Shown here in pieces: positions 1 through 64,000 of a DNA stretch of 64,000 bases. Position 1 is the first letter of the stretch. Each line of letters starts with the position of its first letter. The notes under the pieces are model-generated. The model ran no database searches, was not told the DNA's origin, and saw nothing but the letters and a program-made list of their open reading frames with translations. Source of the DNA: Pseudomonas lundensis (GTDB lineage: Bacteria > Pseudomonadota > Gammaproteobacteria > Pseudomonadales > Pseudomonadaceae); NCBI RefSeq assembly GCF_002269125.1, contig NZ_NQKI01000009.1, forward strand, positions 62,001-126,000, given 5' to 3'. The position numbers were made by a program, and so were the translations under genes.

Positions 1-33
1 GCTGTACACCCCTTTGGCCGCTTGCGAAGCCCG

Positions 34-1602
34 TCAGTTGACGGGTGATTTACGGGCCAGGGCCGCAATCAACGCTGGATCGTGATCGTAAACGTCGGGC
101 GCATACGTCACTTTACCGTCCTTGTCAGCCTGGGCGGTCCAGTACGTCATTAAGATCGGCATGGGCTGTTCCAGTCGGAACTCATAGGTGCGCCCGGTGC
201 TGAGCAATTCTTCAGTGCGGGCTTTTTCCGAAGGGCTGACCAGCCAGTCCCGCAGTTCGAAGGCCGATTCAACCCGTACACACCCTGAACTGAAAGCGCG
301 CGGGGCTTTGCTGAACAGTGCCTGACTCGGGGTGTCGTGCAGATACACGGCGAACGGATTGGGGAACCGCACCACGATCTTGCCCAATGGATTGCGCGGA
401 CCTGCGCCCTGACGCAGCAAGATATTGCCCGGACGTTCCCAGTTGACCTCTTGAGGTGAAAGCTGCCGACCGCTGCTGTCGAGCACTTGCAGGTCATGGC
501 GCGCCAGGTACGATTGATCGCGGCGGATTTGCGGCAGTTTGTCCTGCTTGAAAATGGTCGGCGGGATGGTCCAGGTCGGGTTGAGGGTCAAGCGTGTGAC
601 ACGGGATTTGAGCAACGGCGTTTGCCGGTCCGGCCTGCCCACTTGGGTACGGGTTTGCCAGACAGGCATGCCATTTTGGTAGACCATCAGCAACGCGGCC
701 GGGACGTTGACCAGAAGACTGGTGGGCTCGAAGTCCTGAGCCATCCAGCGAAAACGCTCCAGATTGATGCGTAATTGATCCCGGCGCGCTTGCGCACTGA
801 CATTCATCTCCTTCAGAGTGCCCGGCCCGATGACGCCATCGGCTTGAAGCGAATGATCACGCTGAAAACTCTTTACGGCAGCGGCCAGTTCCGGCCCGTA
901 GGTATTGTTCGTCAGCGTGGGCATGTGGCTCAGGTACCCCTCGCTCAGCATTCGTTCTGCCAACACAGGCACCCGCGCATCCTGCATGCCGGGTTTGAGC
1001 AGTTGCCCCTGCCCCACCACAGGCCAGTGAGGCAGCGGCTGCAAGCGTTCACGGGCGTACACCTTGCGCAGGTTCTGGTAGCGTTCCAGCGCAGGGCGCG
1101 CCTTGTCAAATGCGCTGCCTATGTCCTGCAGGCCCGGCCCGGCAATTGCCAGAATCGGGGTCTGCCGATCAGGCATTTCATCGCCGGAGTGCCAGACCGG
1201 CTCGAAACGCGATTGGTTCAAACGACCAAAATGCAGATCCTGCAGGGCTTGCAAGTATTGAAAGCTGGTATCGATGTCGGCGCATAAGCCCTGATCGTTG
1301 GGCAACGGGTAGTGCGCCGGGTCCAGGCCATCATCGGCCAACGTGGGCAGTTCGGCCTGCAACGCGGCAAGACGCCCATCCACCGACCACACCGGTTGAA
1401 AGTGCTGACCTTGGTAAAACGCCTGCAATAACTGCTGAGCCGGCGCGTTAATGCGTGGGGCCAGCGCAGGACACTCGCGGGGCAAATCCGTCAGCGCGAC
1501 CTCAATCATCGTCGCCGGATCAACGGGCACCTCATCGGCCAGAGCGACCAATGGCGCTGCGAGCAAAGCAATGCTCAAGTAACATGCGTGTTTTTTGATC
1601 AA
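34..1602 (-). CDS. L,D-transpeptidase, YcbB/LdtD type
   Basis: Predicted periplasmic enzyme that makes 3-3 cross-links in peptidoglycan. The first 22 residues form a signal peptide ending VALA-DE. A peptidoglycan-binding helical domain (QRDHSLQADGVIGPGT) precedes a YkuD catalytic domain whose SSGCVRVE signature contains the presumed catalytic Cys441. At 522 residues it is somewhat shorter than E. coli YcbB (615). The start is TTG at 1602: GGAG lies 8 bases upstream and no in-frame ATG fits the signal peptide. It is divergent from a second, smaller YkuD-family gene, so the 126-base gap probably holds both promoters. Family assignment is firm; the exact cross-link specificity is inferred. Confidence 0.9.
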   Translation of the reverse strand: MIKKHACYLSIALLAAPLVALADEVPVDPATMIEVALTDLPRECPALAPRINAPAQQLLQAFYQGQHFQPVWSVDGRLAALQAELPTLADDGLDPAHYPLPNDQGLCADIDTSFQYLQALQDLHFGRLNQSRFEPVWHSGDEMPDRQTPILAIAGPGLQDIGSAFDKARPALERYQNLRKVYARERLQPLPHWPVVGQGQLLKPGMQDARVPVLAERMLSEGYLSHMPTLTNNTYGPELAAAVKSFQRDHSLQADGVIGPGTLKEMNVSAQARRDQLRINLERFRWMAQDFEPTSLLVNVPAALLMVYQNGMPVWQTRTQVGRPDRQTPLLKSRVTRLTLNPTWTIPPTIFKQDKLPQIRRDQSYLARHDLQVLDSSGRQLSPQEVNWERPGNILLRQGAGPRNPLGKIVVRFPNPFAVYLHDTPSQALFSKAPRAFSSGCVRVESAFELRDWLVSPSEKARTEELLSTGRTYEFRLEQPMPILMTYWTAQADKDGKVTYAPDVYDHDPALIAALARKSPVN

Positions 1603-1728
1603 CTGCTTTACTCCAATCCATGGCCATCATGGTTGATGGATAACCGTATCACCCGTCGACGTTGCACAGGTCAGCACCTGTCTGGACGGGACATTTGGAG
1701 CCTATACAACAGTGAGAACCCTAGACCT

Positions 1729-2442
1729 ATGCTGACTTTCCTGCGACGGCTTTGTCTGGCCGCCGCGACCGTGGGCCTGTTTACCAGCCCTGTGTTCGCC
1801 GCCAGCCCCTCTACACCGGTACTGTTCAACAGCCTCGCCCAGGCAGCACCAGAACTCAATCCCCAAGCACTAAAAAGTGCCATCAGCGCCATGCAATGCG
1901 CCGTGAACAATGGCGCCAGCCAGGCTCGGCATCTGGCAGTGATTGACTACTCGCAGCCATCTACTGCGCGCCGCTTGTGGATCTTCGACCTGCAAAGCAA
2001 GCGCCTGGTATTACGCGATCTGGTCGCTCACGGGCAAAACTCCGGGGAAAACTTCGCCACCCAATTTTCCAATGACGAAGGCAGCTACCAGTCCAGCCTG
2101 GGCTTGTTCCGCACTCAAGAAAGTTACAAAGGCACCCATGGCTATTCACTGCGCATGGATGGCCTTGAGCCTGGCATCAATGACCGGGCACGCGACCGGG
2201 CCATCGTGATTCATGCCGCCAGCTATGTGAATCCGCTCTGGAGCGAGCGCCAGGGCCGCATCGGCCGCAGCCAGGGCTGCCCAGCGGTTCGGCCGCAAGT
2301 GGCGCGTAAAGTGGTAGACAAACTCAAGGACGGACAGTTCATGTTCGCGTGGTACCCCGACAAGCGTTGGCTCCAGTCCTCGGCTTACCTCAACTGCCAG
2401 CCTCGGCTGGTTGCCAGCATCGTCTCGGCAAAAGGCAGTTGA
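1729..2442 (+). CDS. Murein L,D-transpeptidase catalytic domain protein (YkuD_2)
   Basis: Secreted 237-residue protein of the YkuD_2 family. It starts with a signal peptide (MLTFLRRLCLAAATVGLF, cleavage near VFA-AS). The catalytic signature GRSQGCPAV places the likely nucleophile at Cys184, and the upstream HAASYV segment supplies a candidate histidine. The open frame extends back to 1588, but the ATG at 1729 gives a clean signal peptide and avoids overlap with the divergent transpeptidase. Family members are annotated as murein L,D-transpeptidases; activity is inferred from the Cys motif. No close downstream partner. Confidence 0.85.
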   Translation: MLTFLRRLCLAAATVGLFTSPVFAASPSTPVLFNSLAQAAPELNPQALKSAISAMQCAVNNGASQARHLAVIDYSQPSTARRLWIFDLQSKRLVLRDLVAHGQNSGENFATQFSNDEGSYQSSLGLFRTQESYKGTHGYSLRMDGLEPGINDRARDRAIVIHAASYVNPLWSERQGRIGRSQGCPAVRPQVARKVVDKLKDGQFMFAWYPDKRWLQSSAYLNCQPRLVASIVSAKGS

Positions 2443-2573
2443 GAAACAGCGTTCAGCCATTCCCAGGCTAGCGCAGTAATTAGTACTACAGACCTTCCGC
2501 TAAGAGACTACGCTACGAGCTGTCATTAACATGGCGCCTCGTAGCGAGGTTCCACTCGACAAGGAACGCTGTA

Positions 2574-2846
2574 GTGACATTTGTATTGAAGTTCGAACAG
2601 GCCGGTCAGGCCAGCGTCCTAAACGTTGCAGGCATAGAAGATGCCCTCGCACTCGTGACCGAGGCTCACAGTGCCCTCGAAAACCCCACCTTGTATTTCG
2701 AGCCCAAGCAAACTTACTGCGCATTACAGCCCGGTGTGAGCCTCGAGTCAGTGGCTCAGGAACTGGACAGCCAATGGGAGTGGGCAGCTGATGACACCCT
2801 CAAGGTCCACCCCACGCTCAAAGCGAAATACCAGCTGCAGCAATAA
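2574..2846 (+). CDS. Hypothetical small protein, 90 aa
   Basis: A 90-residue soluble acidic protein without signal peptide or recognised domain. The GTG start at 2574 is supported by AAGGA 8 bases upstream. A short perfect dyad CCTCG-TAG-CGAGG lies just ahead of it. It converges with the TetR gene downstream, leaving 9 bases between them. I do not recognise a function; codon use looks chromosomal. Confidence 0.65.
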   Translation: MTFVLKFEQAGQASVLNVAGIEDALALVTEAHSALENPTLYFEPKQTYCALQPGVSLESVAQELDSQWEWAADDTLKVHPTLKAKYQLQQ

Positions 2847-2855
2847 CGCTTAGCG

Positions 2856-3524
2856 CTATTGCCTGCTGCTCAAGCCAAACGTGCATGGACTCAGGCAGCC
2901 CATGGCCATTGCCAGCAGACTGTCCTGCAGAGCCGTCGACTCCAGCTGCTCCGGTATGTCTTGCAGTACGCCACGGATGACCTCGCGCAATCCTTGGCCG
3001 AGCAGGTACGCGGCCAATTCCGGATGCGGTGTTGTGATCTCACTTTTATACATCGTCAAAAGTGGCAGCCAGGTCGCCTCGATAAACTCCCCTGCCGTCT
3101 TGTAGGGCCCGCGCCACATGCCCAAGTGCAGGGCCGAGTGGTACCGCAAGTGAAAAGCCTTGTTCAATTTGAACAGGCGCGTTTCAACACGCACGATATT
3201 TCCGAGAATTTCCCGCAGTGCCGATTTCAACGGTACGCCCCGTAGCCGCTCACGCACCCTCAAGAGTTGTTCGGCCTCTTGGTCGAGTACACGTTCGTAC
3301 AGCAGGGCAATGATGGCGTCCTTGTTGGGAAAGTATTGATAGATCGAGCCGACTGCGACGCCGGAAACGTCTGCAATGCGGGCCACGGTGAGCGAGTCCT
3401 CCCCGGATTCATCGAGAATCCGCAAACACGCCTGCTCTACCGCTTCGACCAGTGCACGTGAGCGCGACTGGGAGGGTCGCTTGCGTAAAGCCGGAAGCGC
3501 CTGCTGTGTTGTTATCAGGTCCAT
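2856..3524 (-). CDS. TetR/AcrR family transcriptional regulator
   Basis: A 222-residue regulator with an N-terminal TetR helix-turn-helix at about residues 20-75 (SLTVARIADVSGVAVGSIYQ, then YFPNKDAIIALLYERV). The rest is a helical ligand-binding domain. It is transcribed divergently from the dioxygenase/aldolase pair, with 236 bases between, an arrangement typical of a local repressor. By position it probably controls that pair and itself. The ligand is unknown. Start ATG at 3524, with a weak upstream AGG. Confidence 0.88.
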   Translation of the reverse strand: MDLITTQQALPALRKRPSQSRSRALVEAVEQACLRILDESGEDSLTVARIADVSGVAVGSIYQYFPNKDAIIALLYERVLDQEAEQLLRVRERLRGVPLKSALREILGNIVRVETRLFKLNKAFHLRYHSALHLGMWRGPYKTAGEFIEATWLPLLTMYKSEITTPHPELAAYLLGQGLREVIRGVLQDIPEQLESTALQDSLLAMAMGCLSPCTFGLSSRQ

Positions 3525-3760
3525 TATGTTGTGTGCCTGTTCCTGTATGGAAATCCGAGCCCGACCTTCTCAGCATCCGCATGAAATCCAATTAACCCAT
3601 GTAAATCAGCACGTTAGACAAACGTAAAGGGTGTTCTGGAATGCGAATATCTCAACGCGGGTGCCCTCAGTATGATCATTGCGGTCGATCCGACAACATC
3701 TAAACGTGTCGCCATGCGCTTGATCCGCTCAGGTGTTGGCGCCCTGCCAGGAGATTGTTT

Positions 3761-4597
3761 ATGTCTTCAACGTTCACTGTATTGCCCCTGGGTCCACATC
3801 TGGGAGGCGAAGTCGTCGATCTGGATCTTTCTTCTGTCGTTTTGCCGCAGACATTGGAGGCCCTTGAAGCCGCTCTTATCAAACATGAAGTTATCGTGCT
3901 GCATGCCCCCGGGCTGAAACCCGAACAACATCTGGCCATCGCACGGTATTTCGGGGAGCCCGAAGTCCACACGTTTTACCCCAATCTGGGCAATGGTTTT
4001 GAAGAAATTACGGTGATCGACTCCAAGCTGGGCGACAGGGCTGACATGTGGCATCACGACGAAAGCTTTTTGCCCCACCCGCCTGTCGTCACCATGACCC
4101 ATGCCCAGATACTGCCGCCTACCGGCGGTGACACCTGCTGGGTCAGTATGACCACCGCCTACGAGGCGTTGTCTGAACGCATGAAGCACTACCTCGAGGG
4201 ACTGAGTGCCTGGCACGACATGAACGCGCCTATCACGGCCGCCCTGCGCCAGAACGTCGTCACACATGAACGCTATCTGGAGGTCGTCAGCATGAACCGG
4301 CGGCACCTCCACCCTCTGGTCATCAGACACCCCATTTCAGGACGCCAGGCGCTGTACCTCAGCCCGACCTACACCACCCACATTGAAGGCCTCGCCAGCA
4401 CCGAAAGCGAGGCGGTGCTTGCTTACTTGCATGCACATTGCCAGCACGTGCAATTCGGCTTTCGCCACCGCTGGACGGTCGGTGACATGGTGCTCTGGGA
4501 CAACCGCAGCGTACTCCACAACGCCATCCTGGATTACAAACCGCATCAACGACGCATGCAACGCACTTCGGTGTTTGCCCACGCCCGTCATGGATAA
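3761..4597 (+). CDS. TauD/TfdA-family Fe(II)/2-oxoglutarate dioxygenase
   Basis: A 278-residue oxygenase that would couple 2-oxoglutarate decarboxylation to oxidation of a small organic substrate. The metal-binding HxD motif is WHHDESF (His98, Asp100). The distal histidine is in WDNRSVLHNA, followed by RRMQRTSV, which holds the 2-oxoglutarate-binding Arg region. An upstream in-frame TTG exists, but ATG at 3761 follows GGAG by 7 bases. It is followed after 40 bases by a class II aldolase gene, so the two likely form a catabolic operon under the divergent TetR gene. The substrate cannot be read from the sequence. Confidence 0.88.
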   Translation: MSSTFTVLPLGPHLGGEVVDLDLSSVVLPQTLEALEAALIKHEVIVLHAPGLKPEQHLAIARYFGEPEVHTFYPNLGNGFEEITVIDSKLGDRADMWHHDESFLPHPPVVTMTHAQILPPTGGDTCWVSMTTAYEALSERMKHYLEGLSAWHDMNAPITAALRQNVVTHERYLEVVSMNRRHLHPLVIRHPISGRQALYLSPTYTTHIEGLASTESEAVLAYLHAHCQHVQFGFRHRWTVGDMVLWDNRSVLHNAILDYKPHQRRMQRTSVFAHARHG

Positions 4598-4637
4598 ACC
4601 ATTGCTTAGCATCGCCGTTCAGAAGAAGGAAGCCGTC

Positions 4638-5408
4638 ATGTTAAAGGACACGCTTAATTACGACATGCTCGCCCGCTACATCCCACGGCCAGGCCGTCAC
4701 GCCCTGCTACCCGAGCTGACCGCCCGGCAAACCGTTGCGCTGCTGTGCCGGGTTTTGTCCCGAGAAGGTTACAACGATCACATTGCTGGCCACATCACTG
4801 TGCGCCAGGATGACGGCACTTACCTTGCCAACCCTTGGGAATTGACGTGGTCAGAAGTAACCGCTTCGGACATCGTGCGGCTCGATGCGCAAGGCCAAGT
4901 GATCGAAGGCGACTGGAACATTACCCCGGCAATCAACCTGCACATCGAGGTGCACGCTGCCCGCCACGATGTGGGGGTGGTCATCCACAATCACCCGCAA
5001 TGGGGCTCGATCTGGTCAGCCGCAGGCCGTATCCCACCGATTTATGACCAGACATCCGCATTGGTCGACACAGCCCCTGTGCTCTATGACGAGTACCGTG
5101 GCACGGTTGAAGACGCTGATCTGGGCCGCGCCGTGGTGGACGCATTGGGCTCGCAAAAATGGGCAATGCTCGCAAATCATGGTGTGTTGATCGTCGCCAA
5201 TGGCATTCGTCAGGCGCACTTGCGAGCGATTACCCTGGAATGGCGCAGCCGTTTGGCATGGCATGTAGAGACGCTAGGTGGTGGCAGCCCCTTGCCCTCA
5301 AACGTAGCCTTGGCCACCGGCAAGCGTACCGACGCCAATGGGTTTCCGTTTTTGTGGGAAGCCATGGCGCGCGAAGAGATACGGCGCGACCCCGGAGTCC
5401 TTGAATAA
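4638..5408 (+). CDS. Class II aldolase/adducin family protein
   Basis: A 256-residue protein of the class II aldolase/adducin fold. The metal-ligand motif is HNHP (His117, His119), and LANHGV supplies a third histidine at His181. NDHIAGHITVR near residue 46 is the conserved N-terminal segment. Start chosen at 4638 because AAGGA sits 7 bases upstream; an alternative ATG at 4590 overlaps the previous stop but lacks a ribosome site. It probably acts with the dioxygenase just upstream. Members act as aldolases, epimerases or decarboxylases; which one applies here is unknown. Confidence 0.87.
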   Translation: MLKDTLNYDMLARYIPRPGRHALLPELTARQTVALLCRVLSREGYNDHIAGHITVRQDDGTYLANPWELTWSEVTASDIVRLDAQGQVIEGDWNITPAINLHIEVHAARHDVGVVIHNHPQWGSIWSAAGRIPPIYDQTSALVDTAPVLYDEYRGTVEDADLGRAVVDALGSQKWAMLANHGVLIVANGIRQAHLRAITLEWRSRLAWHVETLGGGSPLPSNVALATGKRTDANGFPFLWEAMAREEIRRDPGVLE

Positions 5409-5885
5409 CCGTTGGCGGCCAAACAGTACCCTTCCTGCTGCTTGACCGGGAATCTCAAAGCGCGTGGCAGGGCCTTTATGAAGACTGCCGCGCTCGCTGC
5501 ACACTGATCGCAAACCTTCCCCGAGGGTCAAGCTTGCGGGGGGGGGGGGCTGTCACCAAGGTGCGGTCAGTGAAAAAGGAACTCGCAGGGCTTCAACATG
5601 AATCGCCCCGGGTTTCCTAGACACCCTTTTGCCTTAAATGGACTGCCCCCGGCGCCATAGACATCTCCAGCCTATGCTCGCCGACGGTCATCCACATGCG
5701 AGATTTCTCCGTAATCGAAGACGCCGACGCGGCATCATTCATTAAGATGTAACTGCCAAGCACGAGAGCTGAATACAGCACACCAAGCCAACGAAGTGGC
5801 CGCTTGCTCCAGCTTTCGCGCTGCTAGGCATTTGCGACGGGTGAATGCTCCCGGTCATAACCATTCTCCTGGAACGTTGCGTAAC
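5409..5885. other. Gene-poor interval with poly-G tract and an IS end
   Basis: This 477-base gap has no convincing gene. It contains a run of 12 G at 5538-5549, which is slippage-prone, and a solo 40-base IS3-type terminal sequence at 5639-5678. A short minus-strand frame after it can be read but has an internal stop and no family I recognise. Confidence 0.5.
5639..5678 (+). repeat. Solo IS3-family terminal end, inverted copy of 14308-14347
   Basis: Begins TGGACTGCCCCC, a typical IS3-family inverted-repeat tip. Its reverse complement matches 14308-14346 with one mismatch in 39 bases. No transposase is attached here, so it is a leftover end from an insertion or recombination event. Confidence 0.65.
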
Positions 5886-7073
5886 TCAAGGGACTCTAGA
5901 GGATGTTGCATGTGACGTCAGTACCGTCACCGCTGCCCCCAGCAGCAGCACGATTGCACTAGCGAAAAACGTGCGCTGATAGCCGTGACTATCGAACAGC
6001 AGTCCACCCACGGTTGAGCCCAGAGCAATGGACAGTTGAATCACGGCTACCATCAGGCCGCCTCCAGCCTCGGCATTATTTGGCATCGCCTGTGCTACCC
6101 AACTCCACCAGCCCACCGGGGCCGCAGTCGCCAACAGTCCCCATAACCCCAGCAGTGCACCAACAACGAAGGTCGAGTGGCCAAAAGGGATCAGTGCCAG
6201 AGCGATCAAGGCCATCAAGACCGGAATGACTATTAATGTCTGGAACAGGCTGCGCCTTAGAAATCGGCCGATAATCAAGGTACCGATAAAGCCTGTCGAG
6301 CCGATCACCAGTAAGATCAACGAAAGCATGGATACATCGACGCGCGTTACCGTTTCAAGGAAGGGCCGCAGGTAGGTGAATAGCGCAAACTGCCCCATGA
6401 AGAAGGCTCCGCAACCGACCATACCCAGTGCCACTGAACGATTCTTTAACAGCTTGAACACGTTCCCTGATTCCGTTCTACGCGGTCCCACCTTCATGGG
6501 CGGGAGGCTGATGTACATCCAGGTCAGAGCAATCGCCGCGATGGGCACTACACAAAGAAAAGCACCGCGCCAGCCAATAATCGAGCCCAAATAACTGCCC
6601 AACGGTGCGGCAATTACGGTAGCCAGCGCGTTACCGCCGTTGAAGATGGCTAGTGCTTTCGGCACCTGCGGGGCGGGTACCAAGCGCATAGCCGTCGCCG
6701 CGGACATCGCCCAGAAACCGCCAATGACCACACCGATGAGCGCACGGCCGACCATGTAAGTTTGATAGTCGGGGGCCAGCCCGACGATCAAGCCCGAGAC
6801 GGCCATCAACCCGGCCAGTGCCATCAGCAACAGCTTGCGATCGAGGGTTCTGGCAAGCCACGAGATCGACAGGCTAGTTAGCACGGCAAATGCCCCCGAA
6901 ATCGCAATGCCTTGCCCGGTCATCCCTTCGCTAACCTGAAGATCAAGGGCTATCGGCGTCAGCAGGCTGGCAGGCATGAATTCAGAAGCGATCAGGGCGA
7001 AAACACACAGCGTCATTGCAAAGACCCCGCTCCAGTAGGCAGGAGCCTCGTTGCTGGTTGAAACAGTGGCCAT
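5886..7073 (-). CDS. MFS transporter, NepI-like (purine nucleoside efflux)
   Basis: A 395-residue major facilitator protein with 12 predicted membrane segments. Its N-terminal half closely resembles E. coli NepI in layout and wording: SEFMPASLLTPIA, GFWAMSAATAMRLVP, and AAPLGSYLGSIIGWR. NepI exports purine ribonucleosides; the same role is an inference here. Start placed at 7073, where GAGG lies 5 bases upstream and the length equals NepI (396); an upstream ATG at 7109 lacks a ribosome site. Divergent from a LysR gene that probably regulates it. Confidence 0.88.
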   Translation of the reverse strand: MATVSTSNEAPAYWSGVFAMTLCVFALIASEFMPASLLTPIALDLQVSEGMTGQGIAISGAFAVLTSLSISWLARTLDRKLLLMALAGLMAVSGLIVGLAPDYQTYMVGRALIGVVIGGFWAMSAATAMRLVPAPQVPKALAIFNGGNALATVIAAPLGSYLGSIIGWRGAFLCVVPIAAIALTWMYISLPPMKVGPRRTESGNVFKLLKNRSVALGMVGCGAFFMGQFALFTYLRPFLETVTRVDVSMLSLILLVIGSTGFIGTLIIGRFLRRSLFQTLIVIPVLMALIALALIPFGHSTFVVGALLGLWGLLATAAPVGWWSWVAQAMPNNAEAGGGLMVAVIQLSIALGSTVGGLLFDSHGYQRTFFASAIVLLLGAAVTVLTSHATSSRVP

Positions 7074-7134
7074 TGGGTCCTCGCGACTAATCGTATTCAT
7101 GCCGGTCATGGTGGCGAACGAATACTCACGCGAC

Positions 7135-7182
7135 TAGCTAATGAATGCTTAACAAGGCTATAAGTTGAGCTAATCAATAGCT
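7135..7182. promoter_or_regulatory. Likely LysR operator between divergent genes
   Basis: Two related sites lie in the gap: TAGCTAATGAAT at 7135-7146 and AGCTA-ATCAA-TAGCT at 7168-7182, the latter a perfect dyad. Such AT-centred dyads between a LysR gene and its divergent target are the usual binding layout. Confidence 0.5.
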
Positions 7183-7201
7183 GCATAAGGTGCTGCGTAC
7201 C

Positions 7202-8095
7202 ATGGTCAGAGGAAACCTCAACGATCTGCTTTCATTCGTGACAGTGGCGCGTGAAGGCAGCTTCACCCGTGCCGCCGGGATACTGGGAGTTACCCAGTCG
7301 GCACTGAGCCAGGCCATCAGAGGTCTGGAATCGCGCCTGCAAATCAGGTTGCTGACGCGCACCACCCGCAGCGTCTCGCCGACTGTCGCGGGCGAGCGGC
7401 TGCTGCAAGCGATCGGTAATCGCTTCGATGAGATTGAGGCGGAACTGGATAACCTGACGCAAATGCGCGACAAGCCTGCGGGCACCGTACGTATCACCTG
7501 CGGCGATCATGTTCTGCGCACCACGTTGCTACCCAAACTATCTGCGCTGCTCCACGAATACCCGGACATCAACGTTGAGTTCGACGTGAGTTACGGATTC
7601 AGGGACATTGTGGCGGATCGTTTTGATGCAGGTGTGCGCCTGGGCGACACCATCGACAAAGACATGATCGCAGTTCCGATAGGCCCGCAATTGCGGATGG
7701 CTGCTGTCGCCGTGCCAGAGTACTTTGCCAGCCGTGGCATTCCCGAAAACCCGCGCGACCTGATGAACCATAGCTGTATCAACCAGCGTATGCAGACATC
7801 TGGCGGGCTTTATGTATGGGACTTTGAGCAGCGAGGCAAGCAGGTGAACGTGCGTGTAAACGGCCAGCTTATTTTCAACACGTCCAGCCATATCGTAGAT
7901 GCGGCCTTGGCCGGGCTGGGCATCGCGTACCTGCCAGAAGAAGAGTTTGAGCCGCACCTGCGTGAAGGTAGGCTGGAGCGGGTGCTGGAAGATTGGTGCC
8001 CACCGTTCTCTGGCTACTATTTGTATTACCCCAGCCGTCGACAACCGTCCCCCGCCTTTACACTGGTTGCCAATGCATTGCGCAAAGCTGTGTAG
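7202..8095 (+). CDS. LysR-family transcriptional regulator
   Basis: A 297-residue regulator. Its winged helix-turn-helix occupies about residues 5-65 (VAREGSFTRAAGILGVTQSA, then LSQAIRGLESRLQIRLLTRT), followed by a substrate-binding domain of the periplasmic-binding type. A GTG at 7190 could add four residues; ATG at 7202 is preceded by AAGG at 11 bases. It faces away from the NepI-like exporter, which is the most likely target. Inducer unknown; a purine or nucleoside is possible but only inferred from the neighbour. Confidence 0.88.
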   Translation: MVRGNLNDLLSFVTVAREGSFTRAAGILGVTQSALSQAIRGLESRLQIRLLTRTTRSVSPTVAGERLLQAIGNRFDEIEAELDNLTQMRDKPAGTVRITCGDHVLRTTLLPKLSALLHEYPDINVEFDVSYGFRDIVADRFDAGVRLGDTIDKDMIAVPIGPQLRMAAVAVPEYFASRGIPENPRDLMNHSCINQRMQTSGGLYVWDFEQRGKQVNVRVNGQLIFNTSSHIVDAALAGLGIAYLPEEEFEPHLREGRLERVLEDWCPPFSGYYLYYPSRRQPSPAFTLVANALRKAV

Positions 8096-8229
8096 ACGGG
8101 ACAGCCTTTTGGTGTAGATACAGTTGGTCTGAAGCCTGAGCAGTGCAGCGCGTTGCAAAAAAAATAATCCCAGCGCTATTAAGTACAAAAACCATAACTA
8201 AATTAAGCCATCCGTTAATGTCCGCTTTT

Positions 8230-8415
8230 GGCCGATTCTGTTGAAAAAGTCGGCCATGCTTTCCAACGCAGAAAAGTACGCGTTTGAAATTGAAATCTTT
8301 ACTTTGAACAAAGGGTTTCGGGGGCAGATTTGGCGTAGCTGCGCTTAAAAAATGCATTTGCAGCAATCAATACGTGTGCAGCCTGGAAGGATCGACTTTT
8401 TCAACACAATCGGTC
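8230..8415. mobile_element. MITE-like element, 186 bp, 23-bp terminal inverted repeats
   Basis: The ends 8230-8252 and 8393-8415 are inverted copies with 21 of 23 matches, core GTTGAAAAAGTCG. Nothing inside codes for a transposase. The size and ends fit a non-autonomous miniature element mobilised by a related full-length IS. No clear target duplication could be read. Confidence 0.55.
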
Positions 8416-8449
8416 AAAAACTGTCTTTCGCAGGCGCGATCTTAATGTC

Positions 8450-9271
8450 CTAGGTTTCGCTGTCGTCCAGGACTGCCGGAGTCGCAGCCGTCCCAGCCAA
8501 CAGACCACCATCAATATTGAACTCGCTGCCCGTGATGTACGTAGCGTCATCCGACGCGAGCAACAAGGCCAGAGCGGCCACTTCTTCAGGCATACCGAAT
8601 CGCCTGAGCGGAGTGTCTCGAACCAGCGCAGCCATTCGCTCTTCGCGACCGGCATCGCTACCTAACATGGGTTCCCACATGGGAGTAAGGATGGCCGCCG
8701 GATGAATCGAGTTGCATCGAACGCTCAGTCCTTGTTCGGCGCAGTAAAGCGCCACTGTTTTAGTGTGATTGCGAACGGCAGCTTTGGACGACGCATACGC
8801 TGCAGCCCCTGGAATGCCAACGAGGCCGGAGCGAGAGGAAATGTTGACGATGGAACCGGCTCCTGACTGGCGCATGGAGCGAATGGCGTATTTGCATCCG
8901 AGGAATACTCCGTCGAGATTAGTTTGATGCACGGAACGCCAATCTTCCAGCCTTGCATGTTCCGGGTCATGTCGCTCAGCACCGCTCTCGAATCCGGTGA
9001 TGCCCGCGTTATTCACGAGGATATTCCAATTCCGGCCTTTATTTGTAATCTGCGTGGCCAATCGTTGCCAATCCTCTTCACGCCGCACATCCAGACGCTG
9101 AAAGCAGGCGCTACTACCCAACGAGCTTGCAACCGCATTACCAAGATCGTCGTTAATATCAGTGACGTAAACGAAGCAACCTTCTTGCACAAAGAGCCTT
9201 GCAATGGCGGCGCCGATGCCTTGAGCCGCGCCGGTGACGACCGCTGTCTTGGAAACCAGTTTATTTTCCAT
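8450..9271 (-). CDS. SDR-family NAD(P)-dependent oxidoreductase
   Basis: A classical short-chain dehydrogenase of 273 residues. The cofactor motif TGAAQGIG is near residue 12, NNAG follows near residue 86, the catalytic Ser lies in VNISSRSG and the catalytic pair in YASSK. An acidic residue after the second strand (VTDIND) suggests NAD(H) preference. A longer start at 9289 is possible, but GGAG upstream of the ATG at 9271 fits better. It stands alone between the MITE-like element and folE. Similar to cyclopentanol/3-oxoacyl reductase types; substrate unknown. Confidence 0.87.
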
Positions 9272-9508
9272 AAATGATGATATCTCCATGATGAAGCGTG
9301 TTCAGAGCCCGTAATAATCAGCCAATGCCCTATCCCATGCTCACGCTTGGCAAAGAGGCTATTCCATAACCGAATGCCGCGAAACCTGAAAAGCTGGGCC
9401 AGGCAGGGTCAGTCATTGGGCAAACGAGAAATGAGGTTTTCGCATCTGCAAAAAAAAGATTGCCAATTCATTGTCAGGTGATTTTTTTCAGCCTACCTTA
9501 AACAAACC

Positions 9509-9532
9509 TATACAAGAAGTTTTTCCTGTATA
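9509..9532. promoter_or_regulatory. PplR1/LitR-type operator upstream of folE
   Basis: TATACA at 9509-9514 and TGTATA at 9527-9532 are separated by exactly 12 bases. This fits the motif T(G/A)TACA-N12-TGTA(C/T)A that I recall for the light-sensing class II LitR regulator PplR1 of P. putida. It lies 52 bases ahead of the folE start. Confidence 0.7.
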
Positions 9533-9584
9533 ACTATTTGACTATGGATTTGCACACACTCATAGCCCAACCGCGAGAAATTGA

Positions 9585-10142
9585 ATGAACCCACTATTAG
9601 CCAGCCATTACCGGGAAATTCTCGTCGGTCTCGGTGAAAACCCCGAGCGCGAGGGCTTGTTAGACACGCCCAAGCGTGCCGCCAAAGCAATGCAGTACCT
9701 GTGCAATGGCTACACGTTGAGCCTAGAAGACGTCACTAACGGAGCCTTATTCGAGTCGCAGAGCGATGAAATGGTGATCGTCAGGGACATCGAGCTTTAT
9801 TCCTTGTGTGAGCATCACATGTTGCCCTTCATCGGCAAGGCGCATGTGGCGTACATCCCCACCGGCAGAGTCCTGGGGCTGTCGAAGGTCGCGCGAGTGG
9901 TTGATATGTTCGCACGTCGCCTACAGATCCAAGAAAACCTTACCCGGCAGATTGCTGAAGCTATCCAGCAGATTACTGATGCCGCCGGTGTGGCCGTGGT
10001 CATTGAAGCTAGGCACATGTGCATGATGATGCGCGGCGTAGAGAAGCAGAATTCGGTCATGACTACCTCCGTAATGCTGGGCAACTTCCGTGATAGTTCG
10101 ACGACGAGGCAGGAATTCCTACAGCTCATCGGACGACGATAA
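9585..10142 (+). CDS. folE: GTP cyclohydrolase I
   Basis: Converts GTP to 7,8-dihydroneopterin triphosphate, the first step of folate and pterin synthesis. The 185-residue protein has the zinc site Cys75/His78 in [10 protein letters not shown] and Cys146 in RHMCMMMRG, followed by the conserved [11 protein letters not shown] segment. It is compact, lacking the N-terminal extension of E. coli FolE (222 residues). Pseudomonads often carry several folE copies; this one sits in a cluster with DUF3833, SDR and DUF6482 genes and has a LitR-type operator upstream, so it is probably the light-induced paralogue rather than the housekeeping one. Confidence 0.93.
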
Positions 10143-10145
10143 ACT

Positions 10146-10169
10146 TATACACTGACTGCAAAATGTACA
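10146..10169. promoter_or_regulatory. Second PplR1/LitR-type operator, upstream of the DUF3833 operon
   Basis: TATACA at 10146-10151 and TGTACA at 10164-10169, again separated by exactly 12 bases. It lies just after folE and 54 bases before the lipoprotein gene, so the DUF3833-SDR-DUF6482 genes probably have their own promoter controlled by the same regulator as folE. Confidence 0.7.
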
Positions 10170-10223
10170 GCTGCATCGCTCGAAACTTCATCCTCACACT
10201 TGTGTACTTTAGGGATTAAGGCA

Positions 10224-10766
10224 ATGACCCGATTTCTGCTGTTACTGGCAATGGTACTCAGCGTCACGAGCTGTACCAGTGTGGATGTTGCCCGGTATGC
10301 GGATCAGCAACCGGCGTTGAATCTGGAGCATTTTTTCAGCCAGCCCGTCAAAGCCTGGGGGATGTTTCAGAAGCGCAACGGTGAGGTGGCCAAGCGTTTC
10401 GAGGTCAACATCGTCAGCCGTCGCGAAGGCAACAACCTAATTCTCGACGAGCGCTTCCTCTATAGCGACGGCACCCGCCAGCGTCGCGTCTGGACCCTCA
10501 CGCCAGAGGGCCAGGGACGCTGGAGCGGCCGCGCGGAGGATGTGGTCGGTATCGCCAGGGGCCACGTCGTCGGAAACACGTTGCACTGGCGATACAACCT
10601 GAACCTGCCAGTCGATGATTCGACCTACGAAATGAGCATGGACGACTGGATGTACTTGATGGACGAAGACACATTGATCAACCGCACCCGTATGTCCAAG
10701 TTCGGGGTTGAGGTCGGTCAGGTGACGATATTCTTCCGCCGCCAGGGCGCCGGGGTGAGCCAATGA
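10224..10766 (+). CDS. DUF3833 family lipoprotein
   Basis: A 180-residue protein with a lipoprotein signal ending at the lipobox VTSC (Cys14 of the ATG-10224 start), so a lipid-anchored envelope protein. The body (LEHFFSQPVKAWGMFQKRNG near the start, a DDWMYLMD segment near the end) matches the DUF3833 family, predicted to be lipocalin-like and often found in light-regulated clusters. Start ATG 10224 follows AAGG closely; the frame opens earlier but without a signal peptide. Its TGA overlaps the ATG of the SDR gene. Function not established. Confidence 0.85.
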   Translation: MTRFLLLLAMVLSVTSCTSVDVARYADQQPALNLEHFFSQPVKAWGMFQKRNGEVAKRFEVNIVSRREGNNLILDERFLYSDGTRQRRVWTLTPEGQGRWSGRAEDVVGIARGHVVGNTLHWRYNLNLPVDDSTYEMSMDDWMYLMDEDTLINRTRMSKFGVEVGQVTIFFRRQGAGVSQ

Positions 10767-11473
10767 ACCACCTCCTGACCATGACCTCCCTCGACGACGG
10801 GTATCGCGCGCTGGTGATCGGTGCCAGCGGCGCCCTCGGCACAGCGTTTTGCGAACACCTGAGGCAGGATCCGCGCTGCGCCGGGGTTCGTGCGCTAGGG
10901 CGCCATACCGTTCCCGAGCTGGACCTTGAACGACCGGAAACGATTGCCAGCGCCGCCACCGAACTGGCCGCAGAAGCGCCCTATCAACTGATCGTACACG
11001 CGGCCGGCCTGCTCCATCGCGACGGGATCAAACCGGAAAAAAGCATCAGCGCCATCGAGCCGGAGGCGCTGCAGGCTGTGTTTCAAGTGAACACGCTGGG
11101 GCCGGCCATCGTGTTGCGCTACTTTTTACCGCTGCTCGCACCGCGCGGAGCGATGGCGATGCTATCGGCAAAGGTCGGCAGCATTGGCGACAACCGTTTG
11201 GGCGGCTGGTATGCCTACCGGGCTTCCAAAGCCGCACTGAACATGCTGATCAAGACTGCCGCCATCGAACTGACCCGCACCCACCCGTACAGCCGGTTGC
11301 TAACCCTGCATCCAGGCACGGTTGTGTCGGGGCTGTCGCACCCTTTTCGCGTAGCCGACAGCGCACGCCCCGCAGGCGTTGCCGCGGCCCAATTACTGAC
11401 CTTGATTGACCAGTTGACACCGGCCGACAGCGGCCATTTCTTTGTTTACGATGGAGAACGCCTGCCCTGGTAG
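10763..11473 (+). CDS. SDR-family oxidoreductase (C-factor-like)
   Basis: A 236-residue short-chain dehydrogenase. The nucleotide-binding motif is IGASGALG near residue 19, the catalytic YRASK lies near residue 152, and HAAG stands in for the usual NNAG. The ATGA overlap with the DUF3833 gene indicates translational coupling. It is followed 14 bases later by a DUF6482 gene. Pteridine reduction would fit the folE context, but nothing in the sequence proves the substrate. Confidence 0.85.
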   Translation: MNHLLTMTSLDDGYRALVIGASGALGTAFCEHLRQDPRCAGVRALGRHTVPELDLERPETIASAATELAAEAPYQLIVHAAGLLHRDGIKPEKSISAIEPEALQAVFQVNTLGPAIVLRYFLPLLAPRGAMAMLSAKVGSIGDNRLGGWYAYRASKAALNMLIKTAAIELTRTHPYSRLLTLHPGTVVSGLSHPFRVADSARPAGVAAAQLLTLIDQLTPADSGHFFVYDGERLPW

Positions 11474-11487
11474 GCAAGGAGTGAAGC

Positions 11488-11793
11488 ATGAACCTGCAAA
11501 CCCTAACCGAACATGCGGCCAACAGTGAAATACGCGAGCTGGAGCTGCTGTCACTCGAAGGCGGTGTTTATTTGGCACGGATCCGCCTCGATCACGGGCA
11601 ATTCACCCTGCTTGACGAGGCGGCCAAGCCGATGCACCTGCGTTCAGTCCCCCACCTGCGGGACTTGCTGCACACCGTACCGGCATTTCCTTGCGTGCTG
11701 GTGCAGCAATGCGTGCATGACGAAATGTGTGGCCGGGATACCGGGCCTGTCGAAGAGATGCGCCTTCCGTTTACGCTCACCACTCCATTATGA
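11488..11793 (+). CDS. DUF6482 family protein
   Basis: A 101-residue soluble protein, probably the DUF6482 family (common in Pseudomonas), with no catalytic motif I can identify. AAGGAG lies 7 bases upstream of the ATG. It is the last gene of the operon, with a terminator 59 bases after its stop. Role unknown. Confidence 0.75.
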   Translation: MNLQTLTEHAANSEIRELELLSLEGGVYLARIRLDHGQFTLLDEAAKPMHLRSVPHLRDLLHTVPAFPCVLVQQCVHDEMCGRDTGPVEEMRLPFTLTTPL

Positions 11794-11851
11794 AGATGTC
11801 TTTCAACGGCTACGAGACTACGTCAAAGGTCAGTAATAGTTGAGAAGTCTG

Positions 11852-11881
11852 CCGCTTCGGCGTAGCCGAGGCGGTTTTTTG
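11852..11881 (+). terminator. Rho-independent terminator of the folE-associated operon
   Basis: Stem CCGCTTCGGC / GCCGAGGCGG with loop GTA and one G-T pair, followed by seven T. It lies just after the DUF6482 gene. Confidence 0.85.
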
Positions 11882-12344
11882 TCCAAACAACACGCTAGTG
11901 GGATGCACAGAACTCAGTGTGCAGAGCTACAAGCGGCTACAACTTCAATGCCAGCTGCAACATGCTGACTAAATCCGATCCGTGCTCATTGGTCACCGTT
12001 CCGCAGCGCTGGCGGATCATGCTCGCGTTGGTATGCAACGTATGCACGGAGCTCCAATCCAAAGCAAGCATTTGAACAAAGTCACGCAATACTGCCGTTG
12101 TAGGGTTAAAAAGGGGCCTACGGTGATGACTTTAACGTCCGATTTTTGCCAGAACTCGTCGTTCGTAAAAGCCTGCTTCTGGCGGGGAACTGCCCTTCGT
12201 GGCAGGCAGTTATCGTGCAGAAGCAGTCATGAGCCCTATTAAAAATGAAACGCGGTTTGGAAACGGGGGATTTCCCATCGGACATCCTCACAATGCGGCA
12301 TAACTTGCCGATAGGTATCGGTATGACCCTAGAGGCGGCTCTCA
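11882..12344. other. Intergenic region ahead of the chemoreceptor gene
   Basis: About 460 bases with no convincing gene. A small hairpin with arms CTGCC and GGCAG lies near 12190. It presumably carries the promoter of the chemotaxis gene at 12345; no clear -35/-10 pair was identified. Confidence 0.4.
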
Positions 12345-13658
12345 ATGTTCAACAATACGCTTAAGAAACAGCTTCAAACTCAGGCAGACGAACTGTCGGA
12401 GCTACGCCAACTGCGTGATGGCCTACGCCGTGAAATGTTAATGCTGAGTATCGATTCGACATTTAAAATCACTGAATGCAACGAAAACTTTGCAAATACG
12501 TTGGGCTACAGCCCGGGTCAGCTTATAGGTCGCGCCATGGCCGAGATTGTTCCGCAGTACGTCTCCAAGCTGCTGTGCTTTCATAACTTTCGAGCAGCAG
12601 TTGCCGCAGGTAAATCCGTCACCGACGATTACAGGTATCTGCATGCTGACGGGTCATTAGTGTGGCTTCATGCGCATTGGCAGCCAATCTCAGAAACGAG
12701 CGGCGAATTGAGTCATGTCACTTGCTACGCGACAAACATTACCTCCCGAGTAGAGAAAGCATCGGAAAACGCCTCCTTCATTGAGGCATTACTTCGGTCG
12801 ACGGCAGTCATCGAGTTCGACCTCTCGGGGCATGTGCTAATGGCAAATGATCAGTTTTTACGAGCGATGGGCTACAACCTAGGACAAGCCAAGGGGAGTC
12901 ACCACAGTATTTTCTGTAAGCCCGAACAAGTTTCGTCCCAGGAATACAGGGATTTCTGGTCTACATTGAACAAAGGTGAATTTGTTGCCGGGCGATTTGA
13001 ACGTATAGACAGTCGCGGCCAACCTGTATGGCTGGAAGCAACCTACAACCCGGTTTATGACACCGAAGGGACACTTTGCAAAGTGGTAAAATTTGCTACG
13101 GTGGTGACCGACCAGGTTGCCCATGAACAAGAAGTCAGTGGAGCGGCCCTGACTGCATTTGAAATTTCTCAGCAAACAGATGTCAGCGCTCAGCGAGGAG
13201 CTGTCGTAGTCAACGACACAATGCATACCATGCGCAAAATCGCAGTTGATATGCAGGCTGCATCTGAGGGGGTCGAAGCGCTGGGTAAACAGTCACTATT
13301 GATCAGCTCAATTATTCAGACAATCAGCAGCATTGCCCAACAAACCAACCTGCTGGCATTAAATGCTGCTATTGAAGCTGCCCGCGCAGGCGAGCAAGGT
13401 CGAGGCTTTGCGGTGGTAGCTGATGAAGTGCGGAAACTGGCTGGACGAACCAGCGCGGCCACTGAAGAAATCGCATCGGTTGTCTTGCAGAACCAGAAGC
13501 TGGTAGATGAGACCGTCTCTGATATGGCAAACAGCAAGTCCCAAGCTGAGCAAGGTCTTGAACTAGCGACACAGGCAGGACAAGTAATTGTTGAGATTCA
13601 GGATGGCGCTAAGCGAGTGGTCGATGCGGTAGGTATGTTTGCTACTCAGGTGGCTTAG
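12345..13658 (+). CDS. PAS-PAS soluble methyl-accepting chemotaxis protein, BdlA-like
   Basis: A 437-residue cytoplasmic chemoreceptor. Two PAS sensor domains lie at about residues 20-120 ([13 protein letters not shown]) and 140-250 ([13 protein letters not shown]), followed by a signalling domain. The hairpin tip that binds CheA/CheW is clear: [20 protein letters not shown]. No membrane segments. Length and layout match BdlA of P. aeruginosa (biofilm dispersion) and Aer-type relatives. The C-terminus [13 protein letters not shown] looks natural, so the gene is probably intact although an IS relic follows within a few hundred bases. Confidence 0.9.
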
Positions 13659-13929
13659 AGATGGTCTGAAGTAGGCCGCTATTTTTCGACTGCTGATCCA
13701 TAGGTGCTTTCAAAAAACGGCAGCCGTTCAAAACCGATCAAGTCTGCCGCCTATTCCATCCATGTTTGCCGCTGAACGCTCCTCGCAGCAGCTATTTCCC
13801 TCATTACAGACGCACCTCTCCTGCGCTGGGGAGTCAAATATCGACGCGCCATCCAAAGGTTCGACAGGGCGAACAGCGTCACCCTCTGAGCAGTGTTTTT
13901 CACCAAGCCTCGGAAACGCATTTCGTATA

Positions 13930-14026
13930 ACCAAGTGTAATAACCACTGGGATGGACTTTCAGCGTCAGGCAAAGCCGTCGAATCGAATAGTCGTCCGCT
14001 CACTGCTTGATAAAGGCGTACTTCAA
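13930..14026 (-). pseudogene. IS3-family transposase OrfB fragment
   Basis: Directly after OrfA the frame reads KYAFIKQ-stop-ADDYSIRRLCL and VHPSGYYTW, the conserved beginning of IS3 OrfB, with a TGA in an early codon. The DDE catalytic core is missing. Confidence 0.7.
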
Positions 14027-14287
14027 TCGCACTCCTTGGCAAAGTACGCGGCGGCCTTTTTTAAGATGTCTCGCTCTTCGGTGACACGCTTGAGTTCGGC
14101 TCGTAGACGACGCAGTTCAGCGTGCTGATCGTCGTCTTGCTGCCATTCTGCTTGAGGTTTGCTAGGCATAGAGGCTATGCGTCGACACACCAAGACGTGC
14201 TGCCACATCAGCGACAGGCAGCTTCTTTTCGGTCACTTGATTGACCGCTTGGATTTTGAATTCTTCGGGATAACGTGGGTTGCTCAT
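14023..14287 (-). pseudogene. IS3-family transposase OrfA, frameshifted
   Basis: Starts ATG at 14287 after AGGAGG with the classic OrfA opening SNPRYPEEFKIQAVNQV and helix-turn-helix VADVAARLGVSTHSLYA, then hits TAG at 14162. Reading resumes in another frame as the leucine-zipper part ELRRLRAELKRVTEERDILK and ends FAKECD at the normal OrfA terminus. A small deletion at the break removed the usual residues after SLYA. Non-functional. Confidence 0.8.
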
Positions 14288-14433
14288 GGCACCTCCTGAT
14301 TGGCCTCAGCATAGGCTGGAGATGTCTATGGCGCAGGGGGCAGTCCAATGATCAGCATGTTACTTTTCCTAGACACACACGGAGTACTGCACCTCTGATA
14401 AGGAAATTACGATGCTCGTCGATACACGCGAAA

Positions 14434-14473
14434 GACGACGGCGCGCGCCGGGGTTGAAGCACGTCAAATCCCC
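14434..14473. repeat. 40-bp repeat, second copy at 61553-61593
   Basis: GACGACGGCGCGCGCC opens both copies, and about 36 of 41 positions agree over the aligned stretch with one gap. In both places it lies on the left side of a dam-type gene or its remnant, which supports common descent of the two prophage ends. Confidence 0.6.
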
Positions 14474-14581
14474 AGAAGTGTAACGAGGCGATGAAAACCT
14501 CAGTTACCAAATAAAAATGACTCGAGCAGAAATTTGGCATCAACCTCCTCGGTTAGAAATGGACTCTTGCAGGGACTTCGC

Positions 14582-14819
14582 ATGAAGAAGAAGGACGATA
14601 AAGACGACCCTTTTTTAGACTCACCTTGGCATCAACGTCGCCCAAACGGTGGCGCGTCTTGGGCCGCATGGGCAAAACCCTCTGTGCCAGAGCCGGTGTA
14701 CATCCCAACATGGCGCTGTTGAGAAATACAACAAGCGCGGAAAACATCTTGGGGAGTTTGATCACGAAACAGGTGAACAAACTAAAGATGCTGATAAAAA
14801 CAGAGAGGTAGAACCATGA
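14582..14819 (+). pseudogene. Collapsed bacteriocin gene with colicin-E3-type rRNase C-terminus
   Basis: An N-terminal piece starts ATG at 14582 (KKKDDKDDPFLDSPWHQRRP) and stops at 14722. One frame over, starting near 14708, the sequence reads QHGAVEKYNKRGKHLGEFDH and continues to the TGA at 14817. This lines up with the last part of the colicin E3/cloacin 16S-rRNase domain (QHGELEGY...HLGSFD). The His and Glu of the D-H-E catalytic set are kept; the Asp and all translocation and receptor domains are lost. The TGA overlaps the immunity ATG, the usual colicin-immunity arrangement. A large internal deletion is the simplest explanation. Confidence 0.7.
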
Positions 14820-15049
14820 AATTTATCGTCGAAGCATTCAATAAAGAGAACGAATTTCTAGATTTTGAAGTTGCTCTACCAGATGGCTGCGAAGCCCAAC
14901 TAGCCAAAATCATGAACTGGTCATCTCCACAGCGAGGTGATGAGGGCTACAACCTTAGCAGCACCCAACTGTCTAGCATCGAGGCTTTGATAGGCAAGCG
15001 TTTCAATGACGATAAATACATATTTCAACTCACCTGTAACGTGAGCTGA
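14816..15049 (+). CDS. Probable immunity protein of an E3-type bacteriocin
   Basis: A 77-residue acidic protein, intact, starting inside the stop codon of the rRNase remnant (ATGA overlap). Size, acidity and position fit an immunity protein that blocks an rRNase bacteriocin. I do not see strong similarity to the classical ImmE3 sequence, so the assignment rests mainly on context; it may belong to another immunity family. It is now an orphan because the toxin gene is destroyed. Confidence 0.65.
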   Translation: MKFIVEAFNKENEFLDFEVALPDGCEAQLAKIMNWSSPQRGDEGYNLSSTQLSSIEALIGKRFNDDKYIFQLTCNVS

Positions 15050-15103
15050 AATGCGGCCTCTGATAACTCACGTAGCGGGTCCGGACTCATGCCCGCGAGC
15101 CCC

Positions 15104-15245
15104 TCACATCAAAACAACATCCCCAACGCCTTCGGCGTCCACTTCATAATCATCAACTCCCCACTGACCTCAGCCTTCCCCTGTCGCGAATATCCACCAT
15201 ATCAACGTGAATTCTTCAAACAGTCGGCGAATGACCGGAGTGTCC
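15104..15245 (-). pseudogene. Remnant of dam-type methylase, 3' end
   Basis: Closely resembles the last part of the two intact dam genes of this window (61826 onward and 22990 onward), including the stop-proximal run TCACATCAAAACAACATCCC. Several small deletions break the frame. It ends at a junction with the integrase fragment. Confidence 0.75.
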
Positions 15246-15290
15246 ACGCGGCTTGCCCCCTCAATGGCGCCGGGTTGGTCCAGCTCAGTT

Positions 15291-15425
15291 TCACGCCTGT
15301 GTCGCCTGTTTACGGGCGAATGTCTGGCTCTCTTGGTAGACTTGCACCCCATCATGGATCAGGCGTATTTGTGCCGTGTAACTGATGCTGCCGTCGATGC
15401 GTTTACGCCCTCTGATCGTGGCCAT
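15291..15425 (-). pseudogene. Tyrosine integrase N-terminal fragment
   Basis: ATG at 15425 opens a 44-codon frame ending in TGA. It reads GRKRIDGSISYTAQIRL and VQVYQESQTFARK, matching the N-terminus of the intact integrase (RKRRDGSTGYTAQVRI, VTVYQESQTFDRK). All catalytic parts are gone. Its upstream region keeps the same half-site and palindrome layout as the intact gene. Confidence 0.8.
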
Positions 15426-15432
15426 AGTTAAC

Positions 15433-15468
15433 GGGTACAATTCGAAAATGAGATGGTACGTTGTACCA
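15433..15468. promoter_or_regulatory. Half-site and palindrome upstream of relic integrase
   Basis: GGGTACAA at 15433-15440 is followed by the perfect dyad TGGTAC-GTT-GTACCA at 15454-15468. The intact integrase has the equivalent TTGCTACA and TTGCTAC-ATT-GTAGCAA at nearly the same distances. This may be an integrase arm site or an autoregulatory operator. Confidence 0.5.
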
Positions 15469-15597
15469 GCACCTTCGAAACCGCCCTTTTACCCCTCAAA
15501 ACACGCCTAAAACACGTAGAGCAAAATGGTACAGAATTCAGCCACACCCCACGTAAACACAGGCTCTGCGGTGTCCAGACGCTTTAGCGTGGCCCCT

Positions 15598-15607
15598 ATG
15601 ATGGATG
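15598..15607. other. Candidate att core (left side of prophage 1)
   Basis: ATGATGGATG preceded by a C run, 173 bases upstream of the relic integrase start. The same ten bases, also after CCC, lie 173 bases upstream of the intact integrase start. Short, so only a candidate. Confidence 0.35.
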
Positions 15608-15609
15608 GG

Positions 15610-16158
15610 ATCTATTTAATTAATAAATCCTTATAAATCAAGTAGATAGATTGTAAAAAACCCTTGCTATAGCAAATTTAAAGCAAGCAGCTCATAACGA
15701 TTTCGCCCAATGCAACAGCACCTTCCCAGTCCGTCCAATCAGTGACAGTACATTTTTGGCTGCTCTGATTGAATGTCGCAAGTTAGCTCCCTAGTACCCC
15801 ATGCCCCCTCGTAAAATCTCTTAAGTCATTGTAAGTAAACAAGAAATATATATATTTTAACAGACAAAAAACACTGATTTTCGTGTATTGGCAAACGGTA
15901 AACCGTGGGCTGTAGGGTGGGTTTTGCGCATACTTGATGTGTTACGATTCTGGAACCCGTATATAGAAAACTCAACATACTTTCAAACACTTCAAGCCCT
16001 GACATACAACAAAATCAGAACCGTCCTACACCTCCGATTTTCCCGATACCAAATACTCCCCCTACCCTTTGACGCCAATGGCGGATACCCTGCTCGCCCC
16101 TAGATAGCCAACCGCCATCATCCATTACAAATCTAGCAAATCGCTCGAGTGAGATCAC
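15610..16158. other. AT-rich non-coding left flank of prophage 1
   Basis: About 550 bases with no convincing gene. It contains the perfect 12-base palindrome TTGCTATAGCAA at 15664-15675, which resembles the arms of the palindrome upstream of the intact integrase. The 71-codon plus frame from 15888 has no credible ribosome site or homologue. Confidence 0.4.
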
Positions 16159-17787
16159 ATGGAACTGTTCCTCATCATTTTCGGCTTATGCACCCTTGTG
16201 CTGCTGGTCATCGCAATAAAAAAAACAAAGCTCACAGCCAAGCTAACTGCTGAACTTCGCCAACGAGAGCAGATCATTGATCGCCAGCAGCAAGAAAACT
16301 CAGCACTAATAAGCCGTGTTGACCGCCAGGGGCAGGAAAATACAGCCTTGCAGAATCGCGTCGACGCCCTTTCCAAGTATCAAACCATCATCGATGCGGA
16401 GGCGCACGCCAAAGAACTCAACGCACAAGCTGAGAGTGTTTTCGCCCACTCGAAAATAGCTGCTGCAGTCGAATTGCATGAAGCCAAACGCATAGCAAAA
16501 GAAGAGCTGATTACAAGCGAGATGGAAATGGCTTCAGCTCGCGCAACTGCGAGCAGGATTGTCGAAGCCGCCAACAAACGCGCAGAAGAAATTGCAGGTG
16601 ACGCTTACAGCGCCATGAACCGTGCAAAGGAATTTGCTGACACAGCAAAAGCGATGAAGAACATCATCGAAGGCTACGGTGATGCTTACATAGTGCCGAC
16701 CTACAATCTGCTGGATGATCTTGCAGAAGAGTTTTCCTTCACTGAAGCGGGCCAGAAACTCAAAGCGGCACGTGATATGAGCCGCTGGATGGTCAAGGCT
16801 GTCCGGGCTGCTACTTGTGATTACGCAGAAGCAAATCGACGTGACACGGCCATCCGATTTGTCATCGATGCATTCAACGGTAAAGTCGATTCAATCCTTT
16901 CTAGAAACAAAGCTGATAACCACGGAAAGCTGGAGCAAGAAATTCGGGATGCATTTGCCTTGGTTAACCACAACGGCACCGCATTCAGAAACGCACGTAT
17001 CACAGATGAATACCTCGCCTCGCGCCTAGAGGAACTGAAGTGGGCCGCAACAACTCGCGTGCTGAAAGAGCAAGACCGCGAGGAGCAGCGTCTACTGCGC
17101 GAACAAATACGCGAAGAGGAAAAAGCCCGCCGTGAGTTTGAACGCGCAATGAAAGACGCGGCGAAGGAAGAGGACACCATCAAAAAAGCGATGGATAAGG
17201 TTCTTCAGCAAGCAGCGAATGCCAATGATGCACAGAGGGTAGAGTTTGAAGCCAAGCTGCGGGAGCTGGAAATCAAGCTCCAGGCTGCAGAAGAGAAAAA
17301 CCAACGTGCTCTGTCAATGGCACAGCAAACCAGAACCGGCCATGTTTACGTAATTTCTAACGTTGGTTCGTTTGGCGAGGAGGTCTTCAAAATTGGCATG
17401 ACTCGCCGTCTGGAACCTAAAGACCGCATTCGTGAGCTTGGGGATGCGAGTGTTCCATTCGAGTTCGACGTGCATGCGATGATTTTCAGCGATGACGCCC
17501 CGACCCTCGAGAAAACCCTGCACCGCCACTTCCTGCGCCGCCAGATGAACAAGGTCAATCCGCGTAAGGAGTTTTTCCGCCTTGGGATCAGTGAGATTCG
17601 AGCTGAGCTCGAAATCCTTGGCGTTGAGACCCTTTGGACGATGGCAGCTGAAGCTCTCGAATATCGCGAGACCACTCGCATTGAGCAGCAGATCCAGGAA
17701 AACCCGGTGATTGAGCAGCAATGGACGCGCCATCAACTTGAACAGGAAGTAGAGAACGAGTTCGAGGAAGAGATGCATTCGGCATAA
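16159..17787 (+). CDS. DUF4041 / T5orf172 (GIY-YIG) domain protein
   Basis: A 542-residue protein with an N-terminal membrane anchor (about residues 2-20), a long coiled coil, a DUF4041 region around residues 150-300, a second charged coiled coil, and a C-terminal T5orf172 domain of the GIY-YIG nuclease superfamily from about residue 390. The nuclease-like motifs are GHVYVISN, FKIGMTRR, an Arg in DRIRELGD and a Glu in LEKTLHRHF. Such proteins are frequent phage and defence-island cargo; the activity is not established. It stands alone, 222 bases before the HD/methyltransferase genes. A membrane-tethered nuclease acting on incoming DNA is a plausible inference. Confidence 0.82.
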   Translation: MELFLIIFGLCTLVLLVIAIKKTKLTAKLTAELRQREQIIDRQQQENSALISRVDRQGQENTALQNRVDALSKYQTIIDAEAHAKELNAQAESVFAHSKIAAAVELHEAKRIAKEELITSEMEMASARATASRIVEAANKRAEEIAGDAYSAMNRAKEFADTAKAMKNIIEGYGDAYIVPTYNLLDDLAEEFSFTEAGQKLKAARDMSRWMVKAVRAATCDYAEANRRDTAIRFVIDAFNGKVDSILSRNKADNHGKLEQEIRDAFALVNHNGTAFRNARITDEYLASRLEELKWAATTRVLKEQDREEQRLLREQIREEEKARREFERAMKDAAKEEDTIKKAMDKVLQQAANANDAQRVEFEAKLRELEIKLQAAEEKNQRALSMAQQTRTGHVYVISNVGSFGEEVFKIGMTRRLEPKDRIRELGDASVPFEFDVHAMIFSDDAPTLEKTLHRHFLRRQMNKVNPRKEFFRLGISEIRAELEILGVETLWTMAAEALEYRETTRIEQQIQENPVIEQQWTRHQLEQEVENEFEEEMHSA

Positions 17788-18009
17788 ACTGGAGATCTCT
17801 ACCCCGCCTCAAGCAAGCGTGTATGGTTGGGTAGAGAACGTTATGAAAACGCACGAGGGCAGCCGCTACAGATCGCGGCGAGTCAGCAAAGTCGGGGCTT
17901 TTCAACGTCAAGCCAGCACAAATGATCTGTTCACGTTATGTGTGTACAATCACAGCATAGTACCCGATTTGGGACGTACACCCTGCACACGCTTTGATTG
18001 AAGGGCCAT

Positions 18010-19311
18010 ATGGAATTCCACGACATTTTACATGGGCTCATGCGGTTCTCTGATGAGAATCTAACCTCACTACTCGCAGACCTTATAGACAGTCCAGAGA
18101 TCCACCGACTGAGAAACATGAGGCAAATGAACTTTGATGTGCCGCTCATCCAAGAATTAGGAAGGTCCCGCCGACTTCCCCATTCTATAGGCGTAACATT
18201 TTTGGCTGTTGAGCTAGCACACAAAGCCAATCTTAAATTAAGCGACACTAAAGCTCTCTTGGCAGCAGCTTTACTCCACGATGCAGCCATTCCTCCATAT
18301 GGGCACCTAGTTGAGTCCGAGCTTAAGTTCATCACGCCTGATTTCAGCCATGAAGAAAATTTGGCAAAAATCATCCGAGGCACACTGGGAAGTGGAAACT
18401 CATATCAACACATTATAAGAAAAAAAGAGCTAAAACTAACTCCTATATTACAAAAACATGGAGTCGATATTGAGTCAGTTATAAACATAGTATGCCCGAA
18501 GAAAGGTACTACCAGCCCTATTTCTGCCGATATTGATATAGACAACATTGATAACGTGCACCGCATGGCGGCGATGTTAGGTTGGGAAGGAGCAAAAGAA
18601 AACATTAAAATCATACGCAACTCTATGCGTCTAAAAGGTTTAAGCGGGCTAATTTTCACAAAGGAAGCTATTGAGCCTTTGCACAAATGGCTAGAGTTTA
18701 GAGAGCGTATTTATACAATGATAATTGCTCATCCCGAGTGCATCCCTTACAACGCACTACAAACTGACCTTGTCCGACTAGCAGTTGACCACGACATCAT
18801 AACGCCTACAGATTGGTACATGACAGAGCCGGAGTTTGAAGAAAAATTACGTGAAAAAGGAAGCGTCACTGAAGAGTTAGGCTGGCAACTCATATCAGGC
18901 TGCGAATACAAACTCGTTGACTATGTATGGTTCAAAAACTTTTCCTCTCCTAAAAAGCTTAAAAACAAGGAGATATCAGACTACATGAGTAGCAACGTAG
19001 CTGAGACAGTTAAAAACTCCGGCTACTTTGTATGGAACGAAAAAGGCTTGATCAGCAGAGCCATTAAAATCACCCTTGATGATAACAAAATCATCCATTT
19101 GGGCAAAAATTCTACCAGCTGTATGATAGCACTTGTTAAAAAGAGTCCATCTCAAGCCAAACTGACTAAAGCTCAGTCTAACAAATGGCGGCGGGCGATT
19201 ATAAAATCCTTCACCGACCTTTTTGAACCGGAAAGCTTTGACTTTGATTTCCCCGAAACATACACAGGAAGTTTTTACTCCAAGACGGACGAGCTTCAAC
19301 TTGAACATTAA
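18010..19311 (+). CDS. HD-domain phosphohydrolase, dNTPase-like
   Basis: A 433-residue protein with an HD metal-binding core. His58 in RRLPHSIG, His90-Asp91 in LLHDAAIPPYGH and a later Asp in the SADIDIDNID run form the expected H...HD...D set. The segment EIHRLRNMRQM resembles the RLRxxxQL stretch of dGTPase/SAMHD1 enzymes, so it may hydrolyse (d)NTPs. ATG at 18010 follows AAGGG; TTG at 17998 is a weaker option. Its end overlaps the start of a DNA methyltransferase frame, so the two are probably translationally coupled. AT-rich compared with the host, pointing to transfer. Confidence 0.75.
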   Translation: MEFHDILHGLMRFSDENLTSLLADLIDSPEIHRLRNMRQMNFDVPLIQELGRSRRLPHSIGVTFLAVELAHKANLKLSDTKALLAAALLHDAAIPPYGHLVESELKFITPDFSHEENLAKIIRGTLGSGNSYQHIIRKKELKLTPILQKHGVDIESVINIVCPKKGTTSPISADIDIDNIDNVHRMAAMLGWEGAKENIKIIRNSMRLKGLSGLIFTKEAIEPLHKWLEFRERIYTMIIAHPECIPYNALQTDLVRLAVDHDIITPTDWYMTEPEFEEKLREKGSVTEELGWQLISGCEYKLVDYVWFKNFSSPKKLKNKEISDYMSSNVAETVKNSGYFVWNEKGLISRAIKITLDDNKIIHLGKNSTSCMIALVKKSPSQAKLTKAQSNKWRRAIIKSFTDLFEPESFDFDFPETYTGSFYSKTDELQLEH

Positions 19312-20485
19312 TGAACAACTTGAAAGTGTTGACTGGTCATTTCCAAACCTAGGCAACTCTGGAATACACTCTTTACATTGGTACCCTGCTACCTATGTAG
19401 CAGCAATTCCAGGAACGTTAATACCTGTTTTTACAGAAAAAGGGGGGTTGGTGCTTGATCCTTTTAACGGTTCTGGAACCTCTGGCGTTGAAGCTATTCG
19501 GCTAGGCCGACACTTTATAGGAATGGATACAAACCCTGTTGCTTTACTAATGAGCCAGGCCAAACTTCATTTCCCTGATCCAAAAAGCTTACGCAAGCAC
19601 ATTGACACTATAATCAGAGATTCTGAAAAACTATTTTCCACGCAAGAAACAATTCCGCACCCACACACCGAAGAACTATCGGCGTGGTATCACATAGACA
19701 CTCTCAATACTTTAAATAGATTACTGACGGCCATCTTAAAAATCAGCAATAATGATACAAGACGCTGTCTCCTTGCGATATTTTCAGGGGTCCTAAAAAA
19801 CACCTCTTCACAAGGGCGTCACTGGGGATGGGTTTGCGACAATGTAAAACCTAAGCCTTTCGAAATAACTTTCAAGGACGCATTATCTACTTTCATAAAT
19901 GCTGCCAATGACTATATAAAAATCACTGACCAGTCCCACAAACTGGTACAAGTTCACTCTGAGAACGAGACTAGGAAACAAACTAGATCTAGATACAGAC
20001 TGATTCACGGCGATTGCGTCACCAACATGCAACAACTTCCTGATGAGCACATAGATTTTATTGTAACCTCTCCGCCCTATTACGGGGTTGCGGACTATGT
20101 AAAATCGCAAAGACTTAGTTATTTGTGGTTTGATAAAGACGAGCTAGCACCAGAGCAACTCGGATATAGAGACTTTGAGAAACTACGTTCTCACGAGTCA
20201 GGGGCCAGATCAAATCGAACCAGAAAAAATAGTCACGAATTATACATGGCCTTTATCTGCTCATTCTTTACGCAATGCCATCGCGTACTAAAGAAAGGCT
20301 CATCGATGGCTCTCGTCGTGGGTGAATCCGGAGCTAGAGCATCCACAACTAACGAGCTCATCCTTGCAGCCGAAGCAGAAGGATTCCACTTAAGCCTACG
20401 AAGAGAAAGAGATATAAAATCGAGCCGACGCCGGCTAATGGCCAGTGTTAAATGCGAAGACATTTTGATTTTTATAAAAAAATAA
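19301..20485 (+). CDS. DNA methyltransferase with TSPPY motif (N4-cytosine/N6-adenine class)
   Basis: About 394 residues. The S-adenosylmethionine motif LDPFNGSGT lies near residue 52 and the catalytic motif TSPPYYG near residue 256, an order different from most N4C enzymes. TSPPY points to N4-cytosine methylation, though N6-adenine cannot be excluded. The start is uncertain: TTG at 19301 places the protein at the conserved ESVDWSF opening and overlaps the HD gene by 11 bases; the frame is open back to 19223. No restriction nuclease gene is adjacent, so it is either a solitary protector enzyme or partner of the HD protein. Confidence 0.8.
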   Translation: MNINEQLESVDWSFPNLGNSGIHSLHWYPATYVAAIPGTLIPVFTEKGGLVLDPFNGSGTSGVEAIRLGRHFIGMDTNPVALLMSQAKLHFPDPKSLRKHIDTIIRDSEKLFSTQETIPHPHTEELSAWYHIDTLNTLNRLLTAILKISNNDTRRCLLAIFSGVLKNTSSQGRHWGWVCDNVKPKPFEITFKDALSTFINAANDYIKITDQSHKLVQVHSENETRKQTRSRYRLIHGDCVTNMQQLPDEHIDFIVTSPPYYGVADYVKSQRLSYLWFDKDELAPEQLGYRDFEKLRSHESGARSNRTRKNSHELYMAFICSFFTQCHRVLKKGSSMALVVGESGARASTTNELILAAEAEGFHLSLRRERDIKSSRRRLMASVKCEDILIFIKK

Positions 20486-20504
20486 TTTTCCCATGGAGTG
20501 GAGA

Positions 20505-21242
20505 ATGAGTGATCGCGACTTTGAAATGATTGAGCCTGATGTTCTCAAGGTAAAAGGGAACTACAAAGGTCCGGAGGAGACAGAGTTTCGAGGAAGAACC
20601 TATTATCGATTCATGGATTTTTTTTATACCTACACCCCCTATCTCGACGAACTAAACCCTGACGACGTCAGCCACTTATGTCGAGCGCGAGCAAGCTTCC
20701 CCGACCTAATTAGCCAGACTAATGTAGATGTGCGCGAACTATTCAGGCAAGTTGCAAAAGAGCTCGAACCTAAAACGTTTCTAGAAATCGGAGCTGGGCC
20801 CAATCCTATTTTTTATGACCAGCCTGAAAATAGTACTGGATATGTAATATCAGATGCTGATCCAGAAGTAATCAAAAAACTTTGCAACAACAAAAACAAC
20901 TGCCATATTTTTTCAAACAGCCAATACACACTCCCCTTCGGCGATGACCACTTCGAGTTAGTAATGGCAGTTTTCGTGTTGCACTTCCCATTCTACCCTA
21001 ATCAACTAACTGAGCTCTATCGCACAATGAGCCCGCTGGGCGCAATGGTTGCGAACGTCTATCGAAGGACGGTTGAGGCAAGAAGAAAACTTTCTGAAGA
21101 TATAGAAAAAGCCGGCTTTAACATTCAAAAAGTCCATGACACCAAAAATCTTTGCAGAGACCACGAATACTGGATACTTGGGAAAAACCTAACTCATATA
21201 TACAACTGTGCCAAAACGCTAGAGCGAATCAGCACAAATTAA
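20505..21242 (+). CDS. Class I SAM-dependent methyltransferase
   Basis: A 245-residue protein with a Rossmann methyltransferase core. Motif I is FLEIGAGPNP near residue 88, the acidic end of strand 2 is ISDADPE, and the motif IV region is FELVMAVFVLHFP. The absence of a DNA methylase catalytic motif suggests a small-molecule or protein substrate. ATG at 20505 follows GGAG by 6 bases; ATG at 20493 is possible. It follows the DNA methyltransferase by 19 bases, so probably the third gene of the same operon. Confidence 0.75.
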   Translation: MSDRDFEMIEPDVLKVKGNYKGPEETEFRGRTYYRFMDFFYTYTPYLDELNPDDVSHLCRARASFPDLISQTNVDVRELFRQVAKELEPKTFLEIGAGPNPIFYDQPENSTGYVISDADPEVIKKLCNNKNNCHIFSNSQYTLPFGDDHFELVMAVFVLHFPFYPNQLTELYRTMSPLGAMVANVYRRTVEARRKLSEDIEKAGFNIQKVHDTKNLCRDHEYWILGKNLTHIYNCAKTLERISTN

Positions 21243-21249
21243 CCGGCAC

Positions 21250-21279
21250 ATCAAGCTATCCAATCCTGGATAGCTTGAT
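21250..21279. terminator. Perfect 12-bp hairpin between convergent genes
   Basis: ATCAAGCTATCC and GGATAGCTTGAT flank a six-base loop. It lies at the meeting point of the plus-strand methyltransferase operon and the minus-strand kinase gene, inside the last codons of the latter. No T run, so a bidirectional terminator or RNA-stabilising hairpin is likely rather than certain. Confidence 0.5.
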
Positions 21280-21805
21280 CGACCTCTAACTGTAGTTGCT
21301 CTACACTGCCGTCGTTGTATATGACCCGATCGGCCTTGAGCAAAAGCTGAGGCACCTCTGCCTCACTCCTCGCATACTTCATTTCATCAAACTTATTTCG
21401 AGTTAGATTCTTATCTTTAAATTGATCAGAATCTCGGACAGAGCGCTCGAAGCGATTTCCAGCAGAAGCGTCCACGCCTAACAACCTGAATCCAGGCACC
21501 TCAGAATAACGCACCAACTCTTCTGGATATCTAATACCATCTACAACAATTCTACCACGATGCAGGTTTTCCACTCTATATCTTGCGATCAGATCATTCC
21601 CAAAAATGCCAAAAATTGAATTCCCCAGCGTTCCAAGATTATCTCTAGTCTGGTCCAATCCAATATCAGCTAGTACTTTCCTCAATACATCCGAATTGGA
21701 GGCTTGCGTATAGCCATACCGCTCGACAAGGTATTTAGTGACTGTAGACTTCCCGGCCCTTATTGGGCCAATCAAACCTATTATTTCAGGAAACTCGGAG
21801 GCCAT
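21251..21805 (-). CDS. P-loop kinase, deoxynucleotide-kinase-like
   Basis: A 184-residue P-loop protein. The Walker A motif is GPIRAGKST at residues 13-21, and VVDGIRYPEE resembles the DGIR signature of phage (deoxy)nucleotide monophosphate and dephospho-CoA-type kinases. The frame opens to 21862, but ATG at 21805 gives the standard beginning just before the P-loop. It overlaps the end of the upstream membrane gene by 25 bases, so they are co-transcribed leftward, convergent with the methyltransferase operon. Substrate unknown; a nucleotide is the best guess. Confidence 0.7.
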   Translation of the reverse strand: MASEFPEIIGLIGPIRAGKSTVTKYLVERYGYTQASNSDVLRKVLADIGLDQTRDNLGTLGNSIFGIFGNDLIARYRVENLHRGRIVVDGIRYPEELVRYSEVPGFRLLGVDASAGNRFERSVRDSDQFKDKNLTRNKFDEMKYARSEAEVPQLLLKADRVIYNDGSVEQLQLEVDQAIQDWIA

Positions 21806-22659
21806 ATCAACACCATCACTATATATATATAAACTGCGACTAGCACTACCATACCTATACACGCTTTAACGCTTGGAGGCGTTTTTCGCATCGTATTATC
21901 TCTGGTCGCCTCCGCTGGAATCCAGTTAGTTGTGTAAAACTCTAGCTGCTTACCAAGAACAAAAAACAACAAAATTGACAACAGAGCTATGTCTCCCAGA
22001 ACAGACTCATAAGGAGTCGCTTCGGAAGCCGAAACACCACTAATCAACCAAGCGCCGAGAATACAAATAAAAGATATCGAGCAGTATGCTACAAGCCCCG
22101 TCAGATATGATAACATATTAGATGGCACTGCAACTCCTTGCTCGATTCTCGGACTAGTTACAACGTCAACGATAAAATCCCAAACAAAATAGACTGAGAA
22201 CACCCACATCAACTGAAGGGCTTCCGGCCTTGCCGACGTAATCCCAACATAGGCAGATATCGTCTTTTTACTGGTATATTCTTGAAAGTTCTGCTCAACC
22301 GTTTTGACGATCGCAAAATAAAGAACAACCAAAAACACTTCAACAAGCAATATAACAAACTCTTTTGAAAAAATAGAAGATATATCCTTTTTCAGTCCTC
22401 CCGCTTGAGACTTAGACCACATAACCCAACTCATTGAAACTAACAGAAGAGCTAGCAGGGAGTGCGAAAGCGTTGCAAATAGTGCACCTCTCTCAGCAAG
22501 CAAGTTATAAAACATTTTTGTCGGACTTGAAGCCGAGTCCCAACCGCCTGTAACCACAAACAATAGTTCAGATATTTGTTGAGCCACAGTTGCCGCCACA
22601 AGCGCAAACAACATAGCTATAAATGTCCGTCTCAATTCAATTTGAGTTGTAGTGCTCAC
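21781..22659 (-). CDS. Multi-pass membrane protein, unknown function
   Basis: A 292-residue protein with about seven hydrophobic segments (near residues 12-35, 62-82, 100-120, 145-168, 180-205, 215-240 and 265-285). GTG start at 22659 has GGGAG six bases upstream. I recognise no family. It is coupled by overlap to the nucleotide-kinase-like gene, so the two may form a functional unit in which the membrane protein is sensor or effector. AT-rich, with hallmarks of transferred cargo. Confidence 0.6.
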   Translation of the reverse strand: MSTTTQIELRRTFIAMLFALVAATVAQQISELLFVVTGGWDSASSPTKMFYNLLAERGALFATLSHSLLALLLVSMSWVMWSKSQAGGLKKDISSIFSKEFVILLVEVFLVVLYFAIVKTVEQNFQEYTSKKTISAYVGITSARPEALQLMWVFSVYFVWDFIVDVVTSPRIEQGVAVPSNMLSYLTGLVAYCSISFICILGAWLISGVSASEATPYESVLGDIALLSILLFFVLGKQLEFYTTNWIPAEATRDNTMRKTPPSVKACIGMVVLVAVYIYIVMVLIWPPSFLK

Positions 22660-22948
22660 AGCTACTCCCTAGCATTGATAGTTATTTAAAAAATCATCGT
22701 TCTATAAGGGAGATCCCTCCGAATCAAAACGACACCCACTACCTTAATATAGTACTACCACCACCTGTTGCGCTCCAGCAGAATTCTAAAGAAGCGCGCT
22801 CAGAAAACGCCTCATCTGTAAACGCGCCCGCAAGTGTCCAAAGCTTATTGGCACTACCAATGAGACGAATTCAGATATCTCGCCCCTCAAACAGAATAAA
22901 GAAAAGCCATTTCTAGATCCAGGTTTAGCGGTTAAGAGAAAACCATTT

Positions 22949-23764
22949 TCAAGCAACGTCCACGTGAGTTGAAAATAGCCCACTATAGATACCAGGCTCC
23001 CAATTCATAACAATCAACTCCCCCGTAACCTCAGCCTTCCCCTGCCGCTGATTCGTGGTCGTATACCGGATCTCGGTCGTCTCAAAATGAAACCCTTCAA
23101 ACACCCGCCGAATGTCCGGGTGGTCGTTAATACTGACCATCACCTTGCCTTTGCAGCACCGCATAAAGTCAGCCATGCGTTCGTAGTTTTCAAACGGGAA
23201 GTCCACGCCGTAGCCAGCGGTCTGCCAGTAAGGTGGATCCATGTAGTGGAAGGTGTGTGGCCGGTCGTAGCGCTCGGCGCACTCAAGCCAGGGCAGGTTT
23301 TCGACGTAGGTACCGGACAAACGCTGCCAGGCTGCAGACAAGTTTTCTTCAATGCGCAGCAGGTTGATTGCTGGAGCTGTCGTTGCGGTACCGAAGCTTT
23401 GACCTGAGACCTTGCCACCGAAGGCATGGTGCTGCAGGTAGAAGAAACGAGCGGCGCGCTGGATGTCGGTCAGGGTTTCGGGGCGGGTCATTTTTTGCCA
23501 CTCGAATATCTGCCGTGAGCTGAGTGCCCATTTGAATTGACGCACGAATTCTTCCAGATGGTTCTGCACCACGCGGTACAGGGTGACCAGGTCGCCGTTG
23601 ATGTCGTTGAGCACTTCGACTGGAGCAGGCTGCGGGCGCAGGAAGTACAGCGCCCCGCCGCCGGCGAAGACTTCGACGTAGCATTCGTGGGGTGGGAACA
23701 AGGGGATAAGGCGGTCGGCCAGGCGGCGTTTGCCGCCCATCCAAGGAATGATGGGTGAGGACAT
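22949..23764 (-). CDS. dam: DNA adenine methylase (D12 class), prophage 1 copy
   Basis: A 271-residue N6-adenine methyltransferase of the Dam/D12 class. The opening PIIPWMGGKRRLADRLIPL, the SAM motif FAGGGAL and the catalytic DPPY are all present. It is a close paralogue of the gene at 61831-62625; the last 15 or so residues differ (GIYSGLFSTHVDVA here), indicating a recombination junction near 22990. ATG at 23764 is preferred; a TTG at 23773 is possible. In phages such enzymes protect DNA from host restriction or mark packaging sites. GATC specificity is likely but not proven. Confidence 0.88.
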   Translation of the reverse strand: MSSPIIPWMGGKRRLADRLIPLFPPHECYVEVFAGGGALYFLRPQPAPVEVLNDINGDLVTLYRVVQNHLEEFVRQFKWALSSRQIFEWQKMTRPETLTDIQRAARFFYLQHHAFGGKVSGQSFGTATTAPAINLLRIEENLSAAWQRLSGTYVENLPWLECAERYDRPHTFHYMDPPYWQTAGYGVDFPFENYERMADFMRCCKGKVMVSINDHPDIRRVFEGFHFETTEIRYTTTNQRQGKAEVTGELIVMNWEPGIYSGLFSTHVDVA

Positions 23765-23914
23765 TGTTTGCAAGACCTTTACTGTATGGATAGACAGGTG
23801 CTAGGCTCGCTCCGCTTTGTGCACAGAGCAGGAGCCTTGACTGGGCTTGCAGGACTACTCTGCGGGTTTGGTGGCCGGGCTGGATGTTGACGCATCCAGC
23901 TTCGGCCGCTCCTT

Positions 23915-24442
23915 TTATTTCGTGTGTGAGACTTCTTTGGCGTAGGCCTGACAGGCTTGCAGCGCGATCAGTCCTTGGTCGCCGTCGCCGGTGATTCCGA
24001 TAATTCGTTGAGCATGCGCTCGGTCAAGTTGGGCTCTCGCGGTTCCATGAACCACGCCGCCGGGGCCGGTGGTGGCTTGCATTCCGTTACTACCATTTGT
24101 GGCGGTGGTGTCGAGTAGGAATGACAACCGCAGGTCAGCAGTAGCAAGCCGATCACGCAGGCGGGTTTGATTTGTTTTGGCATCAGTCAGAGCTCGGTAG
24201 TGGGCTTGGTCACTGGCAGCCAGCCATTGCTCCAGGGCGAGGCGCTTGCCCTGCTCCGCGATGATTAGCGCTGAGTTGGCATTAGCCAGATGGGTCAGGG
24301 TTGTTTGATGGGAGGTTTCTTGTTTGGCCAGTTGCTGGCCGTAGGCGTTGGCCTGCCACGCCCATGCAGCCCATGCACTGCCCCCCATGAGGCCAAGCAT
24401 TAGCAGCAATACCCCTCCCCACTTCACCGCATCGAGCTTCAC
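23915..24442 (-). CDS. Phage i-spanin Rz-like lysis protein
   Basis: A 175-residue protein with one N-terminal membrane anchor (about residues 9-30) and a long alpha-helical periplasmic part rich in Gln, Lys and Glu, the layout of inner-membrane spanins (DUF2514/Rz-like). It overlaps the endolysin gene by four bases, and a lipoprotein o-spanin gene lies inside it in another frame. It would join inner and outer membranes and fuse them at lysis. Confidence 0.8.
   Translation of the reverse strand: MKLDAVKWGGVLLLMLGLMGGSAWAAWAWQANAYGQQLAKQETSHQTTLTHLANANSALIIAEQGKRLALEQWLAASDQAHYRALTDAKTNQTRLRDRLATADLRLSFLLDTTATNGSNGMQATTGPGGVVHGTARAQLDRAHAQRIIGITGDGDQGLIALQACQAYAKEVSHTK
23968..24183 (-). CDS. 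Phage o-spanin Rz1-like lipoprotein, nested in Rz
   Basis: A 71-residue outer-membrane lipoprotein fully inside the Rz gene in a different frame. The signal ends at the lipobox LLTCGC, giving a lipidated Cys, followed by a proline-rich stretch (STPPPQ, CKPPPAPA) typical of Rz1. Nested Rz/Rz1 pairs are well known from lambda. Confidence 0.8.
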   Translation of the reverse strand: MPKQIKPACVIGLLLLTCGCHSYSTPPPQMVVTECKPPPAPAAWFMEPREPNLTERMLNELSESPATATKD

Positions 24443-24984
24443 GCCAACACCTTGAGGGCGCGGGCATACAGCGCTTGACGATCAGCTGCGCCGTTTTGGC
24501 CGCCGTTGATGCGGCGGGTGATGGTGTCGAATTGGTCCGCGTCGGCCAAGGTGTTGAGCCCCCTGCTCGCCCAAAACCAAGCCGCTGACATGCACGCGTG
24601 CTGAGGCTTTTCCAGCAGCTCGGGTTGGTTGATCAGGTCTAGGGCCAACGCTTCGCCGCACATCATGTAGTTGGCCCGGCCGGTGATCTGGATCAGGCCA
24701 CGGCCTCGATACTTTTGACCGTCGCCGTCCGCTTCGGGGGTGTTGCCCAAGCGCTTGGCCAGTGAGCCGGTATCGTATTTGCTCAGGTATTGGTCATTGC
24801 CCAGTTCTCGGACGTAGCGGAACTGGCCAGACTCGTGGCCGATCTGGGCGATAAAGGCGGCGATGCGTTTCGTGCCGACGATCTGGAAGCGGAACATCGC
24901 GGTGTTTAGCACAGGAACAAAAACGCCGGCTGTTTGGCCGGCGTTGGGGAGGATCTGCTGGAGTTGTTGCTGGGTGATCGACAT
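24439..24984 (-). CDS. Endolysin, glycoside hydrolase family 19
   Basis: A 181-residue chitinase-like lysozyme that would cleave the peptidoglycan sugar backbone. Family signatures are FIAQIGHESGQF with the catalytic Glu and YRGRGLIQITGRANY. It has no signal peptide, so it needs a holin; one is encoded far upstream at 45.3-45.6 kb rather than next door. It is followed with a 4-base overlap by the spanin pair. Confidence 0.92.
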   Translation of the reverse strand: MSITQQQLQQILPNAGQTAGVFVPVLNTAMFRFQIVGTKRIAAFIAQIGHESGQFRYVRELGNDQYLSKYDTGSLAKRLGNTPEADGDGQKYRGRGLIQITGRANYMMCGEALALDLINQPELLEKPQHACMSAAWFWASRGLNTLADADQFDTITRRINGGQNGAADRQALYARALKVLA

Positions 24985-25032
24985 AGGCTTGCCTTAAGGA
25001 TAAAGCCCGCTCATGGCCGGCTGGGTGTGGGT

Positions 25033-26079
25033 TTACTCTGCTTTTAGTGATACGACTTTGAGGGGTGCTTTGGGCTTCTTGCCTTTGGCCTTCGCTTTGC
25101 CCTTTTTGCCGCCGTTGCATTCGACGGTGGTGCTCCAGCCGCTTTGGGTAAAGACCTGCTCCACCGAGTCCACCAGGTATTCGCCATCAAGCCCGGACTT
25201 GAAGCCTTGGGCGTTGATCGTTCGTTCGGCAAACAGATCGGTGCGGCCGGGCATTTCCAGACGTACCGCAGCGGTCGAACGATTGAAGGCAGCGAGGCGG
25301 GCCTTTGCCGCTTGTTCGGCAGCTGACTTGTTCGGATAGATGTGGCGGTCGGTATGCACGGGCGGCAGGCCATCCGGGGATTCTTCGTTGTCCAGGGTGA
25401 CAACCTTCAACTGGCCGGTCTTTTTGTCTTGATGCTGTGTCCTGACGGCTTTGTGGGTGCTGCGATCATTGAGGCGAAATTGCCAGCGGCTGACGTCGCT
25501 GCGTGTGAGGGTGATGGTGCCCAGCGCCGTGCCGCTCGCGCTTTGACCGGCCTGTCTCGGCATCACCAGCAGTTTGCCGTCCGCCACCTTGGCGGTGCAG
25601 TCAAACTGCTTTGACAAACGTGTCATGAAGTTAAAATCTGACTCGTTAAGCTGGTCAGCCCGGGGCACCACGGTGGTCACTGAACACACAGGCGACCAGC
25701 CATTACGTGCGGCTACGTCATTGACGATGCTGGCCAGACTCACACTTTCCCAGCTGCCGCTGCGGGTGGTCTTGCCACTGCCGCGCATGTCGCTGGCTTT
25801 ACCACGGATCACCAGCGTATCGGGTGGGCCTGACAGTTCAACCTCGTCCACGGTGTAGCGCCCGAGGCGGGTTAAAGCGCTGCCGTCGTAGCCCAGGAAG
25901 ACTTCAATGCTTGCCCCGCGACTGGGCAGCGTCACGGCGCTGTCACGGTCATCGATCCGCAGCTCAAAGTCGTCTGACTCCATGCCGGGCTTGTCGGTGG
26001 TGCGCAGCAACAGCAGGCGGTCATTTATCAAGGCGGTAATGTCGGCACCGTCAGCAACAATTCGAAAGGTCGGGGTCAT
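25033..26079 (-). CDS. D: Phage late control / tail hub protein, P2 gpD family
   Basis: A 348-residue tail protein of the P2 gpD (VgrG-like hub) family. It starts PTFRIVADGADITALI and contains the usual LTRLGRYTVDEVELSGPPDT hub segment and a basic Lys-rich C-terminus. ATG at 26079 is preferred over the TTG at 26097. It is the last structural gene of the leftward tail operon, followed by lysis genes, as in many Pseudomonas prophages. Confidence 0.9.
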   Translation of the reverse strand: MTPTFRIVADGADITALINDRLLLLRTTDKPGMESDDFELRIDDRDSAVTLPSRGASIEVFLGYDGSALTRLGRYTVDEVELSGPPDTLVIRGKASDMRGSGKTTRSGSWESVSLASIVNDVAARNGWSPVCSVTTVVPRADQLNESDFNFMTRLSKQFDCTAKVADGKLLVMPRQAGQSASGTALGTITLTRSDVSRWQFRLNDRSTHKAVRTQHQDKKTGQLKVVTLDNEESPDGLPPVHTDRHIYPNKSAAEQAAKARLAAFNRSTAAVRLEMPGRTDLFAERTINAQGFKSGLDGEYLVDSVEQVFTQSGWSTTVECNGGKKGKAKAKGKKPKAPLKVVSLKAE

Positions 26080-26102
26080 GAGGTGAAATCCAGACAAAAG
26101 AA

Positions 26103-26122
26103 AGCCCGCGCGATGGCGGGCT
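26103..26122 (-). terminator. Intra-operon hairpin before gpD
   Basis: AGCCCGC and GCGGGCT pair around a six-base loop between gpX and gpD. No strong T run, so attenuation or processing is more likely than full termination. Confidence 0.4.
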
Positions 26123-26155
26123 AAGTGGTTGAGCGTTACGCGTAACGAAACGCTG

Positions 26156-26362
26156 TTAACTCCAGAGCATCACCACCTCATCACTCGGTACCGGCAAACC
26201 CGGCAGGTGAATAATCACCCCCGCCCGAAAGGGCTGCGCCTCATCGGCCAGCCCTTGGTTGGCATCGAGTACAGCTTCAACGGTGCCGTTGAGGTGGCCG
26301 TAGTAGTTTTGGCAAAGGATGTCGAGAACGTCACCACTAGCTGTTCTGCAGGTCGTCGCCAT
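26156..26362 (-). CDS. X: Phage tail protein X
   Basis: A 68-residue LysM-like protein, P2 gpX family, with the typical sequence TASGDVLDILCQNYYG and VLDANQGLA. ATG at 26362 overlaps the end of gpU by 26 bases. It functions in tail completion. Confidence 0.88.
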   Translation of the reverse strand: MATTCRTASGDVLDILCQNYYGHLNGTVEAVLDANQGLADEAQPFRAGVIIHLPGLPVPSDEVVMLWS

Positions 26363-27182
26363 AGCGCACAAACTCCAAGGTAAAGCCCTGCTTACGCGGG
26401 ATGCCGCCTTGCAGCAGCGCGCTTTGTTCTTCTTCGATGTTCTTTAAACACCAGTTGCCCAGTACGTCGCCGTAGCCCGTGGTCAGGCCCAGCGGTTGCA
26501 GTTGGGCGCCGATGCTGCGCAGGGTGTCGAGTTGTTTGATGCCGCCTTTGAACCCTCCAAAGATCGAGCCGCTGAGGGTGATGCGTTCTTCGCCCATGCC
26601 GACTGCCTGTTGAGCCGGTCGGCGGCTGAGGCGTTCTTGCGAGGCCCAGCGGTATTCGCTGGAGCGTTTGAGTTCGTCAAACGCGGCGGTTTCCAGGTTG
26701 AAGTAGAACGGGGTTGACCCCGCTTTGAGCGATTGCATGATCAGCAGGTGCGGGAACGGTTTGACCGCTTCGGCGGCTGGGGTGGCATCTGCACCGAAGG
26801 CGCCGGTCGGGATGATGTTGGCCAGCGAGGGGCTGACATTGCCGGCAATTTTGTTGAGGGCTGTTGCGGCTTTGCCGGTCTGTTCCTTAAGGACGCCTAG
26901 GCGTTCATCAATTTGCGAGGCTGCCCGGGTGGCTTTGTTGTAGGTGGCCACCACGGCTCCGGCTTTGGCTTGGGCGGCGCTGACTCCGCGCATCAGCCGT
27001 TGAACCTTGGCCCCAACTGCCGGGCCGATAAAGGGCAAGTCGTCCAGTTCGGAGGCGGCGCCGGTGATTTCGTTGATGGCGCCATTCACCGGACCGAGCA
27101 TGCCGTCGAGGCTGCGCCGCCCGGTTTCGCCGGCGGCCGTCAGGTATTTCAAGCCTGCCAGCAGCTGTTCCATATAGGCCAT
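26337..27182 (-). CDS. U: Phage tail protein, gpU family, with long N-terminal region
   Basis: A 281-residue protein whose C-terminal half is P2 gpU-like: HLLIMQSLKAGSTPFYFN near residue 145, and GFTLEFVRYGDDLQ at the end. The first 140 residues form a helical extension not present in P2 gpU. ATG at 27182 has AAGGAG five bases upstream. It acts in tail assembly. Confidence 0.85.
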   Translation of the reverse strand: MAYMEQLLAGLKYLTAAGETGRRSLDGMLGPVNGAINEITGAASELDDLPFIGPAVGAKVQRLMRGVSAAQAKAGAVVATYNKATRAASQIDERLGVLKEQTGKAATALNKIAGNVSPSLANIIPTGAFGADATPAAEAVKPFPHLLIMQSLKAGSTPFYFNLETAAFDELKRSSEYRWASQERLSRRPAQQAVGMGEERITLSGSIFGGFKGGIKQLDTLRSIGAQLQPLGLTTGYGDVLGNWCLKNIEEEQSALLQGGIPRKQGFTLEFVRYGDDLQNS

Positions 27183-27195
27183 GTCGTCTCCTTAT

Positions 27196-30051
27196 TCAGA
27201 GGTGCGGTTCGTCGTAGAGGTTGCGGTTCGACATTTGCTGGTTGATTTGCTCGATCTGCCGTTGCAGGTGCGGCTGTAATTCCCGAGCCAACGCGGCCGG
27301 GTCTTTGACGTCGCCTTGCACCGTGACGGACAGCGCCGCGTTGACATCAATTTTTTGATTGATCTTTGGCGGTTCGACCTTGAGCACTGGCTCAACCTTC
27401 GGCGGCATGACCAGCGGCGCCGGCGGTGTGGCACTTGCGAACGAACGCACCACGTCGCCCATGTTGACTGCGCCGGGCAGCACGCGTGACGCGTCCTGGT
27501 TGGCAGCCCTCTCCTGTTGCATGGGTGATGGGGACACTCGATCCGTGCCCGGGAACCGTGGCGTGGTGATCACAGCTGGAACCACAAAGGGATTTTGTAC
27601 ATTCGGGCCACGCGGGTCATACGGCACAGGGCTAACAACCACCGGCGCCGGCATGTCACCCGCTGGCTTGGCTTGAGGTTTCTCAGGTTCAGCGGGCTTT
27701 TCATCATCGCTGCCGAACCACGATTTACCCAGGCTGATACCCAGCGATTCGCCGCCCATGCTGCCGAGCAAGCCGCCAATCAGACCACCCACCGCCGTGC
27801 CCAAGATAGGCACCACGGAACCTATGGCCGCGCCGGCGGCAGCGCCTGCCAATGCACCGGCCATGTTGCCCGCTGCTGCGCCGTAGCCTTCGGCTTTCTC
27901 GTCCTGCGTTTCGGCATTCTGGAAGGTATCAACGCCCTTCATAACGCCTTCAAACAAGGCGGCACCCGGGATCACTTTGCTGGCTTTACCGACCAGTCCC
28001 ATTGCCCGCGCGGTACGGCTTGGCGGGACAGGTGGAACGGGCGGTACCGGTGGCCGGGGTGGCCGTGGCGGACCGCCACCGCGTCGACGCGTGTTGCGGT
28101 TGCTGCCGCGTCGACGGCGGCCTTGGCCACCGGCACCGCCACCCATCGCAGCCGCGTTCACGACAAAGACCTTTTGCGGCCCGGAGTCGTCACCGCCGTC
28201 TTCGTCGTTTTTGGCTTCGCGGAGCACATCCAGTACCTTGAGGCCGGTTTCGATGGGGTTGAAGCCTTTGCTTTCGCTGTCTGCTTCGTCCCCTTCGGCG
28301 GCATTGCCGTCACCGTCCTTTTTGCCGGCGAAAGCTTTAAGGCCTATCTCGGCGAGGGCCAGAACTTTGGAGCCTTTGCCCTCCTCCTTTTCATCGCCGT
28401 CGCCGGCGTTGGTGACAAAGACCTTCTGCACGCCTTTCCCATCACGGCCGCCCATCGCGCCCCGGGCCAGGTTAAACAGGCCCTTACCGATTTTAAGTGA
28501 GCCCCACAACCCTTGCAGGGTCAGGGCACCACCGGCCAGCACGGTCAGCCCCATTGCCAAGCCCGGGGTGCGGTCGCTGAGTGCGGTGATGCCCTTGGCC
28601 ACCGAGGTCAGCCCTTCGGCCACGCCGTCAGTGATCGGCCTAATGGCGTCACCCACCGAGCGCATGGCGTCGTCCATCGACTGGGCCATCTCGGCCCATT
28701 TCTGCGAAGACGATTCGCGACGCTCGCTGAGGTTTTTGTCGAGGATGCCGCTGGCATCGCGGGACTCGCGTTTGAGCTGGCCGTACAGCTCCTTGTTTTG
28801 CATATAGGCCGTGAGCGCAGCCTTGACCTGCATATCCGAAAAGATGTCGCCGGTGCGCAATGCCTGTTCCAGCGAGGCCATCATGGCCTTGGCTTTTTCG
28901 GGGTTGGCTTCCTTGCTGATTTGCGCGGTGGCTTCGGCCATTTGGGCGGCGCGCTTGGGGTCGGTCTGCTCGATGTATTTCTTGGCCAATGCCATGCTTG
29001 ACTCAAGCGTGGACATGCCTTCTTGCAGGCCTGTACGCATCGAGCCTTCGTAGTCGATACCGGCTTTACTGTAGGCATCAACGGTCTGTGACGACCCGAT
29101 TTTGTCCATCCAGTTTTTGATGTTGTTGGCCGCTTCGTCGGCGCCGCCCGCCGTTTTCATTTGCACCTGGAGCATGGCGCCCAGTTGGGTCACCGCATCC
29201 ATACCGGTGATGCCGAGCTTGCCCATGTTGGCCAACAGTTCAGGAAACCAGCGCGCCATGTCGCTGGCTTCAAAACTGCCCGCCTGCCCTTGAAAGGCGA
29301 TGGCTTCCAGTGCCTGCTGCATCTCTTTGGCGTCAGTGATCTTGGCGTTCTGCCCCAGGGCGTTGATCATCTTTGCCGTTTCAGCACTGCCCGAACCTTG
29401 GCCCACCACGAACTTGGCCGCCACCGGCGCGTATTCCAGCGCCTTCGCCAAGTCCATGCCGGCACCCACCAGTTCGTTGACCACGTTGGCCACTTCGTTG
29501 CGGGCCAGTCCGGTGTCACGCGAGGTGGTGATGATGGTGCGCGACATCTGTTGTTCTTGCGGGGCATTGGCCACGCCGGCCTTGATCGCGATGTCACGGA
29601 TGATTGCGTTGTAATCGGCGCTGACTTTGGTCGGGGCAGCCAGTGCGGCCACGCCGACAGCGGCCTTGCCTATGCTGCTTTTGACCGTGGCCCGGCCTTG
29701 GTTAATTTGCGTGTGACCTTTGGCTTTCAGGTCTGCTTGTTGCGCAGTGCGACCCAGCGCCTGATAGGCCTTGTCGAGACGACCGACCTCGATCCCTTGC
29801 TTGCGCAGGCTGTCGAGGTTGGCATTGAGTTTGTTAAGGAGTGTTGATGCGCCGGCGGCGCCGGTGTCGTGGGCTTTTTTCCATTCGTTGCGCAACCGGA
29901 TGGTGTCGCCGATCTGGCGTTGCATGACCCGGGCCTTGGCCCCGGCGGCTTCCAGTTTCTTGATCCGCCCTTCCACCTCTTTAAAGGCCGAGCCCACGGT
30001 GGAGCTGACGGCCCCACCGATCACCAGCCCGAGTGCGAGTTTGTTTGCCAT
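27196..30051 (-). CDS. T: Phage tail tape measure protein
   Basis: At 951 residues, the longest protein of the tail operon and a ruler for tail length. A coiled-coil start (EGRIKKLEAAGAKARVMQRQ), a TP901-type core around residues 140-400, a hydrophobic glycine/alanine-rich segment near 740-790 (AGALAGAAAGAAIGSVVPIL) that may insert in membranes, and a proline-rich linker. An Arg/Gly/Pro-rich low-complexity stretch lies near residue 640-680. Position after the tail-assembly gene E is standard. Confidence 0.92.
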   Translation of the reverse strand: MANKLALGLVIGGAVSSTVGSAFKEVEGRIKKLEAAGAKARVMQRQIGDTIRLRNEWKKAHDTGAAGASTLLNKLNANLDSLRKQGIEVGRLDKAYQALGRTAQQADLKAKGHTQINQGRATVKSSIGKAAVGVAALAAPTKVSADYNAIIRDIAIKAGVANAPQEQQMSRTIITTSRDTGLARNEVANVVNELVGAGMDLAKALEYAPVAAKFVVGQGSGSAETAKMINALGQNAKITDAKEMQQALEAIAFQGQAGSFEASDMARWFPELLANMGKLGITGMDAVTQLGAMLQVQMKTAGGADEAANNIKNWMDKIGSSQTVDAYSKAGIDYEGSMRTGLQEGMSTLESSMALAKKYIEQTDPKRAAQMAEATAQISKEANPEKAKAMMASLEQALRTGDIFSDMQVKAALTAYMQNKELYGQLKRESRDASGILDKNLSERRESSSQKWAEMAQSMDDAMRSVGDAIRPITDGVAEGLTSVAKGITALSDRTPGLAMGLTVLAGGALTLQGLWGSLKIGKGLFNLARGAMGGRDGKGVQKVFVTNAGDGDEKEEGKGSKVLALAEIGLKAFAGKKDGDGNAAEGDEADSESKGFNPIETGLKVLDVLREAKNDEDGGDDSGPQKVFVVNAAAMGGGAGGQGRRRRGSNRNTRRRGGGPPRPPRPPVPPVPPVPPSRTARAMGLVGKASKVIPGAALFEGVMKGVDTFQNAETQDEKAEGYGAAAGNMAGALAGAAAGAAIGSVVPILGTAVGGLIGGLLGSMGGESLGISLGKSWFGSDDEKPAEPEKPQAKPAGDMPAPVVVSPVPYDPRGPNVQNPFVVPAVITTPRFPGTDRVSPSPMQQERAANQDASRVLPGAVNMGDVVRSFASATPPAPLVMPPKVEPVLKVEPPKINQKIDVNAALSVTVQGDVKDPAALARELQPHLQRQIEQINQQMSNRNLYDEPHL

Positions 30052-30086
30052 CTGTTTGCCCTACCCTGTGATGCGCGGCAGGTGGC

Positions 30087-30203
30087 TCAGTCCGTGAGCC
30101 ACCAGATCATTTCCGAGAACGGCATGGCCATGATCTCGGCAGCGGAAAAGCTCGTTTCCGACGCCAAGCGCTTAGCCAGTTGTTTCAGGGTGACGGGGTT
30201 ACA
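30087..30203 (-). CDS. Frameshift extension (E'-like) of tail assembly protein E
   Basis: After the stop of gene E a second frame stays open for 38 codons (TLKQLAKRLASETSF, then EIMAMPFSEMIWWLTD) with no start codon of its own. The frame is offset by +1/-2 from E and also open across the end of E. In P2, Mu and lambda the equivalent protein is made by programmed frameshifting before the tape measure gene, so the same is likely here. Confidence 0.6.
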   Translation of the reverse strand, partial: CNPVTLKQLAKRLASETSFSAAEIMAMPFSEMIWWLTD

Positions 30204-30507
30204 GTTCGCTTTCGTCGACCAGACGAAAATAGCCTTCCTGCACGCGGTTGTAGTCCACTACCTTGAGCCCTTCCAGCTCGTTGGGGGCGACTTCGGTCAG
30301 GCTGGAAAACAAATGCAATTCACGCTTTTCGGCATCGCCACCGGAGACTGCGCCGGCAGCGCGTACGTCGCGCACCGTGGGTGCGCGCATCACCAGGGTG
30401 TCGGTTTTGACATTGTTCAGCTCGGTCGGATAACGCAGGGTCACGGTGACGCCTTCGTCGCTCAGTTTGAGCCAGCTCGGTACTTTCTTTTCAGTGGTGA
30501 TGGTCAT
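30199..30507 (-). CDS. E: Phage tail assembly protein gpE
   Basis: A 102-residue protein of the gpE/Mu gp41-type tail assembly chaperone family, located between the tube gene and the tape measure gene. Recognisable by VTLRYPTELNNVKTDTLVMR and the ELHLFSSLT segment. Probably also made as a longer product by ribosomal frameshifting into 30087-30203. Confidence 0.85.
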   Translation of the reverse strand: MTITTEKKVPSWLKLSDEGVTVTLRYPTELNNVKTDTLVMRAPTVRDVRAAGAVSGGDAEKRELHLFSSLTEVAPNELEGLKVVDYNRVQEGYFRLVDESEL

Positions 30508-30518
30508 GCGAGATTTCC

Positions 30519-31022
30519 TTATAGGCCCAGGGCGCTGCGTACATCTGCCATTTGGTCGACGCCATCAATCACGCGCACGCAATTGACCATGTCGATTTCG
30601 TAAATCACACGTCCTTCGACTTCCAATTTGTAATACTGGAGCGCCATCGCGTACTTGCTTTCAGCCTTTTCGCCGGGCTTCCAGTCGCCCATATCCAGCT
30701 CTTTGAGTAAGCCGCGCATGGTGGCGATGACGGGAGTGACTTTGCCGCCAAGTCCTTTGAAGGCACCGCGAAACACTGCGTTGCCGCTGGTCTGGTCGGC
30801 CAGGCCGAAAAACTTCATGGCCTCACGGCGCACGCCAATGGTGACGAAGCTGGCTTCGAGTTTTTCCAGACCCACGTCCAGTTCGATTTCACCGCCCATG
30901 CCGCCGCCCCGGAAGGATTCGGTTTTAACGGTGAGCTTGGGCAGGGTCACGGACGGCACGTCGCCGGCAAAGCTGATCCCGCCCATAAACAGGTGGGTGT
31001 CATACAGCACTTGAGGAATCAT
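30519..31022 (-). CDS. FII: Phage major tail tube protein FII
   Basis: A 167-residue tail tube subunit, P2 FII family: MIPQVLYDTHLFMGGISFAG start and the VKTESFRGGGMGGEIELDVG segment. It polymerises inside the contractile sheath. It directly follows the sheath gene in the operon. Confidence 0.93.
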   Translation of the reverse strand: MIPQVLYDTHLFMGGISFAGDVPSVTLPKLTVKTESFRGGGMGGEIELDVGLEKLEASFVTIGVRREAMKFFGLADQTSGNAVFRGAFKGLGGKVTPVIATMRGLLKELDMGDWKPGEKAESKYAMALQYYKLEVEGRVIYEIDMVNCVRVIDGVDQMADVRSALGL

Positions 31023-31034
31023 TGAGCGGCCTCC

Positions 31035-32207
31035 TTAGGCGGCGGGTTCCAGCACTTCGGTCAACCATTGGTTGCTGACTTCGACTCGGAAAATAGGGTT
31101 CTCGGCAGGCGGCACGTCGGTGAAACGAATGTTCCAGTACACCTTGCCCTGCTCCAGCTGGCTGGCCGTGTTGAGCGCGGTGTCGGCATAGACTTCAAAG
31201 TTGATCACCGCCCCCTGATTTTTCAGGTCGCGCATAAAGGCTTCGAGGCCGTCCGTCACGTCCTTGACGTAGGTTTTGGTGATCGAGCGGTCGACCGCCC
31301 ATTTGTGCCCAGCCAGAATCGCGTCCATCACGATGTCGACGGTGCGCACGCGGGTGACGAAGGCCCATTTGGAATCGGTCGACAGCGTGCGGTTGCCCCA
31401 CAGGCGGTAGCCGCCGTCGCGGATGATGGTGCTGATGTTGGCGTTGTTGAGCAGGTTGGCGCGGCTGGTTTCGTCGCCGTCCAAAAACTCGATGGGCCGC
31501 GAGGTGCCGGTGATGCCGACAAACTCCTTGTTCGACGGCGAGGCCCAGAAGCCGTACTCGGTGTCTGTCCAGGCGAACAGGCCCGCAGCAAAAGCTGAGG
31601 CCGGCGAATCAATCGTGGCACTGGTTACGGTGTCCCAGTGCTGCACCCCCGGGTCGACCATGTAGATGCGCTTGCTGCCGAACTCTTGCGCGTAGGCCAG
31701 TACGGCTTCGTCCGTGGTATTGGGCCCGTCGATAATGGCAATGGCGCGCAGCTTGCCGGCGAGAGCGTCCATCGCAGTGGCCACCGCTTGGGTGGCGGAA
31801 TGCTTGGGCGCGATCAACAGACGCGGCTGGGCATTAAAACGGCTTTTGCCGTCGAGCAAGGCTTGCAGGCCGGTACGCTGACCCGAGGCCAGCACGCCGC
31901 CGATGATGGCCGAGGTTTGCAGCGCGGCGTCTTCCAGCACGGCCACGCCGCAGGCGACGATCACGGCTTTGGCTTTCAAGAACACAGCCTTGGCCGCGCG
32001 GGTGATGGCAGCGTCTTCACCGAACGCGGCAATGGCTTCGCGCTCGCTGGTCAACAGCACCAGGTCATTGGGTTTGGCCGATGCGGCCGGGCTGACGGTG
32101 AAGGTGTCGCAAAGGCCGATGATAGAGGTCGACGGCAGCGCAATGGTACGCGCGCCGGTATCGACCAGCGCGACGGTGACGCCGTGAAAACGGCTGGTTG
32201 TGCTCAT
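31035..32207 (-). CDS. FI: Phage tail sheath protein FI
   Basis: A 390-residue contractile sheath subunit, P2 FI family. It opens FHGVTVALVDTGARTIALPS, contains FGSKRIYMVDPGVQ and RLWGNRTLS, and ends QWLTEVLE. ATG at 32207 follows GGAG by 9 bases; an earlier in-frame start at 32231 is less likely. Its presence makes the prophage myovirus-like. Confidence 0.93.
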   Translation of the reverse strand: MSTTSRFHGVTVALVDTGARTIALPSTSIIGLCDTFTVSPAASAKPNDLVLLTSEREAIAAFGEDAAITRAAKAVFLKAKAVIVACGVAVLEDAALQTSAIIGGVLASGQRTGLQALLDGKSRFNAQPRLLIAPKHSATQAVATAMDALAGKLRAIAIIDGPNTTDEAVLAYAQEFGSKRIYMVDPGVQHWDTVTSATIDSPASAFAAGLFAWTDTEYGFWASPSNKEFVGITGTSRPIEFLDGDETSRANLLNNANISTIIRDGGYRLWGNRTLSTDSKWAFVTRVRTVDIVMDAILAGHKWAVDRSITKTYVKDVTDGLEAFMRDLKNQGAVINFEVYADTALNTASQLEQGKVYWNIRFTDVPPAENPIFRVEVSNQWLTEVLEPAA

Positions 32208-32230
32208 AGGGTCATGCTCCAGAAACGACA

Positions 32231-32251
32231 AAGCCCCGCAGTGCGGGGCTT
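32231..32251 (-). terminator. Hairpin between fibre-assembly and sheath genes
   Basis: AAGCCCCGC and GCGGGGCTT form a strong nine-base stem. Followed on the minus strand only by TGTCGTTT, so it may be a partial terminator that lowers downstream expression. Confidence 0.5.
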
Positions 32252-32285
32252 GTGTAGTGTGTTGAACTTAGGGTTAGCGCTCTGG

Positions 32286-32660
32286 CTATTCAGGCCACTG
32301 ATACAGCGCCTGAATCTCATTGAAACGTTTGATGCCAGCATCCCGGACGGCTTCCCAGCCCGGCTCACCCATGACCTGCATGCGGTTCGCTTCGGCAAAG
32401 AAGCGGTCAGATCCGCTAACGGGTTCGGCGTAGGCTCCCAGTCTCAAACGCTCAATGTCTTCACGCGTCTGTTCGATCACAGGAAAGGGCTGCTTGGTAA
32501 TTTCCCCGTCTGTGCCCAGTGTCCAGATACCGTCTGCTTCACAGATCAGTTTTTGCCATAGCACTGAGTCGACTTCGATAGCATCGTCAGGGATGACGTG
32601 AGTGCCCTTGATCAGACGCAGGTTGAGTGTTCCGTCTGGGTGAAACGTCGCATATTTCAT
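32286..32660 (-). CDS. Phage tail fibre assembly chaperone-like protein
   Basis: A 124-residue protein directly after the tail fibre gene, the standard place for the assembly chaperone (P2 gpG-like). It opens MKYATFHPDGTLNLRLIKG and lacks obvious catalytic motifs. Assignment rests on position and general character. Confidence 0.7.
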   Translation of the reverse strand: MKYATFHPDGTLNLRLIKGTHVIPDDAIEVDSVLWQKLICEADGIWTLGTDGEITKQPFPVIEQTREDIERLRLGAYAEPVSGSDRFFAEANRMQVMGEPGWEAVRDAGIKRFNEIQALYQWPE

Positions 32661-32669
32661 AATGTGAAC

Positions 32670-34130
32670 TCAATTGCCTACTGCGATGTAAGAGAGGCCC
32701 GCAGAACCTGTCACGCCAGTGTTGTAAGTTTTAAAGCTGTCGTTTGAAACTGCACCGCCGTTCGCCCCGTTCACGCCATCGCTAAGTCTGACGGTGTAGT
32801 CGCCTGATGAAGCGTTGTTGTACGCCCCTACAATCACAGCCCCGGCATCATTAGGGAACGGAATAGGGAAACGTGTAGTGTTGATTGCAGAGCCTGTGAG
32901 CGAGATGGCAGCACTCCATTGGACAATCCAGCCGTTTAGCCACGTTGGCAAAATGATGTAGCCAGTTCGGCCAATCACCATCTGAAACCCCCAGCGCAAT
33001 TTCTTAGGCGTGACGATGGTGCTGTTGTCGGTGCCGGCATTGACCTGCATCTGAGTGGCGATACCTGCGATGCCCAATGCACTCTCGGTGGCTTGAACAA
33101 CCTTCTTGGCGATGGCTTGAAATACCCGCAATGCGCTCATTGGCTTGTTGGTATCAGCACCGGTTTCCGCTTCGCTTTGGCTGGCAAAGGCAACGCCATA
33201 GCCGGCGAGTGAGTTGGGCGTACCTGTCAGGGCTGAAAATCTAAGATTGGTCAATCCTGAACCCTCACCGGTAATCGGCCCTGCTATTTCCACGCCGTCA
33301 GCCGAGATGCGCATGCCATTGCCGTTGACCCAAGGCGTTGCCCCCAACGCCATAAACGCCCGCGTAACTGTTCCGTAACTTCCCAGAAACCCAACCCCGG
33401 CCTTCTCTCCACCAAACTGCCCGGCAATGACTCCAGCAGCCCAAGTCTGCGACTCAACAGTTCGAATATAAAGGCTCTTGGCATCGGTCAAATTGATCGC
33501 GCCCGTCAGTGTTCCGCCCGTGAGGGGTAAAGCATCGGTGATGCCGTACCCCTTTAACGTGGTGGGGTTGCTGCCTGCGACCACAATGCCCCGGGTATTG
33601 ATCTCAACCTTGGTGTAAGTGCCCGCTGGACGCGTAGGCGGCAGCACATTGGTAAACCAGGTGTCCACGTACTCGCGGGTCGCCAGAACGATGGAGGGGT
33701 CAATCTTCAATTCAATGTTCGACGTGCTACTGACAATCAAGTTGAGCCGAATGATTTGCGTACGCCCTGAACCTTGGGTCAGCAGCGGCTTGAACGTGGG
33801 GGCGCAGTTGGCAACGGCCACCAGATCGCCGGCGGCGTCGTACAGACCGATTTCACGCACCCACCAGCCACCTTCGTTTTCCGGGATGACCTGTTCGGCG
33901 ATGATGACGCTGGCATTCTTGGGATCAACCTTCACCTGGTTCAACGGCGCGCGGCGTCGCTCGTTGATGAGCTTGGTTTGCAACCGATCAGGCATCGGCT
34001 CAGTGCCGTTAGCATCCCCCACGGCCATTTTGGAGAATGTCCACGGGATGCCCAAGGCGTCGGCATTGGCTTGTTTTGCCTCACCGATGGCGGTGAGGAT
34101 GGCGAAGAATTGGCTGTTTTGATCGGTCAT
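32670..34130 (-). CDS. H: Phage tail fibre protein gpH-like
   Basis: A 486-residue tail fibre. The N-terminal ~150 residues are the P2 gpH-type baseplate attachment domain (GIPWTFSKMAVGDANG, GGWWVREIGLYDAAGDLVAV). The middle has short collagen- or triple-helix-like repeats (LPLTGGTLTGAI), and the C-terminus is a gp53-like tip that would bind the host receptor. Its stop overlaps nothing; the gpI gene precedes with a 4-base overlap. Confidence 0.9.
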   Translation of the reverse strand: MTDQNSQFFAILTAIGEAKQANADALGIPWTFSKMAVGDANGTEPMPDRLQTKLINERRRAPLNQVKVDPKNASVIIAEQVIPENEGGWWVREIGLYDAAGDLVAVANCAPTFKPLLTQGSGRTQIIRLNLIVSSTSNIELKIDPSIVLATREYVDTWFTNVLPPTRPAGTYTKVEINTRGIVVAGSNPTTLKGYGITDALPLTGGTLTGAINLTDAKSLYIRTVESQTWAAGVIAGQFGGEKAGVGFLGSYGTVTRAFMALGATPWVNGNGMRISADGVEIAGPITGEGSGLTNLRFSALTGTPNSLAGYGVAFASQSEAETGADTNKPMSALRVFQAIAKKVVQATESALGIAGIATQMQVNAGTDNSTIVTPKKLRWGFQMVIGRTGYIILPTWLNGWIVQWSAAISLTGSAINTTRFPIPFPNDAGAVIVGAYNNASSGDYTVRLSDGVNGANGGAVSNDSFKTYNTGVTGSAGLSYIAVGN

Positions 34131-34729
34131 GGGTAAATGTCCATCGTGTCGATATGATGTTCGCGGCCGCCGATTGGCACGTAGCCACTGACGTCGATGT
34201 CCCGTTGAGTCGGGGGGTAAACGCTGAGTTCGTCGCCCTCGTAAACACAGGCGCCCATGAAGACCGTGCCGCTGGTTTCCAGGCTAATGGCCAAGCCGCT
34301 CATGTGGCGGCTGACAGGACGGGCGTCGTCGATCAGAGCGGTCAGCTCTTGGTACATTTCCTCGGTGATGCCGGTTTCCAACACGCCGACTTTGAGGGCG
34401 AAGGTGCCCGGCTCGCCCTGCGGCACGGTTTGCCACCACTCGATCACTTCCAGCAGGTAGCCGAGCGGCTCGACCACGCGGCGTAACGCGCCGATGGTGC
34501 CCTTGTACGCGTGGATGAAAAACGTCGACTCAATCGCGGCGCGCTTGGTCTGTTCGCTCCAGCGGTTGTCCCAACGGTCTACCGACCATGCCCACGCCAA
34601 CTGGTGCAGCAAGTGGACCGGGCAGGTTCGCGCGTTGTACAGGGTGCGAATCGGAATCGCGGGGTTGTGGTCAATCGCCGCTTCGATGCCCCGCTCCAGT
34701 TGGGTGCTGTTGAGCGGCAACAGGCTCAT
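34127..34729 (-). CDS. I: Phage tail protein I
   Basis: A 200-residue baseplate wedge protein, P2 gpI family: LLPLNSTQLERGIEAA, AWAWSVDRWDNRWSE, and YKGTIGALRRVVEPLGY are the family segments. It overlaps gpJ by four bases and is followed with overlap by the fibre gene. Confidence 0.92.
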   Translation of the reverse strand: MSLLPLNSTQLERGIEAAIDHNPAIPIRTLYNARTCPVHLLHQLAWAWSVDRWDNRWSEQTKRAAIESTFFIHAYKGTIGALRRVVEPLGYLLEVIEWWQTVPQGEPGTFALKVGVLETGITEEMYQELTALIDDARPVSRHMSGLAISLETSGTVFMGACVYEGDELSVYPPTQRDIDVSGYVPIGGREHHIDTMDIYP

Positions 34730-35613
34730 CCGGCACCGCCTTGGGTCACGCTGTAGCCGGTGCAGTAGGCGGCTTGATGCTTGGCCCGTGGAATATCGAC
34801 CCAGCCCGGTAAGTCCACACGGCTAACACCGGTGATGTGCAGTTGCGCATCAATCGCCGAGCGGGCGACTTCCACGCCCAGACGCCGACGCGGGTTGATC
34901 CATGACGCGAGGCGTCGGGTCGCTTCGGCAAGAATCGCTTCGTTTTCAGAGCCGGTACCGGCCATGTGCAGCACGGCGTCAATGCGGTACTCCTTCACTT
35001 CGGCGCTGCGCACCGTGAGCCGGTCCCCGACCGGGCGAATGTCTTCGTCGCTGAGGTACTCCAGCACCTTGGCCAGCAGCGCTGGATCGGCCACGCCGTT
35101 GCCCTCCAGGTGCAACACTGTGACCACTACGTGAGCCGGGCTTGGGCTTTCGGCCTGAGCATCGGCCACCAGCGCCGAGGCGTTGCGCGCGTGCAGGATG
35201 TAGCTGTTGCGCGGCCCAGCGGTGGTCAGGCCCTCGTACACCAGCTGGATGCGCTCGCGTAACGCGTCATCCAGCTCCATCACCTGCGGCACCGGCGGCA
35301 CGCTTTGCAGATCGGCTTCCTGAATCACCAAGCGTTTGAGCCGCACGTTAGCCGCGAGGTGATCGAGGTCGGTGCGCTGGGCGTAGGCCAACAGCAGCGA
35401 CTTGGAGGCATCGTTGATCCGCGCGCGGATCTGCAACCGGCGATACGCGCCCAGTTCCAGCAGCTTGACCACTGGATCGCTCTCCAGCTCCGCGTTCCAG
35501 TTGTCGCCCATGTAAGCGCGAAACACCACCAGTTCCTCCTGATAGGCGTCTTCAAAGTCCAGCGATTCCAGCACTTCCGGTGACGGCAGGGCCGACAAAT
35601 CCACGGTACTCAT
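34726..35613 (-). CDS. J: Phage baseplate assembly protein gpJ
   Basis: A 295-residue baseplate wedge protein, P2 gpJ family (Mu gp47-like fold): VDLSALPSPEVLESLDFED at the start, LGAYRRLQIRARINDA in the middle and ARRLMRNC-free natural ending with the standard frame. Overlaps gpW and gpI by four bases each, so tightly coupled. Confidence 0.92.
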   Translation of the reverse strand: MSTVDLSALPSPEVLESLDFEDAYQEELVVFRAYMGDNWNAELESDPVVKLLELGAYRRLQIRARINDASKSLLLAYAQRTDLDHLAANVRLKRLVIQEADLQSVPPVPQVMELDDALRERIQLVYEGLTTAGPRNSYILHARNASALVADAQAESPSPAHVVVTVLHLEGNGVADPALLAKVLEYLSDEDIRPVGDRLTVRSAEVKEYRIDAVLHMAGTGSENEAILAEATRRLASWINPRRRLGVEVARSAIDAQLHITGVSRVDLPGWVDIPRAKHQAAYCTGYSVTQGGAG

Positions 35614-35936
35614 GCACTCACCTCCATTGCTACGGCATCGCCCAGGTACTGGCCCTTGAGTTCAAAACTGATGACGCCTTCGAGCACTGCCGAGACGCGC
35701 ACCGACTGCAATTTGAAGCGCGGCTCCCAGAGGTTCAGGGCGTGGGCGACTTCGGCCTGTACCGCGCTTTTCCAGCCCGCCGTGATCGGCATGTCGACAA
35801 AGCGGCGCAACTGGCAGCCGTAGGCCGGTCGCATGCGCCGACTGCCCACCGGGGTGGTGAGGATGTCGGCAATGGATTGGCGCAAATGCTCAACGCCGGA
35901 AAGGGCCGCGCCGGTGTGGCGATCCATTCCGATCAT
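35610..35936 (-). CDS. W: Phage baseplate protein gpW (gp25-like)
   Basis: A 108-residue gp25-like/lysozyme-type baseplate protein. It has the family segment LRQSIADILTTPVGSRRMRP followed by YGCQLRRFVD. It acts in baseplate wedge assembly. Confidence 0.9.
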   Translation of the reverse strand: MIGMDRHTGAALSGVEHLRQSIADILTTPVGSRRMRPAYGCQLRRFVDMPITAGWKSAVQAEVAHALNLWEPRFKLQSVRVSAVLEGVISFELKGQYLGDAVAMEVSA

Positions 35937-35942
35937 GGCGGG

Positions 35943-36167
35943 TTACTCCGTGAGGCGTTCAAAGTCCGGGTGGGTGCCGAGAAACTGGAACTGCTGATCG
36001 TCCGCCGCGTGGACACGGCCTTTGGCGACGGGCAGCGCGGCGCCGCTGGGCAGGATGAGGGTGCGTGAGGTGTAGACCTTGTCGCGAAAGACGCGAGCCG
36101 GACTCAATACCGGGGCGTTCTTTTCCAGCGCCGGGACGGTGGCTTTGTCGTCAGGTGTTTTGCTCAT
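35943..36167 (-). CDS. Small phage protein between gpV and gpW
   Basis: A 74-residue protein of unknown function. The C-terminal half (RTLILPSGAALPVAKGRVHA) recurs, to my knowledge, in baseplate regions of pseudomonad prophages, but no role is known. Spacing to gpW is 6 bases. Confidence 0.6.
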   Translation of the reverse strand: MSKTPDDKATVPALEKNAPVLSPARVFRDKVYTSRTLILPSGAALPVAKGRVHAADDQQFQFLGTHPDFERLTE

Positions 36168-36209
36168 GGTGTTCTCCAGGTAATAAAAACCTCGCCGTAG
36201 CGAGGTTGG

Positions 36210-36803
36210 TTAAGACGGTATGCCCGTTAATCCCGCACCGGGAGTTACGCCTTTGTGGGTGTGCGTCGATCCCACATTCAGCCCGTTGTGAGTCAAGCTC
36301 GATCCGTTGATCACCACGTCGCCATTCAGGGTGATTTTCCCGGTCAGGTTGATCGCTTCGGCCTTGACAGTAATTGCGCTGTCGGTGACCACCGCCGAGC
36401 TGCCGCCGACCTCGATTGTCACAGTGCCGCTGGGCAAGGTGATGGTGTAGCTCTTGGCCTGCCAGTCGTAGACCAGCGAGCCTCCATCATCAAACCGCCA
36501 CACTTCGACATGATCACGATTGTCAGGCGGTGCCCCGGCGTCGCCGTACAAGCCCGGCACAAAGGTGCCCATGCCTGCCTGACCGCTGGGGTTGAACAGC
36601 ACACCCTGCTCGCCAAGGCTCGGTGAGCGCCAGTGCCGGGCCTTGCCCGCCGCCACGCTGTGCCAACGCACCCAGGCGCTGGTCCAGTTGCCAGTAGAGA
36701 CCCGACAGGCCGGTGGCGATGCCGCCAAGTCCACGGCGACCACATAGCACGGGATCAGCATGGCCGCGATCATGCGGTCATGTTCGGCGATGGCGTAGCT
36801 CAT
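36210..36803 (-). CDS. V: Phage baseplate spike protein gpV
   Basis: A 197-residue baseplate assembly protein V. An OB-fold near residues 25-95, a beta-helix (TITLPSGTVTIEVGGSSAVV), and the metal-binding tip THTHKG near the C-terminus, the iron site of the P2 spike. It pierces the outer membrane. Overlaps the upstream gene by one base. Confidence 0.92.
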   Translation of the reverse strand: MSYAIAEHDRMIAAMLIPCYVVAVDLAASPPACRVSTGNWTSAWVRWHSVAAGKARHWRSPSLGEQGVLFNPSGQAGMGTFVPGLYGDAGAPPDNRDHVEVWRFDDGGSLVYDWQAKSYTITLPSGTVTIEVGGSSAVVTDSAITVKAEAINLTGKITLNGDVVINGSSLTHNGLNVGSTHTHKGVTPGAGLTGIPS

Positions 36804-37309
36804 TACAGATCCTCGGGGGCGACGTAGTCTTCACGGTTGACGCTGATCAGCAGCGATCCGGGCGGCTCATCGGGCCACGGCCACGACAGCTCACCGAGGT
36901 AGACGGTTTGTGTCCACTCGACCAGCCACACGGTGTAGCCGTCCAGCTCGGGGCGCGTCCAGTCTTGGGTCGAGCGCTGGAACTCTGCGGCCTGCACGGG
37001 CAAGCCCCAGTATTGAGCGCGCAATAACACGGCCAGTTGCGTGGCCAGATGCACCGCTTGCGGGTAGTGGTCGGCGCGAATCACGTCGACAATCACCCGA
37101 GCTTCGAAGGTGATGGTCAGGGTGGTTTGTCCGGTGCCCGCCTCCTGTCCGGGTTCGATCTCGGCAATGTCGAGAAACACCGCAGGCAGCGGGATATGGT
37201 GCTGAACGTCCGGCCAAAAGCCGACCATTTGCACACCCGGCAAATGCTGCCCAATGTGCTGTTCGATGGCCTGATACAGCTGGTCGAGGCTAAAGGGTTG
37301 CTCAGACAC
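36803..37309 (-). CDS. Phage protein, possible tail terminator
   Basis: A 168-residue protein located between a lambda gpZ homologue and gpV. In lambda the gene after Z is the tail terminator U, so this may be the tail-completion protein at the head-tail boundary. No motif proves it. It overlaps gpZ by eight bases. Confidence 0.6.
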   Translation of the reverse strand: MSEQPFSLDQLYQAIEQHIGQHLPGVQMVGFWPDVQHHIPLPAVFLDIAEIEPGQEAGTGQTTLTITFEARVIVDVIRADHYPQAVHLATQLAVLLRAQYWGLPVQAAEFQRSTQDWTRPELDGYTVWLVEWTQTVYLGELSWPWPDEPPGSLLISVNREDYVAPEDL

Positions 37310-37967
37310 GGCGCGCCCCCTTCAAGTATTTTTGCAGCTCGAAGTTCATCTCTTGCTTGAGGATCTGCATCAAACGGTCGTCGGCTTTGCGGCTCCAGGC
37401 TTCAAAGTGGGGCCGCACGGCTTCCAGTGAGATTTTGGCTTTGGCCAGCGGAAAGCGGTCGCTGTTTTCACCCACAAATCCAGAGCTGGGCCCGGTCTGA
37501 GAGGTGACGTTGCTATCAGGGTAATCCGCCGGGTCAAAGTGTTTGCTCGCGGTACGAATCCACACTTCGGCCTGATTGCCATAGACCTTTTTGTAAAACG
37601 CGCCTTGGTAACGCCGCCCGGCCACGGACACCCCGGCTCTCGTCTGCCGGGCGCGCCCTGCCCGGCTGGCTTCCAGCGGGTTGATGCCGAACCACAACTT
37701 GCCGCGCAGTGCGCCGCCGTCTACCGGGTAGCTGCGCAAGCGTTGGCGCACTGCCTTGACCGCGATGCGTTCCTGCTTGCCCACGGCCCGGGCGATATGG
37801 GTGCGTAACCAACCCAAGGTTTTGTTGATTGCCCGGCGCTGCGCTTTGGCGGCAGCACCGGGCACCAAGGTAACCAAGTCAGCGAAGGCTTTGAGGTCTT
37901 CGGCTGAGGCCTGAATATGCAGCATGCCGCTGTTCTTTTTGACTTCACTGAAACTGCCAATACTCAT
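37302..37967 (-). CDS. Z: Minor tail protein Z (lambda gpZ family)
   Basis: A 221-residue protein of the prophage minor tail protein Z family. It is basic, with the segment AAAKAQRRAINKTLGWLRTH and a GRRYQGAF stretch. In lambda, Z is needed for tails able to join heads. Overlaps the FII-like gene by four bases. Confidence 0.8.
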   Translation of the reverse strand: MSIGSFSEVKKNSGMLHIQASAEDLKAFADLVTLVPGAAAKAQRRAINKTLGWLRTHIARAVGKQERIAVKAVRQRLRSYPVDGGALRGKLWFGINPLEASRAGRARQTRAGVSVAGRRYQGAFYKKVYGNQAEVWIRTASKHFDPADYPDSNVTSQTGPSSGFVGENSDRFPLAKAKISLEAVRPHFEAWSRKADDRLMQILKQEMNFELQKYLKGARRV

Positions 37968-38284
37968 AGGCGTTTCCTCAAGATCAGTGACACCAGCCCG
38001 TCACCGCTGGGTTCCAGTTGCAACAGGTCGTAATCGCCGCCACCATCCAGCGCAGGCAGGTCGATGGTGACTTTCAGGCCTTTGTTCAGGCCGTCCGAGT
38101 CCGCGACCCGCACCACAAAATGCGGTTCGCGCAGGCCGGTATTGAGACGGCCGATTTGCGGCTGTTTCCACGGCGCCGAGAACATGCCCAGCACCGGCTC
38201 GGCGCGGCCTTCGATGTATCCCGTGTCGGCCAGCACGTCGAAGATCACGCTGTCGATGTCGGCCACCAGATCGCGGATGCCCAC
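37964..38284 (-). CDS. Head-tail joining protein, lambda gpFII-like
   Basis: A 106-residue protein after the major capsid gene, in the position of lambda FII. LNTGLREPHFVVRVADSDGL and LDGGGDYDLLQLEP resemble the phage attachment family. It links head and tail. Moderate sequence support, strong synteny. Confidence 0.7.
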   Translation of the reverse strand: MGIRDLVADIDSVIFDVLADTGYIEGRAEPVLGMFSAPWKQPQIGRLNTGLREPHFVVRVADSDGLNKGLKVTIDLPALDGGGDYDLLQLEPSGDGLVSLILRKRL

Positions 38285-38286
38285 GG

Positions 38287-39282
38287 CTACAACTCCAGCA
38301 GGATCTGCGCGCGCGGTCGGGTGCAGATGTGCAGCGGGTTGGACTGCGCTTCGCCGGCCATGCCTTTGTTGAACGGCATCGGTTCGATCTTGCTGTAGTA
38401 CGGAATGCCCTGGGTGTTGACCGTTTCCATATAGTCGGCCGGGGCGAAGGCGGAGATGTACAGGTCGGGGACGCCTTCGGGTACGAGCAGGGCTTTGTCG
38501 TCATGGACGAACGCCACGCTTGCGATCTTGCCGCGATAGCGCTCCCAGACAATGCCGCCGAACTCGAAGCTCTCACGAGCATCACCGCGCAACGCTGCGG
38601 CTTGTGCCGAGCTCACGTAGGTCTCTTTGATTGCCTTGAGGCCCATCATTTTGTTCCAGAAGTGCTTGCCGCAGAACGCGCGGGCACCGGTGCTGGTGAC
38701 ACTGCCCAGCGCATCTTCTTGCAGGTCCAGGGCTTCACCGCACTTAACACGGAAGTCCGTCTCTGCAATGTTCAACCCCATCGACATACTTTGTCGTTCA
38801 ACGCCGAAGCTTTTGTACAGATCGAGCAGCACCGTCTTGCCGTCTGCGTCGAGGATCTGACCATTCAAGGCGCCGGCTCGCTGGAATTCGTGGGTCACGT
38901 CCAGCTGACGACGCGCTTTGAGCAAGCGTGCATTGACCACGTCCTGAACCGCTTGCAACTCACTGCGGGTACCGAAGGCACGAATGCCCTGAATCTCGTC
39001 AGCCTTGATGGTGAAGCGCTCCGGCAGGTGCACGGTATTGAACGGGATCAGCGTGCGCTTGCTGGCACCGACGATCAGGCCCGAAGTGCCGCGCTCACCG
39101 GCCGGCACCAAGGCCAGGGTGTCGCCGTCTTTTTCGATCTGCACGGTCAGGGTGGTGATGCCCTCTTCCTGAAAAAGACCAAGGCTGCTCAAGCGGCCGG
39201 GCTGGTAGGGTTGTTCGTTGATGGCAGCGGTCAGCGACGAAACAGAAAACGCATCGTCTTCAAAGATGGCGATGTCGGCCAT
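38287..39282 (-). CDS. Major capsid protein, lambda gpE family
   Basis: A 331-residue capsid subunit. It starts with the typical FEDDAFSVSSLTAAINEQPY and contains GRLSSLGLFQEEGI and GIPYYSKIEPMPFNKGM, all characteristic of the lambda gpE fold family. It follows the decoration protein gene, as in lambda. Confidence 0.92.
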   Translation of the reverse strand: MADIAIFEDDAFSVSSLTAAINEQPYQPGRLSSLGLFQEEGITTLTVQIEKDGDTLALVPAGERGTSGLIVGASKRTLIPFNTVHLPERFTIKADEIQGIRAFGTRSELQAVQDVVNARLLKARRQLDVTHEFQRAGALNGQILDADGKTVLLDLYKSFGVERQSMSMGLNIAETDFRVKCGEALDLQEDALGSVTSTGARAFCGKHFWNKMMGLKAIKETYVSSAQAAALRGDARESFEFGGIVWERYRGKIASVAFVHDDKALLVPEGVPDLYISAFAPADYMETVNTQGIPYYSKIEPMPFNKGMAGEAQSNPLHICTRPRAQILLEL

Positions 39283-39304
39283 TGGGACTCTCCAGAAAGT
39301 AAAA

Positions 39305-39324
39305 ACCCCGCTCGGTGGCGGGGT
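39305..39324 (-). terminator. Hairpin between capsid and decoration genes
   Basis: ACCCCGC and GCGGGGT form a stem around a six-base loop. No long T run on the minus strand; likely a partial terminator or RNA stability element. Confidence 0.4.
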
Positions 39325-39344
39325 GCAATAAGGGGGCGGTTGGC

Positions 39345-39689
39345 TTAGCGCACGATCACAAAGTGCTCAGCCAAGGATTTTTCGCCTTCGGGATCGAGGC
39401 CGGTCAGGTGCGCTTCGCTGACTTCGGCGAGGCGCACCACTGCACGACCACGGCGCACAATGTCGGACTCGCCCAGCGGGCCATACAGAATAGCGACGGC
39501 GGTCTGGCTACCGTCTTCGGCGGTCGGCACGTACGGGGCAAATTCGCCCGAAGCAGTGACCAGCCCAAGGACTTGGCCGGGGTTCAATGCCGGGCCTGCG
39601 GCCACATTGATGGCTTCGCGGGAGATGTTGCCCGCGCCTTCCGAGAGCAGGAACTCACCCGCGTGCATCGGCTCATGTTTGATGGTCAT
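39345..39689 (-). CDS. Head decoration protein D
   Basis: A 114-residue lambda gpD-like capsid decoration protein: the family segment HAGEFLLSEGAGNISREAI and LNPGQVLGLVTASG are clear. It stabilises the expanded head. Its start overlaps the protease stop by four bases. Confidence 0.9.
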   Translation of the reverse strand: MTIKHEPMHAGEFLLSEGAGNISREAINVAAGPALNPGQVLGLVTASGEFAPYVPTAEDGSQTAVAILYGPLGESDIVRRGRAVVRLAEVSEAHLTGLDPEGEKSLAEHFVIVR

Positions 39690-40801
39690 GCTTTTACCCC
39701 TGTCTGGGCGGCGCGACGGGCCGCGTAGATCGCGTTGGTGTCAGGTTGTTTGGCCTGGGTTTTCGGCACCGGGTCGTCGTTGATCGGCAGGCTGTTGTCG
39801 ATCTCAAACCCGCCGCCGCTGACCAGCTTGTCGAACAGACGACCGCGCACCGCTTCGGCGGTTAGACCGGAGGCTACGAACTGCTGAGTAAACTCGGGCA
39901 AGCGTGCCGCGACACACAGGTCGCGCACGGCCTTGGCGTTGCTGATCGCAGCGTTGACCGTAGCTTCGTCGGCCAACTTGGTGGTGTTGATGATGGGTTC
40001 GATCAGGTTGCTGATCCCAGCCGTGTTGCAGCTTTGGGTGATCAGCAAGGCCAATGCGGCCGAGTCAACAACGGGCAGCTTTTCCGTTTCTGGTTCTGGT
40101 TCTGGCGGTAGCTCTGGCGGCTCGTCCAACTGAGCCAGCAAGGCTTGCGGCGCATGCTGATAACGCTGCAACACACCGCCCTGTCCCAAACACGCTTTGA
40201 CCTTAACGCCCTCACCCACTTCATCGGCCAGCCCCAGAGCCACCGCTTCGCTCGCGGTGAGCCAGGTCTCGGCATTAACCAGTCGACGCAGTTCGACTTC
40301 ATCAATGTTCGGCGCCTTGGCCTTGTACGCCGCGATGATGGCTTCCATCGCCTGATCCAGCGCCGTGGCGACCTTGCGCAGATCCTCTGCATCGCCTGCC
40401 GCGTAGGTCCAAGGGTTGTGGATCATCAGCATGGCATTGGACGCGATCACCACCTTGTGTGCGCCGCACACCGCGACACTGGCCGCACTAGCTGCCAAGG
40501 CATCGACCCGGCCGGTGCAGCGCTCACCCAGCCGCGACAGGGCGTTGTGAATCGCCAAGCCATCAAAGAGGTCGCCGCCGATGCTGTTGAACGCCACCAC
40601 AATCGGCGACACACCGTCATCGAGCGCCGCCAGATCGCGGACAAACTGGTTGGCGGTGATGCCCCAGGTGCCGATCTCGCCATAAACGTACACCTCGATG
40701 CTGCGGGCTTCGGCCTCGCCGCTGGCCTTGAGGCTGTACCAGTGTTTGTCCTGCGGCAGCGGTGGATCACCGGCCTTGTTGAAAATGCGTAGCCTGTTCA
40801 T
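39686..40801 (-). CDS. ClpP-like head maturation protease
   Basis: A 371-residue protein with an N-terminal ClpP/SppA-type serine protease domain (about residues 1-190): FNSIGGDLFDGLAIHNAL forms the oxyanion loop, ALAASAASVAV holds the catalytic Ser, and MLMIHNPWTYAAGD the His. The C-terminal part probably serves as scaffold. The frame is open upstream to 41134, but the ATG at 40801 has AAGGAG five bases ahead. It overlaps the portal gene by four bases. Confidence 0.88.
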   Translation of the reverse strand: MNRLRIFNKAGDPPLPQDKHWYSLKASGEAEARSIEVYVYGEIGTWGITANQFVRDLAALDDGVSPIVVAFNSIGGDLFDGLAIHNALSRLGERCTGRVDALAASAASVAVCGAHKVVIASNAMLMIHNPWTYAAGDAEDLRKVATALDQAMEAIIAAYKAKAPNIDEVELRRLVNAETWLTASEAVALGLADEVGEGVKVKACLGQGGVLQRYQHAPQALLAQLDEPPELPPEPEPETEKLPVVDSAALALLITQSCNTAGISNLIEPIINTTKLADEATVNAAISNAKAVRDLCVAARLPEFTQQFVASGLTAEAVRGRLFDKLVSGGGFEIDNSLPINDDPVPKTQAKQPDTNAIYAARRAAQTGVKA

Positions 40802-42282
40802 GGCGTCTCCTTGTCGGCCGGTTCGATGGGCAGGTCGACCAGTGTTTTGTAGTTGAGGCCCAGCTCGCGGGCGCGTTTTTGGTCGGCGGCGTTTTCTTCG
40901 TCGACGGTTTCGGCGTCGTAACCCTGACGCAGGACCATTTCGCTGCGGGAGTTGAACCCCGCGTTGACCTCCATCATTCGCGCCTGAATGTCTTGCACCG
41001 GCTGGATATAGGCCCAGCCTTGCGGCACCCAGCGGGTGCGCAGGTACTCGCGGCGCCGTTGGGCGTAGTCGACCAGTGTCAGGCGTCCGGCGAGCACAGC
41101 CATGTCCAGCCATGCGGCCCGCACCGGACGGCAAAGTTGGTGCACGTACACGCCGAATTGCAGTTGCTCCAGGCGACGGCGGAACTCGTTGAGTACTACC
41201 CGCAGCGCCCGGTCGTTAACCTCACGCATGTCGCCGGTGAGGATTTCGTAAGGCGTGCCGGTCCCGGCGGCTGCGGCCATCAGTTGTTGACGCATAAAGT
41301 CCGGGTAGTTGTTACCCGCGTCCGGCGGTTTGGAAAACTCCACCTCTTCGCCCGGCCCCAGTTCCTGCATGGTGCCGGGTTCCAGCGCGACCATCGGGGT
41401 GAAGCCGTCGCGGTCTTCGGTCAGCGGCAAGCCGGTGATCGGATCGCGCGGTTGCTGCGTGGCTTCGGGCGGTGGCCGCGAGATAAAACCGGCAAACAGG
41501 TTGGCCACTTCCTGACGAAACAGCACCGCGTCATCGTAGTTGTCGAGGCTGCGCAAGCGTTTGAGCACCGGGGCCAAACGCGGCACCCCGCGCAACTGGC
41601 CGGGCTCTACAGGTTCAAAGATGTGCAGCACTTGTTCCGCCGGAACGCGTACCAGCTGGTTGTAGCCGGCATTGAGCGACGAGGCATCGCGTGGGTGGAC
41701 GCGGTACATGTGATAGGCCACGCGCTTGTGCGCCGGGTTGAACTCAATCCCGGCGCGGATGCTGTTGCCGTTTTTGCACGGCTCAAATTTGTCATGGGGC
41801 ACAAACTCCGGGGCGAGTACCTGGAGCTGCAATGGCACTGCCAGATCCTCGTCCAGACCGCGTGGCCGTAAGCGTACAAAGCACTCACCGGCGGTTTCGA
41901 CAGTGCGGGCAATCAGCGCCTGCTGGCCGTAGAAGTCGGTCAGGCCATCGGCGTCTGATTCGTCGACCCAGTCATCCCACAGGTCTTGCTGCAATTTTCG
42001 CAGGGCATCATCTTCGGTTTTGGGACGCGGGGTGATGCCTGTGCCGATCAGGTTGCTGACGCGTTTGTCGATGACGTTGAACGCGTACGGATCGTTGCGT
42101 ACCGCCGAGCGTGAACGGGCGCGCAAGTTGCGCAAGGCCGGGGTGTTGAGGCTGTTGATGCCCACATCGGGCGCGTCCCAACTGGCCGAGCGCCTGCCCT
42201 CACCGGCCCCTTCGTAACTGGCTTTGATCCGCTCCGGCAACAGAAAGCCGTTGCGGGTCAGGGTTGGGTATTGGCGCGCCAT
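40798..42282 (-). CDS. Phage portal protein, lambda gpB family
   Basis: A 494-residue portal of the lambda gpB family. The family segments RARSRSAVRNDPYAFNVIDK and the GTPYEILTGDMREVNDRALR stretch are present. It forms the dodecameric ring for DNA passage. Its start touches the end of the gpW gene (single-base overlap). Confidence 0.93.
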   Translation of the reverse strand: MARQYPTLTRNGFLLPERIKASYEGAGEGRRSASWDAPDVGINSLNTPALRNLRARSRSAVRNDPYAFNVIDKRVSNLIGTGITPRPKTEDDALRKLQQDLWDDWVDESDADGLTDFYGQQALIARTVETAGECFVRLRPRGLDEDLAVPLQLQVLAPEFVPHDKFEPCKNGNSIRAGIEFNPAHKRVAYHMYRVHPRDASSLNAGYNQLVRVPAEQVLHIFEPVEPGQLRGVPRLAPVLKRLRSLDNYDDAVLFRQEVANLFAGFISRPPPEATQQPRDPITGLPLTEDRDGFTPMVALEPGTMQELGPGEEVEFSKPPDAGNNYPDFMRQQLMAAAAGTGTPYEILTGDMREVNDRALRVVLNEFRRRLEQLQFGVYVHQLCRPVRAAWLDMAVLAGRLTLVDYAQRRREYLRTRWVPQGWAYIQPVQDIQARMMEVNAGFNSRSEMVLRQGYDAETVDEENAADQKRARELGLNYKTLVDLPIEPADKETP

Positions 42283-42488
42283 TAGAGTCCCTTGCCTCCG
42301 TGGTAAAGCCGGACCACTTTTGAGCGCGGTCCGGCTGATGCGACCAACGAAGTGCGGATTTGATCGCGGGCCTTGAGCAACTCATCGACCGTGCGGTACT
42401 CCACGGTGCGATCCGCATAACGCACGGTTTTCTCGCCGCGCGCGATGGCCGACTCAACGGCGTCGAGGTGCTTTTGGGTAAAGGACAT
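42282..42488 (-). CDS. Head-tail joining protein gpW (lambda type)
   Basis: A 68-residue lambda gpW-like protein, LDAVESAIARGEKTVRYADR being the family core. It sits between the terminase and portal genes as in lambda. Needed for head completion. Confidence 0.88.
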   Translation of the reverse strand: MSFTQKHLDAVESAIARGEKTVRYADRTVEYRTVDELLKARDQIRTSLVASAGPRSKVVRLYHGGKGL

Positions 42489-42490
42489 AG

Positions 42491-44509
42491 TCAGCGTCTC
42501 TTGAGGTAGCCGCTGCTGGAGCTGCGACGTTGTGGGGGTCGTGCGACCGGCTGCGGTGGCAGAGCCGGGGTGGCTGAGAGTGGAACTGATGCGACCACTT
42601 GTTGCACGGGCGACGCAGGAGCTGCGACCGGGGCGGTGAGGCGCTCGGCCTGTACCGATTTCTCATCGAATAAACCGGCCTGAGCCAGGGCTTGGCGGAT
42701 GCGTTCCCAGTCGTGTTCCTTGTAGCGGTTCAGGCCCAGGTAATGCGCCATCGCCAAGTTGTACACCATCAAGTCGAGGGCTTCGTTGCGCTCGGCTTTG
42801 CCCTTCACCCACTCAATGCGCTTGTGACCGCGCACGTACCGCGCCACCTTGCGCTCGGCCACGCACTGGTCGAAGAACTCGTCCGGCAAGTCGTTGGCAA
42901 AGTGCAAGGCGCCCGGCCCGTCTTCAAACGGGTAACGGTTGTAGATCCAGTCCTTGGCGGTGTCGGTACCGACGAACCACAGCTCGGCGCCGTTGCGTTC
43001 GGTCTGGCCTTTCCAGGTCACGTCGACCATCGACGGGCGTTGTGCGATCACCGGTTTGCCCGGCTTGCTCGCGCCCTTGATGGCGAAGATGTTGCGCCAC
43101 CGGCGCACTCGGCAGAACTGGTAGACCTCGTCGGTGTGGTGGCCACCGGAGTCCACAGCGGTGGCGAGAATGCCCAAGCCGACGCCGCATGGGTGCGGGT
43201 AGCGCACCTTTAGTTTTTCATCTAGCACAGCCCAGGTGCGCTCGTCTGCCGGATCGCCCCAGATGATCTGGAAGTCGATCACCCAGCGCTCCATGCCCAC
43301 ACCCCAGCCCATCACCATCAGTTCCAGACGGTTGGCTTGTACGTCGACCGAGGCGGTGAGCATCAGCACGCGGTGAACCATCGCGCCGAGGCCGTAGGGT
43401 TCAAGGCGGGCGCGGTCTCTCAATACCGTGGCTTTGGTTTGTTCCTGGGCGCTGTCCCAGACCTTGGCCAGACGGGTGTTGTAGAACACCTGCATGGGCT
43501 CCAGGTCGCCCCGGTTCTGCGCCTTCTTGGCCTTTTCAAACTGCTTGGCCAGCGACGGTCAGTCCATCCAACCCAGCGGGGAATACAGGGCGTTGAGGTG
43601 AAAGCCGATGGTTTCGCCGTCGCCCTGCGCGTGGGAGCGCCATTCGCCCCGGGCCAGCATCTGACCCTTGTGGTGTTCTTCGATCAGCACGTCGCAATCT
43701 GGCGCGGCACACTGGTAATGCACCACCCGGTAATCGGCCGAGTAGTGCAGGTTTTCCCATTCCAGCACCTGCATATGGCCGCAGTGCGGACACGGCACGT
43801 AGTAGTAACGCTGGTCGCTGGTCTCAAACAGGTCAGCGATACGCGACGCACCCTTGATCGTCGGCGAACTGGAGAAGTAGAACTTGGCGTTTCGGCCGAA
43901 GGTACTACCCCGGGTTTCGGCCAGCTCGATGGGGTCGCCCTCTTCGCCCACGTCCACGTCCCAGCGGTCGATCTCATCGCCGTAGATGTAGCGCGCCGAC
44001 AGCTCGGCCAGGTTGGCCGCAGAACCGGCGGTGGTGACGTACAGCGAGCCGCCTTCAAACTCTTTGGTGTCCATCGTGTTGCGCGCATCACGCGAGCGGG
44101 TCGCGGCCACGCGCTCACGCAGTACCGGCGTGGCCTTGATGGTCTTGCCAATTCGCGACGACACCCGCTTGGCCAAGCTGAGGCTGGGCAGCAGGGTCAG
44201 GATGTTGGACGGCACCATGTGGATCAGGCCGCCAATCCAGTTCAGTGCGATCTGGGTTTTCATCAACTGCGAAGCCACCATCGTGACCACGCGTTTGCAG
44301 GGGTGCGCCGGTGACAGGCAGCGCATGGGCTCGCGTGCATACGGCGTGCGCGAGGTGCGGTACTGACCGGGCTCGGCGGCACCGGTGTCACGCGGGATAC
44401 GCATGTACTCGTCGGCCCACTGGTCGACCCACAGCGAAGGGTCAGGCCGTAGCCCACGGAAATACGCCTCGCGGTACACCTCTGCACCGTTCGGGATTTC
44501 CGTGTGCAT
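42491..44509 (-). pseudogene. Terminase large subunit (lambda gpA family) with in-frame TGA
   Basis: A gpA-type packaging motor. The ATPase part has the Walker A region ASQLMKTQIAL near residue 80 and Walker B YIYGDEIDRW near residue 175. At codon 317 (43559-43561) a TGA follows YSPLGWMD, and the same frame then continues PSLAKQFEKAKKAQNRGDL through the nuclease domain to the normal end. Lambda-type relatives have an aromatic Trp-containing segment here, so TGG to TGA is the simplest explanation. Full length would be 672 residues. Either a real nonsense mutation, making the prophage packaging-deficient, or a sequencing error; the bases read unambiguously here. Confidence 0.85.
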
Positions 44510-44512
44510 GGG

Positions 44513-45121
44513 TTAACTCTTGTGGTTGAGGGCGTGAACCAGGTCAGCCGACGACATGCGCTCGGCGTCTTCCAGCGAAGCGCGGATTGCAGCGGTAAGG
44601 CGGCGTTCGATTTCCCACGGGTCAGTCATGGCGGCCAACTCGGGGGCCAGTTGCGGTGGCATGCCCAGCAGTTGATCGCGCAGCAAACGCCCCGCATTGA
44701 ACGCGCCTGTTTTTACTGCTTCCAGCTCGACCTGCGAGCCCTGCACCTTGTGGAATTCTGCCTCGGCCAATTGCGCCAGGTAGTACTCGCGATGGGCACG
44801 GGCCTTTTGGAAGTCAGGTTGCTTGCCAGCCGGGCCGATGGCGGGCTGCGGCGCAGCCATGCTCGGCGTGGATTCGACCAGCGGGGACAACTGGCTGGTC
44901 ACGTCGCGCTGCACCCGATCCGCTTGATGCCGGGCCGCGACGGCGGCCTTGCTGGGGTCGGCCGTCTCGCGAATCAGCGCGATGGTGGCGTCGACGTTAA
45001 CCAGCTTTTCGTCCGCCGACAGCACCAGTCGGTTGTTCTTTCGAAGCCAGGTGATGTAACTCGGCGCCTTGCCGATGTGAGCCGCAAAGGCGCTCTTCGA
45101 CAGAAAGATGGGGTCTGTCAC
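44513..45121 (-). CDS. Terminase small subunit (Nu1-like)
   Basis: A 202-residue DNA-recognition subunit. The N-terminal winged helix-turn-helix (FLSKSAFAAHIGKAPSYITW) resembles lambda Nu1-type and related small terminases; the remainder is helical. It lies immediately upstream of the large subunit and directly next to TTTCAA iterons that may be its binding sites. Confidence 0.85.
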   Translation of the reverse strand: MTDPIFLSKSAFAAHIGKAPSYITWLRKNNRLVLSADEKLVNVDATIALIRETADPSKAAVAARHQADRVQRDVTSQLSPLVESTPSMAAPQPAIGPAGKQPDFQKARAHREYYLAQLAEAEFHKVQGSQVELEAVKTGAFNAGRLLRDQLLGMPPQLAPELAAMTDPWEIERRLTAAIRASLEDAERMSSADLVHALNHKS

Positions 45122-45131
45122 AAGCCCTCCT

Positions 45132-45183
45132 TTTCAACGGCTTTTCAATGCAAGCCTTTCAATTTCAATGGATTGAATTTCAA
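45132..45183. repeat. Five TTTCAA iterons ahead of the small terminase gene
   Basis: TTTCAA occurs at 45132, 45143, 45157, 45163 and 45178, plus an inverted TTGAA at 45173. The cluster lies 11 bases upstream of the small terminase start. In lambda-type phages the small terminase binds repeated sites (cosB) next to its own gene, so this is a candidate packaging site. Confidence 0.5.
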
Positions 45184-45281
45184 TAAGCTGCCAGCCCAGC
45201 GGCTAACGATTTCCCGCGGGTTTCCTGCCCCGTACCCCCCGAAATTCCACAGGGTCCCCGGCATGTTTGGAGAGACGGGAA

Positions 45282-45626
45282 TTATTCTGAGGAGTCAGAA
45301 CGGGGCGGAATTTCACAAACACCCAGCCGTTTGGCGACCCAGCGTTCATAAAGGCCGATGGCGACATCCGCCCCGGCCATTGCCGTAAGGCAGCCCAGCG
45401 CCGAGGACGCCCAGAGCGAAACGCCGTTGACGTGCAGCAGCATCATCGTTGACAAGCCGCAAACCACACAGGCACCGGAGCGCAATACCAACCGCCGCAC
45501 CAGTGACCAGCCTCGCGCCCCGTCCTTGTCCGCCCGCCACATCTCGCCGGACACCCCGCCGATCATGGAGAGGACGATCAGTAACCAGATCGGCATATCA
45601 GCTAACGCTTGTTGCTCTGTTGTCAT
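45282..45626 (-). CDS. Phage holin
   Basis: A 114-residue membrane protein with three hydrophobic segments (about residues 11-28, 45-65 and 70-90) and charged ends, fitting a class I holin of the LydA/holin_3 type. It starts at ATG 45626; a longer frame to 45659 would place charged residues ahead. It lies just upstream of the late head genes and would release the GH19 endolysin. Confidence 0.8.
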   Translation of the reverse strand: MTTEQQALADMPIWLLIVLSMIGGVSGEMWRADKDGARGWSLVRRLVLRSGACVVCGLSTMMLLHVNGVSLWASSALGCLTAMAGADVAIGLYERWVAKRLGVCEIPPRSDSSE

Positions 45627-45646
45627 CGCCTGCCCCATAAACGCAA

Positions 45647-45670
45647 AAACCCGGCGCAATGGCCGGGTTT
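45647..45670 (-). terminator. Strong terminator before the holin gene
   Basis: AAACCCGGC and GCCGGGTTT form a perfect nine-base stem, followed on the minus strand by a T run. It separates the replication/regulatory transcript from the late genes, so a late regulator or antiterminator would matter here. Confidence 0.75.
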
Positions 45671-46148
45671 AGTGGTGGGTGCCTGCCGCTCTCTGCGGTC
45701 GCACCTATCGAAGATGGCTACTTTTTACAGGTGGATTCTCATGGCAGCAAGCCGCTTTTAATGCCATCGGCGAATAAGTGGGTCAGGCGGGGAAACACCG
45801 GGTGAATGTCGGCGAATACATCACCCCGGCTTACGCTTTTGGGGGCTGTCTGCCCTGCCCCACTGTTCACATTCGAGGTGGGACAAGGGAGAGCGCCTAA
45901 ATCAAAGGCTGTGCCCCACTGTCCTACTTCTTTTACCTTTTCCTCGTATAAAGGGAGATTTATAAAAACACGCGTGCGCGTGAAGCGCGCGTATAGATGC
46001 CCGCTGCGCTCACATGGGCGGGAGGCACTTTCAAGCGGGACGGTGGGACAGACCAGCAAAGACGTGGCCTGCGCCTGACCCACTGCCATAGAAAGCAGCG
46101 GGACAAGGCGGGCCAACAAGGCAAGACAGGCACGGAGCAAGGAAACGA
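45671..46148. other. Non-coding interval with GTGGGACA-type repeats
   Basis: About 480 bases between the late-regulator gene and the terminator. It holds GTGGGACA at about 45880 and 46040 and several near-copies (GCGGGACA, TAGGACAGTGGGGC). A 137-codon minus-strand frame crosses it but looks like a shadow of repeats. The late promoter is probably here. Confidence 0.4.
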
Positions 46149-46508
46149 TCACGCAGCCACCTTCCCGAGCAACAGGTTAGCGATGCACTGGTGTGCCTCG
46201 TGAAGGCGACGGTAATAGGTCGGCGCACTGCATCCGCAATGCATCATCTTCTGCGACAAGAAGCTGTCGTGGTTGCAGTAGTGCTCATGGACCAACACCG
46301 ACAACTGCGGCGGCAGGTGTTTGTTGACGATCAGCTCGATGTCAGCCGACTCATCGAGCAGCACCCGACTGCCACGCGTACCGCGTATCAGCTCGCCCTT
46401 GGTTTCCATCAGCATGGCAATCATGTTGCCGCTGCCCGTACCTTCGGGTGATTCGCTGTGCAGGTCTTCCGCCCAGAGCTTGAGCAAGGTGTCGATGCGC
46501 TTAATCAA
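46149..46508 (-). CDS. Putative late-gene regulator, Q-antiterminator-like
   Basis: A 119-residue protein starting at TTG 46508, which overlaps the primase stop (TTGATTAA) and has GAGGAG seven bases upstream. The C-terminal part (FLSQKMMHCGCSAPTYYRRL followed by HEAHQCIANLL) looks like a helix-turn-helix of the phage antitermination/sigma-like type. Its position ahead of the terminator and late genes fits a late regulator. Family not firmly recognised. Confidence 0.6.
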   Translation of the reverse strand: MIKRIDTLLKLWAEDLHSESPEGTGSGNMIAMLMETKGELIRGTRGSRVLLDESADIELIVNKHLPPQLSVLVHEHYCNHDSFLSQKMMHCGCSAPTYYRRLHEAHQCIANLLLGKVAA

Positions 46509-48717
46509 AGCAAGGCTCCTCGATCTTTTGCACCTGCAAGGCTGAGTGACCGCCCCAGTTGTCCGGCTTCTTGTACGCCCAAGGCCGTTGTCCGCTCTTG
46601 GCCAACGCTGCCAGTCGCACGCGCCGCCATCCAAGCCGGTGCATGATCGCGCCGACGCGCATTTGCTCAGGCTTGCCCCAATGGCCGAAGTCGAGCTTCA
46701 GGGCGCTGGCCAACACTTCGCTGCCACTGGTGGTCTCGCCAATCTGAGACTCTTCCAGCCAGTTCAGAATCGGGCCTTCCCACTCATCCACCACAAAGCG
46801 CTCGTCCTGGGCTTCGGAGAACATGGCGGTTTCGTCGCGATTGACCCACCAGATCTCGTCAGCCTTGTAGCAAAACATAGCTTCAGCCCAGAGTTGGTCG
46901 CGCATGTCGCGCAGCAGATCCAGATCGACCTTGGTGCAGGCCACCGGCCAATAACGCCGGTTGCCCGTGGCGTCCTTGAGGTATTCGTCTTGGTTGGTCG
47001 TACCCACGAACACACACTGGCGTGGCACGTCATTTGTTCTGCGGCCGTAGCTCTCGCGGTAGGTGTCGGTGGATGCAGAGAAGAACTGTTTGGCCTTGGT
47101 GCTTTCGGCCTTGTTGAAGCTGTCCAGCTCGCCCAGCTCGATGATCCACTTGCCCCGGATCGCCTGAAAACCGTCCTTGTCGCCCAAGGCAAACGGCGTG
47201 TCCATAAACCAGTCACCGCCGAGGATACTCATGGCCGTCGACTTGCCTTCGCCCTGCCCGCCTTCAAGGATCATCACCGAGTCAGCCTTGCAGCCCGGAC
47301 GCATCACCCGTGCAACCGCCGAGATCATCCAGCGCTTGCCGACCTTGGCGCTGTAGCCGCTTTGGGCTACACCCATGACTTTGTTCAGCCACGTATCGAG
47401 GCGCGGCACGCGGTCCCATTCCAGTTGGTTGAGGTAGTTGCGCACCGGGTGAAACGCATGGTCGTGAGCCACCACACTGACGGCCTCGATCACGCTGGAA
47501 GCTTTAACCCGCAGGTTGTATTGCTGGGCCAGCCACTTCATCACGCGAATGTCATCAATATCGCCCCAGTCGCCGGTGCCACCGCCATACGGCGGCGTGC
47601 GCAACTTGACGATCTTGGAGCTGAACGCGCTGAAAGCGATTACACCCGACCAGCGCTCATCGTTACCCAGGATCAGCTCGACGTTTTGCATGTGCGCGAT
47701 CAATGAGCCGTTTTCAGTGCGGGCCAGTTGGTCTTTCCAGCCACCCGCTGCCGGCGGTTTGACCACCGCCAACACTTGACGGCGCACTGCGTCCAGCCCT
47801 TCGGAGCAGTGCAGGTCGTTGAAGTCAGTCCACTTGATCTCGCGCTCGCCTGAAAAGATCGGCCCGACCACTTGGCCACCGACGATCAACGCTGCGTTAC
47901 TGCCCTTCTCTTCACCGGGGTTCCAAGGCTCGCCATTTGGGCGTTTGGTTTTCCAGTCATCATCGCGGCAGACAATCAACGCTCTGCCGGGGAAACGCTC
48001 GCGCATGGCCTTGGCCACGGCGCTGAGGTTGCCTGCATCAAAAGCAATGGCCACCGTTAACGAGGTGGCCATATTCAGGCTCGCGCCGGTGGCATAACCT
48101 TCACACACCAACACCGGCTCGCCCGGTTCAGGGTGCGGGCCGATTAGGTGATAGGCGCCTTCTTTGGACATGCCATGCGGCCAATAGGATTTGTCGCGGC
48201 CGGTGTCTTCTTGCTTTTCCGGGTAGATCACTTGCAGCCCAACGATCTGGTCGCGCGCGGTGGTCATGGGGATCAGCAATGCGCCGGTGCGCGGGGCATA
48301 ACGCACACGGATACCGACGATCTGCTTCCGTTCCAGATAGGCGCTACGACCCTTTTCGGGCATGCGCTTAAACAAGCCCGAGGCACGATTAGCAGCCCGA
48401 CGCGCCGCATTGGCGGCAACCTCTGCAGCCCGACGCTTGGCCTCTTCCTGACGAGCACGCATGACGTCGCGCTCTTCCTGACTCATGCGCCCGGCCTTGA
48501 CCTTGATCTTATTGCTGTCGCCCGACCGCCAATCACCGAAGCTGCCGAAAATCAGTATTTCGTTTTTCTCGGTGCGGTGCTCATGGATCACGTACCAGCC
48601 GTTTTTCTCCTTGCCCTTATCCTGCGTGGTCTTGCATCGGGTCAGCTTGCCGTAAGTCAGCGGTTGCGCAGGCTCAAGGCCGTGGTCAGCGAATTGACCG
48701 AGAACGTCATCGAGCAT
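46501..48717 (-). CDS. Toprim/VapE-type replication protein
   Basis: A 738-residue two-domain replication enzyme. The middle has a Toprim primase domain (VLVCEGYATGASLNMA near residue 205 and the acidic VCRDDDW near 250). The C-terminal half is a VapE/VirE-type helicase with Walker A GGQGEGKSTAM near residue 482 and a Walker B-like IIELGELDSF. An N-terminal zinc-binding primase part is not obvious. It would prime and unwind prophage DNA. It is followed by the putative late regulator. Confidence 0.9.
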   Translation of the reverse strand: MLDDVLGQFADHGLEPAQPLTYGKLTRCKTTQDKGKEKNGWYVIHEHRTEKNEILIFGSFGDWRSGDSNKIKVKAGRMSQEERDVMRARQEEAKRRAAEVAANAARRAANRASGLFKRMPEKGRSAYLERKQIVGIRVRYAPRTGALLIPMTTARDQIVGLQVIYPEKQEDTGRDKSYWPHGMSKEGAYHLIGPHPEPGEPVLVCEGYATGASLNMATSLTVAIAFDAGNLSAVAKAMRERFPGRALIVCRDDDWKTKRPNGEPWNPGEEKGSNAALIVGGQVVGPIFSGEREIKWTDFNDLHCSEGLDAVRRQVLAVVKPPAAGGWKDQLARTENGSLIAHMQNVELILGNDERWSGVIAFSAFSSKIVKLRTPPYGGGTGDWGDIDDIRVMKWLAQQYNLRVKASSVIEAVSVVAHDHAFHPVRNYLNQLEWDRVPRLDTWLNKVMGVAQSGYSAKVGKRWMISAVARVMRPGCKADSVMILEGGQGEGKSTAMSILGGDWFMDTPFALGDKDGFQAIRGKWIIELGELDSFNKAESTKAKQFFSASTDTYRESYGRRTNDVPRQCVFVGTTNQDEYLKDATGNRRYWPVACTKVDLDLLRDMRDQLWAEAMFCYKADEIWWVNRDETAMFSEAQDERFVVDEWEGPILNWLEESQIGETTSGSEVLASALKLDFGHWGKPEQMRVGAIMHRLGWRRVRLAALAKSGQRPWAYKKPDNWGGHSALQVQKIEEPCFD

Positions 48718-48934
48718 AACGAGTACCTACTTGTTCATTCAGTTGTTGGCAGGCTGCACAGCGGGTGCAACTGGTGACGGCCAAGCGACGGGCCAAAGGG
48801 ATAGTCGAATCGCAATCCACGCAAAACTCGAAAGACTCAAACACCGGCAACGCCTTACGCGCTGCCAGTGCTTGATCGATACGCTCCTGCACCAGGTCGT
48901 TGGCAAAATCAGCGATATCAGCCACGGTCGGCAC
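48707..48934 (-). CDS. TraR/DksA-family zinc-finger protein
   Basis: A 75-residue protein with the C4 zinc finger CVDCDSTIPLARR...CTRC, the TraR/DksA hallmark, and a short N-terminal helix. Phage-encoded relatives bind RNA polymerase through the secondary channel. It overlaps its neighbours by 11 and 17 bases, so it is part of the replication operon. Confidence 0.85.
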   Translation of the reverse strand: MPTVADIADFANDLVQERIDQALAARKALPVFESFEFCVDCDSTIPLARRLAVTSCTRCAACQQLNEQVGTRYAR

Positions 48935-49436
48935 CTCGCGTGGTCGAGTTGACGTAGCAAGCGCGGTTGAACATTCCCAGCAACCCCTGAATACCGCGAA
49001 ACACCTGCAGGCGAATCTCGGCCAGCTCGCGGTCAGTCACTACGCCATCGCCAATGCTCTTGGCCCAGGTATCTGCCAGATCGGCGACCTGACGGAAATA
49101 CACGGCAAGGCCGGTGGTCAGCGTCTCGGGCATATCGTCGGTATAAGCCTCGGCCAGCTCCTGCCAAATCGTGTCGCCCACTAACGCGTGCACCGCATCC
49201 AGGATGCGGCGGTCTTTGGTCAGCTCCAGAATCTCGGCGAACTCCTGAACATTCACCGTGTGGCTGGGATGGGTTGGCGAGAGTTTGTGCTGCAGCGTGG
49301 TGGGGTTGCGGCCGGTGGTGGCGGCAATGGCAGCAGCGCCGCCCGGGTAATCGCGGGCAGCATGATAAAGCGCCAAATCGAGCGGCAGAATTTCGCGTCG
49401 CGCTCGCTGGGTGCAACTCAGAGCAATACGGCTCAT
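48918..49436 (-). CDS. Phage regulatory CII-family protein
   Basis: A 172-residue regulator of the CII/CP76-like family. The N-terminal helix-turn-helix region AAAIAATTGRNPTTLQHKLS and EFAEILELTKDRRIL are typical. It lies between the Cro-like and DksA-like genes and probably sets the lysis-lysogeny decision. Confidence 0.8.
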   Translation of the reverse strand: MSRIALSCTQRARREILPLDLALYHAARDYPGGAAAIAATTGRNPTTLQHKLSPTHPSHTVNVQEFAEILELTKDRRILDAVHALVGDTIWQELAEAYTDDMPETLTTGLAVYFRQVADLADTWAKSIGDGVVTDRELAEIRLQVFRGIQGLLGMFNRACYVNSTTRGADRG

Positions 49437-49771
49437 GGCATTAATCCTTGAATGTTGCCAGTGCCGCGCGGCGTGCAGTGGTGGTACATTTGCCGCGTGG
49501 CTTGAAGAGGCCCAAAAAGCCGGTCTAGATTCTCAAGATCAAAACCGGCACCGTGCCGAGGCGAACGATCCGTCGCTCACCTCTGGCGCAACAGCTGCCA
49601 CCTCTGTGGTGGAGAAGGCAGCAACCCAAAGCTTCCGAGCTTTGGAAAGCGCGGTTAAAGAGAGGTGGTTTAGCATGTGGTGTGCCCGCCTACCTTTACC
49701 GCGACCCGGCGACACTGTGGTGGTGTGTGCTGGGAGGAACTGGGCGGCCTTATGGGTCGCCTTTTTTCTTT
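49437..49771. other. Gap between Cro- and CII-type genes, with plus-strand terminator
   Basis: No leftward gene is seen in these 335 bases. A good terminator lies on the opposite strand at 49743-49767, which suggests a plus-strand antisense transcript. A plus frame from 49411 overlaps it but has no good ribosome site. Confidence 0.4.
49743..49767 (+). terminator. Plus-strand terminator opposite the cro-cII transcript
   Basis: GGCGGCC pairs with GGTCGCC (one G-T pair) and is followed by six T. It faces against the leftward operon and so would end a rightward RNA. Confidence 0.65.
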
Positions 49772-49993
49772 CTATGCCGCTTTGCTTTCCGTCACACCAA
49801 AGTGCTCAAGAACCTCAGCAAGCGATACACAGCCTTCGCTTTCTCGGGTCAGCGACCTGATCAGCGAAACGCTTGGATCTTTACTCGCGTACTTCACATG
49901 CAAGCGCAGGTAATTCACCGCGATGTTGCAACGGCCGGCGTAAGCCAGCAGAGCTTCTGAATCCAGGCTGTCGATGTAGTCACGCAATTTCAT
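49772..49993 (-). CDS. Cro/YdaS-like helix-turn-helix repressor
   Basis: A 73-residue DNA-binding protein: MKLRDYIDSLDSEALLAYAG then VNYLRLHVKYASKDPSVSL, resembling YdaS/Cro-type regulators of Pseudomonas prophages. Divergent from the S24 repressor across shared operators, the standard genetic switch. Confidence 0.75.
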   Translation of the reverse strand: MKLRDYIDSLDSEALLAYAGRCNIAVNYLRLHVKYASKDPSVSLIRSLTRESEGCVSLAEVLEHFGVTESKAA

Positions 49994-50018
49994 GTGGTGT
50001 ACCTCCGGGAGGTGCTAT

Positions 50019-50074
50019 TTAACCACAAAGGTTAACTTTTGCAACACCTATAAGGACATTCACCCCCTAGGTTA
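50019..50074. promoter_or_regulatory. Operators of the prophage switch
   Basis: TTAACC-ACAAA-GGTTAA at 50019-50035 is a perfect dyad. TCACC-CCCTA-GGTTA at 50060-50074 is a close relative. Both lie between the divergent cro-like and repressor genes, so TAACC-N5-GGTTA is the probable CI/Cro recognition sequence. Confidence 0.75.
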
Positions 50075-50093
50075 ATCTGGGCACAATCACGGC

Positions 50094-50741
50094 ATGAGAA
50101 TTTCAGATACCCGACTGCACAATTTCCGCCACATCCTGGCCGAGAAAAAACTACGCCTGATCGACATTGCCGAGCTGCTAGGCAAAGCGCCTGCGCAAGT
50201 GAGCGCTTTCGGCGGGAAGAACCCAACCAAAGGGATTGGTGATCAAATTGCGCGCGAAATCGAACGAGCCTTAAGCCTGCCTAACGGATCGCTTGATGTG
50301 CCACATGGCTATGCGAACTTCGACAACGGCTCCGTTATTGGCTACACCGGCAGGAAACTACCTGTGATCGGATCAATTGCTGCTGGCTCGTGGTGCTCAT
50401 CAGAAGAAAGTTTCGATCCTCGCGATGCTGAGGAATGGATCGAGGCACCCGGGCCTGTTGGGCCGCGTGCGTTCATTCTGCGTGTAGAAGGCATCAGCAT
50501 GGAGCCGAAGTTCATGGAAGGTGACAAGGTCGTTATAGACCCGTCACTTGAGGCATTTGCGGGGCATTTTGTTGCCGCCAAACGCGCGAGCGATGAAGCC
50601 ACTACGTTGAAACAATTGAGGCAGGAAGGCAGCGAGATGTATCTGTACGCGCTCAACCCTGATTGGCCAGAGCGCATTATTCGGATGAATGAAGAGTGGA
50701 GCGTTTGTGGAAGGGCTCGGTGGAAGATTTCAGACCTATAA
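50094..50741 (+). CDS. CI-like repressor with S24 peptidase domain
   Basis: A 215-residue lysogeny repressor. N-terminal helix-turn-helix (LIDIAELLGKAPAQVSAFGG), then a LexA-like S24 domain: Ala-Gly cleavage site in SIAAGSW, catalytic Ser in RVEGISMEPKFMEGD and catalytic Lys in AAKRASDEA. Self-cleavage after RecA activation should induce the prophage. Its transcription likely runs on toward the Septu-like genes 23 bases downstream, so repressor and defence could be expressed together in the lysogen. Confidence 0.9.
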   Translation: MRISDTRLHNFRHILAEKKLRLIDIAELLGKAPAQVSAFGGKNPTKGIGDQIAREIERALSLPNGSLDVPHGYANFDNGSVIGYTGRKLPVIGSIAAGSWCSSEESFDPRDAEEWIEAPGPVGPRAFILRVEGISMEPKFMEGDKVVIDPSLEAFAGHFVAAKRASDEATTLKQLRQEGSEMYLYALNPDWPERIIRMNEEWSVCGRARWKISDL

Positions 50742-50764
50742 AATAAGCGCTAGGATTTTTAAAA

Positions 50765-52414
50765 ATGGACTTTCAAGTACTACCTCCGAGAACAGCTCCC
50801 AACTACGATAGCGAAGATTCATTCGCATTAATCCAAAACAACTGGAATGACTACAGCTTTGAGACACAATACAGTCTTGTTTACTTGGGCCCAGCAAGTA
50901 AAAGAGGCCACAATTTAATCGGCACTGTAAAGATACTTAAGCGTGGTCAAACAGAACTAGACACCCTCCAAATCACAGAAGACTTTAACGCTCTTGACGG
51001 TAATTTTATTTCTGTAGGCCAATCTCTCGATTATTATCAGCGTCTATCAGCGCTAACCGAAGACTTGCGAATTAAAGTTTTAGAATCGCTGAACGACTTT
51101 GTACACAACCCAAGCTTCGGAAATGAATTTCGGACCGAGCCAGGCTGGAAAACCTCTTTATTCAGAGATTTCTCAGAAAACGAAAGCTTCCTGCTAACTG
51201 CCACTTCATTACTGAACAAAACATTTGAAGGGCTTTTAGACTCTAACTTAAAGTTTACATTTCATGTTGCAGGCTGGGATCAAAGTATAAATTTTGACTA
51301 TTCGCTGCCTGATTTTGTAAATAGAGTGAGCGGTATATCTCACCCTATACCGAACAGAATCATCTCTCTTATAGGAAGAAACGGCTGCGGAAAAAGCACT
51401 CTACTCGCACGCCTTGCGCGTATTGCCTACGCCACAACCAAAGATAGAAATAGTCTTAACTTTATAACTGCAGGCAAAATTACTCCTGAAGGAATTGGAT
51501 TCCCTAGAATCATTACTGTTTCTTATAGTGCATTTGATAGCTTTCGGCTTCCCGGCATTAAGCCTGAGCAAGAAGGAGAACCCGATGAAAGACTACAAAT
51601 AATAAAAGATCTTGAAGAAGGCGGAGGACGATTTATTTTTTGCGGACTCAGAGATATAGCTACCGAACTTAAAATCACAATCGAAAGCGAGTCAAATAAC
51701 ACTTTATCCCCTTTGATCTCCGACAAGGTCAAGACAACCCTATTAAAGCCTGTAGACCGCCTTGCTAAAGAATTCTATGACACCCTAACTATTGTCAAAA
51801 GGAATAGAGCTTCGCACATTTTAGACAGAGCATTAAATTGCATTTCTAGCGACGCTTCCTTCTCAAGTTTCAAACATATTCTCACAACACAAAAACTACT
51901 TGAAAACGATCCCATCAATCTATTTATTGACTGGAGCACTGGTCACAAAATAGTCATGCAGATCCTGACAAATTTAGCTGCCCACACCACTCAGTCGTCA
52001 CTAATTTTAATAGATGAGCCAGAGACTCATCTTCACCCACCGTTACTTGCAGCATTAATGCATGCTGTCAGGATACTACTAAACATAAAAAAAGCTTTTG
52101 CCATTGTGGCAACACACTCTCCAGTTGTACTGCAAGAGTCTTTAAAAACTCATACCTTCATAATTAGGCGAGAAGGCAGTAAAACAACGATAGCACAACC
52201 CCCAAAGGAAACTTTTGGTGAAAACATTGGAACTCTCACTGGAGATGTTTTTGGCCTTGACTCAACAGTGACAGATTTCCATACGATACTGGATCGACTG
52301 ATAGACGAATACAAAAGCGTCCAAACTATAGAGTATTTCTTCCAACCTAACGGTTTAAGCATGCAAGCCAGAGCTTATGTTATGAGTCAACTGGCGAGCA
52401 AGGGGTTGCTATAA
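50765..52414 (+). CDS. ptuA: Septu-like ATPase PtuA
   Basis: A 549-residue ABC/OLD-type ATPase. Walker A is GRNGCGKS at residues 204-211, and Walker B with the switch Glu is LILIDEPETHLHPP near residue 415, followed by IVATHSP. The adjacent gene, starting directly after its TAA, encodes an HNH nuclease. This pairing defines Septu, an anti-phage system. Much more AT-rich than its neighbours, with foreign codon use. It lies between the repressor and the early operon rather than in a usual cargo site. Assignment to Septu rests on domain pairing; no functional data here. Confidence 0.82.
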   Translation: MDFQVLPPRTAPNYDSEDSFALIQNNWNDYSFETQYSLVYLGPASKRGHNLIGTVKILKRGQTELDTLQITEDFNALDGNFISVGQSLDYYQRLSALTEDLRIKVLESLNDFVHNPSFGNEFRTEPGWKTSLFRDFSENESFLLTATSLLNKTFEGLLDSNLKFTFHVAGWDQSINFDYSLPDFVNRVSGISHPIPNRIISLIGRNGCGKSTLLARLARIAYATTKDRNSLNFITAGKITPEGIGFPRIITVSYSAFDSFRLPGIKPEQEGEPDERLQIIKDLEEGGGRFIFCGLRDIATELKITIESESNNTLSPLISDKVKTTLLKPVDRLAKEFYDTLTIVKRNRASHILDRALNCISSDASFSSFKHILTTQKLLENDPINLFIDWSTGHKIVMQILTNLAAHTTQSSLILIDEPETHLHPPLLAALMHAVRILLNIKKAFAIVATHSPVVLQESLKTHTFIIRREGSKTTIAQPPKETFGENIGTLTGDVFGLDSTVTDFHTILDRLIDEYKSVQTIEYFFQPNGLSMQARAYVMSQLASKGLL

Positions 52415-53272
52415 ATGTGGAGACTAAACACTCCTAATATAGAAATTACAGACCGCGAACTGTTAACCGCTCTAACTCTCGTAAACGGTAACCCTGTATA
52501 CCCTATAAGCGACAACCAAAGACAACGCATTCGCGAGCTGTATCAAGAGTACGACAATAACTCTGGAAACCCCCATGACAACCTAAAAGGCGAGGATATT
52601 GTTTTAGATCTAAGACAAGCCATACACGACGCCTATGGCTCACAAGTGCAGATCAGAGGGCGACTAGAGGACTATAGAGATAAAATCAAGCTGAATGCAG
52701 AGTGCTGCCCATATTGCGGCTTCGGAGCTATTACTGATTTAGACCACCATCTACCACGGTCAACGTATAAAGCCCATGCAATTTATGCTAGAAACCTAAT
52801 TCCAAGCTGCAGTGCCTGTAATAATCTTAAAAGGGCCAAAGCCGGAGATACGCCGGACACACAATTCTCTCATGTGTATTTTGGGCAAGTACCACAAGAA
52901 GTTTTTTTAGTTGCATCTGCCACAGCAAATATTAGCGGGCTCGTTGTAACCTACTCCATTCAAAAGACACCAAACCTAAATGATGATGAATTCCAAAGAC
53001 TTAAATATCAATTTTCAGCGCTTAATCTGAATGATAGATATGTCAGTCAAGTAAATATTCACATCGGATCTTTGAGAACAAGCATAGAGCTAATGGCTGT
53101 ACATGGTGAAAATGCGTTGCGCAGTTACCTTCAGCAATGCTATGAGCAATCGCGCCAAGACTTCGGAATGAATCACTGGAGATCCGCACTTTTAAAAGCT
53201 CTAACCGAATCTGATGAGTTCTGCCAGGGGGCATACCGGTTTTGCTTTGGAAGAAAAGACATGGCTGTGTAA
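52415..53272 (+). CDS. ptuB: Septu-like HNH nuclease PtuB
   Basis: A 285-residue HNH endonuclease. The zinc knuckle CCPYCG (Cys97/98-Cys101), the catalytic LDHHLPRS and the second zinc pair CSACN, with NLIPSC between, form a complete HNH motif. The start follows the PtuA stop with no gap (TAA-ATG). In Septu, PtuB is the effector nuclease held in complex with PtuA. Slightly longer than typical PtuB. Its stop codon overlaps a repressor-type operator. Confidence 0.82.
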   Translation: MWRLNTPNIEITDRELLTALTLVNGNPVYPISDNQRQRIRELYQEYDNNSGNPHDNLKGEDIVLDLRQAIHDAYGSQVQIRGRLEDYRDKIKLNAECCPYCGFGAITDLDHHLPRSTYKAHAIYARNLIPSCSACNNLKRAKAGDTPDTQFSHVYFGQVPQEVFLVASATANISGLVVTYSIQKTPNLNDDEFQRLKYQFSALNLNDRYVSQVNIHIGSLRTSIELMAVHGENALRSYLQQCYEQSRQDFGMNHWRSALLKALTESDEFCQGAYRFCFGRKDMAV

Positions 53273-53305
53273 CCCAAAGGATTGACTACATAACCTTTAG
53301 GGTTA
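53270..53305. promoter_or_regulatory. Second repressor operator cluster, ahead of early operon
   Basis: TAACC-TTTAG-GGTTA at 53291-53305 is a perfect five-base dyad of the same type as at 50019. TAACC-CAAAG-GATTG at 53270-53284 is a degenerate copy overlapping the ptuB stop. The early operon is therefore probably silenced by CI. Confidence 0.7.
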
Positions 53306-53345
53306 ACAATCACCTCACTCTCCCACCACAGAGCGAGGCAACACC

Positions 53346-53525
53346 ATGCACACCACAGCAACCCTGCACGTACACCCAACGTGCGCCAGTAACCGTCGAC
53401 TGATCGAGCAGCTGCAAGCCACCACCGGCTGCTTGGTCATCCTCCATAACCACAAACCCCGGCTGGTTCCGTACAGCAACCGCCCTACCCCGTTCGATCC
53501 GAACAACGGAGGGCATGCAGCATGA
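53346..53525 (+). CDS. Small early phage protein, 59 aa
   Basis: A 59-residue frame opening MHTTATLHVHPTCASNRRL and ending GGHAA. Its TGA overlaps the ATG of the next gene, so it is translationally coupled and probably the first early gene. Histidine-rich; function unknown. Confidence 0.6.
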   Translation: MHTTATLHVHPTCASNRRLIEQLQATTGCLVILHNHKPRLVPYSNRPTPFDPNNGGHAA

Positions 53526-54115
53526 ACCGGTTTTCTTTGGCTGAAAAAACCCTTCGCCTGCTGGCTGCACAGGTCAATTTGAACGGCGCGTTTAAGCACG
53601 TTTGCCCGCTTCAAAATACCAACCAGCCGTTGACCTTTGATCTACAAGTTGAACGCGGGCCATCCAGCACTCACTTTACGATCATCACCGGCGCCGAAAA
53701 GCACAGCCTGACGGTGCACACCCCAAGCAAAGACCCGCACTTGGTGCTCGCTGACTTTATTGAGTCCATCGCCAATGGCCGCATGGACACGGCCGAGCCA
53801 GCAACACCACGCGTGACTGCCGAATCTGTCGACCGCGGCCAGCTACTGGATTCTCACCAGCAACAGCAACTGCACAAGTTGGTGCGCAACGGCGGCTCAT
53901 TGTTGCTCGATGTAGGCTTCGATGAGAATGTCAGAGTCGCCGTGCATCGCACGCAGAGCCGCACAGGCATCACGGCTATTATCGTCGCCGGCAACACATG
54001 CCCCCGCACCCAGTGCTTCACGGTGTATGGCAACGAGCAGCACAGCGTCGACCGGCTCCTGCAATCCCTCAACCACTTGGCCGCGTTGGTAGCTCCTGCC
54101 GCGCACGCAGCTTAG
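53522..54115 (+). CDS. Early phage protein, unknown function
   Basis: A 197-residue soluble protein without recognised domain. Coupled by overlap to the previous frame. The C-terminal half shows a beta-rich pattern (SLLLDVGFDENVRVAVHRTQ). Function unknown. Confidence 0.6.
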   Translation: MNRFSLAEKTLRLLAAQVNLNGAFKHVCPLQNTNQPLTFDLQVERGPSSTHFTIITGAEKHSLTVHTPSKDPHLVLADFIESIANGRMDTAEPATPRVTAESVDRGQLLDSHQQQQLHKLVRNGGSLLLDVGFDENVRVAVHRTQSRTGITAIIVAGNTCPRTQCFTVYGNEQHSVDRLLQSLNHLAALVAPAAHAA

Positions 54116-54123
54116 GAGGTGGC

Positions 54124-54408
54124 ATGGATCGCACTCTCGCCAAAGCCGCCGCGTGCCTGGGCACTACGCGGCCAAAACTGATCAAGTTGATGCGCGAAAA
54201 AGGCATGCTCAACAACCGCAACCTGCCAGCCTTCCCGGTTCGGGATCGTGAGTATCTGCGGGTCAAGGACAGCAACTGGTTCCACGCTGAACTCGGCATG
54301 CAGTACAGCCAATCAACCCGGGTGCGTCAGCCCGGCATGGTTTGGCTGGCCAAGCAGTTGGGGCTTGCCCTTCCACCTATCCCGGCTGACCACCGTGACG
54401 TGGCCTAG
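54124..54408 (+). CDS. KilA-C-like phage antirepressor domain protein
   Basis: A 94-residue protein matching the KilAC antirepressor domain: LAKAAACLGTTRPKLIKLMR, then VKDSNWFH, and QPGMVWLAKQLGL near the end. AGGAGG lies directly upstream of ATG 54124. Such proteins act as antirepressors or DNA-binding regulators in phages. Confidence 0.7.
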   Translation: MDRTLAKAAACLGTTRPKLIKLMREKGMLNNRNLPAFPVRDREYLRVKDSNWFHAELGMQYSQSTRVRQPGMVWLAKQLGLALPPIPADHRDVA

Positions 54409-54574
54409 GGAATACGCTCGGCAGATCGTGGCCATGCCGACACGCGAGGAGCGCAACGCTGCGCTCCTAGAAGTGCCGGAGCATTTGCGCGAACTGACCA
54501 AGCGCCACTGCCTGAATGCCTGGACACACCCAGCCCGCCACCTACCTAAAACGAGCAGGTCCGCCCATGAGTAA
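54395..54574 (+). CDS. Small phage protein, 59 aa
   Basis: GTG at 54395 starts a 59-residue protein (TWPREYARQIVAMPTREERN, then VPEHLRELTKRHCLN). It overlaps the KilAC-like gene by 14 bases and the next gene by a TGA/ATG. Seen, as I recall, in other pseudomonad prophages; function unknown. An internal ATG at 54434 is an alternative start. Confidence 0.6.
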   Translation: MTWPREYARQIVAMPTREERNAALLEVPEHLRELTKRHCLNAWTHPARHLPKTSRSAHE

Positions 54575-54893
54575 TACCAACCAAAATCCGCTGCGGCTCA
54601 TGCCAGCACCGGAGGCGGCCACCGTTGAGCTGCTGTATCGCAACTTCGGTGACGTGCTGATCCCCCTCGACAAGCTGCGCGCGCAGTATTTTCGCTACCT
54701 CAACGAACAGTCATTCATCGCGGAGATAATCAGCGGCCGTATTCAACTCCCCATTACCACGCTCGACAGCAGCCGTAAGGCCACCAAGTTCGCTCATATC
54801 CGTCACGTTGCCGCACTGATCGATATCCGTGCATACAAGGCTGATGAAGAGCTTACGAGGCCGCAAGGCGATACCCAGAACAAAGACGACTAA
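54567..54893 (+). CDS. PrtN-like transcriptional activator (first copy)
   Basis: A 108-residue protein with the pyocin activator PrtN fold: FGDVLIPLDKLRAQYFRYL and IQLPITTLDSSRKATKFAHI. ATG at 54567 is inside the previous stop. In P. aeruginosa PrtN switches on pyocin genes after DNA damage. A second copy lies at 55358. It may act on phage or bacteriocin promoters here. Confidence 0.78.
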   Translation: MSNTNQNPLRLMPAPEAATVELLYRNFGDVLIPLDKLRAQYFRYLNEQSFIAEIISGRIQLPITTLDSSRKATKFAHIRHVAALIDIRAYKADEELTRPQGDTQNKDD

Positions 54894-54933
54894 CCCCGCT
54901 GCCACCACCAGCGATGCACCAGGAGCACACCAC

Positions 54934-55071
54934 ATGACCACGACTCAGATCTGCGCGTTGATTGTCCTGATATTCAGCGCGGGCCTGCTCTATTTGATTG
55001 GCTACCGTTGCGGCTTAGCCGATGGCCAGAAACATCAACCGGATGCCAGCACCCGGAGGAAAGCAGCGTGA
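54934..55071 (+). CDS. Small single-pass membrane protein, 45 aa
   Basis: A 45-residue frame with AGGAG eight bases before ATG 54934. Residues 5-25 (QICALIVLIFSAGLLYLIGY) form a membrane helix. Its stop overlaps the GTG of the next gene. Function unknown. Confidence 0.55.
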   Translation: MTTTQICALIVLIFSAGLLYLIGYRCGLADGQKHQPDASTRRKAA

Positions 55072-55361
55072 CTCAACAACTGACACACCGCCCAGCACTG
55101 CCCGCTTTGCTCTGCAACGTCCGTGGGATCGCCGCGTCTGTAAAAAACAGTCTCTGCTGCGCAGCAGCAGGCATTAATAACGCTATTCGTGCCACTGCGG
55201 GAGTGCTTATACCCCACGCAAAGCTGCGCGGGGCAGCCCAGCTTGATGCAACGCTAAACGCTCAGAACCGCCCGCCCGCGCAGCTTGTGGTGGGGTATAA
55301 GCGCCAAACAAGAGCAATTACATTTCTATCAGCAGCCGACGTTCAGGCGGTGGAACTATGA
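55068..55361 (+). CDS. Early phage protein, 97 aa
   Basis: GTG at 55068 with GGAGG eight bases upstream. No known domain; the middle is alanine- and cysteine-rich (SLCCAAAGINNAIRATAG). The stop overlaps the next ATG. Function unknown. Confidence 0.5.
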   Translation: MTQQLTHRPALPALLCNVRGIAASVKNSLCCAAAGINNAIRATAGVLIPHAKLRGAAQLDATLNAQNRPPAQLVVGYKRQTRAITFLSAADVQAVEL

Positions 55362-55642
55362 ACACTCAATTTCTGCTGCTTGCGCAGTATGGCGGTCAGG
55401 CAATCATCCCTCTTGAGCGGGTGTGTACTGATTACTTCAGCCATCTGACTCCCGAAAAGATGAAAATGAAAGTCGCTGCCGGCCTTATCGACTTGCCACT
55501 GGTACCGATGGAGCGCAGCCAAAAGTCAGCACGAGGCGTTCACCTCGTCGACCTGGCTGCCTATCTCGACCATCAACACGCACGCGCTCGCAGTGAACAT
55601 GACAAGTTAATGCGCAACTCTAGTCTTCGCCGCGCCTCTTGA
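55358..55642 (+). CDS. PrtN-like transcriptional activator (second copy)
   Basis: A 94-residue PrtN-like protein: YGGQAIIPLERVCTDYFSHL, KVAAGLIDLPLVPMERSQKS, then VHLVDLAAYLDHQ. It differs clearly from the first copy at 54567 yet keeps the same layout. Last gene of the early operon; its end overlaps the convergent integrase by 23 bases. Confidence 0.75.
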   Translation: MNTQFLLLAQYGGQAIIPLERVCTDYFSHLTPEKMKMKVAAGLIDLPLVPMERSQKSARGVHLVDLAAYLDHQHARARSEHDKLMRNSSLRRAS

Positions 55643-56753
55643 TTCGCTTCCGGGCCTCAATGATGGGGCCCGTTACTATCGTCTCCAGCCAAGACCAGTT
55701 TTTATAAGGGTCGCCATCCCCTTTCAAGTGCGTATATCTGCGCATCGAATTCCAGTCCCGATGGCCAGACACAGAGGCCACTTTCGGAATATCCCACCCC
55801 ATTTCAAATAGACGGCTGACGCCATCGTGGCGCAGGTCGTGAAAGTGCAGGTCTTCGATTTCAAGAAACTGACAGGCGCGCGTGAAGGACGCAGAAATAG
55901 AGCGGGCGTTGTAAGGGAAAATGTCGTCAGCAACTTTAGGCATCGACTGCATGATTCGCCACGCTTCATCAGGCACATGACACCAAACGTCATTGCCGTA
56001 TTTCTGACCCGGGTTCTTCATGTCGGTGACCAGGACCATCTGACGAGCTTCGTCCAAAGCATCCCATTTAATGCGCGTGATCTCTTCCTGCCGGCGGGTA
56101 GAGAACAAGGCAAACGCCGTCACGCGCACCATGTCGATTTCTTGCTTGCGCCTATCACGCATTTCGCTGAAATACCCAAAGAGCTTGTCCAGCTCTTCAA
56201 GTGTTGGGCGACGGTTCCTTTCCTTGCTGCGTGTAACCGCGCCCATCTTGCGCAAAACCTTGCGCGCATCGGGCATGGCCATAGGGTCGATGTCATAGCC
56301 CCAAGCCGGTCGCGCCACAGAAAGCACGGCACCGAAGTGAGCCAGGTCATTGCCCACGGTCTGCGCCTGTATGCCGTCGTTTGTCATTCGCCCATCGGCG
56401 TACTCCACCAGCTTCTGGCTGGTGATCTCTCGATCTTCAAGCTTGCCCAGCCAGGTCTCACCGATAGCTTTGAGCGTGGCTCGCTTGGTCTTCCCTAGCG
56501 GTCTCAGCTTTTCGTACTCAAGAAGGTAGCGCTCGATCATTTCCTTGACGGTTACGCCTGATCGATTGGCCTTCTCGATTGCTCCAGGAACTGACATCTC
56601 AGTTTCGACGCGTTTGATCCAAGCCTGCGCGGTCGCCTTGCGGTCGAACGTCTGGCTTTCCTGATAAACTGTCACACCCTTTTGCATGATGCGGACCTGT
56701 GCGGTGTAACCCGTCGATCCATCCCTGCGCTTGCGAACGGTGATAGTGCCCAT
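55620..56753 (-). CDS. int: Tyrosine recombinase / phage integrase
   Basis: A 377-residue integrase. An Arm-DNA-binding N-terminus (RKRRDGSTGYTAQVRI), a core-binding domain, then the catalytic set: Arg in FSTRRQEEITRIKW, His-x-x-Arg in LHFHDLRHDGVSRLF, His in VSGHRDWN and the nucleophile Tyr in MRRYTHLKG. ATG at 56753 is preferred; the frame extends to 56816. A TTGCTAC palindrome sits 26 bases upstream and a candidate att core 173 bases upstream, both mirrored at the relic integrase. Confidence 0.93.
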   Translation of the reverse strand: MGTITVRKRRDGSTGYTAQVRIMQKGVTVYQESQTFDRKATAQAWIKRVETEMSVPGAIEKANRSGVTVKEMIERYLLEYEKLRPLGKTKRATLKAIGETWLGKLEDREITSQKLVEYADGRMTNDGIQAQTVGNDLAHFGAVLSVARPAWGYDIDPMAMPDARKVLRKMGAVTRSKERNRRPTLEELDKLFGYFSEMRDRRKQEIDMVRVTAFALFSTRRQEEITRIKWDALDEARQMVLVTDMKNPGQKYGNDVWCHVPDEAWRIMQSMPKVADDIFPYNARSISASFTRACQFLEIEDLHFHDLRHDGVSRLFEMGWDIPKVASVSGHRDWNSMRRYTHLKGDGDPYKNWSWLETIVTGPIIEARKRIKRRGED

Positions 56754-56757
56754 AATT

Positions 56758-56795
56758 TTGCTACACGAATATTCGGATTTGCTACATTGTAGCAA
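56758..56795. promoter_or_regulatory. Half-site and palindrome upstream of the intact integrase
   Basis: TTGCTACA at 56758-56765 and the perfect dyad TTGCTAC-ATT-GTAGCAA at 56779-56795. Same layout as at the relic integrase (15433-15468), with different arm sequence. Possible excisionase/integrase arm site or autoregulatory operator. Confidence 0.55.
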
Positions 56796-56925
56796 CGAGC
56801 ATTCAAAAACAAGCAAAAACAGCGCTCAACAGTAGTGAAAGAGAGTTACCAGAATGCACACCAAACCCGCAGAAAACCTAGCCCGCCCCATAGATTCGGT
56901 ATCTAGGAGGTTTTCTGTTGCACCC

Positions 56926-56935
56926 ATGATGGATG
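56926..56935. other. Candidate att core (right side of prophage 1)
   Basis: CCC-ATGATGGATG, matching the ten bases at 15598-15607. Distance to the integrase start is the same as for the relic copy. Likely the junction between prophage 1 and the next element. Confidence 0.35.
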
Positions 56936-58128
56936 ATACGAACTGAGCCGCCGCCCCCTTTAAAACAAGGGCTTACGCCCTACTTATTTTTTCTCTGTAC
57001 CATTTTCGTACCAGCAAACTTTCGCTTACCTCTCCCTAAAGCTCCAGTATTGAGCCTTCTCGTCGCTCACAGCACATCCAGTGCAGCAAACAATATCGAT
57101 CCAATACATCTACCCAATGCATCTATCCCATACCATGCACCCTGATGCTATCGGGAGGTTGAACGGGAGATTCGAAACCGACAGCCTCCACTTTTCAACA
57201 AGGCCACCGGTCTATAGAGACTGTAGAGGAGCGGTGTGCGCCAAAGCGTTCCCATGAGTTTGTGCGCCAACCTGTGAATCTGCCGCCTGATAGGGCATGT
57301 GCGTTTTTTGGGGAAAGCCATCGGAAAAAGGTAAGAGCGGTAAGTTCTTGGGTAAAACGTCTGGAACGCCCGGATTCAAAGGCCTACAGCCGAAACGGAG
57401 CAGGTAATATCTGAGTAACCTGCAAGTAATATAATTACTCTTTCATTAAGTAATCATCTATAAGCATCAGACCCTTATAAATCAATCACTTGCGATTAAA
57501 TTACCTTGCACATCACTCAAAATAACTTATCCGTGTAATACGCCAAAGCCAGCAAATACGGGGCTTCTAGCAACCTCTAGACCTGTTGTGCTATTGAATT
57601 ACCTTTTTCCGTCAGTGCTCCTGAAAATCCGAGCTGATGGAATTGTTCGTGAACGGCTACTATCGGCCAGAAGCGGCCCCTCAATGCTCGTCATCGAACA
57701 TCTAATCTTCACCAAAGACATCAGCGCTATGTACAGGGTTCGCCCGCGTCGATCCAGTGCCCTGCCTTATGCCGGACTTTTCGGTTTTGCGCTCATTTTA
57801 TGCAATGCCGTGAATCGCCTCTCGTGCATCATCCATGGGCTCCTGCTGCCATCACCCCATCCTTAGGCTGGAATATGAGGCGGTAGCGTTTTTATAAACA
57901 CCAGGAAAAGCCATCATGCATTGATGGCTAGCCCACATTTTTGTATAAAGGATTTCCACTTCACCTTGTTGTTCCAGTATATTCGCTGTTGCTCCTACAG
58001 CGTCTATCTGGCAGATTTCGCCTTAAAGTAGTTTGAGTCATATGTAACAGTGACGTACGTAACAGGGAACGATCCGGAGCTGAGGTCAGCTTAGCGATTT
58101 TGAATGAAATAACAAAAAAGGAGTGACG
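56936..58128. other. AT-rich non-coding left flank of prophage 2
   Basis: About 1.2 kb with no convincing gene. It contains TGTGCGCCAA twice near 57234 and 57262, and the 15-base palindrome AGTAAT-ATA-ATTACT at 57425-57439. A 92-codon plus frame at 57588 has neither a ribosome site nor a recognisable family. Confidence 0.4.
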
Positions 58129-59667
58129 ATGGCTACGTTCATTTTTCGGCGAAACAGTAAGATTGGCAACTTAGATGCGGAAACTGATACATTTCTAAAA
58201 AACTGTTTTCTCGAAACAGATATTTATTCCAACTTATTGAGCTTTGATGATGGGATAGACTTTGCAAAGCGCATTGTAGTAGGAAGAACAGGATCTGGCA
58301 AAACGGCTTTGATAAAGCAATTGTCAGAGAATCCGAAAATCAAAAAGCATATGGTCATTGAAGCAGAATCAACCGTATTCGAGCACATTAAAAATAACGT
58401 ATTTATATCAAAATTAATTGACAACAACATTGATTTGAGGATTTTTTATAAGTCACTGTGGATTCATGTTCTCCTTGTAAGGGTGGTAGAGCTACTGTAC
58501 CCGGGTAAAACATTCTTTGAAATGATTTTAGACCTACCGGTAAGCAGCAAAAAAAAATACAACGCATCGCTAGCCAAAGAATATGTTGAAAAATTTAAAG
58601 ACAATTTCTTTAACGAAAGTATAGTTAGTGAAATAACAGAAAAGATGCAGACTGAACTGGCGGGCGGTATAAATATGCCCCCCGTCAAATTAGACGGCAA
58701 AGGTAGTGCAGAGCTTACTGAAAAAATACAACGCGCTACTGCGCAATATGTAAGTACAGAATTACTACGAAAGCAAAAGGAACTTATCAAGGTTCTGACG
58801 CAAGAAAAATCAAGAGAAGGTCAGCACCGCTTCCTCATCAGTATTGATGACCTAGATAAATCTTGGTTAAGTTCTAGCGAAATACGTTACGACTTTATTA
58901 ATGCTTTACTGGACGCTTTTAAAGAGCTTCTAGATATTAAGACTGTGAAAATAATAATATCGGTCCGCACTGACATTATAAGAGGCATTTATCTAAAAAA
59001 TTTGAGACAAGAAGAGAAGGACAAGTCTCTTATCCTAGACATTCACTGGGATAAGTTGGAGATACAGGAGATTCTTGACAAAAGAATAGACTTCCTTATA
59101 AAGGATAAATACCAGTCAAATGCTACGACAAAATTTTCTGACATTTTTGATTTTCTTATAAAAAATGAACGATCGCAAGATTTCATCCTTAGACGTACCA
59201 TGCTTAGGCCGCGTGACGCCATCGACTTTGTAAACTTATGCCTTTCTGAAGCAGATGGATCTACAGTCCTAAATGAAGATCTGGTGTTGGAGGCAGAGGA
59301 AAAATTCTATGTCTCAAGAAAACAGGCATTGTGCAAAGAGTGGGCAAGTATTTATCCGAACATCACTAAATATATTGATGCGCTCGCTGAAGTAGCCGCG
59401 CCGTCCTTTACATGTGAAACGCTGAACGAAAAAGCTGACAAAATACAAACTAATGTTATCAGCCATCTTGCAAGCAATATTGATCCCGTGACAAACGATA
59501 TTATAAACGACATAAGCGCACTTATAAACGTTTGGTTCGTTGTAGGTGTTGTCGGCATTAAAAAATCTGAGACATTAATCATCTACTCAAGCTTCGAAAA
59601 GCAAGAGCTAGATGTTAGCGACTATAAAAAAGAATTTAGTATTCATCCATTGTTTTTTCGATACTAA
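58129..59667 (+). CDS. P-loop ATPase, Sll1717-like
   Basis: A 512-residue P-loop NTPase. Walker A is GRTGSGKT at residues 52-59 and Walker B is FLISIDDLDKSW near residue 235. The rest is helical, with no membrane segments. The overall shape (SFDDGIDFAKRIVVGRTGSG start, the sensor-like IIISVRTDIIRG) matches ATPases annotated as Sll1717 family, which often occur in defence islands. ATG at 58129 follows AGGAG by five bases. Strongly AT-rich. The next gene, with a SEC-C motif, may be a partner. Role in immunity is inferred. Confidence 0.7.
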   Translation: MATFIFRRNSKIGNLDAETDTFLKNCFLETDIYSNLLSFDDGIDFAKRIVVGRTGSGKTALIKQLSENPKIKKHMVIEAESTVFEHIKNNVFISKLIDNNIDLRIFYKSLWIHVLLVRVVELLYPGKTFFEMILDLPVSSKKKYNASLAKEYVEKFKDNFFNESIVSEITEKMQTELAGGINMPPVKLDGKGSAELTEKIQRATAQYVSTELLRKQKELIKVLTQEKSREGQHRFLISIDDLDKSWLSSSEIRYDFINALLDAFKELLDIKTVKIIISVRTDIIRGIYLKNLRQEEKDKSLILDIHWDKLEIQEILDKRIDFLIKDKYQSNATTKFSDIFDFLIKNERSQDFILRRTMLRPRDAIDFVNLCLSEADGSTVLNEDLVLEAEEKFYVSRKQALCKEWASIYPNITKYIDALAEVAAPSFTCETLNEKADKIQTNVISHLASNIDPVTNDIINDISALINVWFVVGVVGIKKSETLIIYSSFEKQELDVSDYKKEFSIHPLFFRY

Positions 59668-59983
59668 ATCTCTTGTGCATTTAGTTGCTGCCTGATCTCA
59701 GGTTTGATAAAGCTTGTTTCGATAATTAGACCTATAGGGTGCGACAATCGAAGGCATACCTGAGTTTAATTTCTGGTAGGTTCTGCCAGATCTGATAGGC
59801 AGCTTCTGGCCGGTTGCAGCCTCTCCCGGAAGATAGGGAAATTCTTAGAGGACCGGAGCAGGCACTTGGCTACGGTCGATGCTGTACAATAATCCATAAA
59901 TAGGTTAAGACGAGTGAGTTCCTGAATTTTCAGCTTAAGATAGCTACGCACAGCCCTTCAGCTAATTGAATTGGACAAGCATT

Positions 59984-61156
59984 ATGATGCCCCCTCATCC
60001 CTCGTTATCAGCACCATTTTTAGAGCCAGACCACATATACCCAGTTGAATCCATGCACCCATATGACCCTTGCTGGTGTGGTTCAAATATAAAGTGGAAG
60101 TGGTGTCATAAGGATCGTGAAAAGCGCCCGCCCGTCAAAATAGGTCGGTTACTTTCTGAATTGCGAGATCAATACTCTCAAGGGTATTGCTCTCACCCAG
60201 ACGCCGGGGCTCAAACTTGCAGCCAGAAAATTATTCGAGCACACACAATTCAACGTAGCGGCGGCTTAGCTGGTATAACGGAAGCAGGTCACGTGATGTC
60301 TGTGAAGGCTGGCGTTCAGGCAATTTTTGACAATGAAGGCCGTATTGACCCCATACTGGATGGCGTTCGTGGAGCATCAACATTTAACGGATTTTGTAAC
60401 TTCCATGACACTACGCTCTTTCGTCCTGTGGAAATAGGTGGATCGAAATTATCAGCCGAAAGCGTGTTCCTTTTGACGTTTCGTGCTATTGCATATGAAC
60501 TGTACACGAAGCGCGCAGCAGTGCGGGCGGTGCCTATTCAACAACAGATGGATTATGGCGCCTCTTTTCTAAAACAAGCGATAGTTCAGCAACACCTCCA
60601 TTACAACGCTGTAGGAATAAAGAGAGGCTTGATTGATTTAGAGTCGATCAAAAAACGTTATGACAGTGCTTATCGTAGTAATGATCGCTCAGAATTTTCA
60701 GTCTACGCAGTTGAGTTTTTGGAGGTTCTTCCAGTAGTAGCCTGTGGAGCGTTTTACCCTGAAGTTGACTTTTCTGGAAATCAATTGCAAAAGCTCGGGA
60801 GAGGATCAGCAGAATTCGAACAGATTGCATTCAATCTCACCATATTGAATGGAGTAACAGTGGCCGCGTTTGGTTGGCTGGGTAGTAAAAGTGGACCAAT
60901 AGCGGCGTTTATTGAGTCCTTTAAAGAGTTGCCTGATCTGGAAAAATCTGCTGCAGTTATTCAACTCGCGTTTGAACAACTTGAAAACACCTATATGCGG
61001 CCATCTTGGTGGCTCGGACTACCTGAGGAATGGCGTAATTTTTTAGTATCAAAAATTAAAGCCGGCACTAGTTTGGTTGAAGAACGAGACGTTGATGCAT
61101 TAGCAAAAAGGCCATATCCATTTTCTGTCGTGGGAGTTCGCTCTGAATTTGGTTAA
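59984..61156 (+). CDS. SEC-C motif / HNH-like zinc-site protein
   Basis: A 390-residue protein. Near the N-terminus lies the SEC-C zinc motif PCWCGSNIKWKWCHKD. It is followed by a second Cys/His cluster, CSHPDAGAQTC, then AHTIQRSGG and FCNFHDTTLF, which resembles an HNH-like metal site. The C-terminal 250 residues are unrecognised. ATG at 59984 is chosen; TTG at 59966 and ATG at 59987 are alternatives. It follows the P-loop ATPase by 316 bases. Nuclease activity is a hypothesis only. Confidence 0.65.
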   Translation: MMPPHPSLSAPFLEPDHIYPVESMHPYDPCWCGSNIKWKWCHKDREKRPPVKIGRLLSELRDQYSQGYCSHPDAGAQTCSQKIIRAHTIQRSGGLAGITEAGHVMSVKAGVQAIFDNEGRIDPILDGVRGASTFNGFCNFHDTTLFRPVEIGGSKLSAESVFLLTFRAIAYELYTKRAAVRAVPIQQQMDYGASFLKQAIVQQHLHYNAVGIKRGLIDLESIKKRYDSAYRSNDRSEFSVYAVEFLEVLPVVACGAFYPEVDFSGNQLQKLGRGSAEFEQIAFNLTILNGVTVAAFGWLGSKSGPIAAFIESFKELPDLEKSAAVIQLAFEQLENTYMRPSWWLGLPEEWRNFLVSKIKAGTSLVEERDVDALAKRPYPFSVVGVRSEFG

Positions 61157-61416
61157 TGACAATTAGAGGCGCTAGCTTGGTGGCGCGAAGATTTCAATGG
61201 CTCGATGATTTAATGTTTTTGGCGTTTAACGAGACTACTGGTCCAATCAAGGTAAAAGTTAGTGTTTCTCAGTGCCCGCTTCTGGCCGATAGCTGCTGTG
61301 GCTACCCAGAGAAATCGGTAGGTCTATACCGAACAGTTAGAAAGGGCATTCGTCATCGTGGACCAATTCGAGCACAAAGAAGTGCCACGCTGATGTGAAT
61401 TCACTCTATTGCCTCA

Positions 61417-61450
61417 AAAACCCTGCCTTTGCAGGTATCTGCAGGGTTTT
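61417..61450. terminator. Terminator after the prophage 2 cargo genes
   Basis: AAAACCCTGC and GCAGGGTTTT form a ten-base stem with a 14-base loop and T-rich ends on both sides, so it could work in both directions. Confidence 0.7.
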
Positions 61451-61552
61451 CGTCCCCCATAATTCTCTGGCCAACCCACAGCCCAGCCAGCTGTCAGTAA
61501 GGTGCAGAACTGCGGAAAAAAAGACCTATTAAGTCCGCAGGCGAGGTGGGGG

Positions 61553-61593
61553 GACGACGGCGCGCGCCAGGGCGTGAAGCACATCAAAGCCCC
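61553..61593. repeat. Copy of the 40-bp repeat at 14434-14473
   Basis: GACGACGGCGCGCGCC opens this copy as well; it lies left of the dam gene, in the same relative place as in the relic. Confidence 0.6.
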
Positions 61594-61768
61594 TGGAGCA
61601 CTTCACAACCAATAGTCTTGGAGTCGCCTTCCTGCACGTCGTCTCACAGCCCGCACAAGAGACAGCAAACGATTGCTGCCACCAATAAACCATTACCCTG
61701 AACAGGTCACATGGGCGCTTTCAACGTCTTGTCCGGTGCGTTTTTAGTTAAATGCTTACAGCCAGAAA

Positions 61769-61791
61769 AAAGCCGCCTTAGCGGCGGCTTT
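61769..61791 (-). terminator. Terminator downstream of dam (prophage 2)
   Basis: AAAGCCGCC and GGCGGCTTT form a nine-base stem followed by a T run on the minus strand, 40 bases beyond the end of the dam gene. Confidence 0.75.
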
Positions 61792-61830
61792 GTGAAACGG
61801 ATATAGAGTTATACCCGTCGTGTAATCACA

Positions 61831-62625
61831 TCAAAACAACATCCCCAGCGCCTCTGGCGTCCAGTTCATAATCACTAACTCTCCACTGACCTCAGCCTTC
61901 CCCTGCCGTTGATTCGCGGTGCTATAGCGAATATCCACCGTCTCAAAGTGAAACCCTTCAAACACCCGCCTGATATCCGGGTGATCATTAATACTGACCA
62001 TCACCTTCCCTTTGCAGCGGCGCATGAAATCGGCCATCCGCTCGTAATTATCAAACGCAAAGTCCATCCCATACCCCGCCGTCTGCCAGTAAGGCGGGTC
62101 CATGTAGTGAAACGTGTGCACCCGGTCATACCGCTCTGCACACTCAAGCCAGGGCAAGTTCTCCACATATGTACCAGACAGCCGCTGCCAGGCTGCGGAA
62201 AGGTTTTCCTCAATCCGCAGCAGGTTGATAGCTGGCCCCGTGGTCGCCGTGCCAAATGACTGCCCAGTAACCTTGCCGGCAAAGGCATGGTGCTGCAGAT
62301 AGAAAAACCGGGCAGCCCGCTGAATATCCGTCAGGGTTTCAGGCCGGGTCATTTTCTGCCATTCGAATATCTGCCGTGAGCTGAGCGCCCATTTGAATTG
62401 GCGCACAAACTCTTCCAGGTGGTTCTGCACCACGCGGTACAGCGTCACCAGATCGCCGTTGATATCATTGAGGACTTCAACAGGCGCAGCCTGAGGCCGC
62501 ATGAAGTACAGCGCGGCTCCCCCGGCAAAGACTTCGACATAACATTCGTGCGGTGGGAACAGTGGAATCAGGCGGTCTGCCAAGCGGCGCTTACCGCCCA
62601 TCCACGGGATTATTGGGGTGCTCAT
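61831..62625 (-). CDS. dam: DNA adenine methylase (D12 class), prophage 2 copy
   Basis: A 264-residue Dam-type N6-adenine methyltransferase, nearly the same as the prophage 1 copy: PIIPWMGGKRRLADRLIPL, FAGGAALYFM and catalytic DPPYWQTAGYG. ATG at 62625 has AGGA seven bases upstream. It ends TPEALGMLF like the relic copy, so it represents the original C-terminus. Methylates host or phage DNA, probably at GATC; specificity is inferred. Confidence 0.9.
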   Translation of the reverse strand: MSTPIIPWMGGKRRLADRLIPLFPPHECYVEVFAGGAALYFMRPQAAPVEVLNDINGDLVTLYRVVQNHLEEFVRQFKWALSSRQIFEWQKMTRPETLTDIQRAARFFYLQHHAFAGKVTGQSFGTATTGPAINLLRIEENLSAAWQRLSGTYVENLPWLECAERYDRVHTFHYMDPPYWQTAGYGMDFAFDNYERMADFMRRCKGKVMVSINDHPDIRRVFEGFHFETVDIRYSTANQRQGKAEVSGELVIMNWTPEALGMLF

Positions 62626-62782
62626 AAGTGATCCTTGTTTCAATAAGTGGATTCGCTTAGGCTTCGCACCCCCTGCGCAGTGGGGCGAGGCCTTGGTTGG
62701 AGCACTCGGCTAGATCGAGTGTTTCAGCGTCGAGCCCGGTGTTAGCGCACCGGATCGTCGCCTCGTTTACTGCACAGGGGCT

Positions 62783-63802
62783 TTATTCGCCCCCGGCGAT
62801 TTCATACGGTTTAAACCTCACGACCTCCTCCCCCAGCCAGTCATTCAACTGCGTCATGCGCGATTGAATCGGCTCCAGCTCGTTCGCCACGTAGATCTGC
62901 GCCGCCTCTCTAATCGAACCAAATCCGCCAGCGTTTTGCGGAACAATGCCCATCAGCTGCGGCGGTATACGCAGGCTTGCCAGAACGTCATCACGGGTCT
63001 GGTTTTTGATTGAGCTGAATTCGTCTTTGGCCGCGACTTCACTGACTGGGATCAGTTGAATGCCGTCTTTTTTACCGTTTGGCGAGTACACGAAAAGGTT
63101 GCGAAAGTTACCCGGCCCTTTGGAATCCTTCAGCGCTTTGCGCAGAGCATCGACGTCGGATTCGTTCTGCGCGGGATCGGTCATGTAGAGGATGAACCCG
63201 GCATGGCTGCCGTTTTCGTAATACTTGCGGCGAAACAACGTCGCCGATTCGTTGAGCAACGCGGACTGTAAAGCGCTGATCCATTCCGGCAGTCCGTACA
63301 CCTCCTGGTGCAGATCGGCTTCGCGCAGGTGGAAGATGCTACCCGCGTCGAATTCGTGTTCTTCCTTCCAACCCTGCACCAGAAAATAACGCCCGTCCTG
63401 CCCTGCCCGCATGTACTTGGCCAACGCCGGTTTCAGTTGAAAGGTCGAACCCAGCATCGAGCGGCGCGCTTCGATGTAGCCGTTGCCGAGACTGAGAAAA
63501 TCCAACGCGAACTGTTCAAACGCGGCCCGCGACAGCAGCCGGTGCGGGATAAAGGTTTTGCTCAGCAGGTTGCGCTTGAAGGTCAGGCCCGAATGCAGAT
63601 GTACGCTGGAACCCACCGAGCGCGACAGCCCGTCGAGCGACAACGGCGGTTCGTACCACCGCCCGTTAAACCAGCATTCCAGATAATCAAACACCGCACG
63701 ACCGCCCAGCACCGGGGTCGGATCGCCAAAACTGAAGGCCTGAATCGACTGATTCACTTTGCCGTCTGCCACGTGAGGTGCGGCGACCGATTGATCGTTC
63801 AT
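62783..63802 (-). CDS. Q: Phage portal protein, P2 gpQ family
   Basis: A 339-residue portal of the PBSX/P2 gpQ family: FSFGDPTPVLGGRAVFDYLE, RSVGSSVHLHSGLTFKRN and VPQNAGGFGSIREA. It forms the portal vertex of the P2-like capsid. Its start overlaps the terminase stop by one base (TAATG), as in the P2 PQ operon. Confidence 0.93.
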   Translation of the reverse strand: MNDQSVAAPHVADGKVNQSIQAFSFGDPTPVLGGRAVFDYLECWFNGRWYEPPLSLDGLSRSVGSSVHLHSGLTFKRNLLSKTFIPHRLLSRAAFEQFALDFLSLGNGYIEARRSMLGSTFQLKPALAKYMRAGQDGRYFLVQGWKEEHEFDAGSIFHLREADLHQEVYGLPEWISALQSALLNESATLFRRKYYENGSHAGFILYMTDPAQNESDVDALRKALKDSKGPGNFRNLFVYSPNGKKDGIQLIPVSEVAAKDEFSSIKNQTRDDVLASLRIPPQLMGIVPQNAGGFGSIREAAQIYVANELEPIQSRMTQLNDWLGEEVVRFKPYEIAGGE

Positions 63803-64000
63803 TAAAAAATCTCCATCCGCCCGGTATTCGAGGCGGTTTGCCCCTCCAGCGGTTCGTTGTGCAATGCGTGAAAGAGCGCCCAGGCCAGATCGGCGTGGCC
63901 AGTGGTGTCGTTGCGCCCTGCGGTGTAGGTGTATTGGCGACCGCCTGCGGTGACGGTTTTGCGGATGGCCATCAGCGACTGAGCCATGTCCGTCCAGCCG
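63802..64000 (-). CDS. P: Terminase ATPase subunit, P2 gpP family (C-terminal part)
   Basis: Partial: the frame runs beyond the window edge without a true start. The visible 65 or so residues end with GRNDTTGHADLAWALFHALH and MEIF, the C-terminus of P2-type terminase P. Coupled to the portal gene. Confidence 0.85.
   Translation of the reverse strand, partial: GWTDMAQSLMAIRKTVTAGGRQYTYTAGRNDTTGHADLAWALFHALHNEPLEGQTASNTGRMEIF

Follow-up and report, generated by a model that had tools for sequence, protein, structure and literature searches.

Gene content and prophage setting

The window is the whole analysed stretch of 64,000 nucleotides from the Pseudomonas lundensis contig NZ_NQKI01000009.1. 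At 18010–22659 it carries a five-gene module, in which HD, MT1 and MT2 on the forward strand converge with KIN and MEM on the reverse strand:

18010..19311, + strand: HD, a SAMHD1/EF1143-related HD hydrolase of the DxDNxDN clade (start ATG; PF01966, E 3e-07)
18277..18315, + strand: HDAAIPPYGHLVE, with the metal-binding His-Asp, the catalytic His99/Glu102 and Ile94 of HD (residue comparison)
18535..18555, + strand: DIDNIDN signature of HD, with the metal Asp178, and with Asn179 and Asn182 replacing Arg and Tyr (residue comparison)
19301..20485, + strand: MT1, an amino-type (N6A/N4C) DNA methyltransferase (assumed start TTG 19301; PF01555, N6_N4_Mtase, E 6.9e-22)
19457..19480, + strand: MT1 motif I, DPFNGSGT (D53, P54, F55 and G57–T60 invariant in 8 sequences)
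20066..20080, + strand: MT1 catalytic motif IV, TSPPY (invariant in 8 sequences)
20505..21242, + strand: MT2, a protein of the class I SAM methyltransferase fold, with a beta segment at its N terminus (Methyltransf_11, E 1.9e-04)
21250..21279, no strand: perfect 13-bp hairpin (loop of 4 bases) where the convergent genes meet, spanning the KIN stop codon
21251..21805, − strand: KIN, a P-loop kinase, deoxynucleoside-monophosphate-kinase-like (start ATG; AAA_17, E 1.7e-08)
21781..22659, − strand: MEM, a predicted seven-helix membrane protein (start GTG; overlaps the KIN start)

Gene calls and Pfam matches agreed with the places and families given to the five genes in an earlier, sequence-only reading, MEM having no Pfam family. 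The MT1 start is a choice: TTG 19301 was taken in the window and a TTG at a similar place in the other seven loci of the module (L002–L008). In L004 an alternative start, the upstream ATG at 9283, is also open. The assumed start gives an 11-base overlap of HD and MT1. MEM and KIN share 25 bases. Both overlaps agree with those noted earlier. MT2 has a second open ATG upstream, at 20493, and scored 22.4 bits against Methyltransf_11 (cut-off 21.2). The module is indeed AT-rich, with a GC content of 0.426 vs. 0.512 and 0.560 in the 2-kb flanks.

A 12-base hairpin had been placed between the convergent genes. The hairpin itself was recovered, with 13 pairs, but it spans the KIN stop codon and does not lie between the genes. 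When the 90-base segment was shuffled 500 times (mononucleotide shuffling), its best inverted repeat averaged 4.3, with a maximum of 10. No T-run followed downstream. Comparable hairpins were found only in L002 (11 bp) and L003 (10 bp) among the seven other loci, and a role as conserved terminator, with presence in 3 of 8 loci, was rejected.

The module lies in a prophage, as proposed. Prophage genes were recognized from 22949 on, including a Dam-like and a GH19 chitinase-like gene as well as genes for tail, tape measure, baseplate, head protease, portal, terminase and primase. Its position is at the end of the prophage lysis and tail gene block, adjoining the Dam-like gene. Directly upstream of the module there was a separate gene, PD-Lambda-1 (PADLOC, E 2.4e-110), which we take to be a prophage-borne defence gene.

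Co-conservation and distribution

The conservation of the neighbourhood, named by the sequence-only reading as a check, and its absence as a refutation, was found throughout: all five genes had the same order and orientation in the seven further loci found with the window HD (8/8 including the window). These loci came from Pseudomonas, Acinetobacter, Exilibacterium, an Alteromonadaceae MAG and two viral contigs. HD was directly followed by MT1 in every one, overlapping it in 8/8 with the chosen starts. Clusters were paired when their longest contigs had exactly the same length. In this way 25 of the 72 MEM clusters found an HD partner among the 120 HD clusters listed (length-shifted controls: mean 0.29, maximum 3), and 20 of the 33 MT2 clusters an HD or MEM partner (length-shifted controls: mean 0.15, maximum 2). 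The HD and MEM distances correlated with r 0.92 over 25 contig-matched pairs, a value reached in 0 of 2000 permutations. Judged from these sequence comparisons, the five genes are a real co-inherited module.

The module is rare. With the own genome counted, HD matches were found in 3 of 398 genomes of the genus, 1 of 390 of the order and 2 of 369 of the class, one of the latter being of the distant L013 type. Searching 50,697 phage records with HD by tblastn yielded no hit at E ≤ 1e-5. The window, L002, L007 and L008 have a prophage or viral contig setting. The L004 module adjoins TnsA/TniB/TniQ/transposase genes (Tn7-like transposition) and the L005 module an integrase. Five-gene copies were also present in L003 and L006.

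The search for neighbouring defence genes covered parts of the flanks of the loci other than L007. Near the module there were an AbiV-like gene in L003, a PIN domain in L005, an HNH restriction-enzyme-like gene in L006 and RelB/ParE in L008. L002 had a 74-residue PD-Lambda-1 match, with none in the examined DNA of L003–L008, and a nearby Nmad2 (nucleotide-modification-associated) gene. In L006, dCTP-deaminase-like and MazG-like genes adjoin the module; they are encoded on the other strand and perhaps have no relation to it. The earlier assignment to defence drew support from defence or toxin-antitoxin-like genes near several copies, but PADLOC matched 3 of the 10 selected flanking proteins.

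HD catalytic residues and substrate pocket

The closest-structure profile matches of HD included PDB 2o6i (E 7.1e-16), and SAMHD1 dNTPases were among its nearest solved structures. Its match to the PADLOC dGTPase model was weak (E 4e-06), and the 27.3 bits against the NCBIfam dGTPase subfamily were far under the cut-off of 152.35.

The catalytic set is intact. The metal ligands H58, H90, D91 and D178 were kept across 121 HD relatives, save one gapped at H58, and the catalytic H99 and E102 were found in 121/121. R55 was also conserved. The pocket differs from that of other HD proteins. N179, I94 and M186 were present in 121/121 relatives and N182 in 120/121. At the equivalent sites, 18 HD proteins without the signature (L022–L039) had R in 15 and T in 3 (site 179), Y in 15 and G in 3 (site 182), H in 18 (site 94), and D in 15 and T in 3 (site 186), so that 3 of these 18 likewise deviate from the usual pocket residues. 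Eleven further weak matches without a locus were left out of this set, and L040–L043 are longer stretches of four of its places. The phylum-wide HD search gave a match in 30 of 398 genomes. The DxDNxDN signature occurred in 120/121 relatives examined and in 0/18 other HD proteins. The predicted pI of HD was 6.5 in the window (5.7 for the C-terminal part), and the module mean was 6.4 vs. 7.1 in the 18 other HD proteins.

Sites 94 and 186 are presumably contact positions, going by the roles of the SAMHD1 counterparts. For sites 179 and 182, contact positions were assigned by comparison with CloA, in which, according to PMC12265719, D242 is the metal Asp, residue 243 (+1, printed D243) a phosphate contact, and Y246 (+4) contacts the base. 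By offset, H99/E102 of HD correspond to H126/E129 of CloA (PMC12265719). Because the pocket residues common to other HD dNTPases are replaced, an ordinary dNTP is doubtful as substrate, and HD probably acts on something else; we infer this from the replaced residues. Of the earlier label "dNTPase-like", the catalytic residues stand and the pocket does not.

Partner proteins

Among the best 25 of 74 PADLOC matches, MT1 matched methyltransferase models, with a best E of 2.9e-24 for the MTase_II models. Middle/flanking ratios, considered as an indicator of a fixed or variable target, were 0.61–0.88 against 0.43–0.67, the control being three restriction-type relatives (n = 3); the ranges overlap and were not used as evidence. 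MT1 also matched 17 plasmid records, and in the stretches examined from seven of them (L049–L055) there was no HD relative. Three of these MT1 relatives (L050, L053 and L054) have both another methyltransferase and a phospholipase-D-like gene beside them, a layout we assume to be restriction-type. One further plasmid record matched by MT1, H55, is the record of L016.

KIN has an intact P-loop in its sequence and matched phrog_139 (E 4.5e-17) and, by profile, PDB 3lw7 (E 5.3e-11) and AdkA-like structures. The PADLOC "dCTPase" model, presumably that of the anti-phage dCTP deaminase, was matched by 8/8 KIN members (best E 4.1e-16), KIN covering positions 156–322 of its 630 positions.

For MEM, seven helices are predicted from a model with seven long helices (pLDDT 84.9) and from hydropathy. 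In the window its first helix reads F-I-A-M, and F13, M16, F18 and A19 were invariant in 40 sequences. Fold comparison pointed to a resemblance to TMEM175 channels, from which MEM differs by a seventh long helix, by lacking F-S/T-D in helix 1, which we take to be the TMEM175 motif, and by lacking a sequence-profile match. With Foldseek, neither the PDB nor the viral models yielded a hit at E ≤ 0.001, and the PDB sequence profile yielded nothing at E ≤ 10. A scan of 40 MEM members showed no TMEM175 among the best 25 of 32 families. Ten bacterial TMEM175 proteins, picked by the F-S/T-D motif, were aligned to MEM by hhalign with a probability of 0.1. The reading of MEM as a TMEM175-family channel was therefore set aside and serves as a lead only.

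Distant HD-MT1 pairs

Four distant loci carried an HD-MT1 pair, 4/4 with the DxDNxDN signature, together with other partner genes, some of them nucleotide-related. Since the pair occurs with other partners in these loci, it is probably the older core of the module. A P-loop protein was recognized by eye in L016 and another in L018 (AAA_18, E 1e-04, under the cut-off), the latter locus also having a second DNA methylase. In L017 a single protein combines a P-loop stretch with a dCTP-deaminase-like domain. At E ≤ 1e-4 the KIN profile matched module loci only, which does not support these P-loop proteins as KIN relatives. Further partners in distant loci or next to the L006 module were FAD-type oxidoreductases, an AIR-synthase-like enzyme, dCTP-deaminase-like domains and a protein that by eye is PP-loop-ATPase-like (PADLOC QatC, E 0.0018). 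Neither in L017 nor in L006 did the dCTP-deaminase-like protein match the PADLOC dCTPase model, which weakens the nucleotide link. In L019 the HD protein had a nucleotidyltransferase-like neighbour (by eye), without MT1.

Comparison with known systems

The gene combination is absent from the defence catalogue searched. In PADLOC 2.0 the five genes matched no system as a whole, consistent with the earlier statement that no named system with this exact set is known. Single genes matched (HD a dGTPase, MT1 methyltransferase and KIN dCTPase models), with no match for MT2 or MEM. No description of the gene set was found in titles or abstract beginnings of the open-licence PMC literature. Anti-phage dGTPases and Clover CloA (PMC12265719) share with HD the fold region, the ligands of the metal and the catalytic His-Glu pair. 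However, the module HD carries Asn, Asn, Ile and Met at sites that are Arg, Tyr, His and Asp in most of the 18 other HD proteins, and none of the five proteins matched a nucleotidyltransferase family, the type of the Clover partner CloB, over the cut-off. KIN resembles part of the dCTPase model, but Pfam showed no deaminase domain in any of the five proteins. MT1, with DPFxGSGT and TSPPY, recalls Type II restriction-modification, whereas its partner is an HD hydrolase and no Pfam nuclease family was found in the five genes.

Proposed function

The reading that we favour, at a probability of roughly 0.4, is that the module is a candidate anti-phage defence system, in which HD would break down some nucleotide that is not an ordinary dNTP and the methyltransferase would mark host DNA. 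MT1 would set the marked (self) state, and KIN, as a deoxynucleoside-monophosphate-kinase relative, would make or sense the nucleotide consumed by HD. From their fold class alone, MT2 may modify a partner, and MEM, tied to KIN by the conserved gene overlap, may be a membrane effector or anchor.

It is rather unlikely that HD is instead a nuclease cutting unmethylated DNA, with MT1 protecting and KIN, MT2 and MEM as add-ons. The HD-MT1 adjacency in all module loci, the pair as the unit common to the four distant loci, the layout of the plasmid MT1 relatives and the second methylase of L018 point this way, and the lost phosphate- and base-contact residues could admit polynucleotides to the pocket. 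Yet HD is acidic, SAMHD1 dNTPases are among its nearest structures, and several partner genes are nucleotide-related, not nucleases or helicases. Such partners (oxidoreductase, PP-loop-ATPase-like, AIR-synthase-like, dCTP-deaminase-like), like the Nmad2 gene near L002, would suit a pathway outside defence, in which MT1 and MT2 make a modified base while KIN and HD tune the nucleotide pool. We regard this as unlikely: Pfam assigned the five genes to no family known to hypermodify bases, and MEM has no evident place in it.

Counter-defence, also raised by the sequence-only reading, would have MT1 shield the phage's DNA against restriction by the host, while the remaining genes would aid phage replication. 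The position beside the lysis/tail block and the Dam-like gene fits this, but it is only weakly supported, because copies also lie beside Tn7-like genes, an integrase and in an Alteromonadaceae contig; together with the copies in L003 and L006 and the phage records without HD, this makes it quite improbable. A far-fetched possibility is an alarm for genome breakdown. MT1 would tag the chromosome with methylated bases, and a virus shredding host DNA would free tagged mononucleotides, which KIN would phosphorylate into a signal. MEM would respond by opening the membrane, and HD, with a pocket reshaped to fit the tagged nucleotide, would clear the signal in healthy cells. If true, a defence that senses the cell's own marked nucleotides would follow a new principle.

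The analysis defines an uncatalogued, tightly co-inherited five-gene system, whose HD-methyltransferase pair has a clear signature (DxDNxDN beside a TSPPY methyltransferase) and swaps partner genes among loci. The signature predicts an HD phosphohydrolase with intact catalysis and a different substrate, and the pair can serve as a probe in searches for more systems. The identity of the HD substrate would show whether non-standard nucleotides serve in defence.

Five-gene module in the prophage cargo

The sequence-only reading had described an AT-rich set of five genes, matching no named system, as prophage cargo at window 18010–22659. The genes were found where it had placed them:

18010–19311, + strand: HD, an HD-family hydrolase (SAMHD1/dGTPase-related)
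19301–20485, + strand: MT1, a TSPPY DNA methyltransferase (start assumed)
20505–21242, + strand: MT2, a second SAM methyltransferase-fold protein
21251–21805, − strand: KIN, a P-loop, deoxynucleoside-monophosphate-kinase-like protein
21781–22659, − strand: MEM, a predicted seven-helix membrane protein

The low GC content was borne out (0.426, against 0.512 and 0.560 in the flanks), and the set matched no PADLOC 2.0 system. We found no description of it in the titles and abstract starts of the open-licence literature.

To the right of the module lay genes resembling Dam and GH19 chitinase, and after them genes for tail, tape measure, baseplate, protease, portal, terminase and primase. The whole dam-like gene occupied 22949–23773. 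Left of the cargo, at 15112–15186, there was a 25-residue match (60% identity) to its 3′ end. A dam-like fragment on one side and a whole dam-like gene on the other suggest cargo exchange by recombination beside dam. Two more AT-rich stretches (51000–53000 and 58000–60000, GC 0.37–0.42) lay past the prophage late genes. An ORF at 50765–52414 matched PHROGs without known function and, weakly, an ABC-transporter family.

Co-conservation and co-inheritance

With the HD of the window as query, we detected five loci in the genome collection and two in the viral collection. Neighbourhood conservation, which the sequence-only reading had proposed as a check, was complete: all seven further loci (L002–L008) carried the five genes, with order and orientation kept. 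Identity to the window proteins was 50–90% for HD, 52–87% for MT1, 31–72% for MT2, 37–70% for KIN and 35–83% for MEM. With the starts we chose, HD and MT1 overlapped by 8–20 bases and KIN and MEM by 13–46 bases in 8/8 loci.

A search of 5.8 billion proteins, limited for HD and MEM to ~8000 scored candidates, gave 186 HD relatives (120 listed), 72 MEM relatives and 33 MT2 relatives. The longest contig was exactly equal in size to that of a listed HD cluster for 25 of the 72 MEM clusters (control with lengths shifted by 1–50: mean 0.29, maximum 3). Similarly, 20 of the 33 MT2 clusters shared this length with a cluster of HD or MEM (shifted control: mean 0.15, maximum 2). These coincidences are indirect evidence of shared contigs. 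Protein distances of HD and MEM correlated over the 25 coinciding pairs (r 0.92), a value reached in 0 of 2000 permutations (maximum 0.39). Source names included Acinetobacter, Vreelandella, Variovorax, Acidovorax and Stenotrophomonas among the listed HD relatives, and P. aeruginosa for MEM. HD was rare, being found in 3/398 genomes of the genus, 2/369 of the class (one distant) and 1/390 of the order, own genome counted. By tblastn, HD matched no plasmid or phage record at E ≤ 1e-5.

Genomic settings of the module

The module was adjoined by TnsA-like, transposase, TniB and TniQ genes in L004, and had an integrase to its right in L005. A DUF927 gene to the left in L003 pointed toward a satellite-like setting. 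The Dam, Rz-like and lysozyme-like genes of the window were also present in L002, L007 and L008.

Directly upstream of the window module we found a PD-Lambda-1 homologue (16159–17787, PADLOC E 2.4e-110), to which L002 retained a 74-residue match. Other defence or toxin-antitoxin-like neighbours were AbiV (L003), an HNH restriction-like gene (L006), PIN (L005) and RelB/ParE (L008). PADLOC matched three of ten flanking proteins, picked from loci other than L007. L002 (Pseudomonas saxonica) encoded, close to the module, a nucleotide modification associated Nmad2 domain (6686–7408, E 5.6e-32). In L006, dCTP-deaminase-like, MazG-like and FAD-type oxidoreductase genes were found nearby on the other strand (5046–7515).

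HD-MT1 core and distant pairs

An MT1-family gene lay directly downstream of HD in all 12 loci with the HD motif D.DN.DN and a fetched neighbourhood: the eight module loci, window included, and four distant pairs with other partners. L016 had a FAD-type oxidoreductase and a small P-loop protein (both by eye, the latter without a Pfam match). In L017, the pair was accompanied by a FAD-type oxidoreductase and by a protein joining a P-loop stretch to a dCTP-deaminase-like domain (PF22769, E 5.4e-13). In single BLASTP comparisons, the L006 genes resembled those of L017 (dCTP-deaminase-like E 2e-18, FAD-type E 2e-08); the PADLOC dCTPase model did not match the dCTP-deaminase-like proteins of either locus. 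L018 combined a second DNA methylase with two further partners: a protein that looked PP-loop-ATPase-like by eye, and a P-loop protein whose AAA_18 match (E 1e-04) fell below the cut-off. In L013, Pfam matched one of three partners, an AIR-synthase-like enzyme (PF00586, E 8.3e-19); of the two without a match, one was HIT-like by eye. At E ≤ 1e-4, the KIN profile did not match the P-loop proteins of the distant loci, and no MT2 or MEM relatives were found in L013, L016, L017 and L018.

In plasmid loci L050, L053 and L054, an MT1 relative adjoined another DNA methyltransferase, and a phospholipase-D-like gene lay beside the two. In L019 (7848–9941) and L040 (3445–6175), an HD protein stood beside a nucleotidyltransferase-like gene (by eye); these loci, outside the D.DN.DN clade, are possibly Clover-like.

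HD residues and substrate pocket

Among solved structures, the HD profile matched 2o6i (E 7.1e-16), which we take to be EF1143-type, and also SAMHD1. We aligned the window HD and its 120 listed relatives (121 module sequences) with the four distant-pair HDs and 18 other HD proteins. Common to all three groups were R55, H58, H90, D91, H99, H114, D178 and R185, save for a gap at R55 in one sequence and a gap at H58 in one, perhaps the same sequence. E102 was likewise shared, with Gln in its place in one distant protein. The motif D.DN.DN occurred in 120/121 module relatives, 4/4 distant HDs and 0/18 others.

Four positions set the groups apart. Residue 94 was Ile in the module and Thr, Ser or Ile in the distant HDs, but His in 18/18 others. 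Residue 186 was Met, Leu or Val in module and distant HDs, and Asp (15) or Thr (3) in the others. Judging by their SAMHD1 roles, both are presumably pocket positions. Residue 179 was Asn in 125/125 module and distant HDs (others: Arg in 15, Thr in 3), and residue 182 was Asn in 124/125 (others: Tyr in 15, Gly in 3). For CloA, the HD dNTPase of Clover, PMC12265719 gives D242 as the metal Asp, Y246 as a base contact and residue 243 (printed D243) as a phosphate contact. Counting by the same offsets from the metal Asp, Y246 corresponds to N182 and residue 243 to N179 of the module HD. With catalytic and metal residues kept and pocket positions replaced, HD catalysis is probably intact and its substrate choice probably changed.

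Proposed function

The module is best read, from gene context, as a defence system, because the unit is mobile and co-inherited, has defence genes close by at several of its loci, and combines nucleotide and methylation enzymes. In our main reading, tentative at a probability of about 0.42, HD would be an effector acting on nucleotides and tied to DNA methylation, KIN would serve as a second nucleotide enzyme and MEM as the component at the membrane. The distant P-loop partners, with no detectable kinship to KIN, weaken this reading and slightly strengthen two rival explanations, a restriction-like system and a pathway that modifies DNA bases or nucleotides. The main rival is the former, with HD as a restriction nuclease. 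Its acidity (pI 6.5) does not favour a DNA-cutting role, although it is compatible with one. A nucleotide-acting HD and a nuclease lead to clear and differing predictions for the purified protein.
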